Of a stretch of DNA of 64,000 bases, positions 1 to 64,000 are shown piece by piece. How positions within the stretch are numbered: the first letter of the stretch is position 1; the number at the start of each line of letters is the position of its first letter. Source of the DNA: Terebella lapidaria (lineage: Eukaryota; Annelida; Polychaeta; Terebellida; Terebellidae); contig OX424570.1 in NCBI GenBank assembly GCA_949152475.1, positions 28,268,694 to 28,332,693 on the forward strand. The letters are read 5' to 3'. The translations under genes and the position numbers were made by a program. The notes under the pieces are model-generated. The model was given only the letters and a program-made list of their open reading frames with translations. It was not told where the DNA came from and did not search any database.

Positions 1-1296
1 GGCATCCGGAACTGTTGGTCCACACGTCCGGAGGTACTCGCGCTGGCGTTCACTCGATCCCGGACATCCGGAGATGCCCCCTAAAAGAGTGTGACGGTAG
101 GCTGCTATGGAAAACCGTCCGGCTGATCCTGGTCACTCAGCACCACTGTAAAGTTTGGTGGGCGCCCGCTACAGGGTGTCCGGCACTACTCTACGGAATA
201 CTACAACCAGGTACAGTCAGCCCGGAACGAGTCCGGCCGTCATACACTACGACATAACACATGCATCTCACCAACTCCTTAACTACAACATGCATATTAC
301 ATAGTTATGGTAATGTAGCCGTGTGTAGAGCTCGAGATGCCATGGGGGCGGGACCACGGAACCTGTACACGTGGGCATGTGATGACACTCTGTACACGTT
401 CGGCCTCGCCGAAGGCACTGTCGCAGAGATGGAACTCTGAGCCAGCCCGATGGTCTGCCAGAGCCTGTGTCACACCACCCCGGGTGGAGAAGAGAACTGG
501 CGATCCACAGGGCTTGCGCCCCCGAGTCAGCAACTGTCTCTACCCCAGCCCGGGCCCCCAATGGAAATCGTCCCCAGAGCCCGCGAGGGCCTTACCCAAG
601 ACACAGTGACGTAAAGCTCATGGCGAGCCTCTCGTCCTGCCTCTCGGCTTGCTCTGGGACAATCTCACAGACCAAGCCAAATGCTCGCGTATATATCGAA
701 CCAAGAGGCGGGAGGAGAAACTAGGTCACCACTTGTTATAGTTTACTGGGCGCGATTAGGTACAGTGCGTTGCTAGGCAGTGCAAATCGATTTGATCTCT
801 TCATTAATAGTTAAAATCTACGTTATTTAAATATTAAACGTGAAATAAAGTACCTATTGAGCCAGCCCGACGGTCTGCCAGAGCCTGTGTCACACCACCC
901 CGGGTGGAGAAGAGAACTGGCGATCCACAGGGCTTGCGCCCCCGAGTCAGCAACTGTCTCTACCCCAGCCCGGGCCCCCAATGGAAATCGTCCCCAGAGC
1001 CCGCGAGGGCCTTACCCAAGACGCAGGGACGTAAAGCTCATGGCGAGCCTCTCGTCCTGCCTCTCGGCTTGCTCTGGGACAATCTCACAGACCAAGCCAA
1101 ATGCTCGCGTATATATCGAACCGAGAGGCGGGAGGAGAAACTAGGTCACCACTTGTTATAGTTTACTGGGCGCGATTAGGTACAGTGCGTTGCTAGGCAG
1201 TGCATGCTCCAAGCTCGAGCGGTCTAAAGATAGGCCACAATACTTGCTAGTGTTTTGCAAAGACTCCTGCCGCGATCTTTGGGCAAAATCGCCACA
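1..1296 (-). mobile_element. Ty3/gypsy relic of the element-B family, antisense, cut by the window edge
   Basis: Read on the minus strand, bases 1 to about 146 match the gag start, leader and primer-binding region of the element at 24493-39285. Shared blocks lie around the gag segment near 25750 and the PBS near 25260. Bases 147-1296 then match that element's LTR, ending in the same TGTGGCGATTTTGCCC terminus. Divergence from element B is clear by eye, so this is an older, separate insertion. It is broken. The rest of the element lies left of the window. Confidence 0.75.
147..1296 (-). repeat. Diverged element-B-type LTR with an internal duplication
   Basis: This LTR is longer than the 736-bp LTR of element B because a block of about 347 bp is present twice (438-784 and 858-1204, 420 bp apart). 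The two copies are almost identical. The 73 bp between them are an inverted match to about 1595-1670 in the neighbouring DNA transposon, so the LTR is a mosaic with its flank. Confidence 0.7.
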
Positions 1297-2122
1297 ATTG
1301 CAATAGGTCCATATCATACACCATTGTGAATTCGTTGATTTATGCGACATAAATTAGCGAATGTCCCATTAAAAATAGGAAATCAGTACTAGATAAACAG
1401 AACTAGATGCACACTTATGTACCTTCTGTCTAAGTATCGCAAACGAAGCTTCGGTTCCAAGTGAAGTTGGATTTAATGGTGTGTATCAATAAACACAAAT
1501 ATAGTCACATACCTCATATACCTACACACACGCCTACACAATATATTATGTTATTCATATCAGAAGATCATCTGTACACATCAATACATGTCAATAGGTA
1601 CTTTATTTCACGTTTAATATTTAAATAACGTAGATTTTAACTATTAAAGAAGAGATCAAATCGATTTGCGATCAAATCGATTTCCTTGATTTGCGACAAG
1701 GATATGTTTTACCAAGACTTATAGCTGCGTTTGAGAAATTCTATGGACGTCATCATGATCTGGTTGATAAATAAAGCAAATCCATGTCTGCCATGCAACT
1801 AGATCTATTTTCATGTTAATTTTGGGGAATTCGTGACGGGTGCCACTAGTGGGGCAGGAAATGCTCACTCTTTCCGGAACACCTGATTTCACCTCCTAAT
1901 GGCCATTTTTGGGGGTTCATGAGTTTCCCTGTCATTTTTGTTTTCTCTCACTTCGTATGCCTGATATGACTTTTTGTCCCCGGACTATGAGATTGGATAA
2001 CGGACCCTGTTTTGTTTGCTCGGAATACGAAGAAAATGGAGAAAATTAAAACGAACCGCGAGTGCTGTTCGCCATTGTGGGATGCACTAACGATCGTTAG
2101 TGCATCCAGTCTCGCCACAGTG
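1297..2122. mobile_element. Degraded DNA-transposon copy related to the element at 58616-59376
   Basis: Bases 1300-1380 and 1560-1660 match 58910-59065, and 2030-2122 matches the right terminal inverted repeat at 59288-59376, including a 28-bp palindrome (2080-2107) and the CCACAGTG terminus. The left end is missing where the LTR relic lies, and the middle carries unrelated sequence plus the repeat at 1871-2029. It has no coding capacity. Confidence 0.6.
1871..2029 (+). repeat. Dispersed repeat, copy 1 of 2 in the window
   Basis: About 158 bp, from TTTCCGGAACACCTGATTTC to TTTGCTCGGAATAC, recur almost unchanged at 62874-63030. From memory it resembles a repeat common in bivalve genomes; that resemblance is an impression, not a search result. 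Confidence 0.65.
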
Positions 2123-2629
2123 AATGCTAGGAGGCCGCTCCCTCGCCTGCAATGGACTTATGAGGAAAGATATACATCATTTAGATATATGCTGGATCTT
2201 CTCGTGACCTCGAATTTGACCAGAGACCTTATTTCAAACTTCACCTGAAAATGGCTGTTAAATATTTAATATATAAAACATTTATTGTCCAGTAATCTGT
2301 CTTATCTTTTGGGCTAATTTTTTATGTTCGTTTATCATTTAGATTGTGCCCTGTTTCATGTTCGTATGTGAGAGGTGTCATATATCCTTCTGTGTTTTCC
2401 TTTGTTGTGTACGAGTATGTGTAGTTTGTTAACGTGTGTACTGGTATCATTCACTGTATTGTCATGTCTTGTATCTGTCACTTCTTCTCAAACTGCTTAA
2501 TATTAGCCGAAGCTTCGCAGTTATGTAACCCTTGCTTTGTATGTTGTTGTCAAGCACTTGGGGATATATTTTGGTTTATTTCATATCATGGGACCCCTTT
2601 AACATCATCAAATACAATATCTACATTTT

Positions 2630-3150
2630 GGTATGCCCGGACAAAACCATACGACAGACCCGAATGCCCGGACAACACCCACCGTCAATGAGAAATGCCC
2701 GGACAAAAACCACCCATATTCTTCTTGGACACAATTCAATTATTCTTCACTTACTGCTTCAGAGCATGAGATTTTGATCGAAACAGGTATATATCCTCAC
2801 GTTGTCTACGCCTCGCTGTTTTTCCAACCAAAAGTATGATGTTATATATCAAAACTTACCCAAAATAGTGAAAACTACAGATATATTCATAAATTGGACC
2901 AATGTGTATTGCCTATCATCATAACATGCTCCGGAAGTTATTAGGACACACGCTTATGATATACTGTATTATTTGGAGGTGATAGCTGGACTTGTGAATG
3001 AATATTATGTGCCCAAAACAATGCGTGTTGTACATACCATCCATGTGACCGAGCAAAACCTAGCATCAGCAGTGTTGCCCGAGCAAAACCCATGACCTAC
3101 CCGAGCAAAACCCACCATATGCCCGGACAAAACCATTTCACCGCTGCACC
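2630..3150 (+). repeat. Cluster of CCCGGACAAAACC / CCCGAGCAAAACC motifs
   Basis: A 12-14-base motif occurs about eight times in two clusters, 2636-2710 and 3050-3140, at irregular spacing. The two variants differ mainly in GGAC versus GAGC. No reading frame or gene explains it. The rest of 2123-3315 is AT-rich and otherwise featureless. Confidence 0.5.
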
Positions 3151-3315
3151 GCTTACAGGGGGTGACACTACCACGATGTAAATAATACTAGCGGTATCAT
3201 ACCAGTCTATAATCTGCCTGCACAAATTACAACTAAGCACACACACAAATATGTATTACAATGATTGTATTGAGTTTCAACACATAATAATTCATCAATG
3301 GCTTTTTCCTTCAAG

Positions 3316-3426
3316 CTTGCAAGCACACAAGAGCGTCCTCCGTCACCCGAAACATACAGAGAGCTGATTAATATCTCTGAGTACAAGCGTCCTAACCTTG
3401 CACCTCATAGGAGTGACAGCATGAAA
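3316..3426 (+). CDS. Propeller-gene exon a (37 codons)
   Basis: The acceptor follows a pyrimidine tract ending TTCAAG and the donor is GTGGGT after ATGAAA. It encodes a polar Ser/Pro/Arg-rich stretch containing RELINISEYKRP. A related exon at 47582 contains RELTSIPHDERSRP. An ATG at 3298 is in frame, so an alternative first-exon reading cannot be excluded. Confidence 0.6.
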
Positions 3427-6400
3427 GTGGGTAGTGTCAAAAACTTGTGGCCAATCAATAATTACAACAATAATTTGAACAGTGCAGAAGAACATGTTTT
3501 ATATCGTTATACTATATAATATTTTTTTTTTAATATAAAGATTTAATTGAATATTTTTAATCTTTAAGAATCACATAACTGACCTGATATCGTCAAAACT
3601 TAATGTAGTCTATGTACTAGTCATACGGTCATGTTGAATTTTTTTCTTGGGACCCTGTTGGAAGGGTGGAGGGTCGGTTGTGTAGATATTCATAACTAAA
3701 CAGAACTACATTAAAAAATACTATATATGCAAAGAAAACAATGCCAAGTTTTATTGTGGTTTAGATGCAGCTGTCATTCCCTGGTCCACCGTCTCCAAGC
3801 ACTGACCTACCTTCCAAAGGAAAGAATATCTCAGTAAGATTTCAGCTGTGTTTATTCATTTTCAGCACATGCTTCCATTCTCATGTGTTATAGAGTGTTT
3901 TGACATATTCACGAAAAAAGTATTATCATTGTGTAGGATACAACCAAGTGGGTTTCACAGTCTCCATATGAAACTGACCGGGTATCAGACAGGTTGATCC
4001 AAAAACGAGACCTCAGCCGACCAGAGCACAAGTCATCCACGGTGAGTATAACCAGTTTACTTTGATATCAAAACTTGTTTCACGAAGAAAGAATTTATAA
4101 TTGTCATTTGTTTCTTGTTCATTGTTCAACTTACCTTTGATGAAATACTCATAATTGTACTGAGCTAGACCATCGGACTATCCCCCCCAAAAAGTGTCAT
4201 TATGAGTGTCACTTGTATTCCCGCCAAAACCGGTCAGTGCATGTGTAGTGCACAGCTTTCTTGTTCACTGTTAGTCCACTTACAGGGTGGGGAACCTGAG
4301 CGACAATCCTCGGAGTCAATTCAGATGAACCTCGGATGAAATCTGTCAATACGCAGCTTCGTTGTCATATAATTGTGTGTATTTGAGGAGTGTTTGGCGC
4401 AAATGTGATCTACAAACATCTTTCAGAGCAATATAAATGTGTGCTGAAGTGACATAAACCCACAAATGTGCCGCATGCAGTCGGTACTCATCAAACAATA
4501 CGCACAACTCTGGTGTATGCACAGGTTGGGTGATAACTCGAGAATCGGCTGGCTGAAAATGAATAAACAGGAATAATACATGTTACAAGCGATCGTTATG
4601 TGCGCCTACTGCAATCCAAACACATCCTCCATATCTGTGCACATGTGTTAGGTGATGAAATAATGCATTATCCACGGAGTAAAATCCGGTCTTCATTTGT
4701 TTTATGACCACATCATTTGCGTGTGTCTTTCGCGGGCAGAATAATGAAATATTATACTCTGATTTTTCTAACTTGTTTACACCGTTTTTTGACGATATTT
4801 TTGCGATGCTAAAGGTTATCATTTTTATATCTTGGCATACTTTACCTGGCATACTTTACGGCAATTTTGTACCAAATTTCAGACTTCTATCGCAAAAATT
4901 TAAGAAGTTGGCTCTCTACCCCAATGGTAAATTTCAGCTCAAAACGGGATCGCGAGAATTTGAGCATATACGAGGTCTTGTTCAAATCCCTCAAGATTCG
5001 AAGTATTATTGTAATTTTAGACAAGACACATTGGGGTGTATTCTACACATACATGTTGATTTCGAAAGATTGCACCACTAGAAAACCGAACAAATGCACA
5101 AAATTAATTTAACATTGGGGTAGATTGCCAACTTTTGAAAATCGGTAAAATAAATTGCCGTTTGATTCCCAGGTGAAGTATGCCTAGTTAGAACGATATC
5201 TTTTTCCATCGCAAAAGTATCGGCGAAAAACTGTGTAAACGAGTTAGAAAAATCAGAGTATAGTGCTTGTAGCACAAAAAAAAAACGACCAGTATAGATA
5301 CACATATCTATCATTTGATTTCAATGCATTTTGATGCAATCATTCGATTGTTTGACACCTAGGCTGTTCCCCCTGAAATTTCCTTTCTGGAAGCCGTATG
5401 TCAAATTAAGTTTCATGATAATTCAATTACAATCTTGAAACAGGGTCATGATCCTGAATATCCTAACTTTTTACTTCATGCATATAAAACAACCATTTCT
5501 CAATCTACGCTCAATGGTCGAAATCCCCTAAACGTACATGTCTTCAGAAAGTTACAATCGATAACATATAACTATGAATTTATTACCTTCCCAAACTGAG
5601 ATAGAATTATTTCGAATCGAATTTCATTTATTGTGAATGCTTCCCATCGTCTCACATGCCAGTCAGTCTGTAATCTGCTGAAATGTCTGTCCGTGACCAT
5701 TGGACGCTCAAATCAAGATGTATACTCTTCTATATAGCATTATGCCTATAGATCTAGACACGTACATGTAAATGATGCAATGAAGCTCAACAAGCTTTTT
5801 TTTTAGTCCGAAATTCTGTTTTAATCAATCACTCAAATATCACCATATGGGGTTGGTCTTCAATAGTGCTTTCCAACACAATCAATGAAAATAGCACCCG
5901 AGGATTAATGTTGGAACAACGAGGATTGTTGCTACATCCGTTTATGCCGTATTTTTCTCAGCCAGAGAGAAATGAAGTCGACATTTCTCCCAGTAACTGA
6001 TATCTCATGTAACACATGACCATTGCGAATCATACTTGATTGTCTATCAGGTATAACTGTTCAGAGTTCAGGACTGATACACATCGAGGCTAGTGCACCC
6101 CTGGGATGAACGCAGGGCGTGCCGACAAAACGCGGGAATATTAACATATCAAAGTTGGAATCAATTTTAAAATCAGCCAAATTTAGCATTCTTGTTTGTC
6201 ACGCAAACTTGAAAGTACATCTCAAGATAGTCGGGAATATATAGGAAATATGCGCAGTTCGACAACAGATACTTAGAAAATTGCCGTTAATCGTGCATGA
6301 AAACAGTAGATAGAGAGTGATCGGCCTGCCTACATTGCCTGTTGCCACAGTATCTAGACAAATACCAATGACGTCATGAGTCTGTGTGTAGAATTCGCCC

Positions 6401-9400
6401 TCAAGGCGGGCCACTTTGTGGAAAAATTTGATGCGACATTGACTGGCCCGAGTTTAAATCTTGATTTGGCAACTCAATTTAGGTACGTAATACACATTTT
6501 GAGACCCAATTTTTCACGATTTCTCATTCTATAGACAAAACAAAGCTACTGCAGGATAAATACATTTTTTCAATTCCAAAAGTGATTATGGCTTTAACTG
6601 GTGTGACCAATACATACACACATTCATTCCACATACATTGCGAACAATTTACAACGATGACCTCATTTTTTTACTCTGTTTTCCACCGCGCATCGCTGTT
6701 GTCCTCGTTGTTCGTTTACAAAAAACTCCGAGGTTCGTCTGAATCGCTCACTCCGAGGATTATCGCTCACCCACCGTGACTTATGAAAGTCCCCGGGAAC
6801 CATTGGCTTGCTTAGCCACGGATGGGACGGGAGAATTTTACGGTGCTCACCGTCACCCTCGTCTTCTAGAATCACTCAGACGGATCCCACCGAATCCTAA
6901 CTACTGAGAGTAGTCGGCGGCCGGAAAGCATCTGGCTGTCGTATATATTACATTCACTGTTGTTCCTTTTCACTTCTAGGGCAAATACGATTCTCACCTA
7001 CCGTCTACATTTGATTTGATGTCGCTCAGTCCGTACAAAGAAATGATAGACCCCAGCATCACCAGAACTAGTTCAAGTCAGCAAGATATAGATCTCAATG
7101 TGGTTAGTGAACAGCAACGACTAATCACCTGTCTCAGAAATGAAGGGAAAATAAATATACTCCTTTTTATGCCAATATTGTCATTTGAACTCATTGCAGA
7201 GGTTTTGTGCACATTGCTGATCATTATTTGCATGAAACAAAGCCATTACTTGCAAATAACGTAATTATATGTATGACAAGGATATTCATTATCTACATTC
7301 AACTTGTGTATGTAGGATAGTTAAATTCATTGAGTTACATGCCAAGTAATTCTGTTTTTATTTTATTTTCGTCATACCAACAACACAGTGGCTAGGCGTT
7401 ACGCGTTAGTCAGGGTGTGCCGCGTAAAATCATGAGTATTACGTGTTATTCGTGGGGAAATGACAGCCTCTGGTTGACCCCTAGCAGGAAATACATACAA
7501 TTTCGCTAATTTTACCGTTTTGAAATGTCGGATTCAGATTTGCACGGAACATTACACATATTCATGATTGTCGTTGAGAGTTTAAATCAGAGAAATAAGC
7601 CAGTGTAGCGATACTTTTTGCTGCACAATATCTGTTAATTTCGCTTCGACAGACGCTCTCCTCGGTCTTGGGGTTGAAAATGTTATGTATCGGCATTGAT
7701 ATAGATAGAATGGGAGGTCTATGATAGTGATAGTATGGGCTTCGCATGTGCCTGTCTTCGAAATGTTTCAGAAATAGAGAAATCCCGAGGAACAGGGGGT
7801 TATTCAACATGGTCGAGGGCGGCAGCCTGAGACTATGTTGAATAACTCCCTGTTTCTCGAGGGGTTTCTCTATTTTAAACCATACAGAAAACTACTCAGC
7901 CGTGACCGACAGGTGTTTAACCAACATACCGCATTGATTAAACACCTATGAGAACAATACGAGTATGGTTTAACACATACGCATATGTGCATGAGTTAAT
8001 GTTTGTTGAGGTTTGGATATTTCTTTCTTAATGCGGATCTTTCTCCAGTTTTTACTGCTCAATCAATGAAATAAAGTCAAGTTCAAGAGATAATGTTTTC
8101 ACTTGGTGAGCTTCTGTGTAAAAGACATGAAAAACTCTTACTATTGCCAATTTCAGATTTATGATGATCGTGAGGAACATATTGATGATAATGGTAAATG
8201 AGGAGTATTGTCAGTACTTGAAATATGTGCCGCCTCAAATAATTCTTTAAAATTCCCCATGTATGCATTACCAGTCCTACCATCCCCGACAACGCTCAAA
8301 TGCCTCCTCATGCTGTAACGCGAGTGCAGGTTTTCTCCTTCAGGCTGATACGCGAAAACCACAAAAACCTTCCTAGTTCATAAAATGCTCAATTATAACA
8401 ACTGGTTGAATGGTGTAACAATAAAGAAAGGTTTTTCTGGGCATTTTATGATTTACCACTATGCACTTCATTGATTTCAATTGATAACCGATTATATTTT
8501 ACATATGAGTCGCAAGCATGTGGGTGTTGTCAAGTACTGTGTGTTCATTTTCGTAAATATAACAACATGTGCAAGTAATTCATAATAGCATACGTGATGT
8601 TTGCTTATTGGGATGTTCCGTGGAAATAAAATTTTAGGAAAAAAATTAACCTTCTCATTATTTTTCCATATTTGAAGTGGGGGCCGGTGTAGTTTCCTAT
8701 GCTATTTCCTCACGAATAATGCGTAATACTCACGATTTTACGCGGCACTCCCTGAATAACGCATAGGCCTAATGCCTAGTCACCGTGAACAAGCTAATCC
8801 ATTGACTGCAATTTCCAGGATATTTTATACTCTTCATATATCTTACAGATGCTACGTAAACATAAATTTACCATATCACAACAGTAGAATCTCACCTGTA
8901 CAACACATTTCATGATCCCCATTTTGCTCCCAGATCCCTGTCCGTGTGTTGACTCAAGAGGCGTGGGAGTGGATATATGACGTGTGCTGGGAGAGTGAGG
9001 GAGAGGATGCCGCTCTGCTTTTTACAACATGGAATTCAGTCAGGCGGGTGTCGGTGACGGGAGAGCTGCTCACTCTCTCACTTGATACCACACACATGTC
9101 CTGGCCATGGTCCGTGTCGTGTAGCGGTGACGGGGAGTGGACGGTGGTGGCGGATAGATCCCGGTGCTCGTGGACAGCATACCACCGCGAGGCCCCGGGG
9201 GTCTACCACCTTCACAGCAATCATCCAGTGACCGGTGAACCTCGCTCAGCCCGCGTAACACCACATGGCCGTCTGGCAGTGATAGTGCACAAAGTGGGTG
9301 TTATTATTATTTTTATTCCTATCAATTACAGGTATTATCATTTATTATATGATTGTCAGTCACTACTAGACTGGCACACGTATGTTTAAGAAATATCTTT

Positions 9401-10251
9401 GAAATAAATGGCTGAACCAAATACCCAATGAAACACGTTTATCAAAACAGTGAGCAAATCAACCATATATTTAATTATGTGGTTTATAATGATGATGTTC
9501 CAATCTGAATACTATGATAGATTGTGGAAAATGAACAGAGAATTGAATCCTAATTAATCTGATTTACATACTCCACAATTTACGATAAGAACTACTTGTA
9601 TTGTGACAACAATGTCATAACATCACAGTAAACAGACCTATTGAACATGTATATATCGTAGTCCACTGTACATTATATCAAATTTGATAAATATTAAATA
9701 TAACAGGTATTAATTTAATACCTGTTATATATTGAAACTAGATAATCATTATTCTTTATGGCATGATTTATTAGTATACACAATGCATGTCCATGTGGTG
9801 TGTGAAGCTGTGAGTGACACATTGCTACTTACTATTGCTGTCATGTCCTCAGGATGAGTCTGTCTTACGGCTGTACAGCAGCATCAAAGACCCCCAGCAG
9901 CTGTGGAAGCGGTCTGTCTCTCTGTGGTACCTGCCCCCAGGCGTCATGTCCGTGTCTACAGACGGTGACATCCTTGTGTGCGGGAGGGAGTGTGTGGACC
10001 AGTACAGCGCGACTGACGGGACACACGTCTCCACCCTCCACTACCCTGACAGACTCTGGGGACCCAGGGCTGTGTGTGCTGACCCGTCCGGCCGTGTGTG
10101 TGTCGGGTGCGGGGACGGGTCCGTGTGGCTGATCACAAACAGGGGAGGACGGAAGTTGATTGATGGAAGCGATCGGTGGGTGAGGAGTCTGGCCGTCCAC
10201 AGGGACACACAGCTGGCCGTGGGTACAGGGAGAGGACTGCACCTGTACAAG
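3316..10251 (+). CDS. Multi-exon beta-propeller protein (partial, exons 1-6 seen)
   Basis: Six exons with good GT-AG borders: 3316-3426, 3765-3833, 3937-4041, 6980-7102, 8934-9293 and 9853-10251. Each is a whole number of codons (37, 23, 35, 41, 120 and 133), so every intron is phase 0, which supports a real gene. The first four exons encode Ser/Pro-rich, probably disordered linker. The last two encode repeated blade-like units with motifs such as SVSTDGDILVCG and VCADPSGRVCVGCGDGSVWL, typical of NHL- or WD-like propellers. The first and last exons of the gene were not found; upstream and downstream sequence is occupied by transposons. I do not recognise the family beyond the fold, and a TRIM-NHL-like origin is only one possibility. 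A decayed second copy lies at 47582-48640. Confidence 0.75.
3765..3833 (+). CDS. Propeller-gene exon b (23 codons)
   Basis: TTTAG acceptor and GTAAGA donor. It encodes a Pro/Ser-rich linker, QLSFPGPPSPSTDLPSKG. The sequence and its upstream intron recur at about 48020-48190. Confidence 0.65.
3937..4041 (+). CDS. Propeller-gene exon c (35 codons)
   Basis: TGTAG acceptor and GTGAGT donor, phase 0 at both ends. It encodes a charged linker, DTTKWVSQSPYETDRVSDR and onward. Confidence 0.65.
4283..6778. mobile_element. Non-autonomous DNA transposon, CAC..GTG ends, ACTTA target duplication
   Basis: The left end CAGGGTGGG, then GAGCGACAATCCTCGGAGT, matches the inverted right end CACGGTGGG, then TGAGCGATAATCCTCGGAGT. 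Similarity continues for about 70 bp, including AACCTCGGA. Both ends are flanked by ACTTA (4278-4282 and 6779-6783). The 2.5-kb interior is AT-rich with no transposase. It lies in the intron between exons c and d of the propeller gene. Superfamily is uncertain; the ends and the 5-bp duplication match the element at 7384-8787. Confidence 0.75.
4752..5268. repeat. Fold-back nested in the 4283-6778 transposon
   Basis: Bases 4752-4925 are an imperfect inverted match to 5106-5268 (shared ACTCTGATTTTTCTAAC, TTTTGCGATG and CTACCCCAATG), separated by about 180 bp. It is probably a separate MITE inserted into the larger element. Confidence 0.65.
6980..7102 (+). CDS. Propeller-gene exon d (41 codons)
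   Basis: TTCTAG acceptor and GTTAGT donor, phase 0. It encodes a Ser-rich linker containing SLSPYKEMIDPSITRTSSSQ. It lies between the two intronic transposons. Confidence 0.6.
7384..8787. mobile_element. Non-autonomous DNA transposon, CAC..GTG ends, AACAA target duplication
   Basis: About 85-bp terminal inverted repeats: left CACAGTGGCTAGGCGTTA, right read inward CACGGTGACTAGGCATTA. Both continue through GTGCCGCGTAAAATC and GAGTATTACG. AACAA flanks both sides (7379-7383 and 8788-8792). Length is 1404 bp with no transposase frame. It sits in the intron between exons d and e. Confidence 0.8.
7772..7875. repeat. Fold-back, about 40-bp arms, nested in the 7384-8787 transposon
   Basis: The left arm AAATAGAGAAATCCCGAGG continues to TTATTCAACAT. 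The right arm runs ATGTTGAATAAC to TTTCTCTATTT. A G-rich loop of about 24 bp separates them. Confidence 0.75.
8934..9293 (+). CDS. Propeller-gene exon e (120 codons, blades)
   Basis: CCCAG acceptor and GTGGGT donor. It encodes several strands of a propeller: WEWIYDVCWESEGEDAALLF, then RVSVTGELLTLSL, SCSGDGEWTVVADRSRCSW and RVTPHGRLAVIVHK. The repeating pattern of a hydrophobic strand, a G/D turn and another strand is blade-like. No signal peptide or membrane segment is seen. Confidence 0.8.
9698..9730. repeat. Perfect 33-bp palindrome
   Basis: Two perfect 16-bp arms (left ATATAACAGGTATTAA) flank a single central T, in the intron between exons e and f. The rest of that intron (9294-9852) is AT-rich with nothing else recognised. 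Confidence 0.85.
9853..10251 (+). CDS. Propeller-gene exon f (133 codons, blades)
   Basis: CCTCAG acceptor and GTATAT donor. It continues the propeller with DESVLRLYSSIKDPQQLWKR, VMSVSTDGDILVCGRECVDQ, AVCADPSGRVCVGCGDGSVW and SLAVHRDTQLAVGTGRGLHL. A fragment of this exon, around VCADPSGR to ITNRGG, survives in decayed form at about 48500-48620. Confidence 0.8.
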
Positions 10252-11411
10252 GTATATATTTGGAGTCAGCATGAGAAATGTATCACATCACAGGAGCTAC
10301 ATACCGTTTTGGTAGGCCTCAAAAACATACGATAGTGTTTTTTTTAATGTGAATCGCATAGATTTCCGCATGTACACAGTGGAATTTGGTAGATAAAAGA
10401 AAATGTTAATTAATATTTTCATGAATATTAATGGCTAGGGGATTCTTCGAAATTTTATAGTGAATGAATGCATAGTCATGTTAGGCTTACTCGCACAAGA
10501 TCATATAGCTGCCACATACAGCTGTATATACATAGCGCCATTAGGTCAAATCGTGTCAGATAGTGCAGACCCTTCCACAGGGTCGTGAAAATGGGGGTTC
10601 GACTGACATAGCCATCACGGCAGGGGGTCTGGGGGGCGCTCAAGGCCCCCACAAGTCACGGCCGTGTTTATAACTCCAGGTGATTAATGAGCTGTATCTG
10701 ACACATAGCTTCGTATTTTGACATCAAATTCAATGATGATTCCGACCATTCAGTATCATTATGCACATCGATACAGACAATATGTGTACAGTAACCCTAA
10801 CTTTTATTTCACGGTATTATGTTATTATATGCATGCAAATAATGTGTAGGACTATTGTTGTTCTAACGAGCAAAACCTGCCGGTATATAAAATTTCTCAA
10901 CAAACAGCGAAAATTTCATGCCCTTATGGAAAAATTACATGCACCGACGTGTTGGGTGAACTTCACCAAAACCAACTCAAAAAGAGGATTCTATGTGTAA
11001 GATCATGTGATATACTGATTGGCCTGGGACATAGGCAAAACCAAGCTGGTCACAGGATAGCCCCAAAAGTGGCTCTTCAACCTGTTGAATGATATGGGCG
11101 CCCATATCGTTCACCAGGTTGGAGAGCCACTTTTGGGGCTAGTCACAGGATACATGTTTCTTTCTGCAAGTATGTTAACACTTACGCGAGCATTTAAACA
11201 GTATATAATTATACTGTATGTATTACTGGGATTTTTTTTCTCGTTGCAATTGTTGCCACAGCTAATCTTAGTGTTTTGTGTCTCGACTTGGCTGCGGCTC
11301 GGCAACGATACTTTACGAGGTCATTCGGGTCGACAGATCACAAAGTCAATTATCTTCACTCAATCGGGGATTTATTTTATAGCCTGTGACAGTTCGCTGA
11401 TCTATATACAT
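10252..11411. other. No further exon recognised
   Basis: After the last visible donor no convincing next exon was found before element A. The only structured item is the palindromic insertion at 11059-11140. Confidence 0.5.
11059..11140. mobile_element. Palindromic mini-insertion with 10-bp target duplication
   Basis: The whole 82-bp segment is a near-perfect palindrome centred on GGGCGCCC, with outer arms AGCCCCAAAAGTGGCTCT. The direct repeat GTCACAGGAT flanks it (11049-11058 and 11142-11151). A 9-10-bp duplication and long inverted ends are typical of Mutator-like fold-back MITEs. Confidence 0.75.
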
Positions 11412-12143
11412 GTGACGAATATCGTTCACGGCCGATATTAAGCCGGTTTAACTGGGTCGTCGTGTGGTACAATAAGCCGGCAGTTTCAATTTAACTGTTT
11501 ATTGTGGTGATAAAGACTGATGATCAATCACTCACAAACAGGGTCGCACTCTCACCTACGTCGGGTGATATCCCAGTCTATATTTCTATATTCCTAGTAT
11601 AGTCCTTTATACAACTTGCACATATATCCGATAGATTATATATATTAATATCGACAGTCTCACAGGAACTTTTGTATATACGTCCTGCCACTGGGATTTA
11701 CACTACACTTCTGCGCAGTAAACTGGGGCCGAGGGACCATGTGGCTGTGTAATTTCCCGCCAAGTGTAAGCGGTGTTGTGATAGGTTGAATGTGTGGTGC
11801 AATGCGCTGATGTCACCGGGAAAGTGGGTTTCCCCGGCTCGTGTCAATACTTGGAATGCCTGTATGTGTGCACGTGATGTATGGAGTATGTGTGTCAAGT
11901 TCTATGTTTAGAAGTCAGTGCATGTGAAGGTCAAGGTCGGGTAAACGGGGCCGAGTGTACTGAGCTAGCGGGGCCGCAGGTGCGTGGTTTGACCTGTGTA
12001 TGTAACCATGACTACATGGAGTTTATGCTTGTGATCGTATAGTGTGTACTTGTCCTGTATGTAAGTCATGTAGAATGAATGTTTGTTGTGGAAATGTGTA
12101 GTGCGCGGGAGGGACGGGAGTAACAGTCGCTAAAATTACTACA
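11412..12143 (-). repeat. Element A 3' LTR
   Basis: 732 bp, matching 22223-22954 with no difference noticed by eye. On the minus strand it begins TGTAGTAATTTTAG and ends ATATTCGTCAC. Confidence 0.93.
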
Positions 12144-12646
12144 TAACACCCCTTCATTAATCCTACGCCCTCGGGATTACCCTCCCCGGACCCTACCGTC
12201 GCCAAAAACTAAACAATAAAAAGCTAAAAAGTCCTAAAGGTCAAACCCAAAAGCACTCACACACACACGCCGCGCGAAATGCGAAAACACTTCATACAAT
12301 AAAAATTCCTAACTGTCAAAATAAACGTCAGCAGTCAGTCCGTCAGCAGTCTCTACGATGATACATATACAAATACATGCACAACAATGAATGGAATGTA
12401 TGATATGGAATGATAAACAAAACTCCTCGACGTTTCAAAGCGAAACGGAACTATAACTTTAAGAGTCTATTAAACTGAAATAAAATGTAGATTAAATTTA
12501 ACTAAATTACATGTATAAAAACAAAAAGCCATGACTAGGATATTAAATGTATATGTACAACTATTTACAATATATATATGCCGTGACCAGAATTGTTTGG
12601 TCACTCGGGGCCGCATCAAAGGGGCCGAACAGTTCAGGGACGAGTT

Positions 12647-13599
12647 TCACTTGTCCTCCCGTTCACGCCTGCTGGCGGGAGGAGGCGGGGCCGCTGGCGA
12701 TGCCTGCCGCATCAGCTGTAGCTGTTCATCCGGGGGTAACCTTGGCAGAATGGACACAATTGTGGCCAAAAGCTCCCCCGGAATGGTCGGTGTGGACGGG
12801 GTCGTCGGGGCTGTTGCCTCCGGAGTAGTTGGGGTCGACGCTGCTTGGAGCCGAGCGTTTTCCTGTTGGAGGTTATCAACTCGATCCTCCAACTGAGTCA
12901 CGCGAACTCGGAGCCGAAGATTTTCCTCGGACAGGGCGTCCGGGAACGTGGGCTGGTGGCGCTCATGTAGGGCGCCCATCCCAAAGCCGACAGACAGGCC
13001 GTTGTACTCTGCCTGTCTGATGTGATGATCCAGGGCCGACAGATACTCCCGACGAATTAGTCGCAAGTACTGGTGCGCTAAATCGTCAGCGCGGGCGAGT
13101 GACAGGGTCGGAAGGTGCTCCTCCGGTTCTGACGGCAGAAGCAAGGGGTCGGCATTATGGGCGGCCTGTTCGAGACGAGCCGTCCAAAAGTCCTCGTGAA
13201 ATCCGAGGTAGTTCGGGAGCCGCTGGGCGTCCTCATCCCGTAGGAAGTCTGTGAGGTCGGGATTCTGGCCGGGTAGTGCCTGCAGGCCGGGAAGCGAGCG
13301 GGTCGCCAAACGTCTGCCGTGTTGCCGCAGGAACTGGAAATCGGCCGCGAACTCGCCGGATCCATGAAGCGGCAGACGCTCGTCGAGGTCTCTGTGGAGT
13401 GACTCAAGCTGCTCCGGGTCGTCCACTTGGAGTCGGGGCCGGACGAAACTTCGTTGTCGGGGACGATTATGGGATGATCTGATTCATCCCCGGTGTCGAT
13501 TACCTGGACGGTGATGTTATCGCCGTCCAACTTAACTGTGCGGGGCCGATTGTCACCTGGGTCGCCATTTTCCCGGTCGTCTCCGGGTTTGTCAGCCAT
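12647..13599 (-). other. Element A accessory coding region downstream of pol
   Basis: Between pol and the 3' LTR there is open coding sequence on the element's sense strand. Its proximal part is acidic (MADKPGDDRENGDPGDNRP). Its distal part is Arg/Leu-rich and ends in a leucine-rich heptad stretch (about LRVRVTQLEDRVDNLQQE), followed by a Pro/Thr linker. No membrane segment or signal peptide is visible, so it is not an obvious envelope. No family is recognised. It is described as part of a fossil element. Confidence 0.6.
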
Positions 13600-15048
13600 G
13601 CTGACGGGCCGAAATCAAGCCGAAGTACTTCCCAAGTACTGACTAGGCTGGTTGTAACAAAGTCTGGATTTCTTCAAAACCAGCCTAGTTCAAATGCCGA
13701 TAATCCAAGCCGAATTAACTCCAAAGTCTTGTGACCAGGATTTCAATGATATCACAGTCTATAGGCCGATAAATATTGTTCGATTAGCACAGTTTCTATA
13801 ACAATAGTCTGTATCTCAATAGCCGAAACTTCTGACAATAGTCCTTCTCCTCCAAAGTCTCAGGCACAAGTGACCTGATTGCCGCTAATCTTCAATGCCG
13901 TACACAAAGATGCTGACAGCATCTCGATTCTTAGAACTGGGCCGGGGGGGCGCTCTCTATATGTATAGAAAACGTCTTTACGCTATGTATCATTGTTCCA
14001 AGCGTACACACAGCAAGGCGGGGCCGTCGTCAAGGAAACGCGGAGCGATCCTTCTCTGACCTCTTGGGTCAGTCCATTACGACAGTAGGGGTGTCCTCAC
14101 ACTGTCCAGATTTCCGTATGTCCATCTGCCGTCCCCTGGATAACTCGTGCCGAATCATTGTCTATTTATACTAGTCGACTGTTCAGATTACTGGGCTCTT
14201 TTTGCCCGACGACTCACTATTGTAATTATTAGGGGCGACTTCATGTAGGTGCTGTAAACAGCTAAAATGTTTATTAGCGCTCGTGCGTGCCTTGTGAACT
14301 CATCAGTCCATCATTCCTTCTCCCACAAGTTAGCGCACAATAAACTACGGGGTCGAGTTGCTGTTTCACAGACGACACACAGTTATTAAAGGCTGAGATA
14401 TGAATATCAATCACTCACAGGGGCGGACATCGTTCCATTCATTTTCAGCCAGTTCACAGGACGACGGGGCCGCAAATATTGTAGGGGTCGAAATTGCAAT
14501 GATCTGGGTCGGTCACACCGCGGCGCTTTGAATATTTTGGGTGATGAATTTGGTGACAGGCCGCATCTTGGCATGATAGCTATGTAGTGACTGGTTCACG
14601 TACCACTGGGCCGTTCCTCCGAATATTACATGGAGTGAGTAGAGGCTCTGTCGACGCATACTCCAGAACGAATCACACTATCACCTCTTCGACAACTAAG
14701 TGGCCTTACTCACGGTGTGACTGGTTATTATCCTCTTCGGCTGGCACATGGATTGAAGCTTTACATGATAATCTTAGTCATTGCGTAACATACGCCTTGA
14801 TCAATGGTACATGTTATACGGGGTCGAAACACATATCATCATGCAACCAATTTTTCACCAGCATCATAATTATAATATCATATCTAGTGTGTATATATCG
14901 AATTTGCCTCACTGACATCTTGTACATGTTAAATGCATATATTGTTATTGTAATATAATATATTATTATTGGGAAAGACATGATATCATAGTCCATTAGA
15001 CATGCATAATTCATCATCAATGATATCAATCAGATAACAGGGCCGGGG
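13600..15048. other. Element A spacer between pol and accessory region
   Basis: 1.4 kb without a supported reading frame, still carrying many GGGTCG and GGGCCG motifs on the plus strand. The part at 14800-15020 is AT-rich. Confidence 0.6.
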
Positions 15049-18000
15049 TTATCTGTAGCGGGCCGGTCTGCGTGCATTGCGTCTGGGTCGATTTGGTCGT
15101 GCAGGCGGGGGCGTAGCCTCGCTTGTCTCGGGGTCGGAAGATACCACAGGCTTTTGCCTGCGTGTCTTGCGTGCCGGTTTTGGAGTGTCGGAACTTGATC
15201 TGTGTGATCTTTTCCGTTGCCGATGTCGACTTGAGCCGGATGAGGTCGGAGATCGCGATTGACGATCCTGGGTCGTTTGCGAATCAGACTCTGCTGTTTG
15301 GTCTGAATCGGTATGCCGATCTTGGACTGTTACCTCCCAAGGGTAATAGAACTCCTTGAGAAGTCCCATGGGGTCGGGTGACTGTTCTGGGTCGGACTTG
15401 CTTGACGACGACGTGGGTCGTACAGGGTCGGAGTAGATGTGGGCCGCTTGGTTGTCACCTTCGTATGGCTTGAGCACATCCAGATGAACAACACGAGTGT
15501 TCCGAGGGTTGGAAACCAGGGCGATTCGGTAATCAACCTCGGTTACACGGTCGATGATCCTCCAGGGACCAGTCCAGGGCCGAGCGAACTTATTATTCTG
15601 CGTGAGTGGCAGATAATAATACCGGACCAGTTCGCCTGGTTGAAACTGGGGTCGTGGTTTCGCGTGGGCGTCATAACCCATCTTTTGCCGAATTGCCGCT
15701 TTCTCGAGATGGTCTTGTGCGAAACCGTGGGCCGTTCTGATGGCTTGCCGCAAATACTCCACATACTCCGGACCACACGGAGGTAGAGGCTCAGGGTCGT
15801 AGGTCGGAAACATGAGGTCGACTGGCAAGTTACACTCGTGTCCATACACCATCAGATGCGGGGTGCATCCCGTGGACGAGTGTACTGAGGTTCGATAGGC
15901 CATTAACACATATGGCAAGTGCAAGTCCCAATCGTTTGCACGATCGCTGACGAACGCACTCAGCATGTTGAGCAATGTCCTGTTGAATCGCTCAACCTGG
16001 CCGTCGCTCTGGGGTCGGTATGGGGTCGTACGAATCTTCTTAGCGCCCAGTAGACGCACAACATGCCGGAACAGGGACGACTCAAACTCAGTACCTTGAT
16101 CGCTATGGACCGCTTTGGGGACACCGTGGTAGACTATCCACCGATTCACCAGGGTGTCGGCAACATTTTTGGCCGTATGTCGCCGTAGCGGAAAAGCGTC
16201 AGTGTACTTCGTGAAGTAGTCCGACACGACTAGCACATACCGATAGCCTCTTCCCGTGACCTTGTGGGTGTCGAGGATGTCCATCGCTATTCTGTCGAAC
16301 GGCGCTCCTGTCGGTAGCTGTGTCAGGGGCGATCTTTTTGGGGCCGGTTTACCCTTGCGGGTCACACATTGCGGGCAGCGGGCACACCAGCGGGCGACGT
16401 CCAGCGCCAAGCCGGGCCAGTAGAATCGGCGCCTGACTCTCTCGATGGTACGCTGTATGCCGAGATGTCCGACAATCTTGAGGTCGTGTAGTTGGTGCAG
16501 AACTTGTGTCCTGAGTGCTACGGGGAGCACGGTTTGCACCACGGGCCGTCCAGCAGGGTCGGGTTTTATATGTCGAACTAGCACACCGTCTTGTAGCGCC
16601 AGGAGGTTCCAGCGGGAAACAAGTGTCTTTACCTCCTCTCCTTGGCGGGCGACTTCTCGTGAGTCGGGCTTGGTGCCGGCTAGTATCCATTGCCGCACTT
16701 TTCCGACGCTGGGGTCGGCTTGCTGTGCCGCGACAATGTCCTGGGTCGAATAGTCCGAGAGCCACTTTTGTCCATCAAGTGTGGCGTCCAAAGCACGGAC
16801 TCGAACAACTTGGCGTGCCGAAACTAGCTGGGGCAAGACCGGTGATGTTATCGAATCACTGTCCAGGAGGTCTGCCCTTGTCTGGGTCGGAACAACAGTT
16901 ATCCGACGAACTGGAAGTTCTCCGGAACTTGTTTCTGGGTCGGTCGGAGGTGTGACGAGTCGTCCGGGACAGTCTTGGTGTTTGCAACTGTGGCACCGTG
17001 ACAAGCCGTCGGCGTTACCGTGTAATTTTCCGGGTCGATGCTCTATCCGAAAGTCATACTGCTGTAGCTTGGCGAGCCACCTAGCGAGCATGCCGTCGGC
17101 GTCGCTGTAGTTTTTCAGCCACCTTAGCGAGCTATGGTCGGTTCGGAGGAGGAATTTCCTACCCCAGAGGTAGTGCCGATAGTGTTGCACCATCTCAACT
17201 ACTGCCAGTAGTTCCCGATAGGTGGTGCAATAGTTCCGCTGGGTCCGGGACAGGGTCTTGCTGGCGAACCCGATGGGGATCTCCTTCCCGTCAACCCTTT
17301 GTGAGAGGGCTCCTCCCACAGCAAAGCCGCTTGCATCCGTATCGAGGATGAAGTAGTCCTCCGGATTCTGGGTCGGATGAGCGAGCTTGGGCGCCTTGAT
17401 GAGGGCGTCGCGGAGTCGCTGGAAAGCTCGTCGCTGGGCCGGTCCCCAAGTGAAGTGGCATTCACCTCGGGTAAGCGCTACGAGAGGTTCAGCGATCTCA
17501 GCGTAGTCCTTGATGAATCGCCTGTGGTAGTTGGCGAAACCAAGGAAAGCCCTGACGTCGGTGATCTCGCACGGGGTCGGCCATTCTCTGATGGCTTTGA
17601 CTTTGTTGGGGTCGACTCGGATTCCTTGGCCGCTCACTATGAACCCTAAGTACAAGATTTCCCGTTGAAATAACTCACACTTCTTGGGCTGAAGTTTCAG
17701 GCCTGCCGATCTGATTCGATCCAGGACCGCTTCCAGGTTTGCGAGTGCCTGGTCGAATGTTCTGCCGTAAGCTATCACGTCGTCGAGATAGCACATACAC
17801 CGGGTCCACAAGTAACCACGGAGTATGGTCTCCATAAGCCGTTCGAAGGTTGCCGGGGCGTTGCTAAGGCCGAATGGCATGACCTTAAACTGATAGAGTC
17901 CCTTCCTTGTGGCGAAGGCAGTCTTCGGTCTGTCGCTGGGGTCGACTTCAACCTGCCAGTAGCCAGAGGCCAGGTCTAGGGCCGAGAAGTAGTTGGCGCC

Positions 18001-19434
18001 TGCCAGGGCGTCATGAGTATCCTGAATGTTGGGCAAGGGATACGAATCCTTGCGGGTGACGTCATTCAGGAGCCGATAGTCGACACAGAAGCGTACCTGT
18101 CCGTTCTTCTTCCGCACGAGCACTACCTGTGCGCTCCAGGGCGAATCGGACGGCTCAATACACCCCAAGCGGAGCATCTTGTCGATCTCCTCGTCGATGA
18201 TGCTTTGCTGTGCCTGAGGGACGCGTCGCTGTCGTTGTCGAATTGGGGCCGAGTTGCCGGTGTCGATTCTATGCTGGACGACTTGGGTCCGTCCCAGTTG
18301 GCCGTCTGGGTGCATAAATGTGTCCTGGTATTGGTGAACCAGGTTGGCGCAACGCCGATGCTGTTCCGGCGCTAGTCCGGCGCGATCCACCATTTCTTGT
18401 AGATGTGGCGGTAGGTCGCGGTAGTGACTGGCGTCTACCGTGGCCGAGTCGGGCTCCTCTCCGGGTCGTGGCAGGGCTCCGACGACACTTTCGACAGGGC
18501 TTGCTATGGCGACAGGGTCGGAACGGGTGAGCGTAATGCCGGTATCTGCTGGATTGACTACCGACACCTTTACGCACTGCCGATTCAGGGTCGTAAGTGT
18601 TCTCCCCATGATGAGGTCGGTTTCCTCGGGAAAGGTCGTAAGTGGCTGGACTATCCTCGGGTGTTGTCGAACTCGAACTCGGGAAGTCGGGACCAGCTCC
18701 ACTATTGCTTCGCTGCGTGCGGGGACGGTGACAGCTCGTCGCACGGCCATTCTGACAACATTGGCCTCAATGTCTTTATGTGCGAACAGGATTTCTTTGT
18801 GTACCTGTATCGTCCCTTCACCGTAATTCACTACAGCGTGAGCTTGCCGAAAAAAGTTCATGCCGAGAATCATGTCGTCATGTATGTCAGCCACACAAAA
18901 GGTTACGACCATATGGTTAGTTCCGACCTGTATTGAGAGGTCGATCAGTCCATCGATCGGGCTTGACTGTCCGGTGACGTCACGAATAATAGCCGAAGTA
19001 GACCGCAAATGTCGCTGGTCAGCGGGGACGTGACGTAGCTGATCGCGTCGGAGCAGGGAGATCTGCGCTCCGGAGTCGAGTACAGCCTTTATCGTCTTGT
19101 TTCCGACGTGTACCGGCAACTTCCAGCATTTGTGATTGGTGGCGCTGGAGTTGTTGATGACAGCCGGAATTTCGGGGTCGTCTAGCGGTGGCCGGAAGAG
19201 TGTGTGCAGAGGCGGCAGTTTGGATTCCGGTCCACTCGGAAAAGCGTAGAATCCTCCGTCGTCGGAGATCCACTCGATCTCGGACATGCTGTCCGTTCCG
19301 GTGCCGTTGGCGGTCGGGGGTGACACCCCTTCAGGACGACGGTCTCCACGTGGTGGTCGCTGTGGCCGCGGTGCGGACACCCCTTCATGAAAAGAGGCCG
19401 ATTTCGGGGTCGGAGCTTGACATTTTGTACACAC
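15049..19434 (-). other. pol: Element A pol (protease-RT-RNase H-integrase)
   Basis: One open frame of about 1461 codons. Domains in order: aspartic protease with VLDSGAQISLL and MILGMNFF; reverse transcriptase with YPLPNIQDTHDAL, ALDLASGYWQVEV, MPFGLSNAPATFERLM and YLDDV; RNase H with LDTDASGFAVGGALS and RTDHSSLRWL; HHCC zinc domain ending CARCPQC; integrase core with MDILDTH, VHSDQGTEFESS and SDGQVERFNR; and a GPY/F-type module (TGPWRIIDRVTEVDYRI). The C-terminal tail is Ser/Arg-rich. It lies in a different frame from gag, so a family-typical recoding or separate start is likely. Order and motifs place it in Ty3/gypsy (Metaviridae). Confidence 0.95.
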
Positions 19435-19580
19435 CCCTTCAAGGAGCTGAGGTGTGGGCTGGGCCGGCTGCGGGGTCGTTATTGGTGTCGTTACCGGTAC
19501 AGTAGTCGTGACAACCGCAGATGTGGAGCGGGGAACGTTGTCCTGTTGTCTGGAAGGTCCTTGCTCCTCAGCACCTTCCC

Positions 19581-22160
19581 CTACTGGTTTGACGACGGGG
19601 TCGGAGGTGTTGGTGGGGCCGGTTTAGTTTGGTTACCGGTTTGGTTAGGTACTGACAACACTTGAGCTGTCCTTCTGTCAGTACCGGGACCATTGGGCCG
19701 AAATGCTAGCGGTTTCATGCCGTTACGTACTAGCACATCCTTAAGCCGAAAGCATCGCATCCAGCGATGGCCGGGCTTCTTGCAAAAGAAGCACACCATG
19801 GGTCGTCCGGGTTGCGGGGGTCGATCACCTTTCATCGGGGCCGTTGTTCGTAGGACAGAGAAGATAGCCGTTTCCTCGCACAGTCCATTCTCGTCACTAA
19901 GGACGCACTGGAAGGCTTCGGCCACCCACTCGCGTGAGCTGGTTGGCACTGAGTGTTCGTCGCAACCTTGTAGGCCGGTAGTGTCACTGTCCGCGGGGTC
20001 GTAGTAGGCCGCAATTTGCTCTGGGGTTAGTGTTTCCCCCTGAGTGACTTGTCCCATGGCACAGGACAGTTCCTCATTGACAGGGTCGTCTTCCGCGTAT
20101 CCGCTTGCGGAAATGTCAGCACGTCGTGTGCCTCGATGTCGATCTCTGGCTGTCCTCTGTTGACGACTCTCTACCTTGAGAACGGCCGTAAGTGCCTCAC
20201 TGTAACTGTTAAAAGTGAGGGCACACAGTTTATCGGCAATGGGGTCGGGTTGGCCGTTCACGAATTGCGCAATTACAGTTCGTTGCCGCGACGTTGGCGT
20301 AACGTCGTCGAACACTTGCTCCGCCAGGGCCTGGAGTCGCTCCATGTAGTGTTCCGCGTCCTCTTTTCGTTCCCGCTTGAGGAACGGGAAATCGTCCCGT
20401 TTGGACTGTCGACGGGGCTCGGGTTCCCAGCCCTCTAGGAGTTGGCGACGGAACTCTCCCCAGGGAGTTGCGACCGGGATATTGAGAGCTAGCGCTTCAG
20501 CGCGGCCGCGTAGCGTGCTCCGGAAGGTCGTCGTCTTGTTGAGGTCGGAGTAAGTAAAGGCCGCAGCGAATTGTTCGAAACTCCGAACGTATTGAGTGAG
20601 ATTGCCCTCCTTAAAGGTCGCACGCCATTGAGCCATTTTAGCCGTAGCCAACGTTTGGGGCTCAGACGTGAGTCTCTGTGGCGTGGGCGTGTCAACACTC
20701 ACCGCAACTGGTGTAGTCGCTGTAGTGGCCGTCGGGGTCGGAACAGCCGAAGTCGCCGGAGCCGTCGTATCTGGGCCGATCGGGGTCGCGTTAGCGGGGG
20801 CGGTCGGTGCTGTCGTCGCGGAGACGGCGAGCGATGCGGCGGGTGGTGCCGTCGTGTGGCCGGGGTCGTGTGGTGCTTGTGCAGCGGGGGCCGGTTGACT
20901 GTATGGAGGCGTCACCCATGGTATCCCGACTGAGGGTGGGAATACAGCCGGTGGTGGATATCGGTATACCGATCCATCCGGGCATACACCATGGTACACT
21001 AATCCGGGTTGTGTACCATGATAGCCGGTGTCAGCGATCACGCTGGGAACGCCACCATATCCAGGCGGTGGGTTCGCGTAGCCGACATGCGGTGAGTAGT
21101 ATCCGACAGCTACTCCATTTGGAACACCGCTTGTTGCGCCAGGGTATCCGACTGGCGGTACACCATATCCGTTGGTGTTTCCGACTGATTGTGAGATCGG
21201 AGGTCCGATCATTTGCACAACACTTTCTGCCGGAGCAGACACAACTTGATCTTGCGACGGATCGAAGCGCGGTTGTTCTCCGGTAGTCGGCGATGGTCGG
21301 TGCGTGGTCGGCGCGGGAGCGCGTGTGTCGGAAGTCGGCGTGTCGGGGTCGCAGAGTCGGCGACTTGATGTCGAGGGTGCTTGTCGGGGTCGCGCTTGTC
21401 GCATGGTGGCGCGAGGTTCCGCCATTGTGTCGCTGGGTCGTTGTTGTCGTAGCGGCGTCGCGATCCGGGTAGCGGTCGTCATCAGGATGTCTTCGGATGT
21501 CGCACCCGTCTGGCTGGGTCGTGTGTACTCTACCACCGTAGGCTCGGTCGGTATGCGTGAGTACATTTCTGGCGCGGGGCCGTGTTGTCTCGGCGTCATG
21601 GACGGCGCCAGGGGTCGATTGGCCGAATAAGCGTTCGGCGGGGTCGATTCCGGAACATTGTCAGACTGACAAACCCACTGTCGTATCCGAGAGTTACTTG
21701 GTGGGTGCGTAACCATTGACGTGTCTATGGTTACCGGCCGAACGTCCACTGCTAATTGTTCTGGGTCGATATCACAATCTACGCTCGCTCTTTGACGTGA
21801 GCGCGTATAGTTTCTGTCGGCAAAGTCACTTTTCTGGGTCGCTCTAGCCGGCGTGGCCGAGTACGCTCTAGCGTGCGCACGCAGAATGTCACTTACTGTA
21901 TGTGACGGGTCGAGCGGGTCTTCGTCTAGGAACTCCTGCACCAGGTCGGTAGGCGGCGAAAACGATCTCAGGGACGAATGGTCGCCAATGGAGTCGAAAA
22001 GGCCGGACGGTTGTTGCTCCTGCGACAGTGGAACTGTATCGCTCATGGCGACTGAGCGAGGGCCGGAAGGTCGGAAGGCCGAATTCGGATTGATCGTCAC
22101 TTCATCATCCGTAGGGTCGAGTGGCTCACCGCGGGAGGCTCCCGGGGCCAATGCCATCAA
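19581..22160 (-). other. gag: Element A gag
   Basis: About 859 codons. A long Pro/Thr/Ser-rich N-terminal half contains Gly-Tyr-Pro repeats (around PVGYPGATSGVPNG). It is followed by a retrotransposon-gag-like helical region (QWRATFKEGNLTQYVRSFEQ) and a CCHC zinc knuckle, CFFCKKPGHRWMRC, near the C-terminus. The N-terminal extension is long for a Ty3/gypsy gag. Confidence 0.9.
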
Positions 22161-22222
22161 TGCCGGTCAGGTCTGGGTCGATAATCCGAGACTAGCTCAG
22201 ATCCTGGTCGAACGGCGCCAAT

Positions 22223-22954
22223 GTGACGAATATCGTTCACGGCCGATATTAAGCCGGTTTAACTGGGTCGTCGTGTGGTACAATAAGCCGGCAGTTTCAA
22301 TTTAACTGTTTATTGTGGTGATAAAGACTGATGATCAATCACTCACAAACAGGGTCGCACTCTCACCTACGTCGGGTGATATCCCAGTCTATATTTCTAT
22401 ATTCCTAGTATAGTCCTTTATACAACTTGCACATATATCCGATAGATTATATATATTAATATCGACAGTCTCACAGGAACTTTTGTATATACGTCCTGCC
22501 ACTGGGATTTACACTACACTTCTGCGCAGTAAACTGGGGCCGAGGGACCATGTGGCTGTGTAATTTCCCGCCAAGTGTAAGCGGTGTTGTGATAGGTTGA
22601 ATGTGTGGTGCAATGCGCTGATGTCACCGGGAAAGTGGGTTTCCCCGGCTCGTGTCAATACTTGGAATGCCTGTATGTGTGCACGTGATGTATGGAGTAT
22701 GTGTGTCAAGTTCTATGTTTAGAAGTCAGTGCATGTGAAGGTCAAGGTCGGGTAAACGGGGCCGAGTGTACTGAGCTAGCGGGGCCGCAGGTGCGTGGTT
22801 TGACCTGTGTATGTAACCATGACTACATGGAGTTTATGCTTGTGATCGTATAGTGTGTACTTGTCCTGTATGTAAGTCATGTAGAATGAATGTTTGTTGT
22901 GGAAATGTGTAGTGCGCGGGAGGGACGGGAGTAACAGTCGCTAAAATTACTACA
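22223..22954 (-). repeat. Element A 5' LTR
   Basis: 732 bp, same sequence as 11412-12143. It is followed on the minus strand by the PBS-like TGGCGCCGTTCGACCAGG. Confidence 0.93.
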
Positions 22955-22959
22955 TACAT

Positions 22960-24492
22960 ATAGTTGACAGATCAGATTTCATGTTTCCAGCCCTCATATT
23001 GTATGCATCTCAGTCTGCTCGTATACATCCGGTAGCTCGCTGGGGGTTCGAGTCCGCTTCTCCTCTACGCGCGCCAGATATTGCTCTCCTATCCTGATCT
23101 CTCCTCGCGTCCCCGGTCTCCTTATGCACCGTGTGTGGAATGTTCCGTCTCGCGCCCCGACTCTTCTCTGTGTTGTCCCCCGAGTACCGAGTGTGTTCTC
23201 TCCCGAGCTGGTCTTTTCACCCTCTTCTTATTCACAATATCTCTCATTTGCATTTACGTAAATCGGCTTGTCATTATTATTTTTAGTTACATTACCCTGA
23301 CTCACATGAGGATAAAATACATCTAGAGGTGACCGCTACATAGACTCTAGTGACCACGGTCACCCGATAACAATATCACCTTATCAGAATGGTGTCCGGT
23401 CTGACACTTAATTGATTTTCTAGAACCTTCATTCAACGTGTCCAGTTGTGATGAGTACAAATAACACACTGATGAATAAATGCATGTGGCAGCATTAAGT
23501 CACTTGATAAATAATACATTTAAATCATTGGGAGATAACATAAACCCGTTAAACAAAGTTGTAACACAATGCAGAAAGGTATAGTGCTATAAGGCATACG
23601 TCACTTAGGGACCAAGCATTATTTTTTTCTGCCATCGCAAAAAATAGCCCATGGTCTGAGATTACCGGACAAAAATTATTAAGTGTTAACACGAACAAAT
23701 TCCAAAATTGGTCATTTTTCGATGTCATTGAAAAATATTGCACGTGAAAAACTCACGCTTTATTTATAATTGCGCTGTCAGAAAATACCATTGCACAAAT
23801 TTCCAGACAGACATGAACTTGAGATTTATCACTGAAAGTCATCTGGGTCAAGTTCAACATGTTTAGGTCACCATCAAAAATTCCCTGTGTTAGAACATAT
23901 TAGAACATATATAATTGAGCGTTTTGTCTGTAGAAGCCAGTTTACACGTTTCAGGTCAGGTGACTTTGAGAATTGAGTTGATATTGTGGAAAAAAACAAG
24001 AAAAAAGGCCACAAAAGTCCAAATTTGGGCATTTTCGAATCAAAATAGCCTTTTTGGCCTTCCAGGGCCACCATACAAATCGCCATATAAAATTGCTATT
24101 TGAAGGTGCTGATATATAAGCCCTATCTTCAAGCTCTCCAGAAATACAGTTGGGACAGCTCCGATTATGGAGGGAAAAAGTGGCTATTTTGTTTTCAAAG
24201 GGTGACTATTATTATTTTTTGCCTGGAAATGGCCCGAAATGGATAGTAGCTCGATTTGGGACAATTTTTTTTACCGACCCAACAAATGATCGAGATGGTC
24301 ACCCAGACCGCTGATTCAAGGGCAATGAAACGTGCACACCATAGGCTCGCTAAGCTAATAATGGAGAAAAGTTGGAGATCTACCTCAATGTTAATTCCAT
24401 TAAATTTCTGGGACTGCGCACGATTTTGTGCGATTGTGTAGTATAGCTGCGCGTCAAATACACCCAATATTTTGCGTTCTGGTCCAAAATTG
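22960..24492. other. Intergenic sequence between elements A and B
   Basis: AT-rich sequence without a supported exon. Short frames here lack splice signals or family motifs. Confidence 0.5.
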
Positions 24493-25258
24493 TGTGGCGA
24501 TTTTGCCCTAAGCACGCGGCAGGTGATTGTAAACATAAATGCCATTTATGTGGCCTTTTCGTACTTGGCCTTGTTTTGACATGCTCCGTTCGAGCGTGCG
24601 TTGCCACGGCGACGTATTGTAATTTACGTTCCAGTAAACTATAACAATGGATCGATTAAACCTCGCGTGCGCCCTACAGTTTCTGGTGTATTATATGTGT
24701 ATTATTTCTGGTTTCTGGTGTATTATATACACTGGAAGCGACTCGTTCGAGGAGATTGTCCAAGATCGAGAGACAGGACGCACACGAGGCTCGCCATGAG
24801 CTTTGTGTTCCCTGTTTGTGAGTAGTGGGCTCCTAGAGCCCTGGGGACGATTTCCATGGGGAGGCCCGGGCTGGGAGAGACAAGTTGCTGACTCGGGGGC
24901 CTTCGGCCCTGTGGATCGCCAGCTCTCTCCCTTCCCGGGACGTGTGACAGAGGCTCTGGCCAGCATGTCGGACTGTACGGGGTTCCGTCCCCGAGGCAGA
25001 CCGCGGCTCGCCAGGCCCCGCCAGTTAACACCGTAGGGATGAACTAGTTTCTGAACGGTGTCCGTAGGCCTGGGAGTGTCGGGTGGGCTGTTACCTGGTT
25101 ACCGTTAATGCTGAAGTAGTTACCGTGTCCGCCGCGACCTCCGGTGAGCGGCCCTGCCGCAAGGATCCGGAATAGCGGATGCGCGTCTGCAAGGACTCGG
25201 ATGAGAGAGGACTATCCTCGAGGATCCCGAAGAGCGGACGGTAGTCAATAACTTTACA
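24493..25258 (+). repeat. Element B 5' LTR
   Basis: 766 bp, TGTGGCG to TTTACA. It carries an extra 30 bp relative to the 3' LTR, made from repeated TTTCTGGTGTATTATAT. A TATA-like TATTATATACAC lies near 24721. Confidence 0.92.
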
Positions 25259-25266
25259 TTGGTGCC

Positions 25267-28082
25267 GTGACCAGGATCAGTCCGACAGTGTTCCATCGCA
25301 GCCTACCGTCACAGCGTTGTAGCCTCCTTAGTCCCTGGGGATCGCCCGCTCCTCAAGGACATCTTAGGAAAATGACAAAAGAAAGAGACAAGGCCAAAGA
25401 TAAGGCCAATGAACCCAAGGAGAGGGATAAGGGTGGAAATGTCGCGGACCACACCCGGTCGCGCGACAGCCACCGTGAGACGTCTCCGGACGACTCCGGT
25501 GGCCGGAAGGAACGCGCGGAAACCTCCGTGGACAAGACCCCGTCCGCGGAGACGACTCCGGCGTCCCTGGCTCCGTCTCCGGACGTAGAGTCGCGCCCTG
25601 AGGGGCAGCAACAGGGATTGCTATCAGGGCCTGGCCCTGATCCGGTAGGCGCGGTAGGTGGAGCTGGCAACGGCGCTACCCCGCGCCCGCCTAAGTCCAG
25701 ACGGCAGTCGTGGCAGGCGACGCTCTTTCAGGGGACATCTCCGGATGTCCGGGATCGAGTGGTAGCCGGCCCGAGTACCTCCGGGCAAGCGGACCAGCAG
25801 TACTGGATGCCACATCCAGCCGGAGGAGCTCCCGCAAGGGCTCCCGGCTGTGAATCCAGGCAGTCCGCGTCAGGCGGGATGGACCAGCTCACCCACACTC
25901 TGAGTGAGCTGGCTCCTCTAGGGCGCTATGACCGCGCCCGGTCGCCCCATCAGGGACGATCAGACCGGCGGAACCGTTCCCCCTCTCCGCTGTCACAAGG
26001 CAACTCGGGGCCTTTGACGGAGAGGGAGAGGTGGCTGATATCCGAGGCGCTTGTACTGTTCAAGCGGAATCAGCCGCCTTCGAGCGTTGACCCGTCGGCC
26101 ATCTCAAGTCCGGGGATGTCTGGGCCAGTAGCCCCTCCCCAAGTCCTGCCGAGTCCGCAGGCGCCGGTGGCCCCCGCAATGGGACCCGCGCCTGCCCCGC
26201 GGCTCGGAGGCACCACGTTGGCAACCGCGTCGACCGTTCCGACGGTTGGAGCGCAAGCCGCGTGGCCGACTTACCCTGGCACGTACAGTGTGTCGGACGG
26301 GCAGTGGCAACAGGCGGCTTCGGCCCCAAGCTTTGCCGCCCCTTCTGGAGCCTACTCAGTAGGTTCGATGGGAGCCCCGCCCGCACCTAGCCAGAGTGGG
26401 TTTTCAGCGGGAATGACCCCGGCAGCAAACGTGAGCTTCCCTGCTCCTCCGTCCGCGGCGTCGATGTTTGCTCCAGCAGACTCCGCCGCAGGCGCAGGAA
26501 GCGCACGGAACTTGCCGCTGTACACGGACGACCCCGGAGCCGGGACCGCACGTCGGGCGCGTAGCAAACGCGATGACGGGCCCGACCACTCTTCGTGGCG
26601 GAAACGGTTCAACGGGGATAACGCCGACTTGGAGGACTACTTGCTCCAGGTATGGCGTACCGCCGTGTACGAAGGATGGTCCCAGCATGAAGCTGGACAC
26701 GTCCTCGCGGGGAGCTTGGAAGGAAAAGCTCTCCGCGTGATGCCGTGTCTGCCGGTGGGAACAGTGACGTTCGGCGAGGTTGCTCGTCAACTTCGCCTGC
26801 TGTTCACGCCGACGACCAATCGGCGGCAGTCTGAACGAGAGTTCTAGGCGCGTATCCGCCATCCGACTGAGTCCGTGACAGACTATGCGTTCAACTTACG
26901 CATACTCGGCCGGAGAGCTTTTCCGGACATGGACTTCAGACGGTTTGAGACGATGCTGATCGATCAGTTCATCGATGGCCAGCCTTACCACCTAGCGTAC
27001 GGGCTGGCCACCCATGAAAAGCGATCGATGGAGGAGGCAATAGACTCCGCGCTTGCGCTTGAGGTGGCTGTCCGCCCTAGACAGTTGCCTCCAGCCTCGG
27101 CTCCGGCCTCGGCTGTACCCGCGCAGGCGGCGACTCCTCCTCCGGTTAAAGCATCGCAGGTAACCCCGTGGCAGGACCCGGTCGTCCGGGAGCCCGCCAG
27201 GGAACCTACCCCGCAGCGGGTTAGTGCGCCGGCACCCTCTACAGGGGCGCCCGCACATGCGGCACCAGTCGCCGCGCCGTGCTCGCCTTCGGACGAGTAC
27301 GACATGGAGGAATACGACCTCGGCAGTCTGAACGAGAGTTCTAGGCGCGTATCCGCCATCCGACTGAGTCCGTGACAGACTATGCGTTCAACTTACGCAT
27401 ACTCGGCCGGAGAGCTTTTCCGGACATGGACTTCAGACGGTTTGAGACGATGCTGATCGATCAGTTCATCGATGGCCAGCCTTACCACCTAGCGTACGGG
27501 CTGGCCACCCATGAAAAGCGATCGATGGAGGAGGCAATAGACTCCGCGCTTGCGCTTGAGGTGGCTGTCCGCCCTAGACAGTTGCCTCCAGCCTCGGCTC
27601 CGGCCTCGGCTGTACCCGCGCAGGCGGCGACTCCTCCTCCGGTTAAAGCATCGCAGGTAACCCCGTGGCAGGACCCGGTCGTCCGGGAGCCCGCCAGGGA
27701 ACCTACCCCGCAGCGGGTTAGTGCGCCGGCACCCTCTACAGGGGCGCCCGCACATGCGGCACCAGTCGCCGCGCCGTGCTCGCCTTCGGACGAGTACGAC
27801 ATGGAGGAATACGACCTCGGCGCCGCGCAGATGATTGCGCACTGCGCCGGGATCGAAGCTCCGGGACCCGCAGAATGTTGCGCGTTCACCTCCGGACCGG
27901 CCCAGAACCGTCCCTGCTACTTCTGCGGAAAGCAGGGACACTTTTGGCTGAAGTGTCCGGAGTTGTTGGAACGCCTGCGGTCGCGCGGATACCAGGGAAA
28001 CCTTCCTGGCCCGCAACGGAGGAATTCCTTCCGGTCTGGTCCTCCGGGACAACAGAACCGGAACCCGCGACAGGGAAACTAG
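25267..28082 (+). other. gag: Element B gag region (broken)
   Basis: The N-terminal part is a Ser/Pro/Gly-rich, highly charged domain. It is followed by a retrotransposon-gag-like segment (YLLQVWRTAVYEGWSQHEAG) and a CCHC knuckle CYFCGKQGHFWLKC near 27920. Architecture matches element A gag, although the sequences are diverged. It is not intact. Confidence 0.8.
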
Positions 28083-31000
28083 ATCCGGACGTGGTGGCGA
28101 CCAACACTGCGTCCGGGGATAGTTGTCCGGTGGCAAACGATGCCGCCCCACCCGCTGATGAGCAGGACGAACCCCAAGTAGATATGACTTCTCCGGAAGT
28201 AGTCCTTGGGGATCAGTCCAGCTCCTCCGCGGCTGAGGCGGATGGCGAGGACTCCGTAGATGAGCCCGGCGCGTGCGAAGGGTATCGCCCTACCTGCGCG
28301 TTGGTGAGGGACTATTGCTGGTACCTGCCCCTGTCCTTCGGACGGGAGCCGGTCCGGTTCCTCGTGGACTCAGGCTCGGAGGTGACCATCGTGGCCGCCG
28401 GGACGCTTAGGAAGGAGCCCGCCTTCCGCAACCTCGAGTTGCGGGATCCTGGACCGTATAAGCTCTACGGAGCGGGAGACAACCGCATCCGTGTCCATGG
28501 CATCATCGATCTGCCTATTACCCTTGGGGACAAGGTGTATCTGACAGAGACGATCGTGGCGGATATCGGAGCGGCCGGGATTATTGGGATGAATTTTCTA
28601 CGGGCCCACCGGGTGGTTGCCAACTTTAGTGCTGGCGAGTTCCGGATGGGAGAGGACACACACTTCCTCTTCCGCTCGGGCCCGATGCATTCATTCCAGA
28701 TGCGGACATCGCGCACTGTAGTAGTGCCACCGATGAGTGAGATGATCATCGAGACGAGGCCGCGCCGTCCCCGCATGCCCCTCGATGGTCGACCGTGTAT
28801 AGTGCAATCCGTGAGCAGTTTCGCCGCAGGAACTGGGCTCGTGCTGGGTGGGCACTGATTGTACTGAAGCGCGGATGCATAGCAGCTACTGCTATTCCCG
28901 CGTCTTCGAGTCGTGTCCTCCCCGACGATCCTGTCTGCCGCGCTGCGTGCGCGGCGGCGGCCACCGGGGATGACCCGTTCACCCTGCCGGACCATTTGGA
29001 ATCTCGGGTTCCGAAGGACCGGTTGGATGCGGATGTGTTCATGGGTCCTGATGGTGCGGTTGGCAAGACTGACGTCACCAAACACCGCATCGACCTTGTG
29101 GACGAGCGTCCTCTCAAGCAGCGTCTTCGTCGGGCAGCAATAGTGCACCAAGAGGTCATAGACCAGGAGGTGCAAAAGATGCTCGACTTGGACATCATCG
29201 AACCCAGTGACAGCCCTTGGGCCAGTCCGGTGGTTATGGTGAAGAAGAAGGACGGCTCGTGGAGGTTCTGCGTGGACTATCGGAAACTCAACGATGCCAC
29301 GCGGAAGGACTCATATCCTCTCCCGCACATTGAAGATACCTTCGATGCCCTGGCCGGGTCGCACTATTTCTGTGCTCTGGATCTGGCCTCCGGGTATTGG
29401 CAGGTGGAGATGGAGGAGAGTGATCGGGCGAAGACTGCCTTCGTTACCAAGAACGGGCTCTACCAATTCAAGGTAATGCCGTTCGGGCTCTGTAACGCAC
29501 CAGCGACGTTCGAGCGCCTCATGGAGATGGTACTTAAAGGGTTCCTCTGGAAGCGATGTATGGTCTACATCGACGATGTCGTCGTGTATGGCCGGTCGTT
29601 CGAGGAAACCCTCACCAACCTCCAGATGGTGCTCCATCGCATCCGCGGAGCAGGGCTTAAATTGAAGCCAAGTAAGTGCGAACTATTCGCGCAGGAAATC
29701 CTGTACTTGGGCTTCATGGTAACGGGCACCGGAGTGAGACCAGACCCCGCAAAGGTGGCGGCCGTGCAGAAATGGCCTCCGCCCTGCAACGTGGCGGACG
29801 TGAGGTCCTTTTTGGGCTTCGCGAGCTACCACCGCAGGTTTATTCGTGGCTTTGCGGAGATCGCGCGTCCCCTTACTATCCTCACGGAAAAGGGCGCCGA
29901 TTTTGTTTGGTCCGCCGGGCAGGCTGACGCCTTCTCGGGACTCCGGCAGGCCTTGGTAGCGGCCCCGGTGCTGCGGCACCCTCGTCCGGACTGCGAGTTC
30001 ATCCTGGACACTGACGCGAGTAACTTTGCACTCGGCGGTGTCCTCTCGCAGATCGTGGACGGGCAAGAGCGGGTAGTAGCTTATGCGAGTGTGGCCTTGA
30101 GCCGCTCTCAAATGAACTACTGTACCACTCATCGCGAGTTGCTCGCGGTGGTTACGATGACCAAGCGTTTCCGGCACTATTTGTTGGGACGCCATTTCCG
30201 CTTGCGGACTGATCATAGTTCGCTGAGATGGCTCCTCAACTATAGTGAGGCCGATGGCTTGGTGGCGCGGTGGCTCGTCAAACTCCAGGAGTATGACATG
30301 CAGATAGAGCATCGCGCTGGTAAGTTGCACGGCAACGCGGACGGCCTGTCCCGTTGTCATAAGTGCAAGAATCCGGGTTGTGCAGGGATGGCGCCATTCC
30401 AGCAAGCCGCGGATTCGTCCTCAGACTCGGAATTGGACGTTCCGGGGAGACCGCAGGCCGGCGTCCCCTCTAACAACACGGCGGCCGGAGCGTTTAGGGC
30501 TAATCTCCGCGCGCGGACCCGCCGTTATCGGCGAGGGCGTCTCGCAAATGAAGCGGAGGTGCGGCTCAGCTCCAGCGAGTCCTCCTCGAGTCCGGCGGTG
30601 TACTCCTCGTGGGTACCCTCGTCCTCTGGAGAGTCTGAGTATGAGCGGTCCTTGCCCCCTGTGGTGATGGCCGCTGCGGCGCAGCCGGACGTGACGGATG
30701 AGGAGCCTAATTACTTGGGTGGCTACTCTCCGGCGCAGATAGCTGCGACGCAAAGAGCTGACAGAGCTCTGGCACCGGTAATCACAGCCCTTGAGGCCGG
30801 CCAGAAGCCCTCGAAGGATGAGCGAAAGACCTACAGGGAGGAGACCTTGTCTCTAGTATCTCAGTGGGAACGACTCTCCTTGAGGGATGGCCTCTTATAC
30901 CGGCGCTATGAGCCACCGACCCCACTGCCTCCAATATGGCAGTTGGTGCTTCCGGCGGAGCTGCGGAAAGAAGTACTCCACCAGTTGCATGACCTCCGGG

Positions 31001-33009
31001 TGACCGGTCACTTGGGAATCCGGAGGACCGTCCATAGGCTACAACAGCGCTTTCATTGGCCTGGTAGCAGCTTGGACGTGCAACGGTGGTGCGCAGCCTG
31101 CCCTCGGTGTCAAGCTCGTAAAGGAGTTCCGACTCCTGGCCGCCACCCCTTAACCACGGTTAAGGCGGGCGCGCCTTTTGATCGGATAGCTTTGGATATA
31201 CTGGATACCCACCGGGTCACCCCGCGCGGTTTCCGGTACATCCTGGTAATATCCGACTATTTTACCAAGTATACCGACGCCTACCCACTGCGCCGCCAGA
31301 CTGCGGACGAGGTAGCTCGGTTATTGGTGAATAGATGGGTGGTGTACCATGGGGTACCTAAACAGGTACATTCGGATCAGGGCACGCAATTTGAGAGCAA
31401 CCTGTTCCGAAACCTAGCACAGATGCTAGGCAGTACCAAGGTGCGGACCACCCCCTACAGGCCCCAGTCTGATGGCCAGGTCGAACGCTTTAATCGATCG
31501 GTCCTCAATATGCTGGCGGCCTTTGTGAACGATCGTGCGAATGATTGGGATGACCACCTCCCGATGTCTTAATGGCGTACAGGTCGTCGGTCCACTCTTC
31601 GACCGGAGTTACTCCGCACGCGATGTTGTACGGCCGGGAGCTAAATTTGCCCGTGGATATTATGTATCCAACTGCGGCAGAGACCGGCGCAGTACCCCAG
31701 TGCGGTCCGGAATACGTGGAGTGGATTCGCCGCGCCTTGGCGAACGCCCATGATTTCGCGCGCGCGCGCCTGGACAAGTCTGCCATCCGGCAGAAGCGAG
31801 GCTATGACGCCCATGCTAAGGGTAGGCCAGCTTTTGCGGAGGGCGACAAGGTGCGCTACTATTATCCGCCGCTTAAGGATTGATTGCATGTGATTGTCAT
31901 GAACCTGGCATTGACCAGCTGTCCATTCACTTATAATGTAAACATAAAGGTAACAAGTTCATCAATTTACACACTTCCAATCAACGGGAAACTTTGCCTT
32001 TCTGATTGTTAGCCATCAAGGATTACTAACCGAGACTCTGTTTCTTACTAAGCAATGTTAAATTTGTTAAATTCATCGTTTTCATATGTCATTTTCCGAC
32101 CTATTTCTCAGTCTACAAAATACACTCACAACAGGGCGAGCGAAAGGATTATGCTGCGCAGCAAATAGCTAGTGAGGCCAATAAAACTCACAGGTGATAT
32201 GCACTCGGGTGCACCGAGGTGTTTGGGATTATGAATGTTCAGCTCACTGTATTCATCTCACAGAAAGTATAGCCCTAGATATTCTCATTATTTTGACGAC
32301 AACAAGGAATAAATATATGCAACAGCCAGTGCTTGTCAAGCAGAACACTCGAATCTTCGTTTTGGTGAAACGTATAAAATGATTTATCTAATCATCAAAT
32401 TGCACAGCTTTCGTGATATCATTTATTAAACCATGTCTCGGTTCATCATCCATGAGTATATGTGTGTGTGCTAGCCAAGTTTTAGGTCAGGGGATTGTAT
32501 TGTTTTGGTTATTTTGTTACCTTTGCTTTCACATTATAAGTCAATGGAAAAGTGCCTCATCGCAGTCACCGGTAAGTTACATGCAATCACACCTTAAGCA
32601 AGGCAATAAATTTGCTAAGCCGTGGATAGGCCCGTTTACGGTACTGAAACAAGTGACAGATGTGGACTACCGGATCCGGAGGGATTCCGATCCGGACAGG
32701 GTTCTGGTTGTCCATATCGATAATCTGAAGAAGTACGAGGGCCCGCTTGTCATGGATCCGCTCGTTCAAGATGCGGAACTGGATGATGCTCCCGTATGGG
32801 ATCCGTCTGGTCAGCATCCGCGGACTCCGGCCGAGCGTGTGCGCCGTATGGTGGGCCTCCCGGACCTCTCTGACCCGTCAGATGATGGACTGGGTGGCTA
32901 TCAGCCAGATGACGGCGATCCGCAGGTACCCCCACTACCTCCAGTACCTGCGGATGACGGGCGGCCACGCCGGAAACCACGTGCGCCAGCCCGGTATGGG
33001 TGGGAATAA
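27776..33009 (+). other. pol: Element B pol region (broken, with DNA insert)
   Basis: The region holds an aspartic protease (FLVDSGSEVTIV, IIGMNFL), RT (YPLPHIEDTFDAL, ALDLASGYWQVEME, MPFGLCNAPATFERLM, YIDDV), RNase H (LDTDASNFALGGVLS), HHCC domain (CAACPRCQARKG) and integrase core (LDILDTH, VHSDQGTQFES, SDGQVERFNR). A GPF-type module (IGPFTVLKQVTDVDYRI) follows the TTAA insert at 31877-32593. It is the closest relative of element A pol in the window. It is broken in several places. Confidence 0.88.
31877..32593. mobile_element. TTAA-flanked MITE inserted in element B
   Basis: 717 bp of AT-rich sequence unlike the GC-rich host element. TTAA flanks both sides (31873-31876 and 32594-32597). 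The imperfect terminal inverted repeats share TGATTGCATGT. TTAA target and size fit a piggyBac-type MITE. It contains no transposase. Confidence 0.8.
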
Positions 33010-34880
33010 CCTTCCGCCCATGCGGATGCGTCTGCGGTACCCGTCTGTCATACTATGGATGGGTTTTAGGTCATTCCGTGAGAGTCCGCACGACTTACCT
33101 CAGCGGGTGGCTACTTTGTGGCTATCTTCGGAGTTGAGGTCTGCGGAGACTTTCATGTCGTAACGCCGCCGCTCCGCATCCGCCCTCCTGTAGTTTCTAG
33201 CGTCAGGGACGTGCGGATGGCCTGTCCGCACATTGTGGACGGCTGTCCGGCGTAATCCGCACAACGGTTACGCTGGCCGGACGAATTTACTGATCCGGCC
33301 GGACGCCCCTGGTCCCGGGACAACCTCTTATATGGCCAGACTGAGGTTGGGATTTACGTCCGCTACGGGAGAAGCGCCTTCCCACGGATTTGGGGAGCTG
33401 GCTCTGGACGCGGGGATAGTGTCCGCAGATGAGGACTGATGTCCGCGGTTCGTCCGCGTGACTCGTCCGGCGTCCGCGGCGCTTTAAGATGACGCACTTC
33501 GGTGTAGTTATCCCCCGTGAGCCATTACTATAATTGCGGTTATAGTAAATTAAGGTTTCTTACGGCAGGAAACCGACTATCCATTATGATAATGGAGCGG
33601 TTGTTAAGCCGCGGCAGCGGGTGACGCTCGTTCTCGTCCGGATCGTACCTTACAATACGCGGTCCGGCCGGAATGACCGGAACCCCGGCCTCCTTCTAAG
33701 AAGGGGGTCGTATATTACATGCGCAACACTTGTGGTGGCTTCTAATTCCAAATTTCATCTTCATTGGATAAGGGCAATACGCCGTACAATGGTAGACGTC
33801 CGGCCTGGACTCCGTCCGCGGGCAGCTCCAGACGTCCGCCGGCTATTGCTTTCACCATCTTTGGGCGCCTCTAGATTGGGCGCCGGTATGAAGGGTTCGC
33901 CCCCTAACCAGTGCGGTTATGGACCATGCCGGCTCCGCGTCTAAATCTATTGGCTCCGCGCTCCGGTAGTCGTTTGAGGAGGCTCTGGGCTGGTCCGGGC
34001 ACCGCTCCGCGGCCGGGCAGTACGTCGGGGATGCTAGTGGGCGCTTTGCAAACGCCCATAGGGCGCCCGATTGTCTGTCCGGACGTCATGGGTATGTCCG
34101 ATCGCCCTGTAAGCGTGCCAGCGGCTATGGGGAGTGATTTTGTTTATTTTCCATCTCATTTATTATTTATGGGAGGATTATAAGCCACAAGTGTGTGCGT
34201 GTTTCCCGTGGAAATGCTATTCTTACTCATTTATCCCATATATGAGAAAGTTTAGTGATATATCTTTTCCCTGGTGCAATAGAGAGTAAGAAATCGGGAG
34301 ATTTCTGCTTTCGCGAGAGGGGTGTAGGAGATTGTGTACATTGTATCGAAGGCTGTATGCCGTGATCTATGAAAAGCATGCAAGCGGTGGTGGATTTATT
34401 TTCATTGCTGCTTGAGCGGTGTTAAATTTTTATTTATCGCTGCTGATAGGGTGACATAATCGTAACACCCACAAGTAGTTTGGCTTTTTGATACATTGTA
34501 TACAATCTTTAACCTGCGAGGGTGATTAACTTCACGTCATTGATCGCCAGTGCGAAAGCTATTGCTAATGACTGCTGTTAATTACTGTAGTATTTTAGCG
34601 GGTTCCCCCGGGATGGCTTGTGTACACAAGCCACCCGTATACATGGCAAGATAGGAGTCACCGGGGGGAGATGCGTGTATGGGAATGCGGGAATGTAAAA
34701 CGTCCTTTTGTCTGTCGATCGGGTAGATGCAGTGAATAGACGTTTCCACGGGAACGCGTCATACGATGCGTGTGCAGTATAACTGCCAACACTTGATGCC
34801 TATAATCGATGTAACTCGACACCTTCTCGTCATTCAAGCGCTCGGCACTGGTGGAGACGGATCTGCGGATCTGACTCCCA
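33010..34880 (+). other. Element B non-coding stretch between pol and the extra frame
   Basis: 1.9 kb without a supported frame. The first 1.1 kb is dense in TCCG/CGGA tetramers like the rest of the element; the part after 34130 is AT-richer. Confidence 0.55.
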
Positions 34881-37580
34881 GTGTTTACGGCGTTTAGAGC
34901 GCTTGATATGTCTGAGAGTAGTGATGGTTGGGAAGGTGATGTAGGGAGGGAAGAGGGGTCTCTTGAGCGCGGTAATTCGTACTCGAGACCCCAGACTAGG
35001 CCCGAGGAGGATGACCGCGAGGACATCCCTCGGGGAGCCTATGTGGGTTCTGAGGAATCCAGCTCCGGCTCCGGTTCTTACACAGGAACCGAGTCCGAGA
35101 GCGAGATCGCGGAGGACCGCCCCGCAGAGAGTGACTCGGCCACGCCAGGCGCTGAGCAGCTCTTAAATCCGTCGCCTTTTCCTCGTATGGAAGAGGTGAT
35201 GGACTGCGGTGGTGCGGGACTCGTGGATGTAGACATTGAGTTGCATCCGCACCCGGAGATGCTTGCGTCTTTGGGTCCGGATGAGAGTACTCGTGCGGAA
35301 ACCCATCCGGATGGCCGTAGCCGTCCGGACACCGGTTCTGCCGAGAACTCCTCGGTGTCCGCACCTGCGGAGTCTGGTCCGCACGACCAGAAGGCCCCTG
35401 GGACTTGGGCGGAGCAGGTTGACGCGGCTGAGGAAGCCGCATCCCAAGCGCCGCCTCAGGGACAGGAGTCTGGCTCGAAGGAGACCGAGAACCGAGATGA
35501 CGGGTTTACATCGCCCGTCTCTAGGCGTACTCGCCGTCGAGCCCGGGAGATTGCCCAGAAGCAGTGGAGAGCCCAGCAAGAGCTGGAAGCCGCTGACCGC
35601 GGGCAATCTGAGGCCGGATCCGACCCGGACCCGGCCTCCTCGCCTCAGAAGAAGAAGAAGAAGCGGCCGCACCGGAAAAAGAAGTCCGGCGGCCCCTCGC
35701 CTCAAGCAGGATCGAAGTCCGGAGGACCTCAGCCACTGGCGCCTAAGCCGGGCGGCCAGAAAGGGTCCTCCGCCAAACCCGGAGTCGCCAAGACGCCTAA
35801 TCCCTCGGGATCTGGTGCGGGCGGCGCCTCCGCGGGATCCGGCCCAGGCGCGGGAGGTTCCTGTAAGCGGGTGCCTATCCAGGCACCGAAAGGAACCTCC
35901 TCTTCTTCTTCCTCCGGTACCAAGAAACCTACCGGAGCTGCGGAGGTGGGGTCGAGTCCAGTGGACAGAGGGCGTCCCATGCCGAAGGAGGGAGATCTTC
36001 GTTTAGAACTCCTCCGGAAGCGCGCGGAGCAAGACGGGGTCCACCTGTCTGACGCCGCACTGGAAGCGGGACGGCGGTCCTTCGTTGCGCAGCAACAGAG
36101 GGCCGCGCCCCCGCGCGGGAAGAGTGTGCCCCGACGAACCAGGTCGGAGAATCGTTCGGGGGCGGCCAAAAAGAAGAAACGGTCGTCCTCGGAGCAGCCC
36201 TCTATCCAGAGGCTGCGGGCCGAAATGGGCCCCGAACTCCCTGGAGTCCGTCAGGGACACATGTTCCTCCCGCGCTATGGCAGGGATCCGCAAGGGCGTC
36301 GCACAGCGGCGGCCGGCGCGGCGGCCGACACGCCTTTCACACGGCCTCGTCCACTCACGGACGAGGAGCGTGTCGGGTTGCCGCCCGAGGCAGAGGAGGG
36401 TGTAATATGCCAACTCTGTCCGAAATCCCTGGACGGGTATGAGGACCCGCACCGTGCGCTCAACCGGGATCGTAGGTATCCTACCTACGACCACTTGAGT
36501 CGACATATTGCGGGGTACCACTACCCCTGGATGCAAATGTTCGTTTGCAAGAGGTGCTACTCCAGCAGACCTCAGCAACGATATTTCGCCAGTTTAGAGG
36601 CCCTGAATGATCACCGCTCGGGTGCACACCGCGGTGAGGGACTTCATACCGTTGGTAATGAAGTGGGGCCTGTATTCAATTTTGGATACATACCACCGAG
36701 GGTGGCGTCGTTCATGACTACGTCAGGAACGGCGAATCACCGATTCTTTCACTGGGGTCCATGGCGCTTTGCACAGCGCATCATGGACGATGCCTGGAAG
36801 GAGTCTGGCGTTGTGTCCGCGGGCTCGAGCTACACCGCTCGCCTGGTCCCGCCAAGGACTCCACGCGTGACTCCCTCGGTTGCGAGCAGTAGCGGACGTG
36901 CGGTACCTCTCTCGAGGTCGGCGTCCGCGTCCTCGTTGGTAGTTGAGGGGACGTCCGCAGGGTGGCAAAGCACCGCCTCCCTGGACTTGGACCCCCTCGA
37001 CGCCACGGCGGACGTACGCCGGAGGCTCGGTCCCACGACCGCCAGCGTCTACGAGACTTTCCGCGAGTCTGTAGGCCAGGCGGTCGGCCATCGTCGCGAT
37101 GGTATGGACCGGATCCCCGGTGACCCGGCGTTGGTGAACCTGCCGGTGCCCCGAGCCATTCGTGACTTGGGGTCCGCAGGTGTAGCCGCGTTGGTCCGCG
37201 CTCGGGAGGAGCACCCCTGGGATCACCCCCAGCGTGGTCGACTCACCCGAGCGGCGGAGTACCTTGTGGCGGAGATGGACAGCTCTCTGGATCGGTTCAG
37301 CCGGTGCCGCGCCGAGGCCTCTCGTGTCGCATGCGATCTCGCATACGACCAGGGCCTCATGGAAGGCACCCGGCGGAGCCTAGAGAGCTACCGGACTTTG
37401 TCGGCCGTCATTGAGCGGCGCGCGTTCGACCAGGGTCGGACCGCCGCTCTTGCCGAGCAGTCCGGGGCGTCCAGGTGTGGGGAGAACGGACGGCTGGTCC
37501 ACAGCGCACCCGCGATACGGTGGAGATGTTCCGCGCCATTGCCGATCTCGGCGCGACCTCTCTACCGGCCTCCGTCGTGA
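34881..37580 (+). other. Element B extra frame with C2H2-like zinc fingers
   Basis: An open frame of about 899 codons, with likely start MSESSDGWEGD a few codons in. It encodes an acidic Ser/Glu N-terminus, a Lys/Arg block (KKKKKRPHRKKKSG), a Gly/Pro/Ser linker and a second basic block. Two C2H2-like fingers follow, CQLC...HLSRHIAGYH and CKRC...LNDHRSGAH, at about residues 510-585. The Arg-rich C-terminal part is predicted largely helical. Its place downstream of pol parallels the accessory region of element A, but no sequence similarity is evident. Function unknown; it may be a captured host zinc-finger gene or an element-specific nucleic-acid-binding protein. Confidence 0.65.
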
Positions 37581-37741
37581 TGGCTCCGCCAGGACCCGGA
37601 TTGCAGGGCTCACCGCAAAAGCCCATGCAAGCTCCACCGGGCCTGCCTCATCCGCCCGTGCAGCCGGCTTTCACTATGCCGGCTCCGCTGCTTCCGCGGC
37701 GTAGGGACCCGTCACCGCCGCCAGACCCCAAGACAGGCGGC

Positions 37742-38240
37742 ACGGATGAGGAGCCGATGACCACGGAAGAAGGCTAGGGCACTAGCCTCGTCGCTGCACT
37801 TGTGCGGCGGCGTGCCGGAGTCGCTCCCGCGGCTCCGCCCTGCCTCAGACCCGTTCTGCGGATCTGAGGAGCCGGCCGGCAGGGCGGTCGGCAACATTTT
37901 AGAGGTACTATCACTTTTGATCACTCGGTGTGTCGTTTTACAAAATTTCTAAATTTAAAGTCTAACCTTAAAGATATTCCAAAGACTCGACGGATGAGGA
38001 GCCGATGACCACGGAGGAAGGCTAGGGCACTAGCCTCGTCGCTGCACTTGTGCGGCGGCGTGCCGGAGTCGCTCCCGCGGCTCCGCCCTGCCTCAGACCC
38101 GTTCTGCGGATCTGAGGAGCCGGCCGGCAGGGCGGTCGGCAACATTTTAGAGGTACTATCACTTTTGATCACTCGGTGTGTCGTTTTGCAAAATTTCTAA
38201 ATTTAAAGTCTAACCTTAAAGATATTCCAAAGACTCGACA
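37742..38240 (+). repeat. Two tandem copies of about 246 bp near the 3' end of element B
   Basis: The block from GGATGAGGAGCCGATGACCA to TATTCCAAAGACTCGA is present twice in direct orientation with very few differences. Confidence 0.85.
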
Positions 38241-38549
38241 CACCGTCCTTTTATAACGGATGACCTTCCAAGGTCATCACACGGTTTTGGACCACCTCGG
38301 TCAAAATTTTAGCTTGTTTATGAGGGTTTATTCAAAATTACAAAGCGCGTTATAGTTTACTCCGTAAGTCCGGGGGTAGTTCCCCATTCTTCCAAAAGGG
38401 ACTCTTAAAGTCCTAGTCTTGCGCCGTGACTTCCGGGTGTTGCCATCTTGCCTTCTTCCGGACCCCGCCATGCGAAGCCTTCGTCGGGTTTTGGCTGTTT
38501 TGGGCGCGGGCGGAACATGTTGGGGACCAACATTGTAAGAAGGGGGTAA

Positions 38550-39285
38550 TGTGGCGATTTTGCCCTAAGCACGCGGCAGGTGATTGTAAACATAAATGCC
38601 ATTTATGTGGCCTTTTCGTACTTGGCCTTGTTTTGACATGCTCCGTTCGAGCGTGCGTTGCCACGGCGACGTATTGTAATTTACGTTCCAGTAAACTATA
38701 ACAATGGATCGATTAAACCTCGCGTGCGCCCTACAGTTTCTGGTGTATTATATATACACTGGAAGCGACTCGTTCGAGGAGATTGTCCAAGATCGAGAGG
38801 CAGGACGCACACGAGGCTCGCCATGAGCTTTGTGTTCCCTGTTTGTGAGTAGTGGGCTCCTAGAGCCCTGGGGACGATTTCCATGGGGAGGCCCGGGCTG
38901 GGAGAGACAAGTTGCTGACTCGGGGGCCTTCGGCCCTGTGGATCGCCAGCTCTCTCCCTTCCCGGGACGTGTGACAGAGGCTCTGGCCAGCATGTCGGAC
39001 TGTACGGGGTTCCGTCCCCGAGGCAGACCGCGGCTCGCCAGGCCCCGCCAGTTAACACCGTAGGGATGAACTAGTTTCTGAACGGTGTCCGTAGGCCTGG
39101 GAGTGTCGGGTGGGCTGTTACCTGGTTACCGTTAATGCTGAAGTAGTTACCGTGTCCGCCGCGACCTCCGGTGAGCGGCCCTGCCGCAAGGATCCGGAAT
39201 AGCGGATGCGCGTCTGCAAGGACTCGGATGAGAGAGGACTATCCTCGAGGATCCCGAAGAGCGGACGGTAGTCAATAACTTTACA
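38550..39285 (+). repeat. Element B 3' LTR
   Basis: 736 bp, near identical to 24493-25258. It is preceded by the polypurine tract AAGAAGGGGGTAA. TATA-like TATTATATATACAC lies near 38746. Confidence 0.92.
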
Positions 39286-39396
39286 ATTGCAACGATACTC
39301 TCATTATTGGTGGATGTAAACATGGCAAAATACCTGAATAGGCACATATCCCTGAGATGTCGTTTGGTGCTGAGATTCAGTACCAGGGGTGGATTA

Positions 39397-40747
39397 GGGG
39401 CCGGTCATTATTTATCAGGTGGGGGGGGGGGGGGGTTGGGTAAAAACTGGGGGGGGGGGGTCACACTTTCATTTTCAACATTATTGGGGGGGGGGGTCAT
39501 ACTTTTATTTTCAATGGAACTGGGGGGGTCGGAGTTCGAATTTTAGTTAATTTGAGGAAAATTTTATATTGAAATAGTGAATTGGGTGAAAACAATCCAC
39601 TCAACCTAGACTGATGGCTCACTGGAGTATACAGCATTTGGAAACCATCCTTTTGTCACATTATCAGTGAAACTATAGTTCCGCCAAAATTTGATCCTAG
39701 AAAGGACCATCCAGGAACACCCAAAATCAGGAGATGTCGTGAATCGACAACCGCTCATCACCCACAGACTGAAACATTGTCACTACGGATCAACTATGGA
39801 CCTTTCGTAGAACACAGCAGCACTGAAACTGAATAGGGTGCCAGTGAGGATGATAAACATGCAGGGCACTGTCACAGACTAACAATGGATCACCTGGCCC
39901 ATACCATGCTGACCAACATGCCATAACATCCAATGACCCCGAACCAGCATGTCAAAATCCGATTTTCCACTCAACACGTTGCCAACTCAGGAACCTAGGC
40001 CACTGAGGATAATCCTCGATGAGCTCAGGACTGTCCTGGACCACCATGAACAAAATATGGACATTTCCATCCAGGATTGCAAAATAGTCCTGGATCGTCC
40101 CGGATGACGATTGACGATATAGTGAATCTGATTTACCTGACTTTCTTGGTGGCCAGGACATTGCTAGACAATCGGGGATCATCACGGAACATTATGAACC
40201 CATCATGGAGCTAGTTCATGCTCCGAACGTGGGATAATACCCACGTTCGGAGCATGAACTATCATGGAGACAAAACATATTTGATTCAAGGTCGGGAAAG
40301 TACCAGTCCAGGATGGCCTGATTCATCAATGATATGTGGAAGAGTCATAATTTTTCTGAGTTCACTCGGAGGCTGTCATTACCATACCGATATAATATGC
40401 CCACAAATAATAACTAAATCAGTTGTAATGGCACAAATTCATAATATCCACTTACGTTATAAGAAAAAGAAATTGCGACAAAAGTCACAAATGTTTTAAT
40501 AGAGATGTGAATGAAGTGTAAAAATAGCATTTAGATATCATACTGGTTCCTTATAATTGTCATCAATTGCGTATTATGGCCTTGTATATGTACTTGGGGA
40601 TTGGGGGGGTCACACTTTTATTTTTGATCTTGGTGGGGGGGTCATACATTGTTTTTCAATATCGGTGGGGGGGGGGGTCAAACTTTGAAAATTCATTTCT
40701 CGAAAAATCCATCCAACCCCCCCACCCGATAAATAATGACCGGCCCC
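39397..40747. mobile_element. Harbinger-like non-autonomous DNA transposon, TTA target duplication
   Basis: Terminal inverted repeats GGGGCCGGTCATTATTTATC (left) and its complement (right) continue into a G-run. TTA lies on both sides. A 3-bp TTA duplication with GGGGCC ends suggests PIF/Harbinger or ISL2EU. Near both ends, direct units of G-run plus TCACACTTTTATTTT are repeated (39420-39540 and 40600-40690). No transposase is present in the 1351 bp. Confidence 0.75.
40211..40260. mobile_element. Palindromic mini-insertion with 9-bp target duplication
   Basis: Perfect 21-bp arms (40213-40233 and 40240-40260) flank a 6-base loop ATAATA. ATCATGGAG flanks the insert at 40202-40210 and 40261-40269. 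It is nested inside the Harbinger-like element. Confidence 0.8.
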
Positions 40748-41023
40748 TTAATTACTTTATATCTTCTAATATTTTGCGATAGAAACTTGGCAGAAAACTG
40801 CCATTTGCCGCTGTTACATTCAAATATCACTCTGAATGAATGTCGGAATTACACACATCCAATAATTGATGTGAAACACGCAATTCAATCTGTTGTGGAT
40901 TTATTGCCTAACCAATAAACGATTAGGCCCCCAAAAAAAATTATGTTTCTGGTTATCGCGCGCGTCACTCCGAACCCCACGCATCATTTCATTTGAAAAA
41001 AAAAAATCGCGCGCATCACTTAA

Positions 41024-41532
41024 AGCTGCTGCCTTCGAATGTATGCAATATTTTTTTCAAAACCAACATTTTGTTAAACACATCTAATGGAATATAACAA
41101 AAGGTGTGCTCAATGACTTTGACGATTGAAGTCCGTCCGAGTTGTCTTTTCATCCGTTTTAGTGCCCATTTTGTACCGGTTTTGTAAATAAACAAACGAA
41201 GTGTATCCATCAAACTCGAATGTAAACAAATGCTCAAATCGTGCTTGAAAGTCCACATCGAGTACAATTCCCAGTTCGTATGTGCATATATAGTGTAGTT
41301 GTGAGAAAATAATCAGTGATATAACAAGATGTGCGTGGAATTGTCAGTCTCGCATTTCTATGCTTTGTTTACATCTGCGTGTGATGGATACAGTTCCTGT
41401 ATTTACGCGAGAACCGCCTGTTCTAATGAGCACAATTTCCCTGATGTGAGTATGTTGCATTCAGTTAGTTTAGCATGTTTAGAATAAAATATAGTTTTCA
41501 AAAATTATTGACTGGATTCAAAGGCAGCTGCT
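41024..41532 (+). mobile_element. TTAA MITE, copy 1
   Basis: 509 bp flanked by TTAA. The ends are AGCTGCTGCCTTCGAA and, inverted, AGCAGCTGCCTTTGAA. It is related to 41799-42347 in opposite orientation. Confidence 0.75.
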
Positions 41533-41798
41533 TTAAAATACCGCGCGGTACTTCGTTTTTTATATATTTTTTTTACCGCCGCCCTCGACGTTTGGTTATT
41601 GAATGATGAAAGAGCACATACAGTGTCATATTCTACAGGTTTTGCATTCAGTACCAGTTATTAAGTTATGCAAATTTGTGAGTTGTGTTTGTGTTGAAGA
41701 ATATATGCCTACTAAAAAGTTCATCAATACATGAATCTAGCCGTACGTGTTTGTGTTGAGTTGTGTGTTAGCTCGAATGTCACAAACGCTGATATTAA

Positions 41799-42347
41799 AG
41801 CAGCTGCCTTCGAAAACAGGCAATATTTTCGAAAAAAATATATATTTCATAATAAATATGTGGAATTAACTGAATGTGACGTACTCACATCAAATGTTAT
41901 GGCTACAAACAGTCTTTTTTTCGAGGGGGGGGGTGCTCATTTGAGCAGGTGGTTCACGCGTCAATACAGGAACTGTATCCATAACACGCAGATGTAAACA
42001 AAGCATAAAAGTGCCAAATGGACTGACAATTCCACTCTCACCATCGTATATCACTGATTATTTTCTCATAACTACACTATATATGCAGATACATACTGGA
42101 AAATATGCTCGATTTGGACTTTTAAAGGCAATTTGGACATTTGTTTACATTCGGGCTTGATGGATACATCTCGTTTGTTTATATACAAACCTGGCATAAA
42201 ATGTGTATTAAAACGGATGGAGAAACGACTCGGAAGGGCTGTACGGCGTTAAAATCAATGTGCATATGTTTTGCTATATCGTATTAGATGATTTGAACTA
42301 AAATTTAGTTTTGAAAAAAATATTGCATACATTCGAACTCAGCTGCT
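41799..42347 (-). mobile_element. TTAA MITE, copy 2 (inverted)
   Basis: 549 bp flanked by TTAA, with ends AGCAGCTGCCTTCGAA and, inverted, AGCAGCTGAGTTCGAA. The interior shares GTTTACATCTGCGTG and GAAAATAATCAGTGAT with copy 1 as the reverse complement. Confidence 0.75.
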
Positions 42348-45300
42348 TTAATAACAATGTGGATTTGTCCAGTGTGGAGATCTGAAAGCAATGAGAGGCA
42401 AATCGCGGCTACGAACGGGTAACAAACTGCTTTATACGTGCGTGGCCGGCAATACTTTAACCTGTTATCACACCCATGGGATGAATGAAATGCAGATGCA
42501 AATTGGTATGAATATGGACGAAAGGAATTAGTAGTACACGGAAGCAACTTGGACAACCATATGTAAAAAAACATGCGTAATGCTACAAAGCATCCGGGCA
42601 ACATAAGGCTTAGTTTATAAAATGTTTATCAAATAATACAAACGTTTTGTTTAGAATATAACAAACAGTAGGATTTTCTATTCACATAATATATTTAGCA
42701 TATAGGTGTTTTACTGAGGCAAACGTAGCTTCCATGCTTCGGCGAGCACGACTCGCGCAGATTCAGGGAAATAAAAGATAAAAAAATTGCATCACCGCAT
42801 CACTTTTGGAAGACCATGGTAACCAGGAACATAGAGTATTTTTTTTTTGCCTTATAGGCTAATTGTGTATGAAAAAATGTGCGCCATAAAGAGGGAGTTC
42901 GTTCGAACACCCCCCCCCCCCCCCCCCCTAAACCTCCTCCACCCCCATAGGGACGGGCCTGTAGTGCCAAGCTGATTATTTTTTATATACTGATATCCAG
43001 AATGAGCAGTGCAAACTTTAGCATTCTTGTTTGCATTCCCGAAATGCACCAAGTGACTGTTTTGACCACTGCCTTATATAACAGGCAAATTTGGGTGTTG
43101 TCAGTAGCGTTATAAAGTGTGTGATTGAAAGACAGAAACGTTATCGAGAGCACATTATGCGGTGTCTCCCGACACAGGAATGAGAAGGGGTTGTTGAAGT
43201 GCTACATGCAGGTCTTAGATGTGGTGAAAGTGCGCATCGGGTGCGAGGTCAAAATCAGTCGCCTGCGTGAATAGAATGAATAAAAAAACGGGAACTGTGG
43301 CCCACCGAGGGTATCTCAATGAACTGAGAGTCACGACACACCGCAAGATCGGTATATCGATATGATGCAGACATGAGGCCGCTTCTGAGCCGATATTCAG
43401 ACGGATTGTGAGGATATAGAAGACTGTCTAGGGTGTACTGTAATACCATCCAACACCCCGTCATCAGTTATGAGGAGTGTTCAAAAGGTTTGAGGAATTC
43501 GGTCATAAATAATGTAGATACCCATTGAAATTTTCAATATTTCATCACAGAGTGTAACATCAATAAGAGTCCTCACTTTCTATATAGCCCTATATAGTCC
43601 TCACTTTAAGGGGTTGTTACCCTCGCCATATTTTAGTCAGTGATGCGCACTGAATATTTTTGAAAATGGTTTTTCTTGAAGAAATGAACACATATTTCAC
43701 ATAAATGTCATATTATCATGTTAATAACTAATTTAAAGCATTTCACGCGCAGTTATTATGCATCTTATGTTATAATTGGTGAAATTGACTACCAAAATTT
43801 CGGGACATCCGTTCTTGTGGAAAAAGTCGATTACGAATGTTCCTAGTATTTTTCTGAGCATTACTACATATATGCTAGTTTATGAGCCGAGAAATATTTT
43901 TTTGAAATTCAAATCCATTGCATCACAAATGATTTTTGAAGTTCAGGCATTTATGGACAACTAAAAAAATTTCCCAAGTGGCCAGCACAGGCACTATTTT
44001 TTAACCCTTCAAGACACTGCCACAGTGAGAGGGAGACTTCAATATCATATGCTCCACTGTGCACAATTCACACTGGCCTTTACATGTAGACTGCTACATG
44101 CTATGGCTTCTGTGTGCATTGGGCCATGACACTACTCTATTCACCTGATCAATGCAAATAAAAACTTCTGGGGAAGTAACATCTTCTTGCATTTGGCATA
44201 ATTCATAACATTCTGTGTTCATCGAATAACTAACAGTACATGTATGTCTTCATTGACCCTATTGTGCATAATGCTCGGTCTATGCATACAAAGAACACAA
44301 ACCCCAAGCTAGATACAGGATACATCCTGATCCCAATAACATGTAAATGTAGATATCACCAGGCTTTTGATTTATTGTCATCATGATTACATGTGACATT
44401 AAAGTATCATTATTGCACATGGGTTGTGTCAACATAATTGATGTGAAATTCACACAGTGGTAGCATTTTATTAGTACAATTCATCTTTTGACATACATGG
44501 ATCACGGGTATGATATCAAACATACCAGACAAGAAATGTCATGAATAAATAGTGCATTTGGTAGTATACTCCTTATCCATATGTTTATCTTACAAAGTTT
44601 GTACATGGAAGGTAAACAAGAACAAAATAAATCAAATATAATACCAATCAAAAAGATTATGAATTTATCATAATTGGCAAACAATATTGCACATGGCCAC
44701 TTGATACACTGCCATTCAAATCTTCATAATGTATTTCTGACCTACACATGTGTATCAATAACAAATTTTTGATACATACAATGTATTGGCCACTTTATCC
44801 ATTAAAATATAAAATATGAAAATATTATTAATTGGCCATTGAATCCCCAAATTGCTGTTGTATAAGATATCCAATTGCCTTATAGTGACATTACAATACC
44901 CAAAATGGTGGTGTGCAATTCTGTACAAGTGTTTCAGAATTACAGATCCAACATGCACTTAATTTGAATTTATATATATTGTTTTAATATACATGTATAT
45001 ATTGGTGCAAACTTCAAAACACAAATTGTTGTTATGCTTTGACATCCATATTGTTGGCCAACTGAATGATTGCTCCTGGGTGCCTGTCATTGGGGGATCA
45101 GTCAAGTGGTGTGGAGCTGCTATTGCCTGTCTTCTGATTGAGACTTGAACCAGGATTTATGGAGCTTCTGGTTGTGTTGTCTTCTGGCTGAGCTGTCAGG
45201 AAAGTGGTGTGGAGTTGTCAGCAACATCTGGGGTCATCTGGAGTCAGAAAAATATGAGATGATGGATTTGTCACATGGCACTCTATTCTGTTGCTGATAC

Positions 45301-45475
45301 CAATCACATTGCCTTGAATTGATCATTGGAATATTACAATCAAGTAAACTTCTTGATTTAGAGAAATATATATATATTGGTTATATGAATAACTCATATA
45401 GCTGCTTATTGATAATTACCTTATATACTTGTGCCAATCAGGGCACCTGATTTAAATTTCTTGACATACTATAAG
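42348..45475. other. AT-rich intergenic sequence
   Basis: No supported exon. It contains a C-homopolymer run near 42910 and A/T tracts. Nothing else is recognised. Confidence 0.5.
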
Positions 45476-45610
45476 TTATCATGGGCTTCAGACCCCAATA
45501 CGGCGTGATATCTGCCTGAAGTCACCATATACCACGAGGCCGCAGGCCGAGTGGGATATGCTGACTGAAGGCAGATATCCTGCCGTATTGGGGTCTGAAG
45601 TCCATGGTAA
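45476..45610. repeat. Fold-back element, about 40-bp arms
   Basis: Left arm TTATCATGGGCTTCAGACC continues to TGATATCTGCCT. The right arm is its near-complement, from AGGCAGATATCC to CCATGGTAA. The loop is about 45 bp. The flanking duplication is unclear. Confidence 0.75.
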
Positions 45611-47581
45611 CGATTTTATCATTGGATTATATGGAGCTCTCCAAAACGTCATTCCGTATAACCCGCCTAAAGCCCACGATACAGAAAATATCGTGGGGTT
45701 GTGTCACAGCTCTACAAATACGGCGTGGTATTGTCTGAGAATTGACCAATCAGAATCGCGCATTTGCAGCAATCCGATGATAAAATCTTATATTACCTAT
45801 TTGTGAAAATGAACTCCCAATGTGCAAGAAGGGTCGAAAGAGGGTTAATAATCCGCCCCAGGACATGTGCTCGACGATTTTCCGTGTGGTTCCATGCGAT
45901 CACTGACCGAGACTGGACTTGAGCAGCTAGTGAGTATTGCTCTTCACATTGAACTCAAAACTCCGTGCACGGATTTCAACGGCTTTCTCACCGTGGGCAC
46001 ATGTCAATCTCACCGGAGCGAATACAAACTCACGTGGTGAGCGATATGTCAGTTACCGTCTGGAAACATGGTTTTCAGTGTTTGTCATTCCCCGATCTAC
46101 AACAATTCTTTGTCTATGAACTAATATGTCTTCGATTATGTACATAATTCTGGGATTACCTCCGTCATATGCCGATATACATGCATAACACATGGGACTG
46201 TTGGTGACTCGCGGGAAAACATTTGGAGACGAAGCTACCGAATCTCATAATCGCAAAATATGGTCTTCACAACCGAAGGAAATATTCCGAGGATGACCGC
46301 TACCAATTGATATTACAAAAAAAACATGTAATGTGTCGTACTGCGAACATTTCCTGCCGTAGTCCCGTTCAGTATTCAGAAAGTGGATTATTTGGTGTGA
46401 TCAATGGATTAGACAGATTACCAGAATCGACATGACCAAAGATAAGTCTCGCGTGAGGATACATTAAACTTTGACCTGGGAAATATGTAGACACGATTTC
46501 GTGGCACCTGACGTTGAAAGTAGCCGATGTTCAGACTCAATTTTACGGGGGAAAACGCAATGTCACATGGCTGTGGATAGCTCGTTATGGAGTCTACGAT
46601 GTACCAATCCCAAGTAAGTCAGCTATTCTTTGAAAATCATCAAAATAATAGATGATATTTCAAGTCTGTGTGTTGTCCAAATCCACGTGATATTTTGAAA
46701 ATGGCGCATTTCGTAAATGTGTCAAAGATAGTCGGGCATTTTGTGACAAATGTAGGCGGTAAATTCAAAAAGTAATTCTCGGCTCATAGACACTGACTGC
46801 TCCACTATGTAAAAAGTCGATGTATTCTAAAGATTACGTGGTTGATATTGAGAACGGATGTACCAACTTTATCGTTATGATCCGGAATGATCCAGACGTT
46901 TCAGGTCGAAGATTGTATTTTTCTAAAACAAGAAAATGACTCCTCTATTCACTCCAACTGCAAAAAGTCACTTCGGACTACCAGAAGTTTTGTGACAAAT
47001 GCTCATATTTTGTATGCGGTACTAAAGTCGTGAAATTTCCTGCCAACAATCGGCAGGGTTTCACCATCTTAACAAGCACAAACAATAGGAACTTCGCCGG
47101 TGGAGGAGTGACAAACAACTGGAACTTCGCCGGTGATGGAGCGGTCCTCTAGCATTGGAGTCATCCTGAGTTTCTCAACTTAGAAATTGCTCAGTCACGC
47201 ATTTTCGTTGGAGTGGGGCCTGTTATTGATGTCACACTCTTTGATTTTATCTTTAGATACATGTAGTTCTGAGTTTGTGAACAGTATTGACAAGTATATG
47301 ATTAAATTTCTATATATTATTTAACAGCCCTCTTATATATCATTGTTAACTGAAGTTACTGAAATAGTGCACACAATACATACATCCAGAATTCCAGCTT
47401 ATCATTTTCACAAGAATACGGTTCCCTACACCGCCACAGTTATATAAGACTACCGGAGTCATGCCAGTACATAGTCTGTCTGTACGGTTTTAATTAAGTA
47501 CACATGTATAGTTATGTGTACTTGTATTTGTATCAAATTTTGATATATAACTTGACCACCAATATCATGCTTTCCCTCCAG
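45611..47581. other. Intergenic sequence
   Basis: No supported gene. A short duplicated phrase GGAACTTCGCCGGTG occurs at about 47090 and 47122. Confidence 0.45.
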
Positions 47582-48640
47582 ATCACGAGCAAACCAGATA
47601 TAGCGTCTTCTACTTCTCCCATATCATCCCGAGAGCTAACATCTATCCCACATGACGAGCGATCCCGCCCCGATCTAAAGGACAGGGGTATTAGCAAGAA
47701 AGTGGTGAGTGTCAATGACTTTTGTTCAACGAAAAATTTGAAGAAAAAGTATAGTGCGGCAGATATAAGTTCATGAACTTATATAATTTATGTGAGCCAT
47801 TTTGGCCAATACTCTTGTATAAAACTGTGTGGTGACGTTTTCATCAATTTGCAATTGATTTGAAACTACATTTAACAAGCATGTGAAGAGAAAAGCAAAA
47901 CGTTTTATCATGCTAATACGAACGTCCTCAAATCTCTGAACTGATATGGTGAAACCTGAATATATGATAATGCGCAAGATTCATGGTCAAACTGAGGTGG
48001 GATATTTCTTTGAGGAGGAAGAATAGGGCGGTATGTAGATATTCATAACTAAACTTTCAAAAACAGTTACATAACAAGTATTATGTATGACAAGATACAT
48101 AGGTTTCCATTTAATTACGGTTTGGATGCAGCTGTCACCTTCCGGTCCACCGCCTCCAAGCACTGACCTACCCGGTAGTGGGAAGAAGACCTCAGTCTGG
48201 CCGCCTCACAGGACAGGGCTGTCTGACAGCGACACTCAGTGAGGTTGGTAGCAATCCGGTCATAAATGCGGTCATGTATCTTATGTTCCAGAAGAATAAC
48301 AAAACAATGGCATTGCTTCTTTACATGTTAAACCCGATTAAGTAATACATCATATCTGTTTATATGAGTTTATCTGTTTACATTAATGAGTGCAACATTG
48401 ACCGTGATTGTATGCAATAAAACTTAATGAAATTATTATGTTTACTCTGATCTGGTTCTATCAGTCGCCGCCATCCCGTAGCCTGTCTGTCTGTGGGACT
48501 CCAGTGTTGTGTGTGAAGACCCTTGTGTGTGGAGCATCTGCAGGAATGGGTCCGTGTGACTGATGGGTCCGTGTGACTGATCACAAACACGGGCGGACAG
48601 AGGTGATTGACACAAGAGAAGAGGAACTGGACAGTCTGAC
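47582..48640 (+). pseudogene. Decayed second copy of the propeller gene
   Basis: A possible exon at 47582-47704 (CCTCCAG acceptor, GTGAGT donor, 41 codons) encodes a Ser/Pro/Arg linker like exon a at 3316. At 48127 the exon b counterpart (MQLSPSGPPPPSTDLPGSGK) is preceded by the same intron sequence, GTAGATATTCATAACTAAAC, but its acceptor AG is now GG and its donor is gone. At 48480-48620 a fragment of exon f survives without an open frame. Order and orientation match 3316-10251, so this looks like an old segmental duplication that has died. Confidence 0.65.
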
Positions 48641-48738
48641 CAAAACTGGCCCTGGGTACACCGAGAGAACCGTGACCTGAGTCACGTCTCTGGCACTGAC
48701 TTACAGAACGGTGTGTGTATATAGTGTATAAAGTATCA

Positions 48739-48888
48739 AGGTTTTGGTGTATTGATGTGTTGGTACAACGTAGTCTTTCTTATTAAGCATGCTCCAATGG
48801 CAGACACAGATCTGGTTTTGGTGTATTGATGTGTTGGTACAACGTAGTCTTTCCTCTTAAGAATGCTCCAATGGCAGACACAGGGAGT
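48739..48888 (+). repeat. Tandem duplication, about 75-bp unit, two copies
   Basis: The unit from GGTTTTGGTGTATTGATGTG to CCAATGGCAGACACAG occurs twice in a row with a few differences. Confidence 0.8.
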
Positions 48889-49024
48889 CAACACCATATC
48901 CAATTCAACATGTTAGAAATGTGTTAGGTGTACCAATTTCATACATTCACACAACTTATGTTTGTAGTCTCTGATTGTGAATGATTACAATAACATATGT
49001 TGTTCTATATATTGGTCAGCATCA

Positions 49025-49386
49025 ATGTATGTATGTATGTATTTATTACTTATATTGCGCCTCTTCAGACATCTGCTCGAAGCGCATTACACATGAGAAA
49101 CACATTGGAATAAAAACCTATGTACACACAACATGGGAAAAAAAAGAGATACACGATAGTGAATTGGACATTACATGTATGCATCACGAAACAGAAATGT
49201 TTTCAGTTCGCGCTTGAATGACGAGACTGAGGTCTTAGTGCGTAGGCTAAAAGGTAACGAGTTCCAGCACTTTGGAGCAGAGACAGTAAATGCCCTGTCA
49301 CCATATGTCGAGGTACGCGTCCGAGGTACCTGAGTGAGGTTGGAACCCGCAGACCGAAGAGTGCGGAGTGGCTGATGTGACGTCAA
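49025..49386 (-). mobile_element. CR1/L2-like LINE 3' fragment, antisense
   Basis: On the minus strand the frame encodes the typical LINE C-terminal tail YGDRAFTVSAPKCWNSLPFS then SVSSFKRELKTFLF. A short 3' UTR (GCGCAATATAAGTAATAAATAC) follows and ends in an (ATAC)n microsatellite. It is 5'-truncated. Confidence 0.75.
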
Positions 49387-49671
49387 CAGTTCTGTTAGGT
49401 ACTGTTAGGTTCTGTTAGGTATCAATATTGACTTGTTGGAACTTTGGGCTACTCCTGTAGAACCACAGAAACAAAACGTAACAAAACAAGTATTGGTACT
49501 GGACTGGTCAATATATTACACAGAAAAAGTGTTGTCATTCAAATGGTGACTTTATCATGAACTGTAATGAAGTCCGATGTGTATTCCTTGATATAAGCAA
49601 GGCTTTCGAACGTGTATGGCATAAGGGGCTAATATATAAACTACAAAGGGTTGGGGTAACTGGGGACTTGC

Positions 49672-50394
49672 TTGAATGGATCCAGTGTCAATGGTCATGT
49701 TTCAGACTGGGGTGAAGTTAATGCCGGTGTACCTCAAGGGTCAATTTTGGGTCCACTACTTATTTTAATTTTTATAAATGACCTCACAGATGTTGTAAAG
49801 TTCACAAGCGTTCGACTGTATGCGGATGATACTTGTTTATTTACCACTGTTAATAATAGACACTCAGCCGCAGAACAACTGAATAAAGATCTGCAGGCGA
49901 TCAGTAATTGGGCCGATCAATGGCTAGTTACATTCAATCCAAACAAGACCGAGTCATTGATCATCTCGAATAAACGTGACCTTCACGAACATCCAATTTT
50001 GAAATTGAACGATATTGATATTAAGGAAGTCAAAACGCACAAACATTTGGGGCTCATTTTATCGACAGATTTACGATGGAATTATCACATTGATGAAATA
50101 TATAAGAAATGCATGAAACGGCTGGATTTATTGCAATCGTTTAAATTCAAGTTAGACAGAAACTCCCTTGAACGTTTTTATATATCCTTTGTGAGACCAA
50201 TCCTAGAATATTGCGATGTTGTATGGTCTGGAACACACGATTGCGATTTAGCAAAACTTGACCGAGTTCAAATTCGTGCATTGCGCATTATAACTGGAGC
50301 CATGGCAAAATCTAACATTGTTAATCTATACGAAGACACGGGTCTCAATACTTTGTCTGAAAGACGTTATGCGCACAAATTATCAATGATATGA
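49672..50394 (+). pseudogene. LINE reverse transcriptase fragment
   Basis: A 240-codon open segment with RT palm motifs AGVPQGSILGPLL and YADDTCLFT. The tail NWADQWLVTFNPNKTESLII and FVRPILEYCDVVWSG is typical of Jockey/CR1-clade LINEs. It lacks the N-terminal endonuclease because of 5' truncation. Confidence 0.88.
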
Positions 50395-51343
50395 CCCATG
50401 AATATTTGTCTGTCATAATGCCCACGTCAGTCCTTGATCGTACTACGTACAATCTTCGCTCGAGTTCAGATATATCACAACTCCGTACACGAACGGAAAG
50501 TTTCGCTAAATCCTTTTTCCCTTCAACTATAACACTATGGAATGAGCTACCTGAAAGCGTGAGGAATTCGTCTTCGTTTTCAATTTTTACAACTGCAGTA
50601 AAATCTCAAATTACTAAAATAAAGCGCAAGTGGTACTCAGTTGGAGAACGATTTGCGAACATCCATCATGCTCGCTTACGTATCGGGTGTAGCAAGCTAA
50701 ATGGGCATCTGTATTATAACTTGCATGTGGTAAACAGTCCTGCGTGTCCCTGTGGATACTATAATGAAGATCCTTTGCACTATTCTTGCACTGTCCCCTG
50801 TATATTCAAGAACGTAAATTGTTATTGATTGAACTTAATGAATTTGCACCCATAGATATTGAAACATTATTGTTCGGCGACGATTGCTTGTCAGAAGATG
50901 TAAACAAAGAAATCGCATTGGCAGTTCATTCATATATAGTGAACACTAAACGTTTTAGTTAAATGTTGCTGTGATGACTTATTTTCATAATTTCTGCATA
51001 CTTACCCGCTTTGTTCTCACTTGTACGTCAAGGAGTGCTGAATAGTTTCCAGTGAGGGAGGGGTTAGTAGGCCGATGTAGGGGTAACGCGATCGCTCGAG
51101 CATGGGTTGTAAATATGTACATATTGATCCTTTGATTCCTCTGTGGTTCAATTTTGGGATATTTGAGTAGAACTTTATTTGTTTGATTACATTATTTTAT
51201 GCTGCATAATGTTATGTCCAACAGCAGTGATCTTGTACATAAATTATTTTTGTCATGATGGTGGCGGACTGTATTATGTATATACATTATATATCCTATT
51301 TAATTAGGGCATTTCGGCACGAAATGTCCTTATGGTTTTGTCA

Positions 51344-51412
51344 GAATTTTTTTTTTTTTTTCTTTCTTTTTTTTTTTTCATTTTTTTTTTTTTTTTCTTT
51401 TTTTTTTTCACT
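51344..51412 (+). repeat. T-rich low-complexity tract
   Basis: About 70 bases of nearly uninterrupted T with a few C and A, between the left end and the satellite of the Helitron-like element. Confidence 0.9.
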
Positions 51413-51733
51413 TTTCGGTTTCCGGACGATAACTTAAGAACGCCTTGACGAATCTTCGAGAAATTTTCACCAGTTATCACATATATAACATAGATGAACC
51501 CTATTGTTTTGGAGCCGGCTTCGAGGTCCGGTTAGTCCGTGAGGATGAATTTTGAGTCAAATGGTTTCCGGATGATAACTCGAAAAGTACTTGTGCTACC
51601 ATTCTGAAACTTGACATATATGTTGATATAGTGTCGCAGAGGAGCCCTATCGATTACGGGGTCAATACCTTGAACGACCTTTGACCCAGGGGCCAAAAAC
51701 AATTTTGATGAAAATCCTTGAGGCTCATTGCAT

Positions 51734-52985
51734 ATCTCGGAAACGGTGCGTCGTAGAGCGAAACGGACGTTATTTTCAGACTCGTCGACCTAGACAAACA
51801 TGTGTTAGGGGTATTATGGATGAACTTTGACCTTGACCCAAATTTTTTTCGCCGAGTCGGCATTTTTCGTTTTCTTCGATATCTCGGAAATGGTGTGTCG
51901 TAGAGCGAAACGGACGTCATTTTCGGACTCGTCGACCTAGACAAACATGTCTTAAGGGTATTACACATGACCTTTGACCTTGACCTTGAATTTTTCTGCC
52001 GAGTCGGCATTTTTCGTTTTCGTCGATATCTCGGAAACGGTGCGTCGTAGAGCGAATCGGACGTTATTTTCGGACTCGTCACCCTAGACAAACATGTCTA
52101 AGGGTTATTATGGATGAACTATGACCTTGACCCGAAATTTTTTTGCCGAGTCGACATTTTTCGTTTTCTTCGATAACATGGAAACGGTGCGTCGTAGAGC
52201 GAAACGGACGTTATTTTTGGACTCGTCGACCTTGACAAACATGTCTAAATTGTATTATGGATGAACTTTGACCTTGACTGGAAATGTTTTTGCCGAGTCG
52301 GCATTTTTCATTTCCGTCGATATCTCGGGAACGGTGCGTCATAGAGCGAAACAGACTTTATTTTTGGATTCGTCACCCTAGACAAACATGTCTAAAGGGT
52401 ATTATGGATGAACTTTGACCTTGACCGGAAATTTTTTTGCCGAGTCGGCATTTTTCGTTTTCTTCGATATCTCGAAAATGGTGCGTCGTAGAGCGAAACG
52501 GACGTCATTTTCGGACTCGTCGACCTAGACAAACATGTCTAAGGGGTATTATGGATGAACTTTGACCTTGACCTGAAATTTTTTTGCCGAGTCGGCATTT
52601 TTCGTTTTCGTCGATATCTCGGAAACGGTGCACCATAGAGCGAAACGGACGTTATTTTCGGACTCGTCGACCTAGACAAACATGTCTAAAGGGTATTATG
52701 GATGAACTTTGACCTTGACCCGAAATTTTTTTGCCGAGTCAGCATTTTTCGTTTTCCTGGATATCTCGGAAACGGTGCGTCGTAGACCGAAACGGACATT
52801 ATTTTCGGACTCGTCGACCTAGACAAACATGTCTTAAGGGTATTAGGGATGACCTTTTACCTTGACCTTGAATTTTTCTGCTGAGTCGGCATTTTTCGTT
52901 TTCTTCGATATCTCGGAAACGGTTTGTCATAGAGCGAAACGGTCGTTATTTTCGGACTCGTGACACTAGGCAAATATGTCTTGTA
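51734..52985 (+). repeat. 147-bp tandem satellite, about 8.5 copies
   Basis: The marker ATCTCGG (or its variant) starts at 51734, 51881, 52028, 52175, 52322, 52469, 52616, 52763 and 52910, which is exactly 147 bp each time. Each unit contains GACGTTATTTTCGGACTCGT and TTTTTGCCGAGTCGGCATTT. Units differ only by point changes; no length change was seen at the markers. Confidence 0.93.
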
Positions 52986-53241
52986 TGTATGTTGAGTCAA
53001 CTTGATCCGTCGTCTTGGATTGAAATGGATGTATATACATAATCATTTTGGCTGCAGAGTTGTCAGTAATAAACAGTTCACCTGTGATTGTGTTGTGTAT
53101 CGAAATGCCCCAAGGCCTCTAGGCCTTCACGTCTAGTTATATTATGTATTCAATGTTGGTGGCGGTGTGCTTATTAAGCAATCTTAATATAGGGCTATGC
53201 CCTGTTGATTAATCAATAAATATTGTTTATAAAAAAAAAAT

Positions 53242-55645
53242 TCAATCATAGTTCCTCACTTGTACATAATGTACACGTATAGCATTATTCAGATGATGAT
53301 CAATATAGACCAGTAATTCCTGTGAACCTGTGCTATGCTAGTTCTGGTGAAATGTTCAAGGATATTGTAGCTTCATAAATGCTTGTATGGAGAACGAATG
53401 CGAATTGCCATGTGCAATGCGGATGGGAGCAAATATTATGGAAGAATTTGGATTATTGCAAATGACTGACTATAGTGGCTATAACAAATCAAGCATTGAA
53501 TATGTAGTCTTTGAACTAATAATGCTAAGTGTTCTCAATGTTGGAAAATTCGATATTAGAGCACAGATTATAATGGTGAATTATCATGATATACTGATGT
53601 TATTCATTTTTGTACTTGGATACAAGTTTTTTGTATATCCATTAATAAAGTCAAGAATTATATCTGTAGAATTATTGCGTACTCTCTATCCCCAAAAACC
53701 TCAGTTATTCTTACACGACATACACACACAGACTTCTACAATCGAATAGGACAATATCAATGACCAGTCATACATCGATCCCAAATTCTTGCCTTACACA
53801 GGCAGTGATGACAACTCTTGAAAAATATCCTGGCACAAGACTCGCGTGGCATTGCGCCATATAAAATCACAGCATTGCACCATTCAACAACCAATGAGAA
53901 CACGAGAGATCAGGCTGCCACTCACACGCATGCGCATTACAACACATAAACACAGAAATGCAGCATTATTGACTGATAACAGTCCTATTTGTTGGGATGA
54001 GTTTGGAGTGAGCAGTTGTAAACTTTTCCAAGTGATATCTGGCAAATTGCTGGTAAATGACATTTACGTACATGAAATGATCAAAAGGTCGCCGCGAGTT
54101 TGTCCAATACCATGGAGGAAGAACTTCACGATCAGACACAGGTTCGAATATTTCTCCCGTGAAAAATACTCCACACATTTTCACCAAAAATCATAGAGCC
54201 AAAAATCAAGACGTGTCTCACAGTTTTACCATTCAACCACGACTTGAGGGAGTAGTGGATCCACAGGATATTATGTAATATATTCTGTTTTACGTATATG
54301 ATACACGCACACATTTTGTAGATTTTGTTGACATTAGGGTGGATTCGATTGGTAACTAAGTTCTGGAATTATATTGGAATTTGGGAAGGTCTGTGACCTG
54401 TGAGTCACGTGCCGTCACGGTATGATTCTAATGACCAACAAACCTACATATCTGAGTAATTTGAGTTCTAAATGGAGTATTACTCATATTAAACAAATTA
54501 AGGTGTGTACGGAGTGTATGTTTGTTGGTCACCAGAATCACACCATGACGGCACGTGACTTACAGGCCCTACTGCCGGTGGGGACATGGGAATTGGGTAT
54601 TCGTAATTGGGACTTGGATTTAAGCTGAATCTTGTCAAACTATTGTTATGAGAAAATTCTTGTTAAACAGTACCCCATAATTCCCAAACCCCAATTCCCA
54701 AAACCATTTACCATTTCCCATGCCCCCCACCGGCTTTCCGTAGGGAAGAACACCAGTAAGTCGATCGACTGATGGTGCAGTAACCAGTTTACCTCCAGTA
54801 AATCGAAACAATTAATCTTGTTAATAATTTATTTTCACGATTCTGATAAGTTTATATACACAAACATAACAAAGTAACTAATAAAGCTAGACTCTTCAGA
54901 ATCAACAGTGAGGTTCCGTTCAAAATATAGTTCAACATAAACTCTAGGATACAGAGTCTCAAATAAAACCTAACATCGGACATCTATGTATCTGATGCTA
55001 CATTCAAATTGTTATGATACATGATTTGATACTTTCAGTATGTATTGAAACAAACAAAAACCACTGAAATCTGTTGGAAATTCAACACACATCGACCCTT
55101 CTACCGCATGCTAGTGTACAAAGGAAAGAATGTTATGGTAAAGTGGAGTAACCTTTAGCGCGAGTCAACCAGATGTCAAATCAGTTATTATTTCAAATAC
55201 ACACACCTTGTAGAACGAATAACTGCGACAACTGTTGTCTGTATATTTGTATTTTACAAAATCTGAATATAACAAAACATCAGTAATGGATAATTGAAAT
55301 TGCAAGATTGTACAGAATAATACACATAACGAATATTTGGTTGATGAATTTGACCTCATATAACACTAGAAAATGTATTCCACGAGACTCACCATCGAAC
55401 AATAGACATCAAACACACAATAACATCTCTGAATGTTGTCCACATAAATATTTTAAAGTTGACAAAATATGCTCAGTCCTGTAAAGTAGACCAAATATAC
55501 TCTACAGCTACAGTATGTGAACCAACCTAAACCTTCAATTATATACTCACACTCTGAAGGACCAAAGACCAATAACATTCATCCCATCCAACAACATCAC
55601 GATCTGAACTCTTTCTGAATTGTCTAATACTCAAATCATATATAC
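53242..55645. other. Intergenic sequence downstream of the AOS-LOX gene
   Basis: AT-rich with no supported exon. It contains the fold-back at 54397-54566. Short frames at 53387 and 53846 have no recognisable domain or splice context. Confidence 0.5.
54397..54566. mobile_element. Fold-back MITE, about 53-bp inverted repeats
   Basis: The left arm CCTGTGAGTCACGTGCCGTC extends to GACCAACAAACCTACA. The right arm, read inward, is CCTGTAAGTCACGTGCCGTC extending to GACCAACAAACATACA. Total length is 170 bp. No clear target duplication. Confidence 0.75.
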
Positions 55646-55647
55646 CT

Positions 55648-55944
55648 CACAAAGCCGACAGGGATGTTGCCAGACAAACAGATATCTAGCCCATAAAACC
55701 GACAGGGATGTGCCAGGCAACAGATATCTAGCCCACAAAGCCGACAGGGATGTTGCCAGGCAACAGATATCTAGCCCACAAAGCCGACAGGGATGTTGCC
55801 AGGCAAACAGATATCTAGCCCACAAAGCCGACAGGGATGTGCCAGGCAACAGATATCTAGCCCACAAAGCCGACAGGGAAGTTGCCAGGCAACAGATGTC
55901 TACCCCAGAAAGCCGACAGGGATGTTGCCAGGCTGCAGGTAGTC
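55648..55944 (-). repeat. Minisatellite made from the 3' coding end of the AOS-LOX gene
   Basis: Seven units of 42-44 bp. On the minus strand each reads CCTGGCAACATCCCTGTCGG then CTTTGTGGGCTAG and ATATCTGTTG. The first unit is the true end of the coding sequence (PGNIPVGFLG then stop at 55900). The following units carry the same codons and stop in the 3' UTR or beyond. Small differences (one A more or less, TGTTGC versus TGTGC) separate units. Confidence 0.88.
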
Positions 55945-56082
55945 GTAGTTCCAGTCGTTGAGTTCTCGTCCTCTCTTGTTCTGCTGCTCTGAGATCTCCT
56001 TCAGCTGTTTCTGGAAGCTCTTGATGGCAATGACAGCTTTCTCGTCCGTGAAGGTTTTGTCGTGGTACTGACCCAGGGTCGT
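55900..56082 (-). CDS. AOS-LOX terminal exon
   Basis: CCACAG acceptor, 60 codons plus TAG. It encodes LGQYHDKTFTDEKAVIAIKS to YDYLQPGNIPVGFLG. Lipoxygenases normally end in Ile or Val, whose carboxylate binds iron (coral ends IPNGTAI). Here the end is IPVGFLG. The last 30 bp belong to the minisatellite unit. Confidence 0.9.
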   Translation of the reverse strand, partial: TTLGQYHDKTFTDEKAVIAIKSFQKQLKEISEQQNKRGRELNDWNYDYLQPGNIPVGFLG

Positions 56083-59000
56083 CTGTGGCAGGGAAGAGCA
56101 GTCATATCATTTGAATAGCAATACAAAGTATGAAGCAAAGAGTGAGTGGATAATCCTTCAAAACTAGTACCATTGTACCACAATAGCGTGCAATCGCACG
56201 TAGCCTGGCTGGTTTGTTGATTTGAGTGTGAGAATATCTTCAATATTGCTTCCCTGAACTATACTATCACTCACCTCGAGGGTCTTGTAGCCAGCGGTCA
56301 TGAGGTGAATCACGTTCATGTATCTGTCGTGGAGGTCGCTAGATGGGAGGAGAGAGTGCAGGTATTCCAGCGTATAGCCGTACGGTCGCTTCTCGCGAGG
56401 AGGTGGGTTCATCAGACAAGGCGGCGCATTCAGACAGAAGCTGTATGTGTCGGCCATCCCCCGAGTCAGCGCCGTGTTCTGTACCGTGCTGCGGAAGATC
56501 ACAGTCGTACAGAACTGGATAAGCTGCTCGATGCGTGCGAAGGACTGTGGCAGATCTACTGCGCCATTATAGCCGTTCTTGGAGAGGTCAGCCAACATCA
56601 ACGCCAGCTCGTCGTCATTCCGGACCTGGTCATCGTCGTCATAGTAGACACAGACGATGTCGATGACGAAGTCTCTGATGGCTTCCCACAGCTGGAGTGC
56701 GTCGTCTCGGTACAGATAGCCAGGGAGTTGGGACGCCTCCAACACACCACGGTTAGAGAAGTTGTCTGGGAGGTTCAGTGCTGAAAACTTCTTGAACTTG
56801 CTGACTTGTCGTCTCATCAGCTGGACTCCCTTGTTGCCTAGAGCCAGGACTTCAGACAGGGCGCCATCCTCACAGATGACAAACTTGCGGTAGATGGTGT
56901 TCAGCAGCACGAGGTTACTGAGATAAGGCGTGAGCAGCTTGCTGACCGGGTGGACCGAGGGCAGGTTCCGTGCCACCGAGATCGCTATTGGCTCCAGGAG
57001 GAGCAGAGTGCCGAGAGTGCGGGCTGTTAGGTGGTGCAGATTGGTTTCCGCGACCTTGACCCACATCTTAGCCACCAGCCAGTCTGAGTACTCTCCGGTG
57101 TCGTCATTGGGGGTATAGATCAGAGGAGGTGACTCTGGCTCCTGGGTCATTTGAATGGCGAGTGGCAGCAAGGCCACGCCCCCTTTCAGATACATGATTA
57201 CATGTGGTGCACATGCGTACTTCTTTGGCTCTTTGTCCTCTTTGCTCTTGGATGACTTCCGTGACTTCTCAGCTACTTCGATCTTCTTGTCGGACTTGAT
57301 GTGGCCATTGGCGTTGTCGTCCTGGACTTTGCTCTCGCTGCTGGAAGAGTCAGTGCTGATCTTGCGGTCTCTGGAGGAGTTCTGCTCCTCAACAAACTCC
57401 TGGAGCTCCGGATAACTCACCAGGAACAAGCGGCCCGCCTGTTTGTAAATAATTGGCAAATGATGGCTTATAACTTAAGCACACAAGTGGTGAAATCTGC
57501 AGTAAGATACTTAAATTCTGCAAAATAAGAAAAAATCCTTATTCTCAGACATAGCAACTGGACAAAACATAACAAATCTTGATATCTCTTGGACCATCAT
57601 CTATTGCAAACATTCAAACCAAATTGTTTCAAATGCAGATCGAGAATACCACAGACCTCGAGTTCATCTCGTAGAGTCCGGGAGCCCTCCAGCAGACCTG
57701 TCACCATGTCGTCCGTCAGAGGGAACACTTTGGGGATGTCCTTGAGGCGGGCAATCTTCAGCGGCATCACGCCGTTCAGCATCTAGTGTGGAAAACTATA
57801 CCATGGTTACGCCGAGTCTGGCAAAACAAACTAGTCATATTCTTTAATGACAGAAGTACAAGCAGTTTGTGAGATCTCCCAGTATTACTAACTAACCTGT
57901 CGACCAAACTCCAGGTCACTGCGCCAGTTCCCGATGATGTACTTGAGCATCTCATTCTTCTTGCTGTCCGGGTTCTTGTCGTGAAGTTCCTCCTCAAACG
58001 CCTCGTCCAGGATCTTCTTCTTCGTCCGAGGCTTCATGGCATTCCGGACCTTCATCAGGACTGGTTGAGAGCGGAGAGTTCATCAGTTTATAAACACAGT
58101 GTACTGAACTATCTAATTATAAGTTCAAGTGGAATCAGCAGAATGACGATTCATATATTTTCTTGATCAAGTCGATCATCTTGACTTGAATTTTTATTCT
58201 GGTTGATGAGGTTGTGATTAGAAAGGGATGTAGAAAAGACTGAGGAAAGCCTAGTTTAGCGTACGGTCGTTATGTTCCATGTGTTTGGCCCACTCCTGCC
58301 AGAGTTTGACGCCAGCCTCGGACTTCATGTCACTCGGAAGCAGATCGATGTTGTCCCCAGCCGCGATGTAGCCAGGGAGACCGCGGAATTGTGGGTCCAC
58401 CCCTGGAGAGCGCCACCTGATGGCAGCCTGCCGCATTGTCACCTCCGCCTGACGCAATCGGCGTAGGTAGAAGTCTGACTCCTTGTCAAACAACACCGCT
58501 GGAAGAATTACAACTTCATGACTTGCAAATCAATAGTCAAATTTCCTCTTGTGTAGTGTAGTTTTAAATTTCGGGGATAAATTGGGAATCCTGTTGTCCG
58601 AAATGTTCCCCGAGACACTGTGGTGATACTGGATGCACTAACGATCGTTAGTGCATCCCGCAATGGCCGACAGTAAACACGGTCAGTTGGGTTTTTAACC
58701 GTATTCTATCAAATGACAGGTCCATTTGTGATAAATGGACACTCTGAAGGTAGCTTAGTGTTTTGGTCAAAGACATGCGTAGTTATTTCAAGCAGATCAC
58801 GCTTCTTTGTTTAGATATGTTGAGGGAAAGAATTAGCGATAAGATTCACCAACGACAAAAGTGAGATTCCCTAACGATATAGGCCTAATACGTGTATATT
58901 GTAACACGTCCATATCATACACCATTGTGAATTCGTTGATTTATGCGACATAAATTAGCGAATGTCACATCAAAAATAGGAAATCTGTATTAGAAGATCA

Positions 59001-62000
59001 TCTAAACACATCAATACGTGTCAATTGGTACCTTATTTCACGTTTAACATTTAAATAACGTAGATTGGAATTAGTAAAGAAAAGATCCTTAGGGAATCTT
59101 CACATGTTCGTTAGGGAATCTTCGATTTTACAAAAACAATCGTTAGGGAATCTTTCGGCTTTTTTTCAGACGAGTTTTTCATGCTCAAACCAACATAAAT
59201 CGCCATGTATTTGCAACGAACGGTTGTTTCGTGCGCATAAGAATCAGCAGAGGCATGTGTGTATCGATCACAATCGTAATTATCGGGAAAATGAAGAAAA
59301 TTCAAACGAACCGCGAGTGGGTTCGCCATTGCGGGATGCACTAACGATCGTTGGTGCATCCAGTCTCACCACAGTGCCGAGAGTTGTACATGAAGGCAAA
59401 GAAAATGGTGAAGTCGATATAACTAGTGCATATATTCGGTTGAATTGATGAGATGAGACTTAAGAGGCAAGTCATTACGACCGTGGACCCGATGGAGTTG
59501 ATGATGATATGTCAAATATACAGCTTGGTCTACGACTGAAAAAACTCGCATATATAGGTAGAACTTGTGGTGTGCAGACTCACGCGTGCCGTCTCGGAGG
59601 ATGTGTAGCGGAGACTCGTCCGTGAACCAGCGGCCACAGGGCAGACTGGAGCAGGTCTTGTTGTAGGTGGTGCTGACCACGAGGGACTCCAGGAACCAGT
59701 CGCTCTTGGCGCCCCGCGGGTCCTTGTACACCTTGACACACAGCAAGTCTCCCACGTACTTGTCCCGGAGCGTGAAGGTCGAGCGCACACCACGACCGAA
59801 CTCCGTCTTTGTGGTGGTCGTCAGGCGTAGGAAGGCTGTACGACTGTCCCGGCCTGGATAAGATGAGAAAAAGATGTCATAAGATGTAAAAAAGACAACG
59901 CAACAGCATTTTATTACATCCCCCAATTTTCAATACTAGTACTTTTCATTTAGAAATGCAGCAAGGTAGTATAAGTAAACTAACCGACGAGGCAGACGTA
60001 GATGTCGCACTTGGCGTGGAGCATGCCGGCGTTCTCGCGGTCGCCCGTTATGACGTGGACCAGGTACTCCACTTCATCTCCCTTGGGAGGCGGGGGCGGC
60101 TGGGCGCTCCTCAGCTTGCTGCACAGCTGTCAGGGAGAGAGAGAGGGGGTATTCAGTCAGAGAGAATGAGGCCGCTCTCCCAACCAACTGGGTGACTGGC
60201 AACACCTTCTGTGACGAAGTGAGTGGTACTAAAATCCTAGGCAACTCTCTCATTGAGGAAATACATGTATAGTGGTGCGAAAGATAGGAATTTAGGAGCA
60301 ATGTCTTGTTCACAATCAACTTTCTGGTACACAACAATGTATACATGTACATGTAGTTGGAACTTCCCAGGAGTTCCAAATTCGCGTCATGCAATCCCTA
60401 ATAACCTGGTCTCATGGTAAGTGTGACATTGGTGTTCACAGCGAGTTACCAAAGGGTGTAGGATACATCGTGCACTTTAGATAGAAGTGGGCTTCAGTAC
60501 CTGGTAGATCTCCCGGCGAATGGTAGGCACGGTGTTGAAGTCACTCTTGCTGGTTGGTACCGGGATCTGGAGGGTGTTCTCCGGCAGGTGTCCCACGTTG
60601 AACCTCGTCAGTTCCGTGATGTCGTCCGGGAGCACGGACAGCAGTCTGATCTTGGCGAGGTCTGTCCACGGAGTCACGCTGTCGTCCCAGATCTCGGCGG
60701 GGTTGTACAGGGCGTTGGTGTCCTCAGGGCCCCACTCACGGAGCTGGATCTGGAGGTTGTACGTCACAGTCGAGTCATCGACACGTCTCCGGAACTCCGC
60801 GTCCAGGAACTGGTTTGATTCGTATCGGTCGTGTTCCTCCTTCAACAGCCTGCAGGAGGTCAGGGGAACTACGGGTCACAAATCACCTTCTTTTGAAGTG
60901 TTTGGTCTGAAATTTATTCTATTTTGGGAAGAAATGATAATCTCCTTTTTTCCAAAAATCTTTTACACGATGTTAGAGTTTAGATGAACGTGAATGTTCA
61001 GTCGCAAGGAAAGAAATGACCAAGTTTTATTTCAATAATACCAAGGAGCGTCTAGAAGGAATTAATTTTATTTATCCTTATCAAAAAAACGCCATGGAAT
61101 GCTGCAAACAAATGGAAGGTTATCGAAGTGTCTGGTTCGAACAAAGGACTACAAAGGAACAAAGGTTTATTATCTGGTGAAACATCAAGAGGATATGACA
61201 CGGCACCGAACTTGATGTTATGATTGTGAAACGGTCAGAGTTGTGCGAGAAATCGGAAGTAACCATAACCTGAGAGTTAAACAACATGAACAACACAAAC
61301 ATTCACAGACCCAGTCCTTCAACTCGTTAGTGGTACAACATGCAAGTGAAATTGTTCAGTGTTTGTTGATTGGAAACACTTGGTGCAGAAAGAAACAATT
61401 CGAAACCTGAAGAGCTTTCCTCTTAGTGAGAAAAGTATCGTCCTAGAAAAACAAGTTATACCATACACAGATTTCATGGGAAATTTTATATTTCAATATG
61501 AATTTTAATGCTGAAATAGTCATTACAAAACTTTCTACTACGAGTTAAGGAGAATGAATGCAAGAGTTGAAAGAGACACGAATATACACGAAAGAGACAC
61601 GAATATGTTTTTACAGGAAAACAAGCTATTAGTCTGAAGAAGTCAGGTATCAGTCAAGATTCAAACACCAGGAAATTCCGGCTTACTCCGTGTAATAATC
61701 CAGGTCATCCTCCCTAAAATTGAGATTATAGGTGAAAGAAATCAATTTTCATCTCAATGTAATCAATAGGTAGGACAGAACTAAATCGATCAATCAATAA
61801 CTAAAACAATCAATTTATCTTATACATGTATATACAATTGATTTGTTTCCAATTCATTATAAAAATTGGATTCATTCTCAACACCAATATCATTTCCCTG
61901 TAGTATCAGTGAGGCGATTGTTGTGACATACATTTTGTACCAGAGCTCGCGTTGATCCTCAGGTTTGAGTCTGCCGGTGTCTGGGTACCCGTCCGCGGGC

Positions 62001-63683
62001 ACAACACGGAACCTAGCAACACGCTTACGTCCGTCACGTGCCACGAAATCATACGTCATCTGCGAGTGGTAGTGCACGTGCGTGTACGAGTCGATGTCCT
62101 TCCTCATGCCTTCAAAGATCGTGGACAGGCTGGACAAATATAAAACACATCCTGGTTACCATGGTGATGATAATGGCTATCAACGGAGTTCTCATTGGCT
62201 GTTTTCTTCACAATTCATTGTAAGGATTGAAGACTCAACGATAAAAAGGATAAAGAGGTAGGCCTATACCCCGTTTCTGTACGGTTGCCGACTGCCTAAA
62301 AAGTCCGCCAGCACATGGGAATTATAACCTATTACTAATGTAGCCCCGACACGTCATAAAGCTAAATGGCTTCACTCTTTCGGAAATACGTCGACCCCGA
62401 GGTCAGCTCTATACTACTGTTCAGCCACACTTCGCTGGTCCAAGTAATCACACTTATATGTGCCCCAGATGTATGATTCATCTACTAGTATCTGTGTGCA
62501 GGGTGACTGAGTTAAAGAACAGTAGGGTCCTACCTCAGGACCGACGCCCCAGATGTATGATTCATCTACTAGTATCTGTGGGCAGGGTGACTGAGTTAAA
62601 GAACAGTAGGGTCCTACCTCAGGACCGACGCCCCAGTTGTATGATTCATCTACTAGTATCTGTGGGCAGGGTGACTGAGTTAAAGAACAGTAGGGTCCTA
62701 CCTCAGGACCGACGCCGAGGCAAACAGTCAGTTGGCTCGAAAGGCTTGAAAGGTGTATGATAACCAATGTAAAGGCCAAACAACACAATACAACGATATA
62801 AGGTATACCCCTATTACTTGATATCGTGAATGTCCTATACCAGCACATGTGCGCAATATTTGTGGTGTTACTTTCCCGGAACACCTGATTTCACCTCCTA
62901 ATGGCCATTTTGGGGGGTTCATGAGTTTCCCTGTCATTTTTGTTTTCTCTCACTTCGTATGCCTGATATGACTTTCTGTCCCCGGACTATGAGATTGGAT
63001 AACGGACCCTGTTTTGTTTGCTCGGAATACTTAATACTGGGTATTGATTCCACGTCTGTTACTACTAATCATGCTACCCGGGACTGGAACATGTCGCCCT
63101 GGTTACGTACTTGGCAGGGACGTTGATGAGGTACTCCTTGAATGCGGCGGGACTTTTGACGATGGCTGTGTAGAACTCGTCGATGGAGTCGGTGTTGTAG
63201 AAGGGGGTAGAGCGGCCCGTCTGCAGCACCAGGTCCAGGGGGCTGTCGTAGTCATGGTCCTGGAACTTGAGGGCCAGAGAGCGCCAGGCCGGCCGGCTGT
63301 CGTCCGCGATAGCTGCGGGGAACAGGTGGTATTGGGTATTGACAGAGCAGATCTTTAGGAACTATTCATCCATTTTTTTCTAACTGGTTGTTGTTGTACA
63401 AATATGAAATCATTACCAAGAAATCCAAACACTGCAGCATTTACTCACTGGGAAAGTTTGCGTGCCTTGCTCGTATCTCAAACATTTTCTTGGGGACGAA
63501 GAAGTCGTTCTCGGGTATTCTGTTGTTCTCCACAACCACGGCATACCCCAGAGCTCCCACGCCCTCGGAGTGTGTCGCCCGCTGGTTTGTTTTCCGGACT
63601 TTCTTCTCAAACAGGGTCCGGATACCCCACTTCTTGAAGAACAGCGGCAACTCCTCGAAAATCATCCCCTTCTTGGCGCCCGC
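55900..63683 (-). CDS. Allene oxide synthase-lipoxygenase fusion protein (5' end outside window)
   Basis: Twelve exons with consistent phases encode 1097 residues up to the stop. Order: catalase-like AOS domain (about 1-345), PLAT domain (355-470) and lipoxygenase domain (470-1097). This is the layout of the coral 8R-LOX/AOS fusion, which makes 8R-hydroperoxide from arachidonate and converts it to allene oxide. AOS keeps the distal His (RATH, residue 38) and the proximal RREIY (Arg332, Tyr336), but has Gln109 where the coral enzyme has Asn. In the LOX domain only one iron ligand remains (His784). Positions equivalent to the other His, His, Asn and C-terminal Ile are Arg789, Asn970, Thr974 and Gly1097. 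I infer a non-catalytic LOX. About 30 N-terminal residues are missing to the right. The residue comparison with coral is from memory of that sequence. Confidence 0.93.
56275..57438 (-). CDS. AOS-LOX exon 11 (core of LOX domain, iron ligands replaced)
   Basis: 388 codons. A Ser/Lys/Asp-rich insert of about 55 residues follows AGRLFLVSYPELQEF. Then WLVAKMWVKVAETNLHHLTA aligns with the coral AESNFHQLNTHLLRTH helix: the first ligand His is kept (57034-57036) and the second is Arg (CGC, 57019-57021). IFRSTVQNTALT aligns with FTFSCQHAAVN, so the third His is Asn (AAC, 56476-56478) and the ligand Asn is Thr. The fold itself (YLYRDDALQLWEAIRDFVID, SFARIEQLIQF) is well kept. Confidence 0.93.
57657..57782 (-). 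CDS. AOS-LOX exon 10
   Basis: ACTAG acceptor and GTCTGT donor, 42 codons. It encodes MLNGVMPLKIARLKDIPKVF and PLTDDMVTGLLEGSRTL, matching coral FLNGANPVILTRCDALPSNF. Confidence 0.9.
57897..58060 (-). CDS. AOS-LOX exon 9
   Basis: AACCAG acceptor and GTTAGT donor. It encodes LMKVRNAMKPRTKKKILDEA and MLKYIIGNWRSDLEFGRQ. It is shorter and more basic than the coral segment. Confidence 0.85.
58265..58498 (-). CDS. AOS-LOX exon 8 (start of LOX domain)
   Basis: TTCCAG acceptor and GTACGC donor. It encodes YLRRLRQAEVTMRQAAIRWR and GLPGYIAAGDNIDLLPSDMK, the usual entry into the lipoxygenase catalytic domain. The donor is weak. Confidence 0.82.
58616..59376. mobile_element. Non-autonomous DNA transposon in AOS-LOX intron 7, CCGAGA target duplication
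   Basis: 761 bp with terminal inverted repeats of about 50 bp: CACTGTGGTGATACTGG, a 28-bp palindrome (58631-58658), then CCGCAATGGC; the right side mirrors this (palindrome 59334-59361, one mismatch). CCGAGA flanks both sides (58610-58615 and 59377-59382). The interior has GTTAGGGAATCTTC-type units three times near 59090-59150. No transposase. A degraded relative is at 1297-2122. Confidence 0.8.
59584..59853 (-). CDS. AOS-LOX exon 7 (PLAT domain)
   Basis: TCCAG acceptor and GTGAGT donor. It encodes DKYVGDLLCVKVYKDPRGAK and SDWFLESLVVSTTYNKTC, then LPCGRWFTDES. PLAT domains bind membranes or lipid, often with calcium. Confidence 0.92.
59985..60126 (-). CDS. AOS-LOX exon 6 (start of PLAT domain)
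   Basis: GACAG acceptor and GTTAGT donor. After a Pro-rich linker (SAQPPPPPKG) it encodes VEYLVHVITGDRENAGMLHA, the first PLAT strands. Confidence 0.9.
60501..60849 (-). CDS. AOS-LOX exon 5 (AOS proximal heme side)
   Basis: CTGCAG acceptor and GTACTG donor. It encodes YNLQIQLREWGPEDTNALYN, WDDSVTPWTDLAKIRLLSVL and FNVGHLPENTLQIPV, ending TIRREIYQ. The Arg-x3-Tyr pair is the catalase-type proximal heme ligand motif. Confidence 0.92.
61687..61713 (-). CDS. AOS-LOX 27-bp microexon
   Basis: TTTTAG acceptor, 27 bp, GTAAGC donor. It joins exon 3 to exon 5 in frame as MEDDLDYYTE, covering the linker that reads RPDDYLRKEY in coral. Confidence 0.75.
61932..62129 (-). CDS. AOS-LOX exon 3
   Basis: GTCCAG acceptor and GTATGT donor. 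It encodes SYTHVHYHSQMTYDFVARDG and RVARFRVVPADGYPDTGRLK, matching the coral YYYSQVTMPFKAKDGKVRYC region. Confidence 0.9.
62462..62716. repeat. 84-bp tandem repeat, three copies, in AOS-LOX intron
   Basis: AGATGTATGATTCATCTACT (third copy AGTTGT...) starts at 62467, 62551 and 62635. Units are nearly identical. The unit is 28 codons long, which produces a spurious repetitive frame on the minus strand. Confidence 0.9.
62874..63030 (+). repeat. Dispersed repeat, copy 2 of 2 in the window
   Basis: Matches 1871-2029 almost base for base (CGGAACACCTGATTTCACCT to TTTGCTCGGAATAC). It lies in the AOS-LOX intron between exons 2 and 3. Confidence 0.7.
63111..63312 (-). CDS. AOS-LOX exon 2
   Basis: CCGCAG acceptor and GTACGT donor. 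It encodes RPAWRSLALKFQDHDYDSPL and then DLVLQTGRSTPFYNTDSIDE. Gln109 (LVLQTG) stands where coral AOS has Asn (IVMNTG); that Asn assists hydroperoxide chemistry in the distal pocket. Confidence 0.9.
63449..63683 (-). CDS. AOS-LOX exon 1 of window (AOS distal heme side)
   Basis: Acceptor GTTGTCAG and donor GTGAGT. It encodes FFKKWGIRTLFEKKVRKTNQ, then RATHSEGVGALG, the catalase-type distal His motif, and FFVPKKMFEIRARHANFP, aligned with the coral segment ending RLRHANLKY. A second copy of the acceptor-side sequence TGGCGCCCGCCTG lies 47 bp upstream, so acceptor choice is slightly uncertain. Confidence 0.88.
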
Positions 63684-63743
63684 CTGACAACATTCATCAG
63701 TACAGGTGACAATGGCACATTGGCGCCCGCCTGGGAACATTTG

Positions 63744-63963
63744 TAGCGTTGTGACGTGGTGGCTACATAGCAGCGACCCCACGATAAAGAGGTATACCCC
63801 ATTACTGGAGTGTCACCGAATGTCTTATATACCGTGGTGTCACTACTATGTAGCCACCACGTCACAACGCTCAAGAGGTACAATATACCCCATTACTGGA
63901 GTGTCACCGAATGTCTTATATACCGTGGTGTCACTACTATGTAGCCACCACGTCACAACGCTA
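63744..63963. mobile_element. Fold-back MITE with internal tandem copy
   Basis: The left end TAGCGTTGTGACGTGGTGGC continues TACATAG and is the exact complement of 63937-63963. A block of about 80 bp (CCCCATTACTGGAGTGTCAC to CACGTCACAACGCT) is present twice, ending near 63871 and 63961. Confidence 0.75.
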
Positions 63964-64000
63964 CAGTGCTTTCCCCTTTCGGAGAGACCTCGTCCCCGAG

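Follow-up and report, generated by a model that had tools for sequence, protein, structure and literature searches.

Gene organization of the AOS-PLAT-LOX fusion

A single minus-strand gene (63683..55900) in the window, by which we mean the whole 64,000-nucleotide stretch of Terebella lapidaria DNA analysed here, encodes allene oxide synthase (AOS), PLAT and lipoxygenase (LOX) domains in that order on one polypeptide, the arrangement of a catalase-related AOS-LOX fusion. Its 12 exons in the window are separated by introns that are all GT-AG and in phase, and the gene proposed at 55900..63683 from the sequence-only reading thus proved open and spliceable, with its topmost exon starting at 63683 and its splice phases intact. 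The features are as follows, with residues of the coral (Plexaura homomalla) fusion given for reference.

63449..63683, minus strand: coding exon, AOS; distal heme motif Thr32-His33 at 63575-63570 (coral T66-H67); acceptor ...TTGTCAG, donor GTGAGT
63111..63312, minus strand: coding exon, AOS; Gln104 (63223-63221) corresponds to coral N137 and Ile117 to coral L150
61932..62129, minus strand: coding exon, AOS
61687..61713, minus strand: putative coding micro-exon of 27 nt within AOS, proposed from its splice signals
60501..60849, minus strand: coding exon, end of AOS; Arg327 and Tyr331 (coral R349, Y353)
59985..60126, minus strand: coding exon, start of PLAT
59584..59853, minus strand: coding exon, PLAT (PF01477)
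58265..58498, minus strand: coding exon, region linking PLAT to the LOX core
57897..58060, minus strand: coding exon, LOX
57657..57782, minus strand: coding exon, LOX
56275..57438, minus strand: 1164-nt exon, LOX core; carries all four side-chain ligand positions
55900..56082, minus strand: terminal coding exon, ending ...NIPVGFLG-stop, with Gly1092 where a C-terminal Ile is expected
55648..55933, minus strand: 43-bp tandem array of 6.7 copies, overlapping the final codons and the stop

A further coding exon lies upstream, beyond the window (C17:28337420-28337314), and no start codon was found. The residues of the micro-exon (61713-61687) sit in an insertion relative to the coral protein; skipping it leaves the frame open and lowers later residue numbers by 9. 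Profile matches place the PLAT domain in PF01477 (E 3.4e-13) and the LOX domain in PF00305 (156.6 bits against a cut-off of 23.6, E 1.3e-45), the lipoxygenase fold being assigned by homology only. The LOX-core exon also holds a charged Lys/Glu/Ser-rich insertion at about residues 660-715. Downstream units of the 43-bp array resemble repeated C-terminus codons.

The best match in the PDB is the P. homomalla AOS-8R-LOX fusion (3dy5, E 5e-148; LOX part 2fnq/3fg1), which has the same order of catalase-type AOS, PLAT and LOX and aligns over two stretches of the window protein (3-654 and 710-1089). For the coral row in our alignments, 3dy5 (36-660) was joined to 2fnq (318-696); the last three residues are absent from this row, and its terminal Ile is assumed from the other rows and from the LOX rule in the accessible part of PMC13059375.

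Loss of the iron ligands

That rule gives a catalytic lipoxygenase three fixed His ligands and a fourth position occupied by His, Asn or Ser (PMC13059375, in part). None of the three fixed His is present in the window LOX, the fourth position is neither His, Asn nor Ser, and the chain ends at the aligned C-terminal place with a terminal carboxylate, but not on the Ile/Val of the rule. Alignment and codon reading together show all five iron-ligand positions to be altered: Arg784 (57021-57019, CGC), Leu789 (57006-57004, CTG), Asn965 (56478-56476, AAC), Thr969 (56466-56464) and the terminal Gly1092 (55905-55903, GGG).

The sequence-only reading had reported Arg (CGC), Asn (AAC), Thr and a C-terminal Gly at ligand sites, each of which is confirmed at the codon level. 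Its conclusion that ligands were lost stands, but its count of four out of five does not, as it mistook His779 for a retained first ligand and so placed Arg784 second. Opposite His779 the coral protein has the His of its FHQ motif, which is not a ligand. In this column a fish 12S-type LOX has Phe, Oculina has Ser and the paralog on contig C1 has Gln, and both true ligand positions are His in these same three rows; His779 is not a ligand. The available portion of PMC10968607 names the coral ligands as His384 and His389, with Leu385 next after His384, which identifies the motif as THLLRTH and the true window positions as Arg784 and Leu789. Among bacterial LOX loci, used as a yardstick, 80 of 80 (the best 80 of 267 confirmed) carry H, H, H and N at the four side-chain positions, a figure free of bias for the first two His only, as one of the two search patterns includes the third His and the Asn.

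Alternative exons restoring a canonical His motif had been named as counter-evidence to the pseudo-lipoxygenase reading; such an exon was rejected, with no second LOX exon able to replace the 1164-nt exon in the window or in the roughly 15 kb past its end. At full length the 1164-nt exon occurs once in the genome; the extra full copies or haplotigs sought for polymorphism came down to two 62-bp fragments on contig C16 (84-85% identical). The LOX half is a homologous domain without the catalytic residues, as expected of a pseudoenzyme, and as judged from its residues it would be free of iron and without LOX activity. Because these ligands are lost, bifunctionality, with the gene's own LOX supplying hydroperoxide to its AOS, is expected to fail.

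A clade with differing ligand losses

The window gene and six relatives form a clade of seven with support of 100/100, and five of the seven have lost fixed His in differing combinations, the ligand positions reading Arg or Cys; Leu or Arg; and Asn, Tyr or Gln. The ligand table and tree comprise 17 rows; 14 of the 27 returned proteins lie outside them (P0007-P0011, P0016, P0020-P0027), with P0021 and P0023 used in alignment A3 and P0021 also in A4 and A5, the last being the closer set used for the bacterial scan. The protein searches for relatives scored only the candidates with most shared words, and viral contigs yielded no relatives of P0012. The frames of P0012, P0013 and P0014 seem to run into introns, and their last residues are not C-termini.

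Several replacements recur. Met972 is found in every member of the clade but P0001, six in all, as well as in the C15 paralog, versus Gln in six of the seven canonical rows; Arg970 is common to the window gene, P0012, P0013, P0014 and P0002; and Arg occupies the first ligand position in the window gene, P0012 and P0014 (the alignment of P0014 being uncertain here). A (Ser/Thr)-Arg-Gly-Met motif stands where Asn-x-x-Gln normally is. These recurrences would suit a LOX pocket rebuilt as a new active or binding site, with Arg784 and the (Ser/Thr)-Arg-Gly-Met motif as its functional residues, but the sequences are few and the ligand positions do not converge on a single residue, and we regard such a rebuilding as rather unlikely.

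The AOS half and the other LOX genes of the genome

The AOS half keeps the heme-site set Thr32-His33 (coral T66-H67), Arg327 (R349) and Tyr331 (Y353), and the codons support its earlier designation as AOS-type. We take coral Y353 and R349 to be the proximal Tyr and Arg of the heme site. The role of T66 and H67 is in the distal heme site (PMC5617202, in part). The distal Asn (coral N137) is Gln104 in the window gene; mutational work cited in the accessible text of the same paper shows N137 to be of no importance for catalysis as such. Coral K107 is Thr, and coral K60 falls in an alignment gap. The coral numbering fits at T66, H67, N137, L150, R349 and Y353, and the mismatching rows N176, L177 and V357 were not used. 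Overall AOS identity to the coral protein is no higher in the window gene (34%) than in the C15 (39%) and C1 (36%) paralogs, both of which have lost the distal motif, so overall conservation is no proof of AOS activity; the retained heme-site residues nevertheless suggest that the AOS half may have AOS-type activity.

The mitochondrial gene order found with this genome is of annelid type, which makes an annelid host probable and led to an initial guess of amphioxus being rejected. At least four LOX loci are present in the genome: the window gene, an AOS-LOX on each of contigs C15 and C1, and a canonical-looking LOX on contig C2. In the C15 gene both sites are altered, with the AOS Thr-His and Tyr353 replaced and Arg, Gln, His and Ser at the LOX positions. 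The C1 gene has all four LOX His, an altered AOS distal site, and a C-terminal extension instead of the terminal Ile. The state of the C15 paralog, together with the changes at N137 and K107, would be compatible with the whole window protein being a structural or lipid-binding pseudoenzyme with neither half catalytic; the presence of all four of the Thr66, His67, Arg349 and Tyr353 equivalents and the cited dispensability of N137 speak against this, and we think it unlikely.

Selection or decay of the LOX half

Between the window gene and P0012 (66% identity across 317 residues), BLOSUM62-positive changes make up 48% of replacements and those requiring at least two base changes 32%, against means of 28% and 11% and maxima of 36% and 22% in 60 neutral simulations. 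Relative to P0001 the corresponding figures are 39% (neutral maximum 33%) and 51% (neutral maximum 27%). The replacement pattern of the LOX core is not what neutral drift gives, lying outside all 60 simulations in both comparisons. Of 67 near-invariant columns defined from seven canonical LOXs, the window gene keeps 49, P0001 53, C1 55 and C15 53; with the four ligand columns set aside, the window gene and the ligand-keeping P0001 each retain 49 of 63. Identity to P0001 is 50% in the LOX core, 45% in PLAT and 58% in the AOS part (over 77 positions only). These results, i.e. the replacement pattern, the scaffold columns and the LOX-core identity, tend to favour the proposal of a selected pseudo-lipoxygenase over plain decay. 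The GC3 of 0.73 in the LOX exons, against an intron GC of 0.39, points the same way. Evidence on the other side is the higher GC3 of AOS (0.79) and PLAT (0.85), the greater likeness of the AOS part to P0001 and the larger number of near-invariant columns kept by C1 and C15.

The compared frames were picked as open, so the absence of stops carries little weight. Ligand-poor clade members evolve somewhat faster: the path from the clade base is 0.62 for the window gene and 0.58-1.09 for the others except P0006 (0.38), compared with 0.48 for P0001. An argument from the shorter end branch of the window gene (0.34, against 0.48 for P0001) was dropped, as the clade-base paths run the opposite way.

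Near-neutral decay of the LOX half, with only the AOS useful and the frame kept since truncation would destabilise it, could account for the loss of every iron ligand, the 18 of 67 near-invariant columns that have changed, a path longer than those of P0001 and P0006, and final codons lying inside a tandem array. It is at odds with the simulations, with non-ligand scaffold columns retained as often as in P0001 and with a LOX core at least as similar to P0001 as PLAT is, and we consider it improbable. That the ligand loss is an assembly or gene-model error is scarcely credible: there is one assembly only, but four separate codons and the C-terminus are involved, without a frameshift and with canonical splice sites, and relatives from other sources lose the same positions.

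Comparison with known fusions

The P. homomalla fusion has the AOS Thr-His, Arg and Tyr in common with the window gene and differs in its LOX ligands (H, H, H, N and terminal Ile, versus R, L, N, T and terminal Gly), in lacking the charged LOX insertion, and at AOS positions N137 (Gln) and K107 (Thr). The same architecture is seen in the Capnella imbricata HPL-LOX, a catalase-related hydroperoxide lyase fusion in which, according to the accessible part of PMC5617202, changes in the AOS-like half alter the product and the LOX product is 8R-HpETE; at position 150 the lyase has Phe and the window gene Ile, nearer to the Leu of AOS. Canonical animal 5-, 12- and 15-LOX share the PLAT and LOX domains, whereas the window gene differs from them at all five metal-ligand positions. 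The 'allene oxide synthase-lipoxygenase protein' genes of mussel, clam and oyster, described in partly available sources as among the genes shifting under immune or salt challenge, go by the name of such a fusion.

A putative role for the iron-free LOX half

With all iron-holding residues gone and a sequence that looks maintained, the LOX half probably now has a non-catalytic job. On balance we favour a fusion of AOS with a pseudo-lipoxygenase that holds no iron and has been retained for binding, scaffolding or membrane placement, a reading drawn from residues and their conservation. In this scheme a fatty-acid hydroperoxide would be made by another LOX of the animal and converted by the AOS half, while PLAT and the pseudo-LOX may place the protein at membranes, use the old pocket to bind fatty acid or hydroperoxide, or stabilise and regulate the AOS; scaffold, lipid binder and regulator are all candidate roles. 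The suggested need for hydroperoxide from another enzyme finds partial support in the same genome, in the canonical-looking LOX on C2 and the four-His AOS-LOX on C1, though the latter ends in a C-terminal extension.

More tentatively, the gene could belong to a family of AOS-pseudoLOX fusions hidden among animals, its bifunctional ancestor having been split by reciprocal loss and its iron-free LOX having become a dedicated module for fatty-acid or hydroperoxide loading and membrane placement of the AOS. The genome could be read in this way, with one paralog keeping the AOS only, one the four LOX His only, one altered in both and one free canonical-looking LOX; taken together, these propositions are possible but doubtful.

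Catalase-related AOS-LOX fusions are described, in the part of PMC8124189 available, as soft-coral and cyanobacterial enzymes, and no prior report of such a pseudo-lipoxygenase was found among the matches listed from open-access titles and abstracts, most subscription papers being outside this scope. If the favoured reading is true, a conserved fusion with a LOX half unable to hold iron would mean that the fusion outlasts its first activity, and counts of invertebrate 'lipoxygenase' genes would include non-enzymes. These may possibly include some of the lipoxygenases that mark the lipoxygenase+ cells of Pristina leidyi, an annelid (PMC11014941, in part). The protein would also offer a natural metal-free lipoxygenase with which to probe the roles of the fold besides catalysis.

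Gene structure and domains

The fusion gene consists of 12 coding exons on the minus strand (63683 to 55900), and all 11 introns are of GT...AG type and consistent in phase. The 1092-residue gene model starts at 63668, the upper exon itself beginning at 63683. One further coding exon, from the upstream part of the gene, lies 4.6 kb beyond the window; no start codon was found. The 27-nt exon at 61713-61687 was placed by splice signals alone, and the open frame survives its omission. The protein matches coral (Plexaura homomalla) AOS-LOX (3dy5) at residues 3-654 and 710-1089 (E 5e-148). Its AOS part (residues 3-339) matches 1u5u (E 2.4e-54). Pfam assigns residues 353-458 to PLAT and 716-1072 to Lipoxygenase and, at values up to E 1, matches no catalase family. 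The sequence-only reading, that AOS, PLAT and LOX domains occupy one gene with intact splice phases, is thus borne out. A 43-bp tandem array (6.7 copies, 55648-55933) starts within the last codons of the gene, and its downstream units resemble repeated C-terminal codons plus stop.

Iron ligands of the LOX half

A review describes LOX metal ligands as three fixed His, a fourth residue that is His, Asn or Ser, and a terminal carboxyl, usually of Ile (PMC13059375). Another paper gives His384 and His389 as coral iron ligands, with Leu385 next after His384 (PMC10968607), so the ligand motif is THLLRTH. Alignment and codons put Arg784, Leu789, Asn965, Thr969 and terminal Gly1092 at the corresponding window positions. 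His779, which the sequence-only reading had taken for a retained first ligand, aligns with the non-ligand His of FHQ; at that position three rows with both true His ligands have Phe, Ser or Gln. All five iron-ligand positions are therefore changed; the claimed loss stands, including Arg, Asn, Thr and the terminal Gly, but the count of four of five does not. As a yardstick, bacterial LOX loci carried H, H, H, N in 80 of 80 cases (the best 80 of 267 confirmed), part of this count being biased by a search pattern, one of two, that includes the third His and the Asn.

AOS half

Four key heme-site residues are retained, coral Thr66, His67, Arg349 and Tyr353 corresponding to window Thr32, His33, Arg327 and Tyr331. 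Changed positions are N137 (Gln), L150 (Ile) and K107 (Thr), and K60 falls in an alignment gap. PMC5617202 has T66 and H67 contacting the hydroperoxide, cites N137 as unimportant for catalysis as such, and describes F150L and YS176-177NL as moving the lyase towards AOS; the window Ile at position 150 is closer to the Leu of AOS than to the Phe of the lyase. Over its whole length the AOS half is 34% identical to coral, and two paralogs that lack the distal motif reach 39% and 36%, so conservation at large does not by itself speak for AOS activity.

Ligand loss among relatives and paralogs

Protein collection searches returned 27 proteins, 13 of which, with coral, the window gene and two paralogs, form a 17-row table and tree. 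The window gene groups with six of them (support 100/100), and the paralog on contig C15 is sister to this clade (90/93).

LOX positions in the window clade and two paralogs (columns retained, of 67 near-invariant in seven canonical LOXs; path, summed tree branches from the clade base; identity, LOX core to coral)
Protein; four side-chain positions; C-terminal residue; columns retained; path; identity
Window gene; R,L,N,T; G; 49; 0.62; 37%
P0001; H,H,H,N; G; 53; 0.48; 39%
P0013; H,H,H,S; -; 51; 0.75; -
P0006; H,H,Q,T; S; 49; 0.38; -
P0012; R,H,Y,S; -; 49; 0.58; -
P0014; R,H,Y,S (first alignment-dependent); -; 47; 0.84; -
P0002; C,R,Q,R; S; 45; 1.09; -
C15 paralog; R,Q,H,S; Leu; 53; -; 38%
C1 paralog; H,H,H,H; long extension in place of Ile; 55; -; 40%

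At least one fixed His is missing in five of the seven clade members, and none of the four with a readable C-terminus (G, S, S, G) ends in Ile. P0013 may still bind metal, because Ser is a permitted fourth ligand. On a parsimony reading, with the basal clade forks open, each fixed His would have been lost about three times, C15 being counted for the first two. P0001, P0006 and P0002 cross seven, five and four window splice junctions uninterrupted, which suggests cDNA or intron-poor genes and does not thereby prove expression. Outside the clade table, P0004 (1480 residues) has PDZ, catalase and LOX domains, with Arg aligned at the second LOX His and Thr-Tyr for the AOS Thr-His; it is perhaps another half-altered fusion.

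Within the assembly (761.6 Mb, 438 contigs), Pfam and a canonical LOX query located LOX loci on at least C1, C2, C15 and C17, the last holding the window. Two are AOS-PLAT-LOX genes by alignment, first exons not included:

C15:29406000-29415900 (L006), frame open through nine joined exons, AOS and LOX active sites both altered
C1:81793000-81812900 (L010/L011), AOS-PLAT-LOX

In the C15 AOS, Thr-His is absent and His replaces Tyr353; the C1 AOS retains Tyr353 but has lost the distal motif and carries Ile for Arg349. An extra 3' exon supplies the C-terminal extension of C1. The altered sites differ among the window gene, C15 and C1, so the three fusions have lost different halves; the C1 LOX, lacking a terminal Ile, may or may not work. 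The C2 locus, read from unjoined exon pieces, has PLAT, H,H,H,N and, ~10 kb on, a terminal exon ending in Ile; a weak match directly before that exon (E 0.03-0.07) is compatible with a linking exon, and no AOS match up to E 1 was found in 12 kb through the PLAT exon inclusive. Two 62-bp pieces, at C16:116353-116414 (L020) and C16:134381-134442 (L021), are 84-85% identical to the end of the window gene's LOX exon, the rest of the gene being absent around both (40 kb examined).

Evidence on selection in the LOX half

For the LOX core, the codons of the window gene were compared to those of relatives, and each comparison was judged by 60 simulations run to equal identity under a simple neutral model. 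Relative to P0012 (66% identical over 317 residues), 48% of replacements had positive BLOSUM62 scores (neutral maximum 36%) and 32% needed at least two base changes (neutral maximum 22%); relative to P0001 (51% identical in this comparison), the figures were 39% (33%) and 51% (27%). With the four ligand columns excluded, the window gene and P0001 each retain 49 of 63 near-invariant columns. The two are 50% identical over the LOX core and 45% over PLAT; across the 77 shared AOS positions the figure is 58%. GC3 is 0.73 in LOX, 0.79 in AOS and 0.85 in PLAT, and intron GC is 0.39. The branch into the clade is long (0.8). Paths from the clade base are longer in the window gene, P0012, P0013, P0014 and P0002 than in P0001 and P0006, so ligand-poor members have, taken together, evolved somewhat faster, which counts against selective maintenance. 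The earlier argument from absent stops carries little weight: the frames are open, against a neutral mean of 3.0 stops in one lineage, but they had been chosen as open. The view of a selected pseudo-lipoxygenase rather than decay is thus favoured by the replacements and scaffold columns, but tempered by the longer paths.

Other sequences in the window and assembly

Two retroelement frames with a gypsy-like domain order encode reverse transcriptase, RNase H and integrase. Near them lie two-copy tandem duplications, either recent or an assembly effect.

15052-19623, minus strand, retroelement frame
28741-31569, plus strand, retroelement frame
26824-27821, duplication (497 bp, 100% matches)
37742-38239, duplication (248 bp, 99% matches)
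51732-52982, 147-bp tandem array, 8.5 copies

The mitochondrial contig has 15,973 bases, 15,000 of which were read for genes. The order on one strand, nad4L-nad4-(rRNA-sized gap)-nad1-nad3-nad2-cox1-cox2-cox3-nad6-cob-atp6-gap-nad5, is the annelid ground order, which makes an annelid the most likely host. Pfam matched nine of ten frames submitted (nad2 and nad5 through a general antiporter family) and gave no match for nad6; nad4L and cox3 were identified by eye. A second COX1-like stretch (G000:C417:44633-46450) lies in a frame of 703 codons once TGA is read through, and is possibly a nuclear copy or mitochondrial DNA from another organism.

Meaning of the fusion

No pseudo-lipoxygenase reports were found in the open-access literature searched. 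Bivalve genes named AOS-LOX are listed among challenge-responsive genes, and numerous lipoxygenases mark one cell type of an annelid; both are background that may not concern the window gene. The best reading of the window gene from its sequence is a fusion of an AOS with an iron-free pseudo-lipoxygenase maintained by selection, in which the dead LOX half might bind lipid, assist membrane placement together with PLAT, or stabilise or regulate the AOS.
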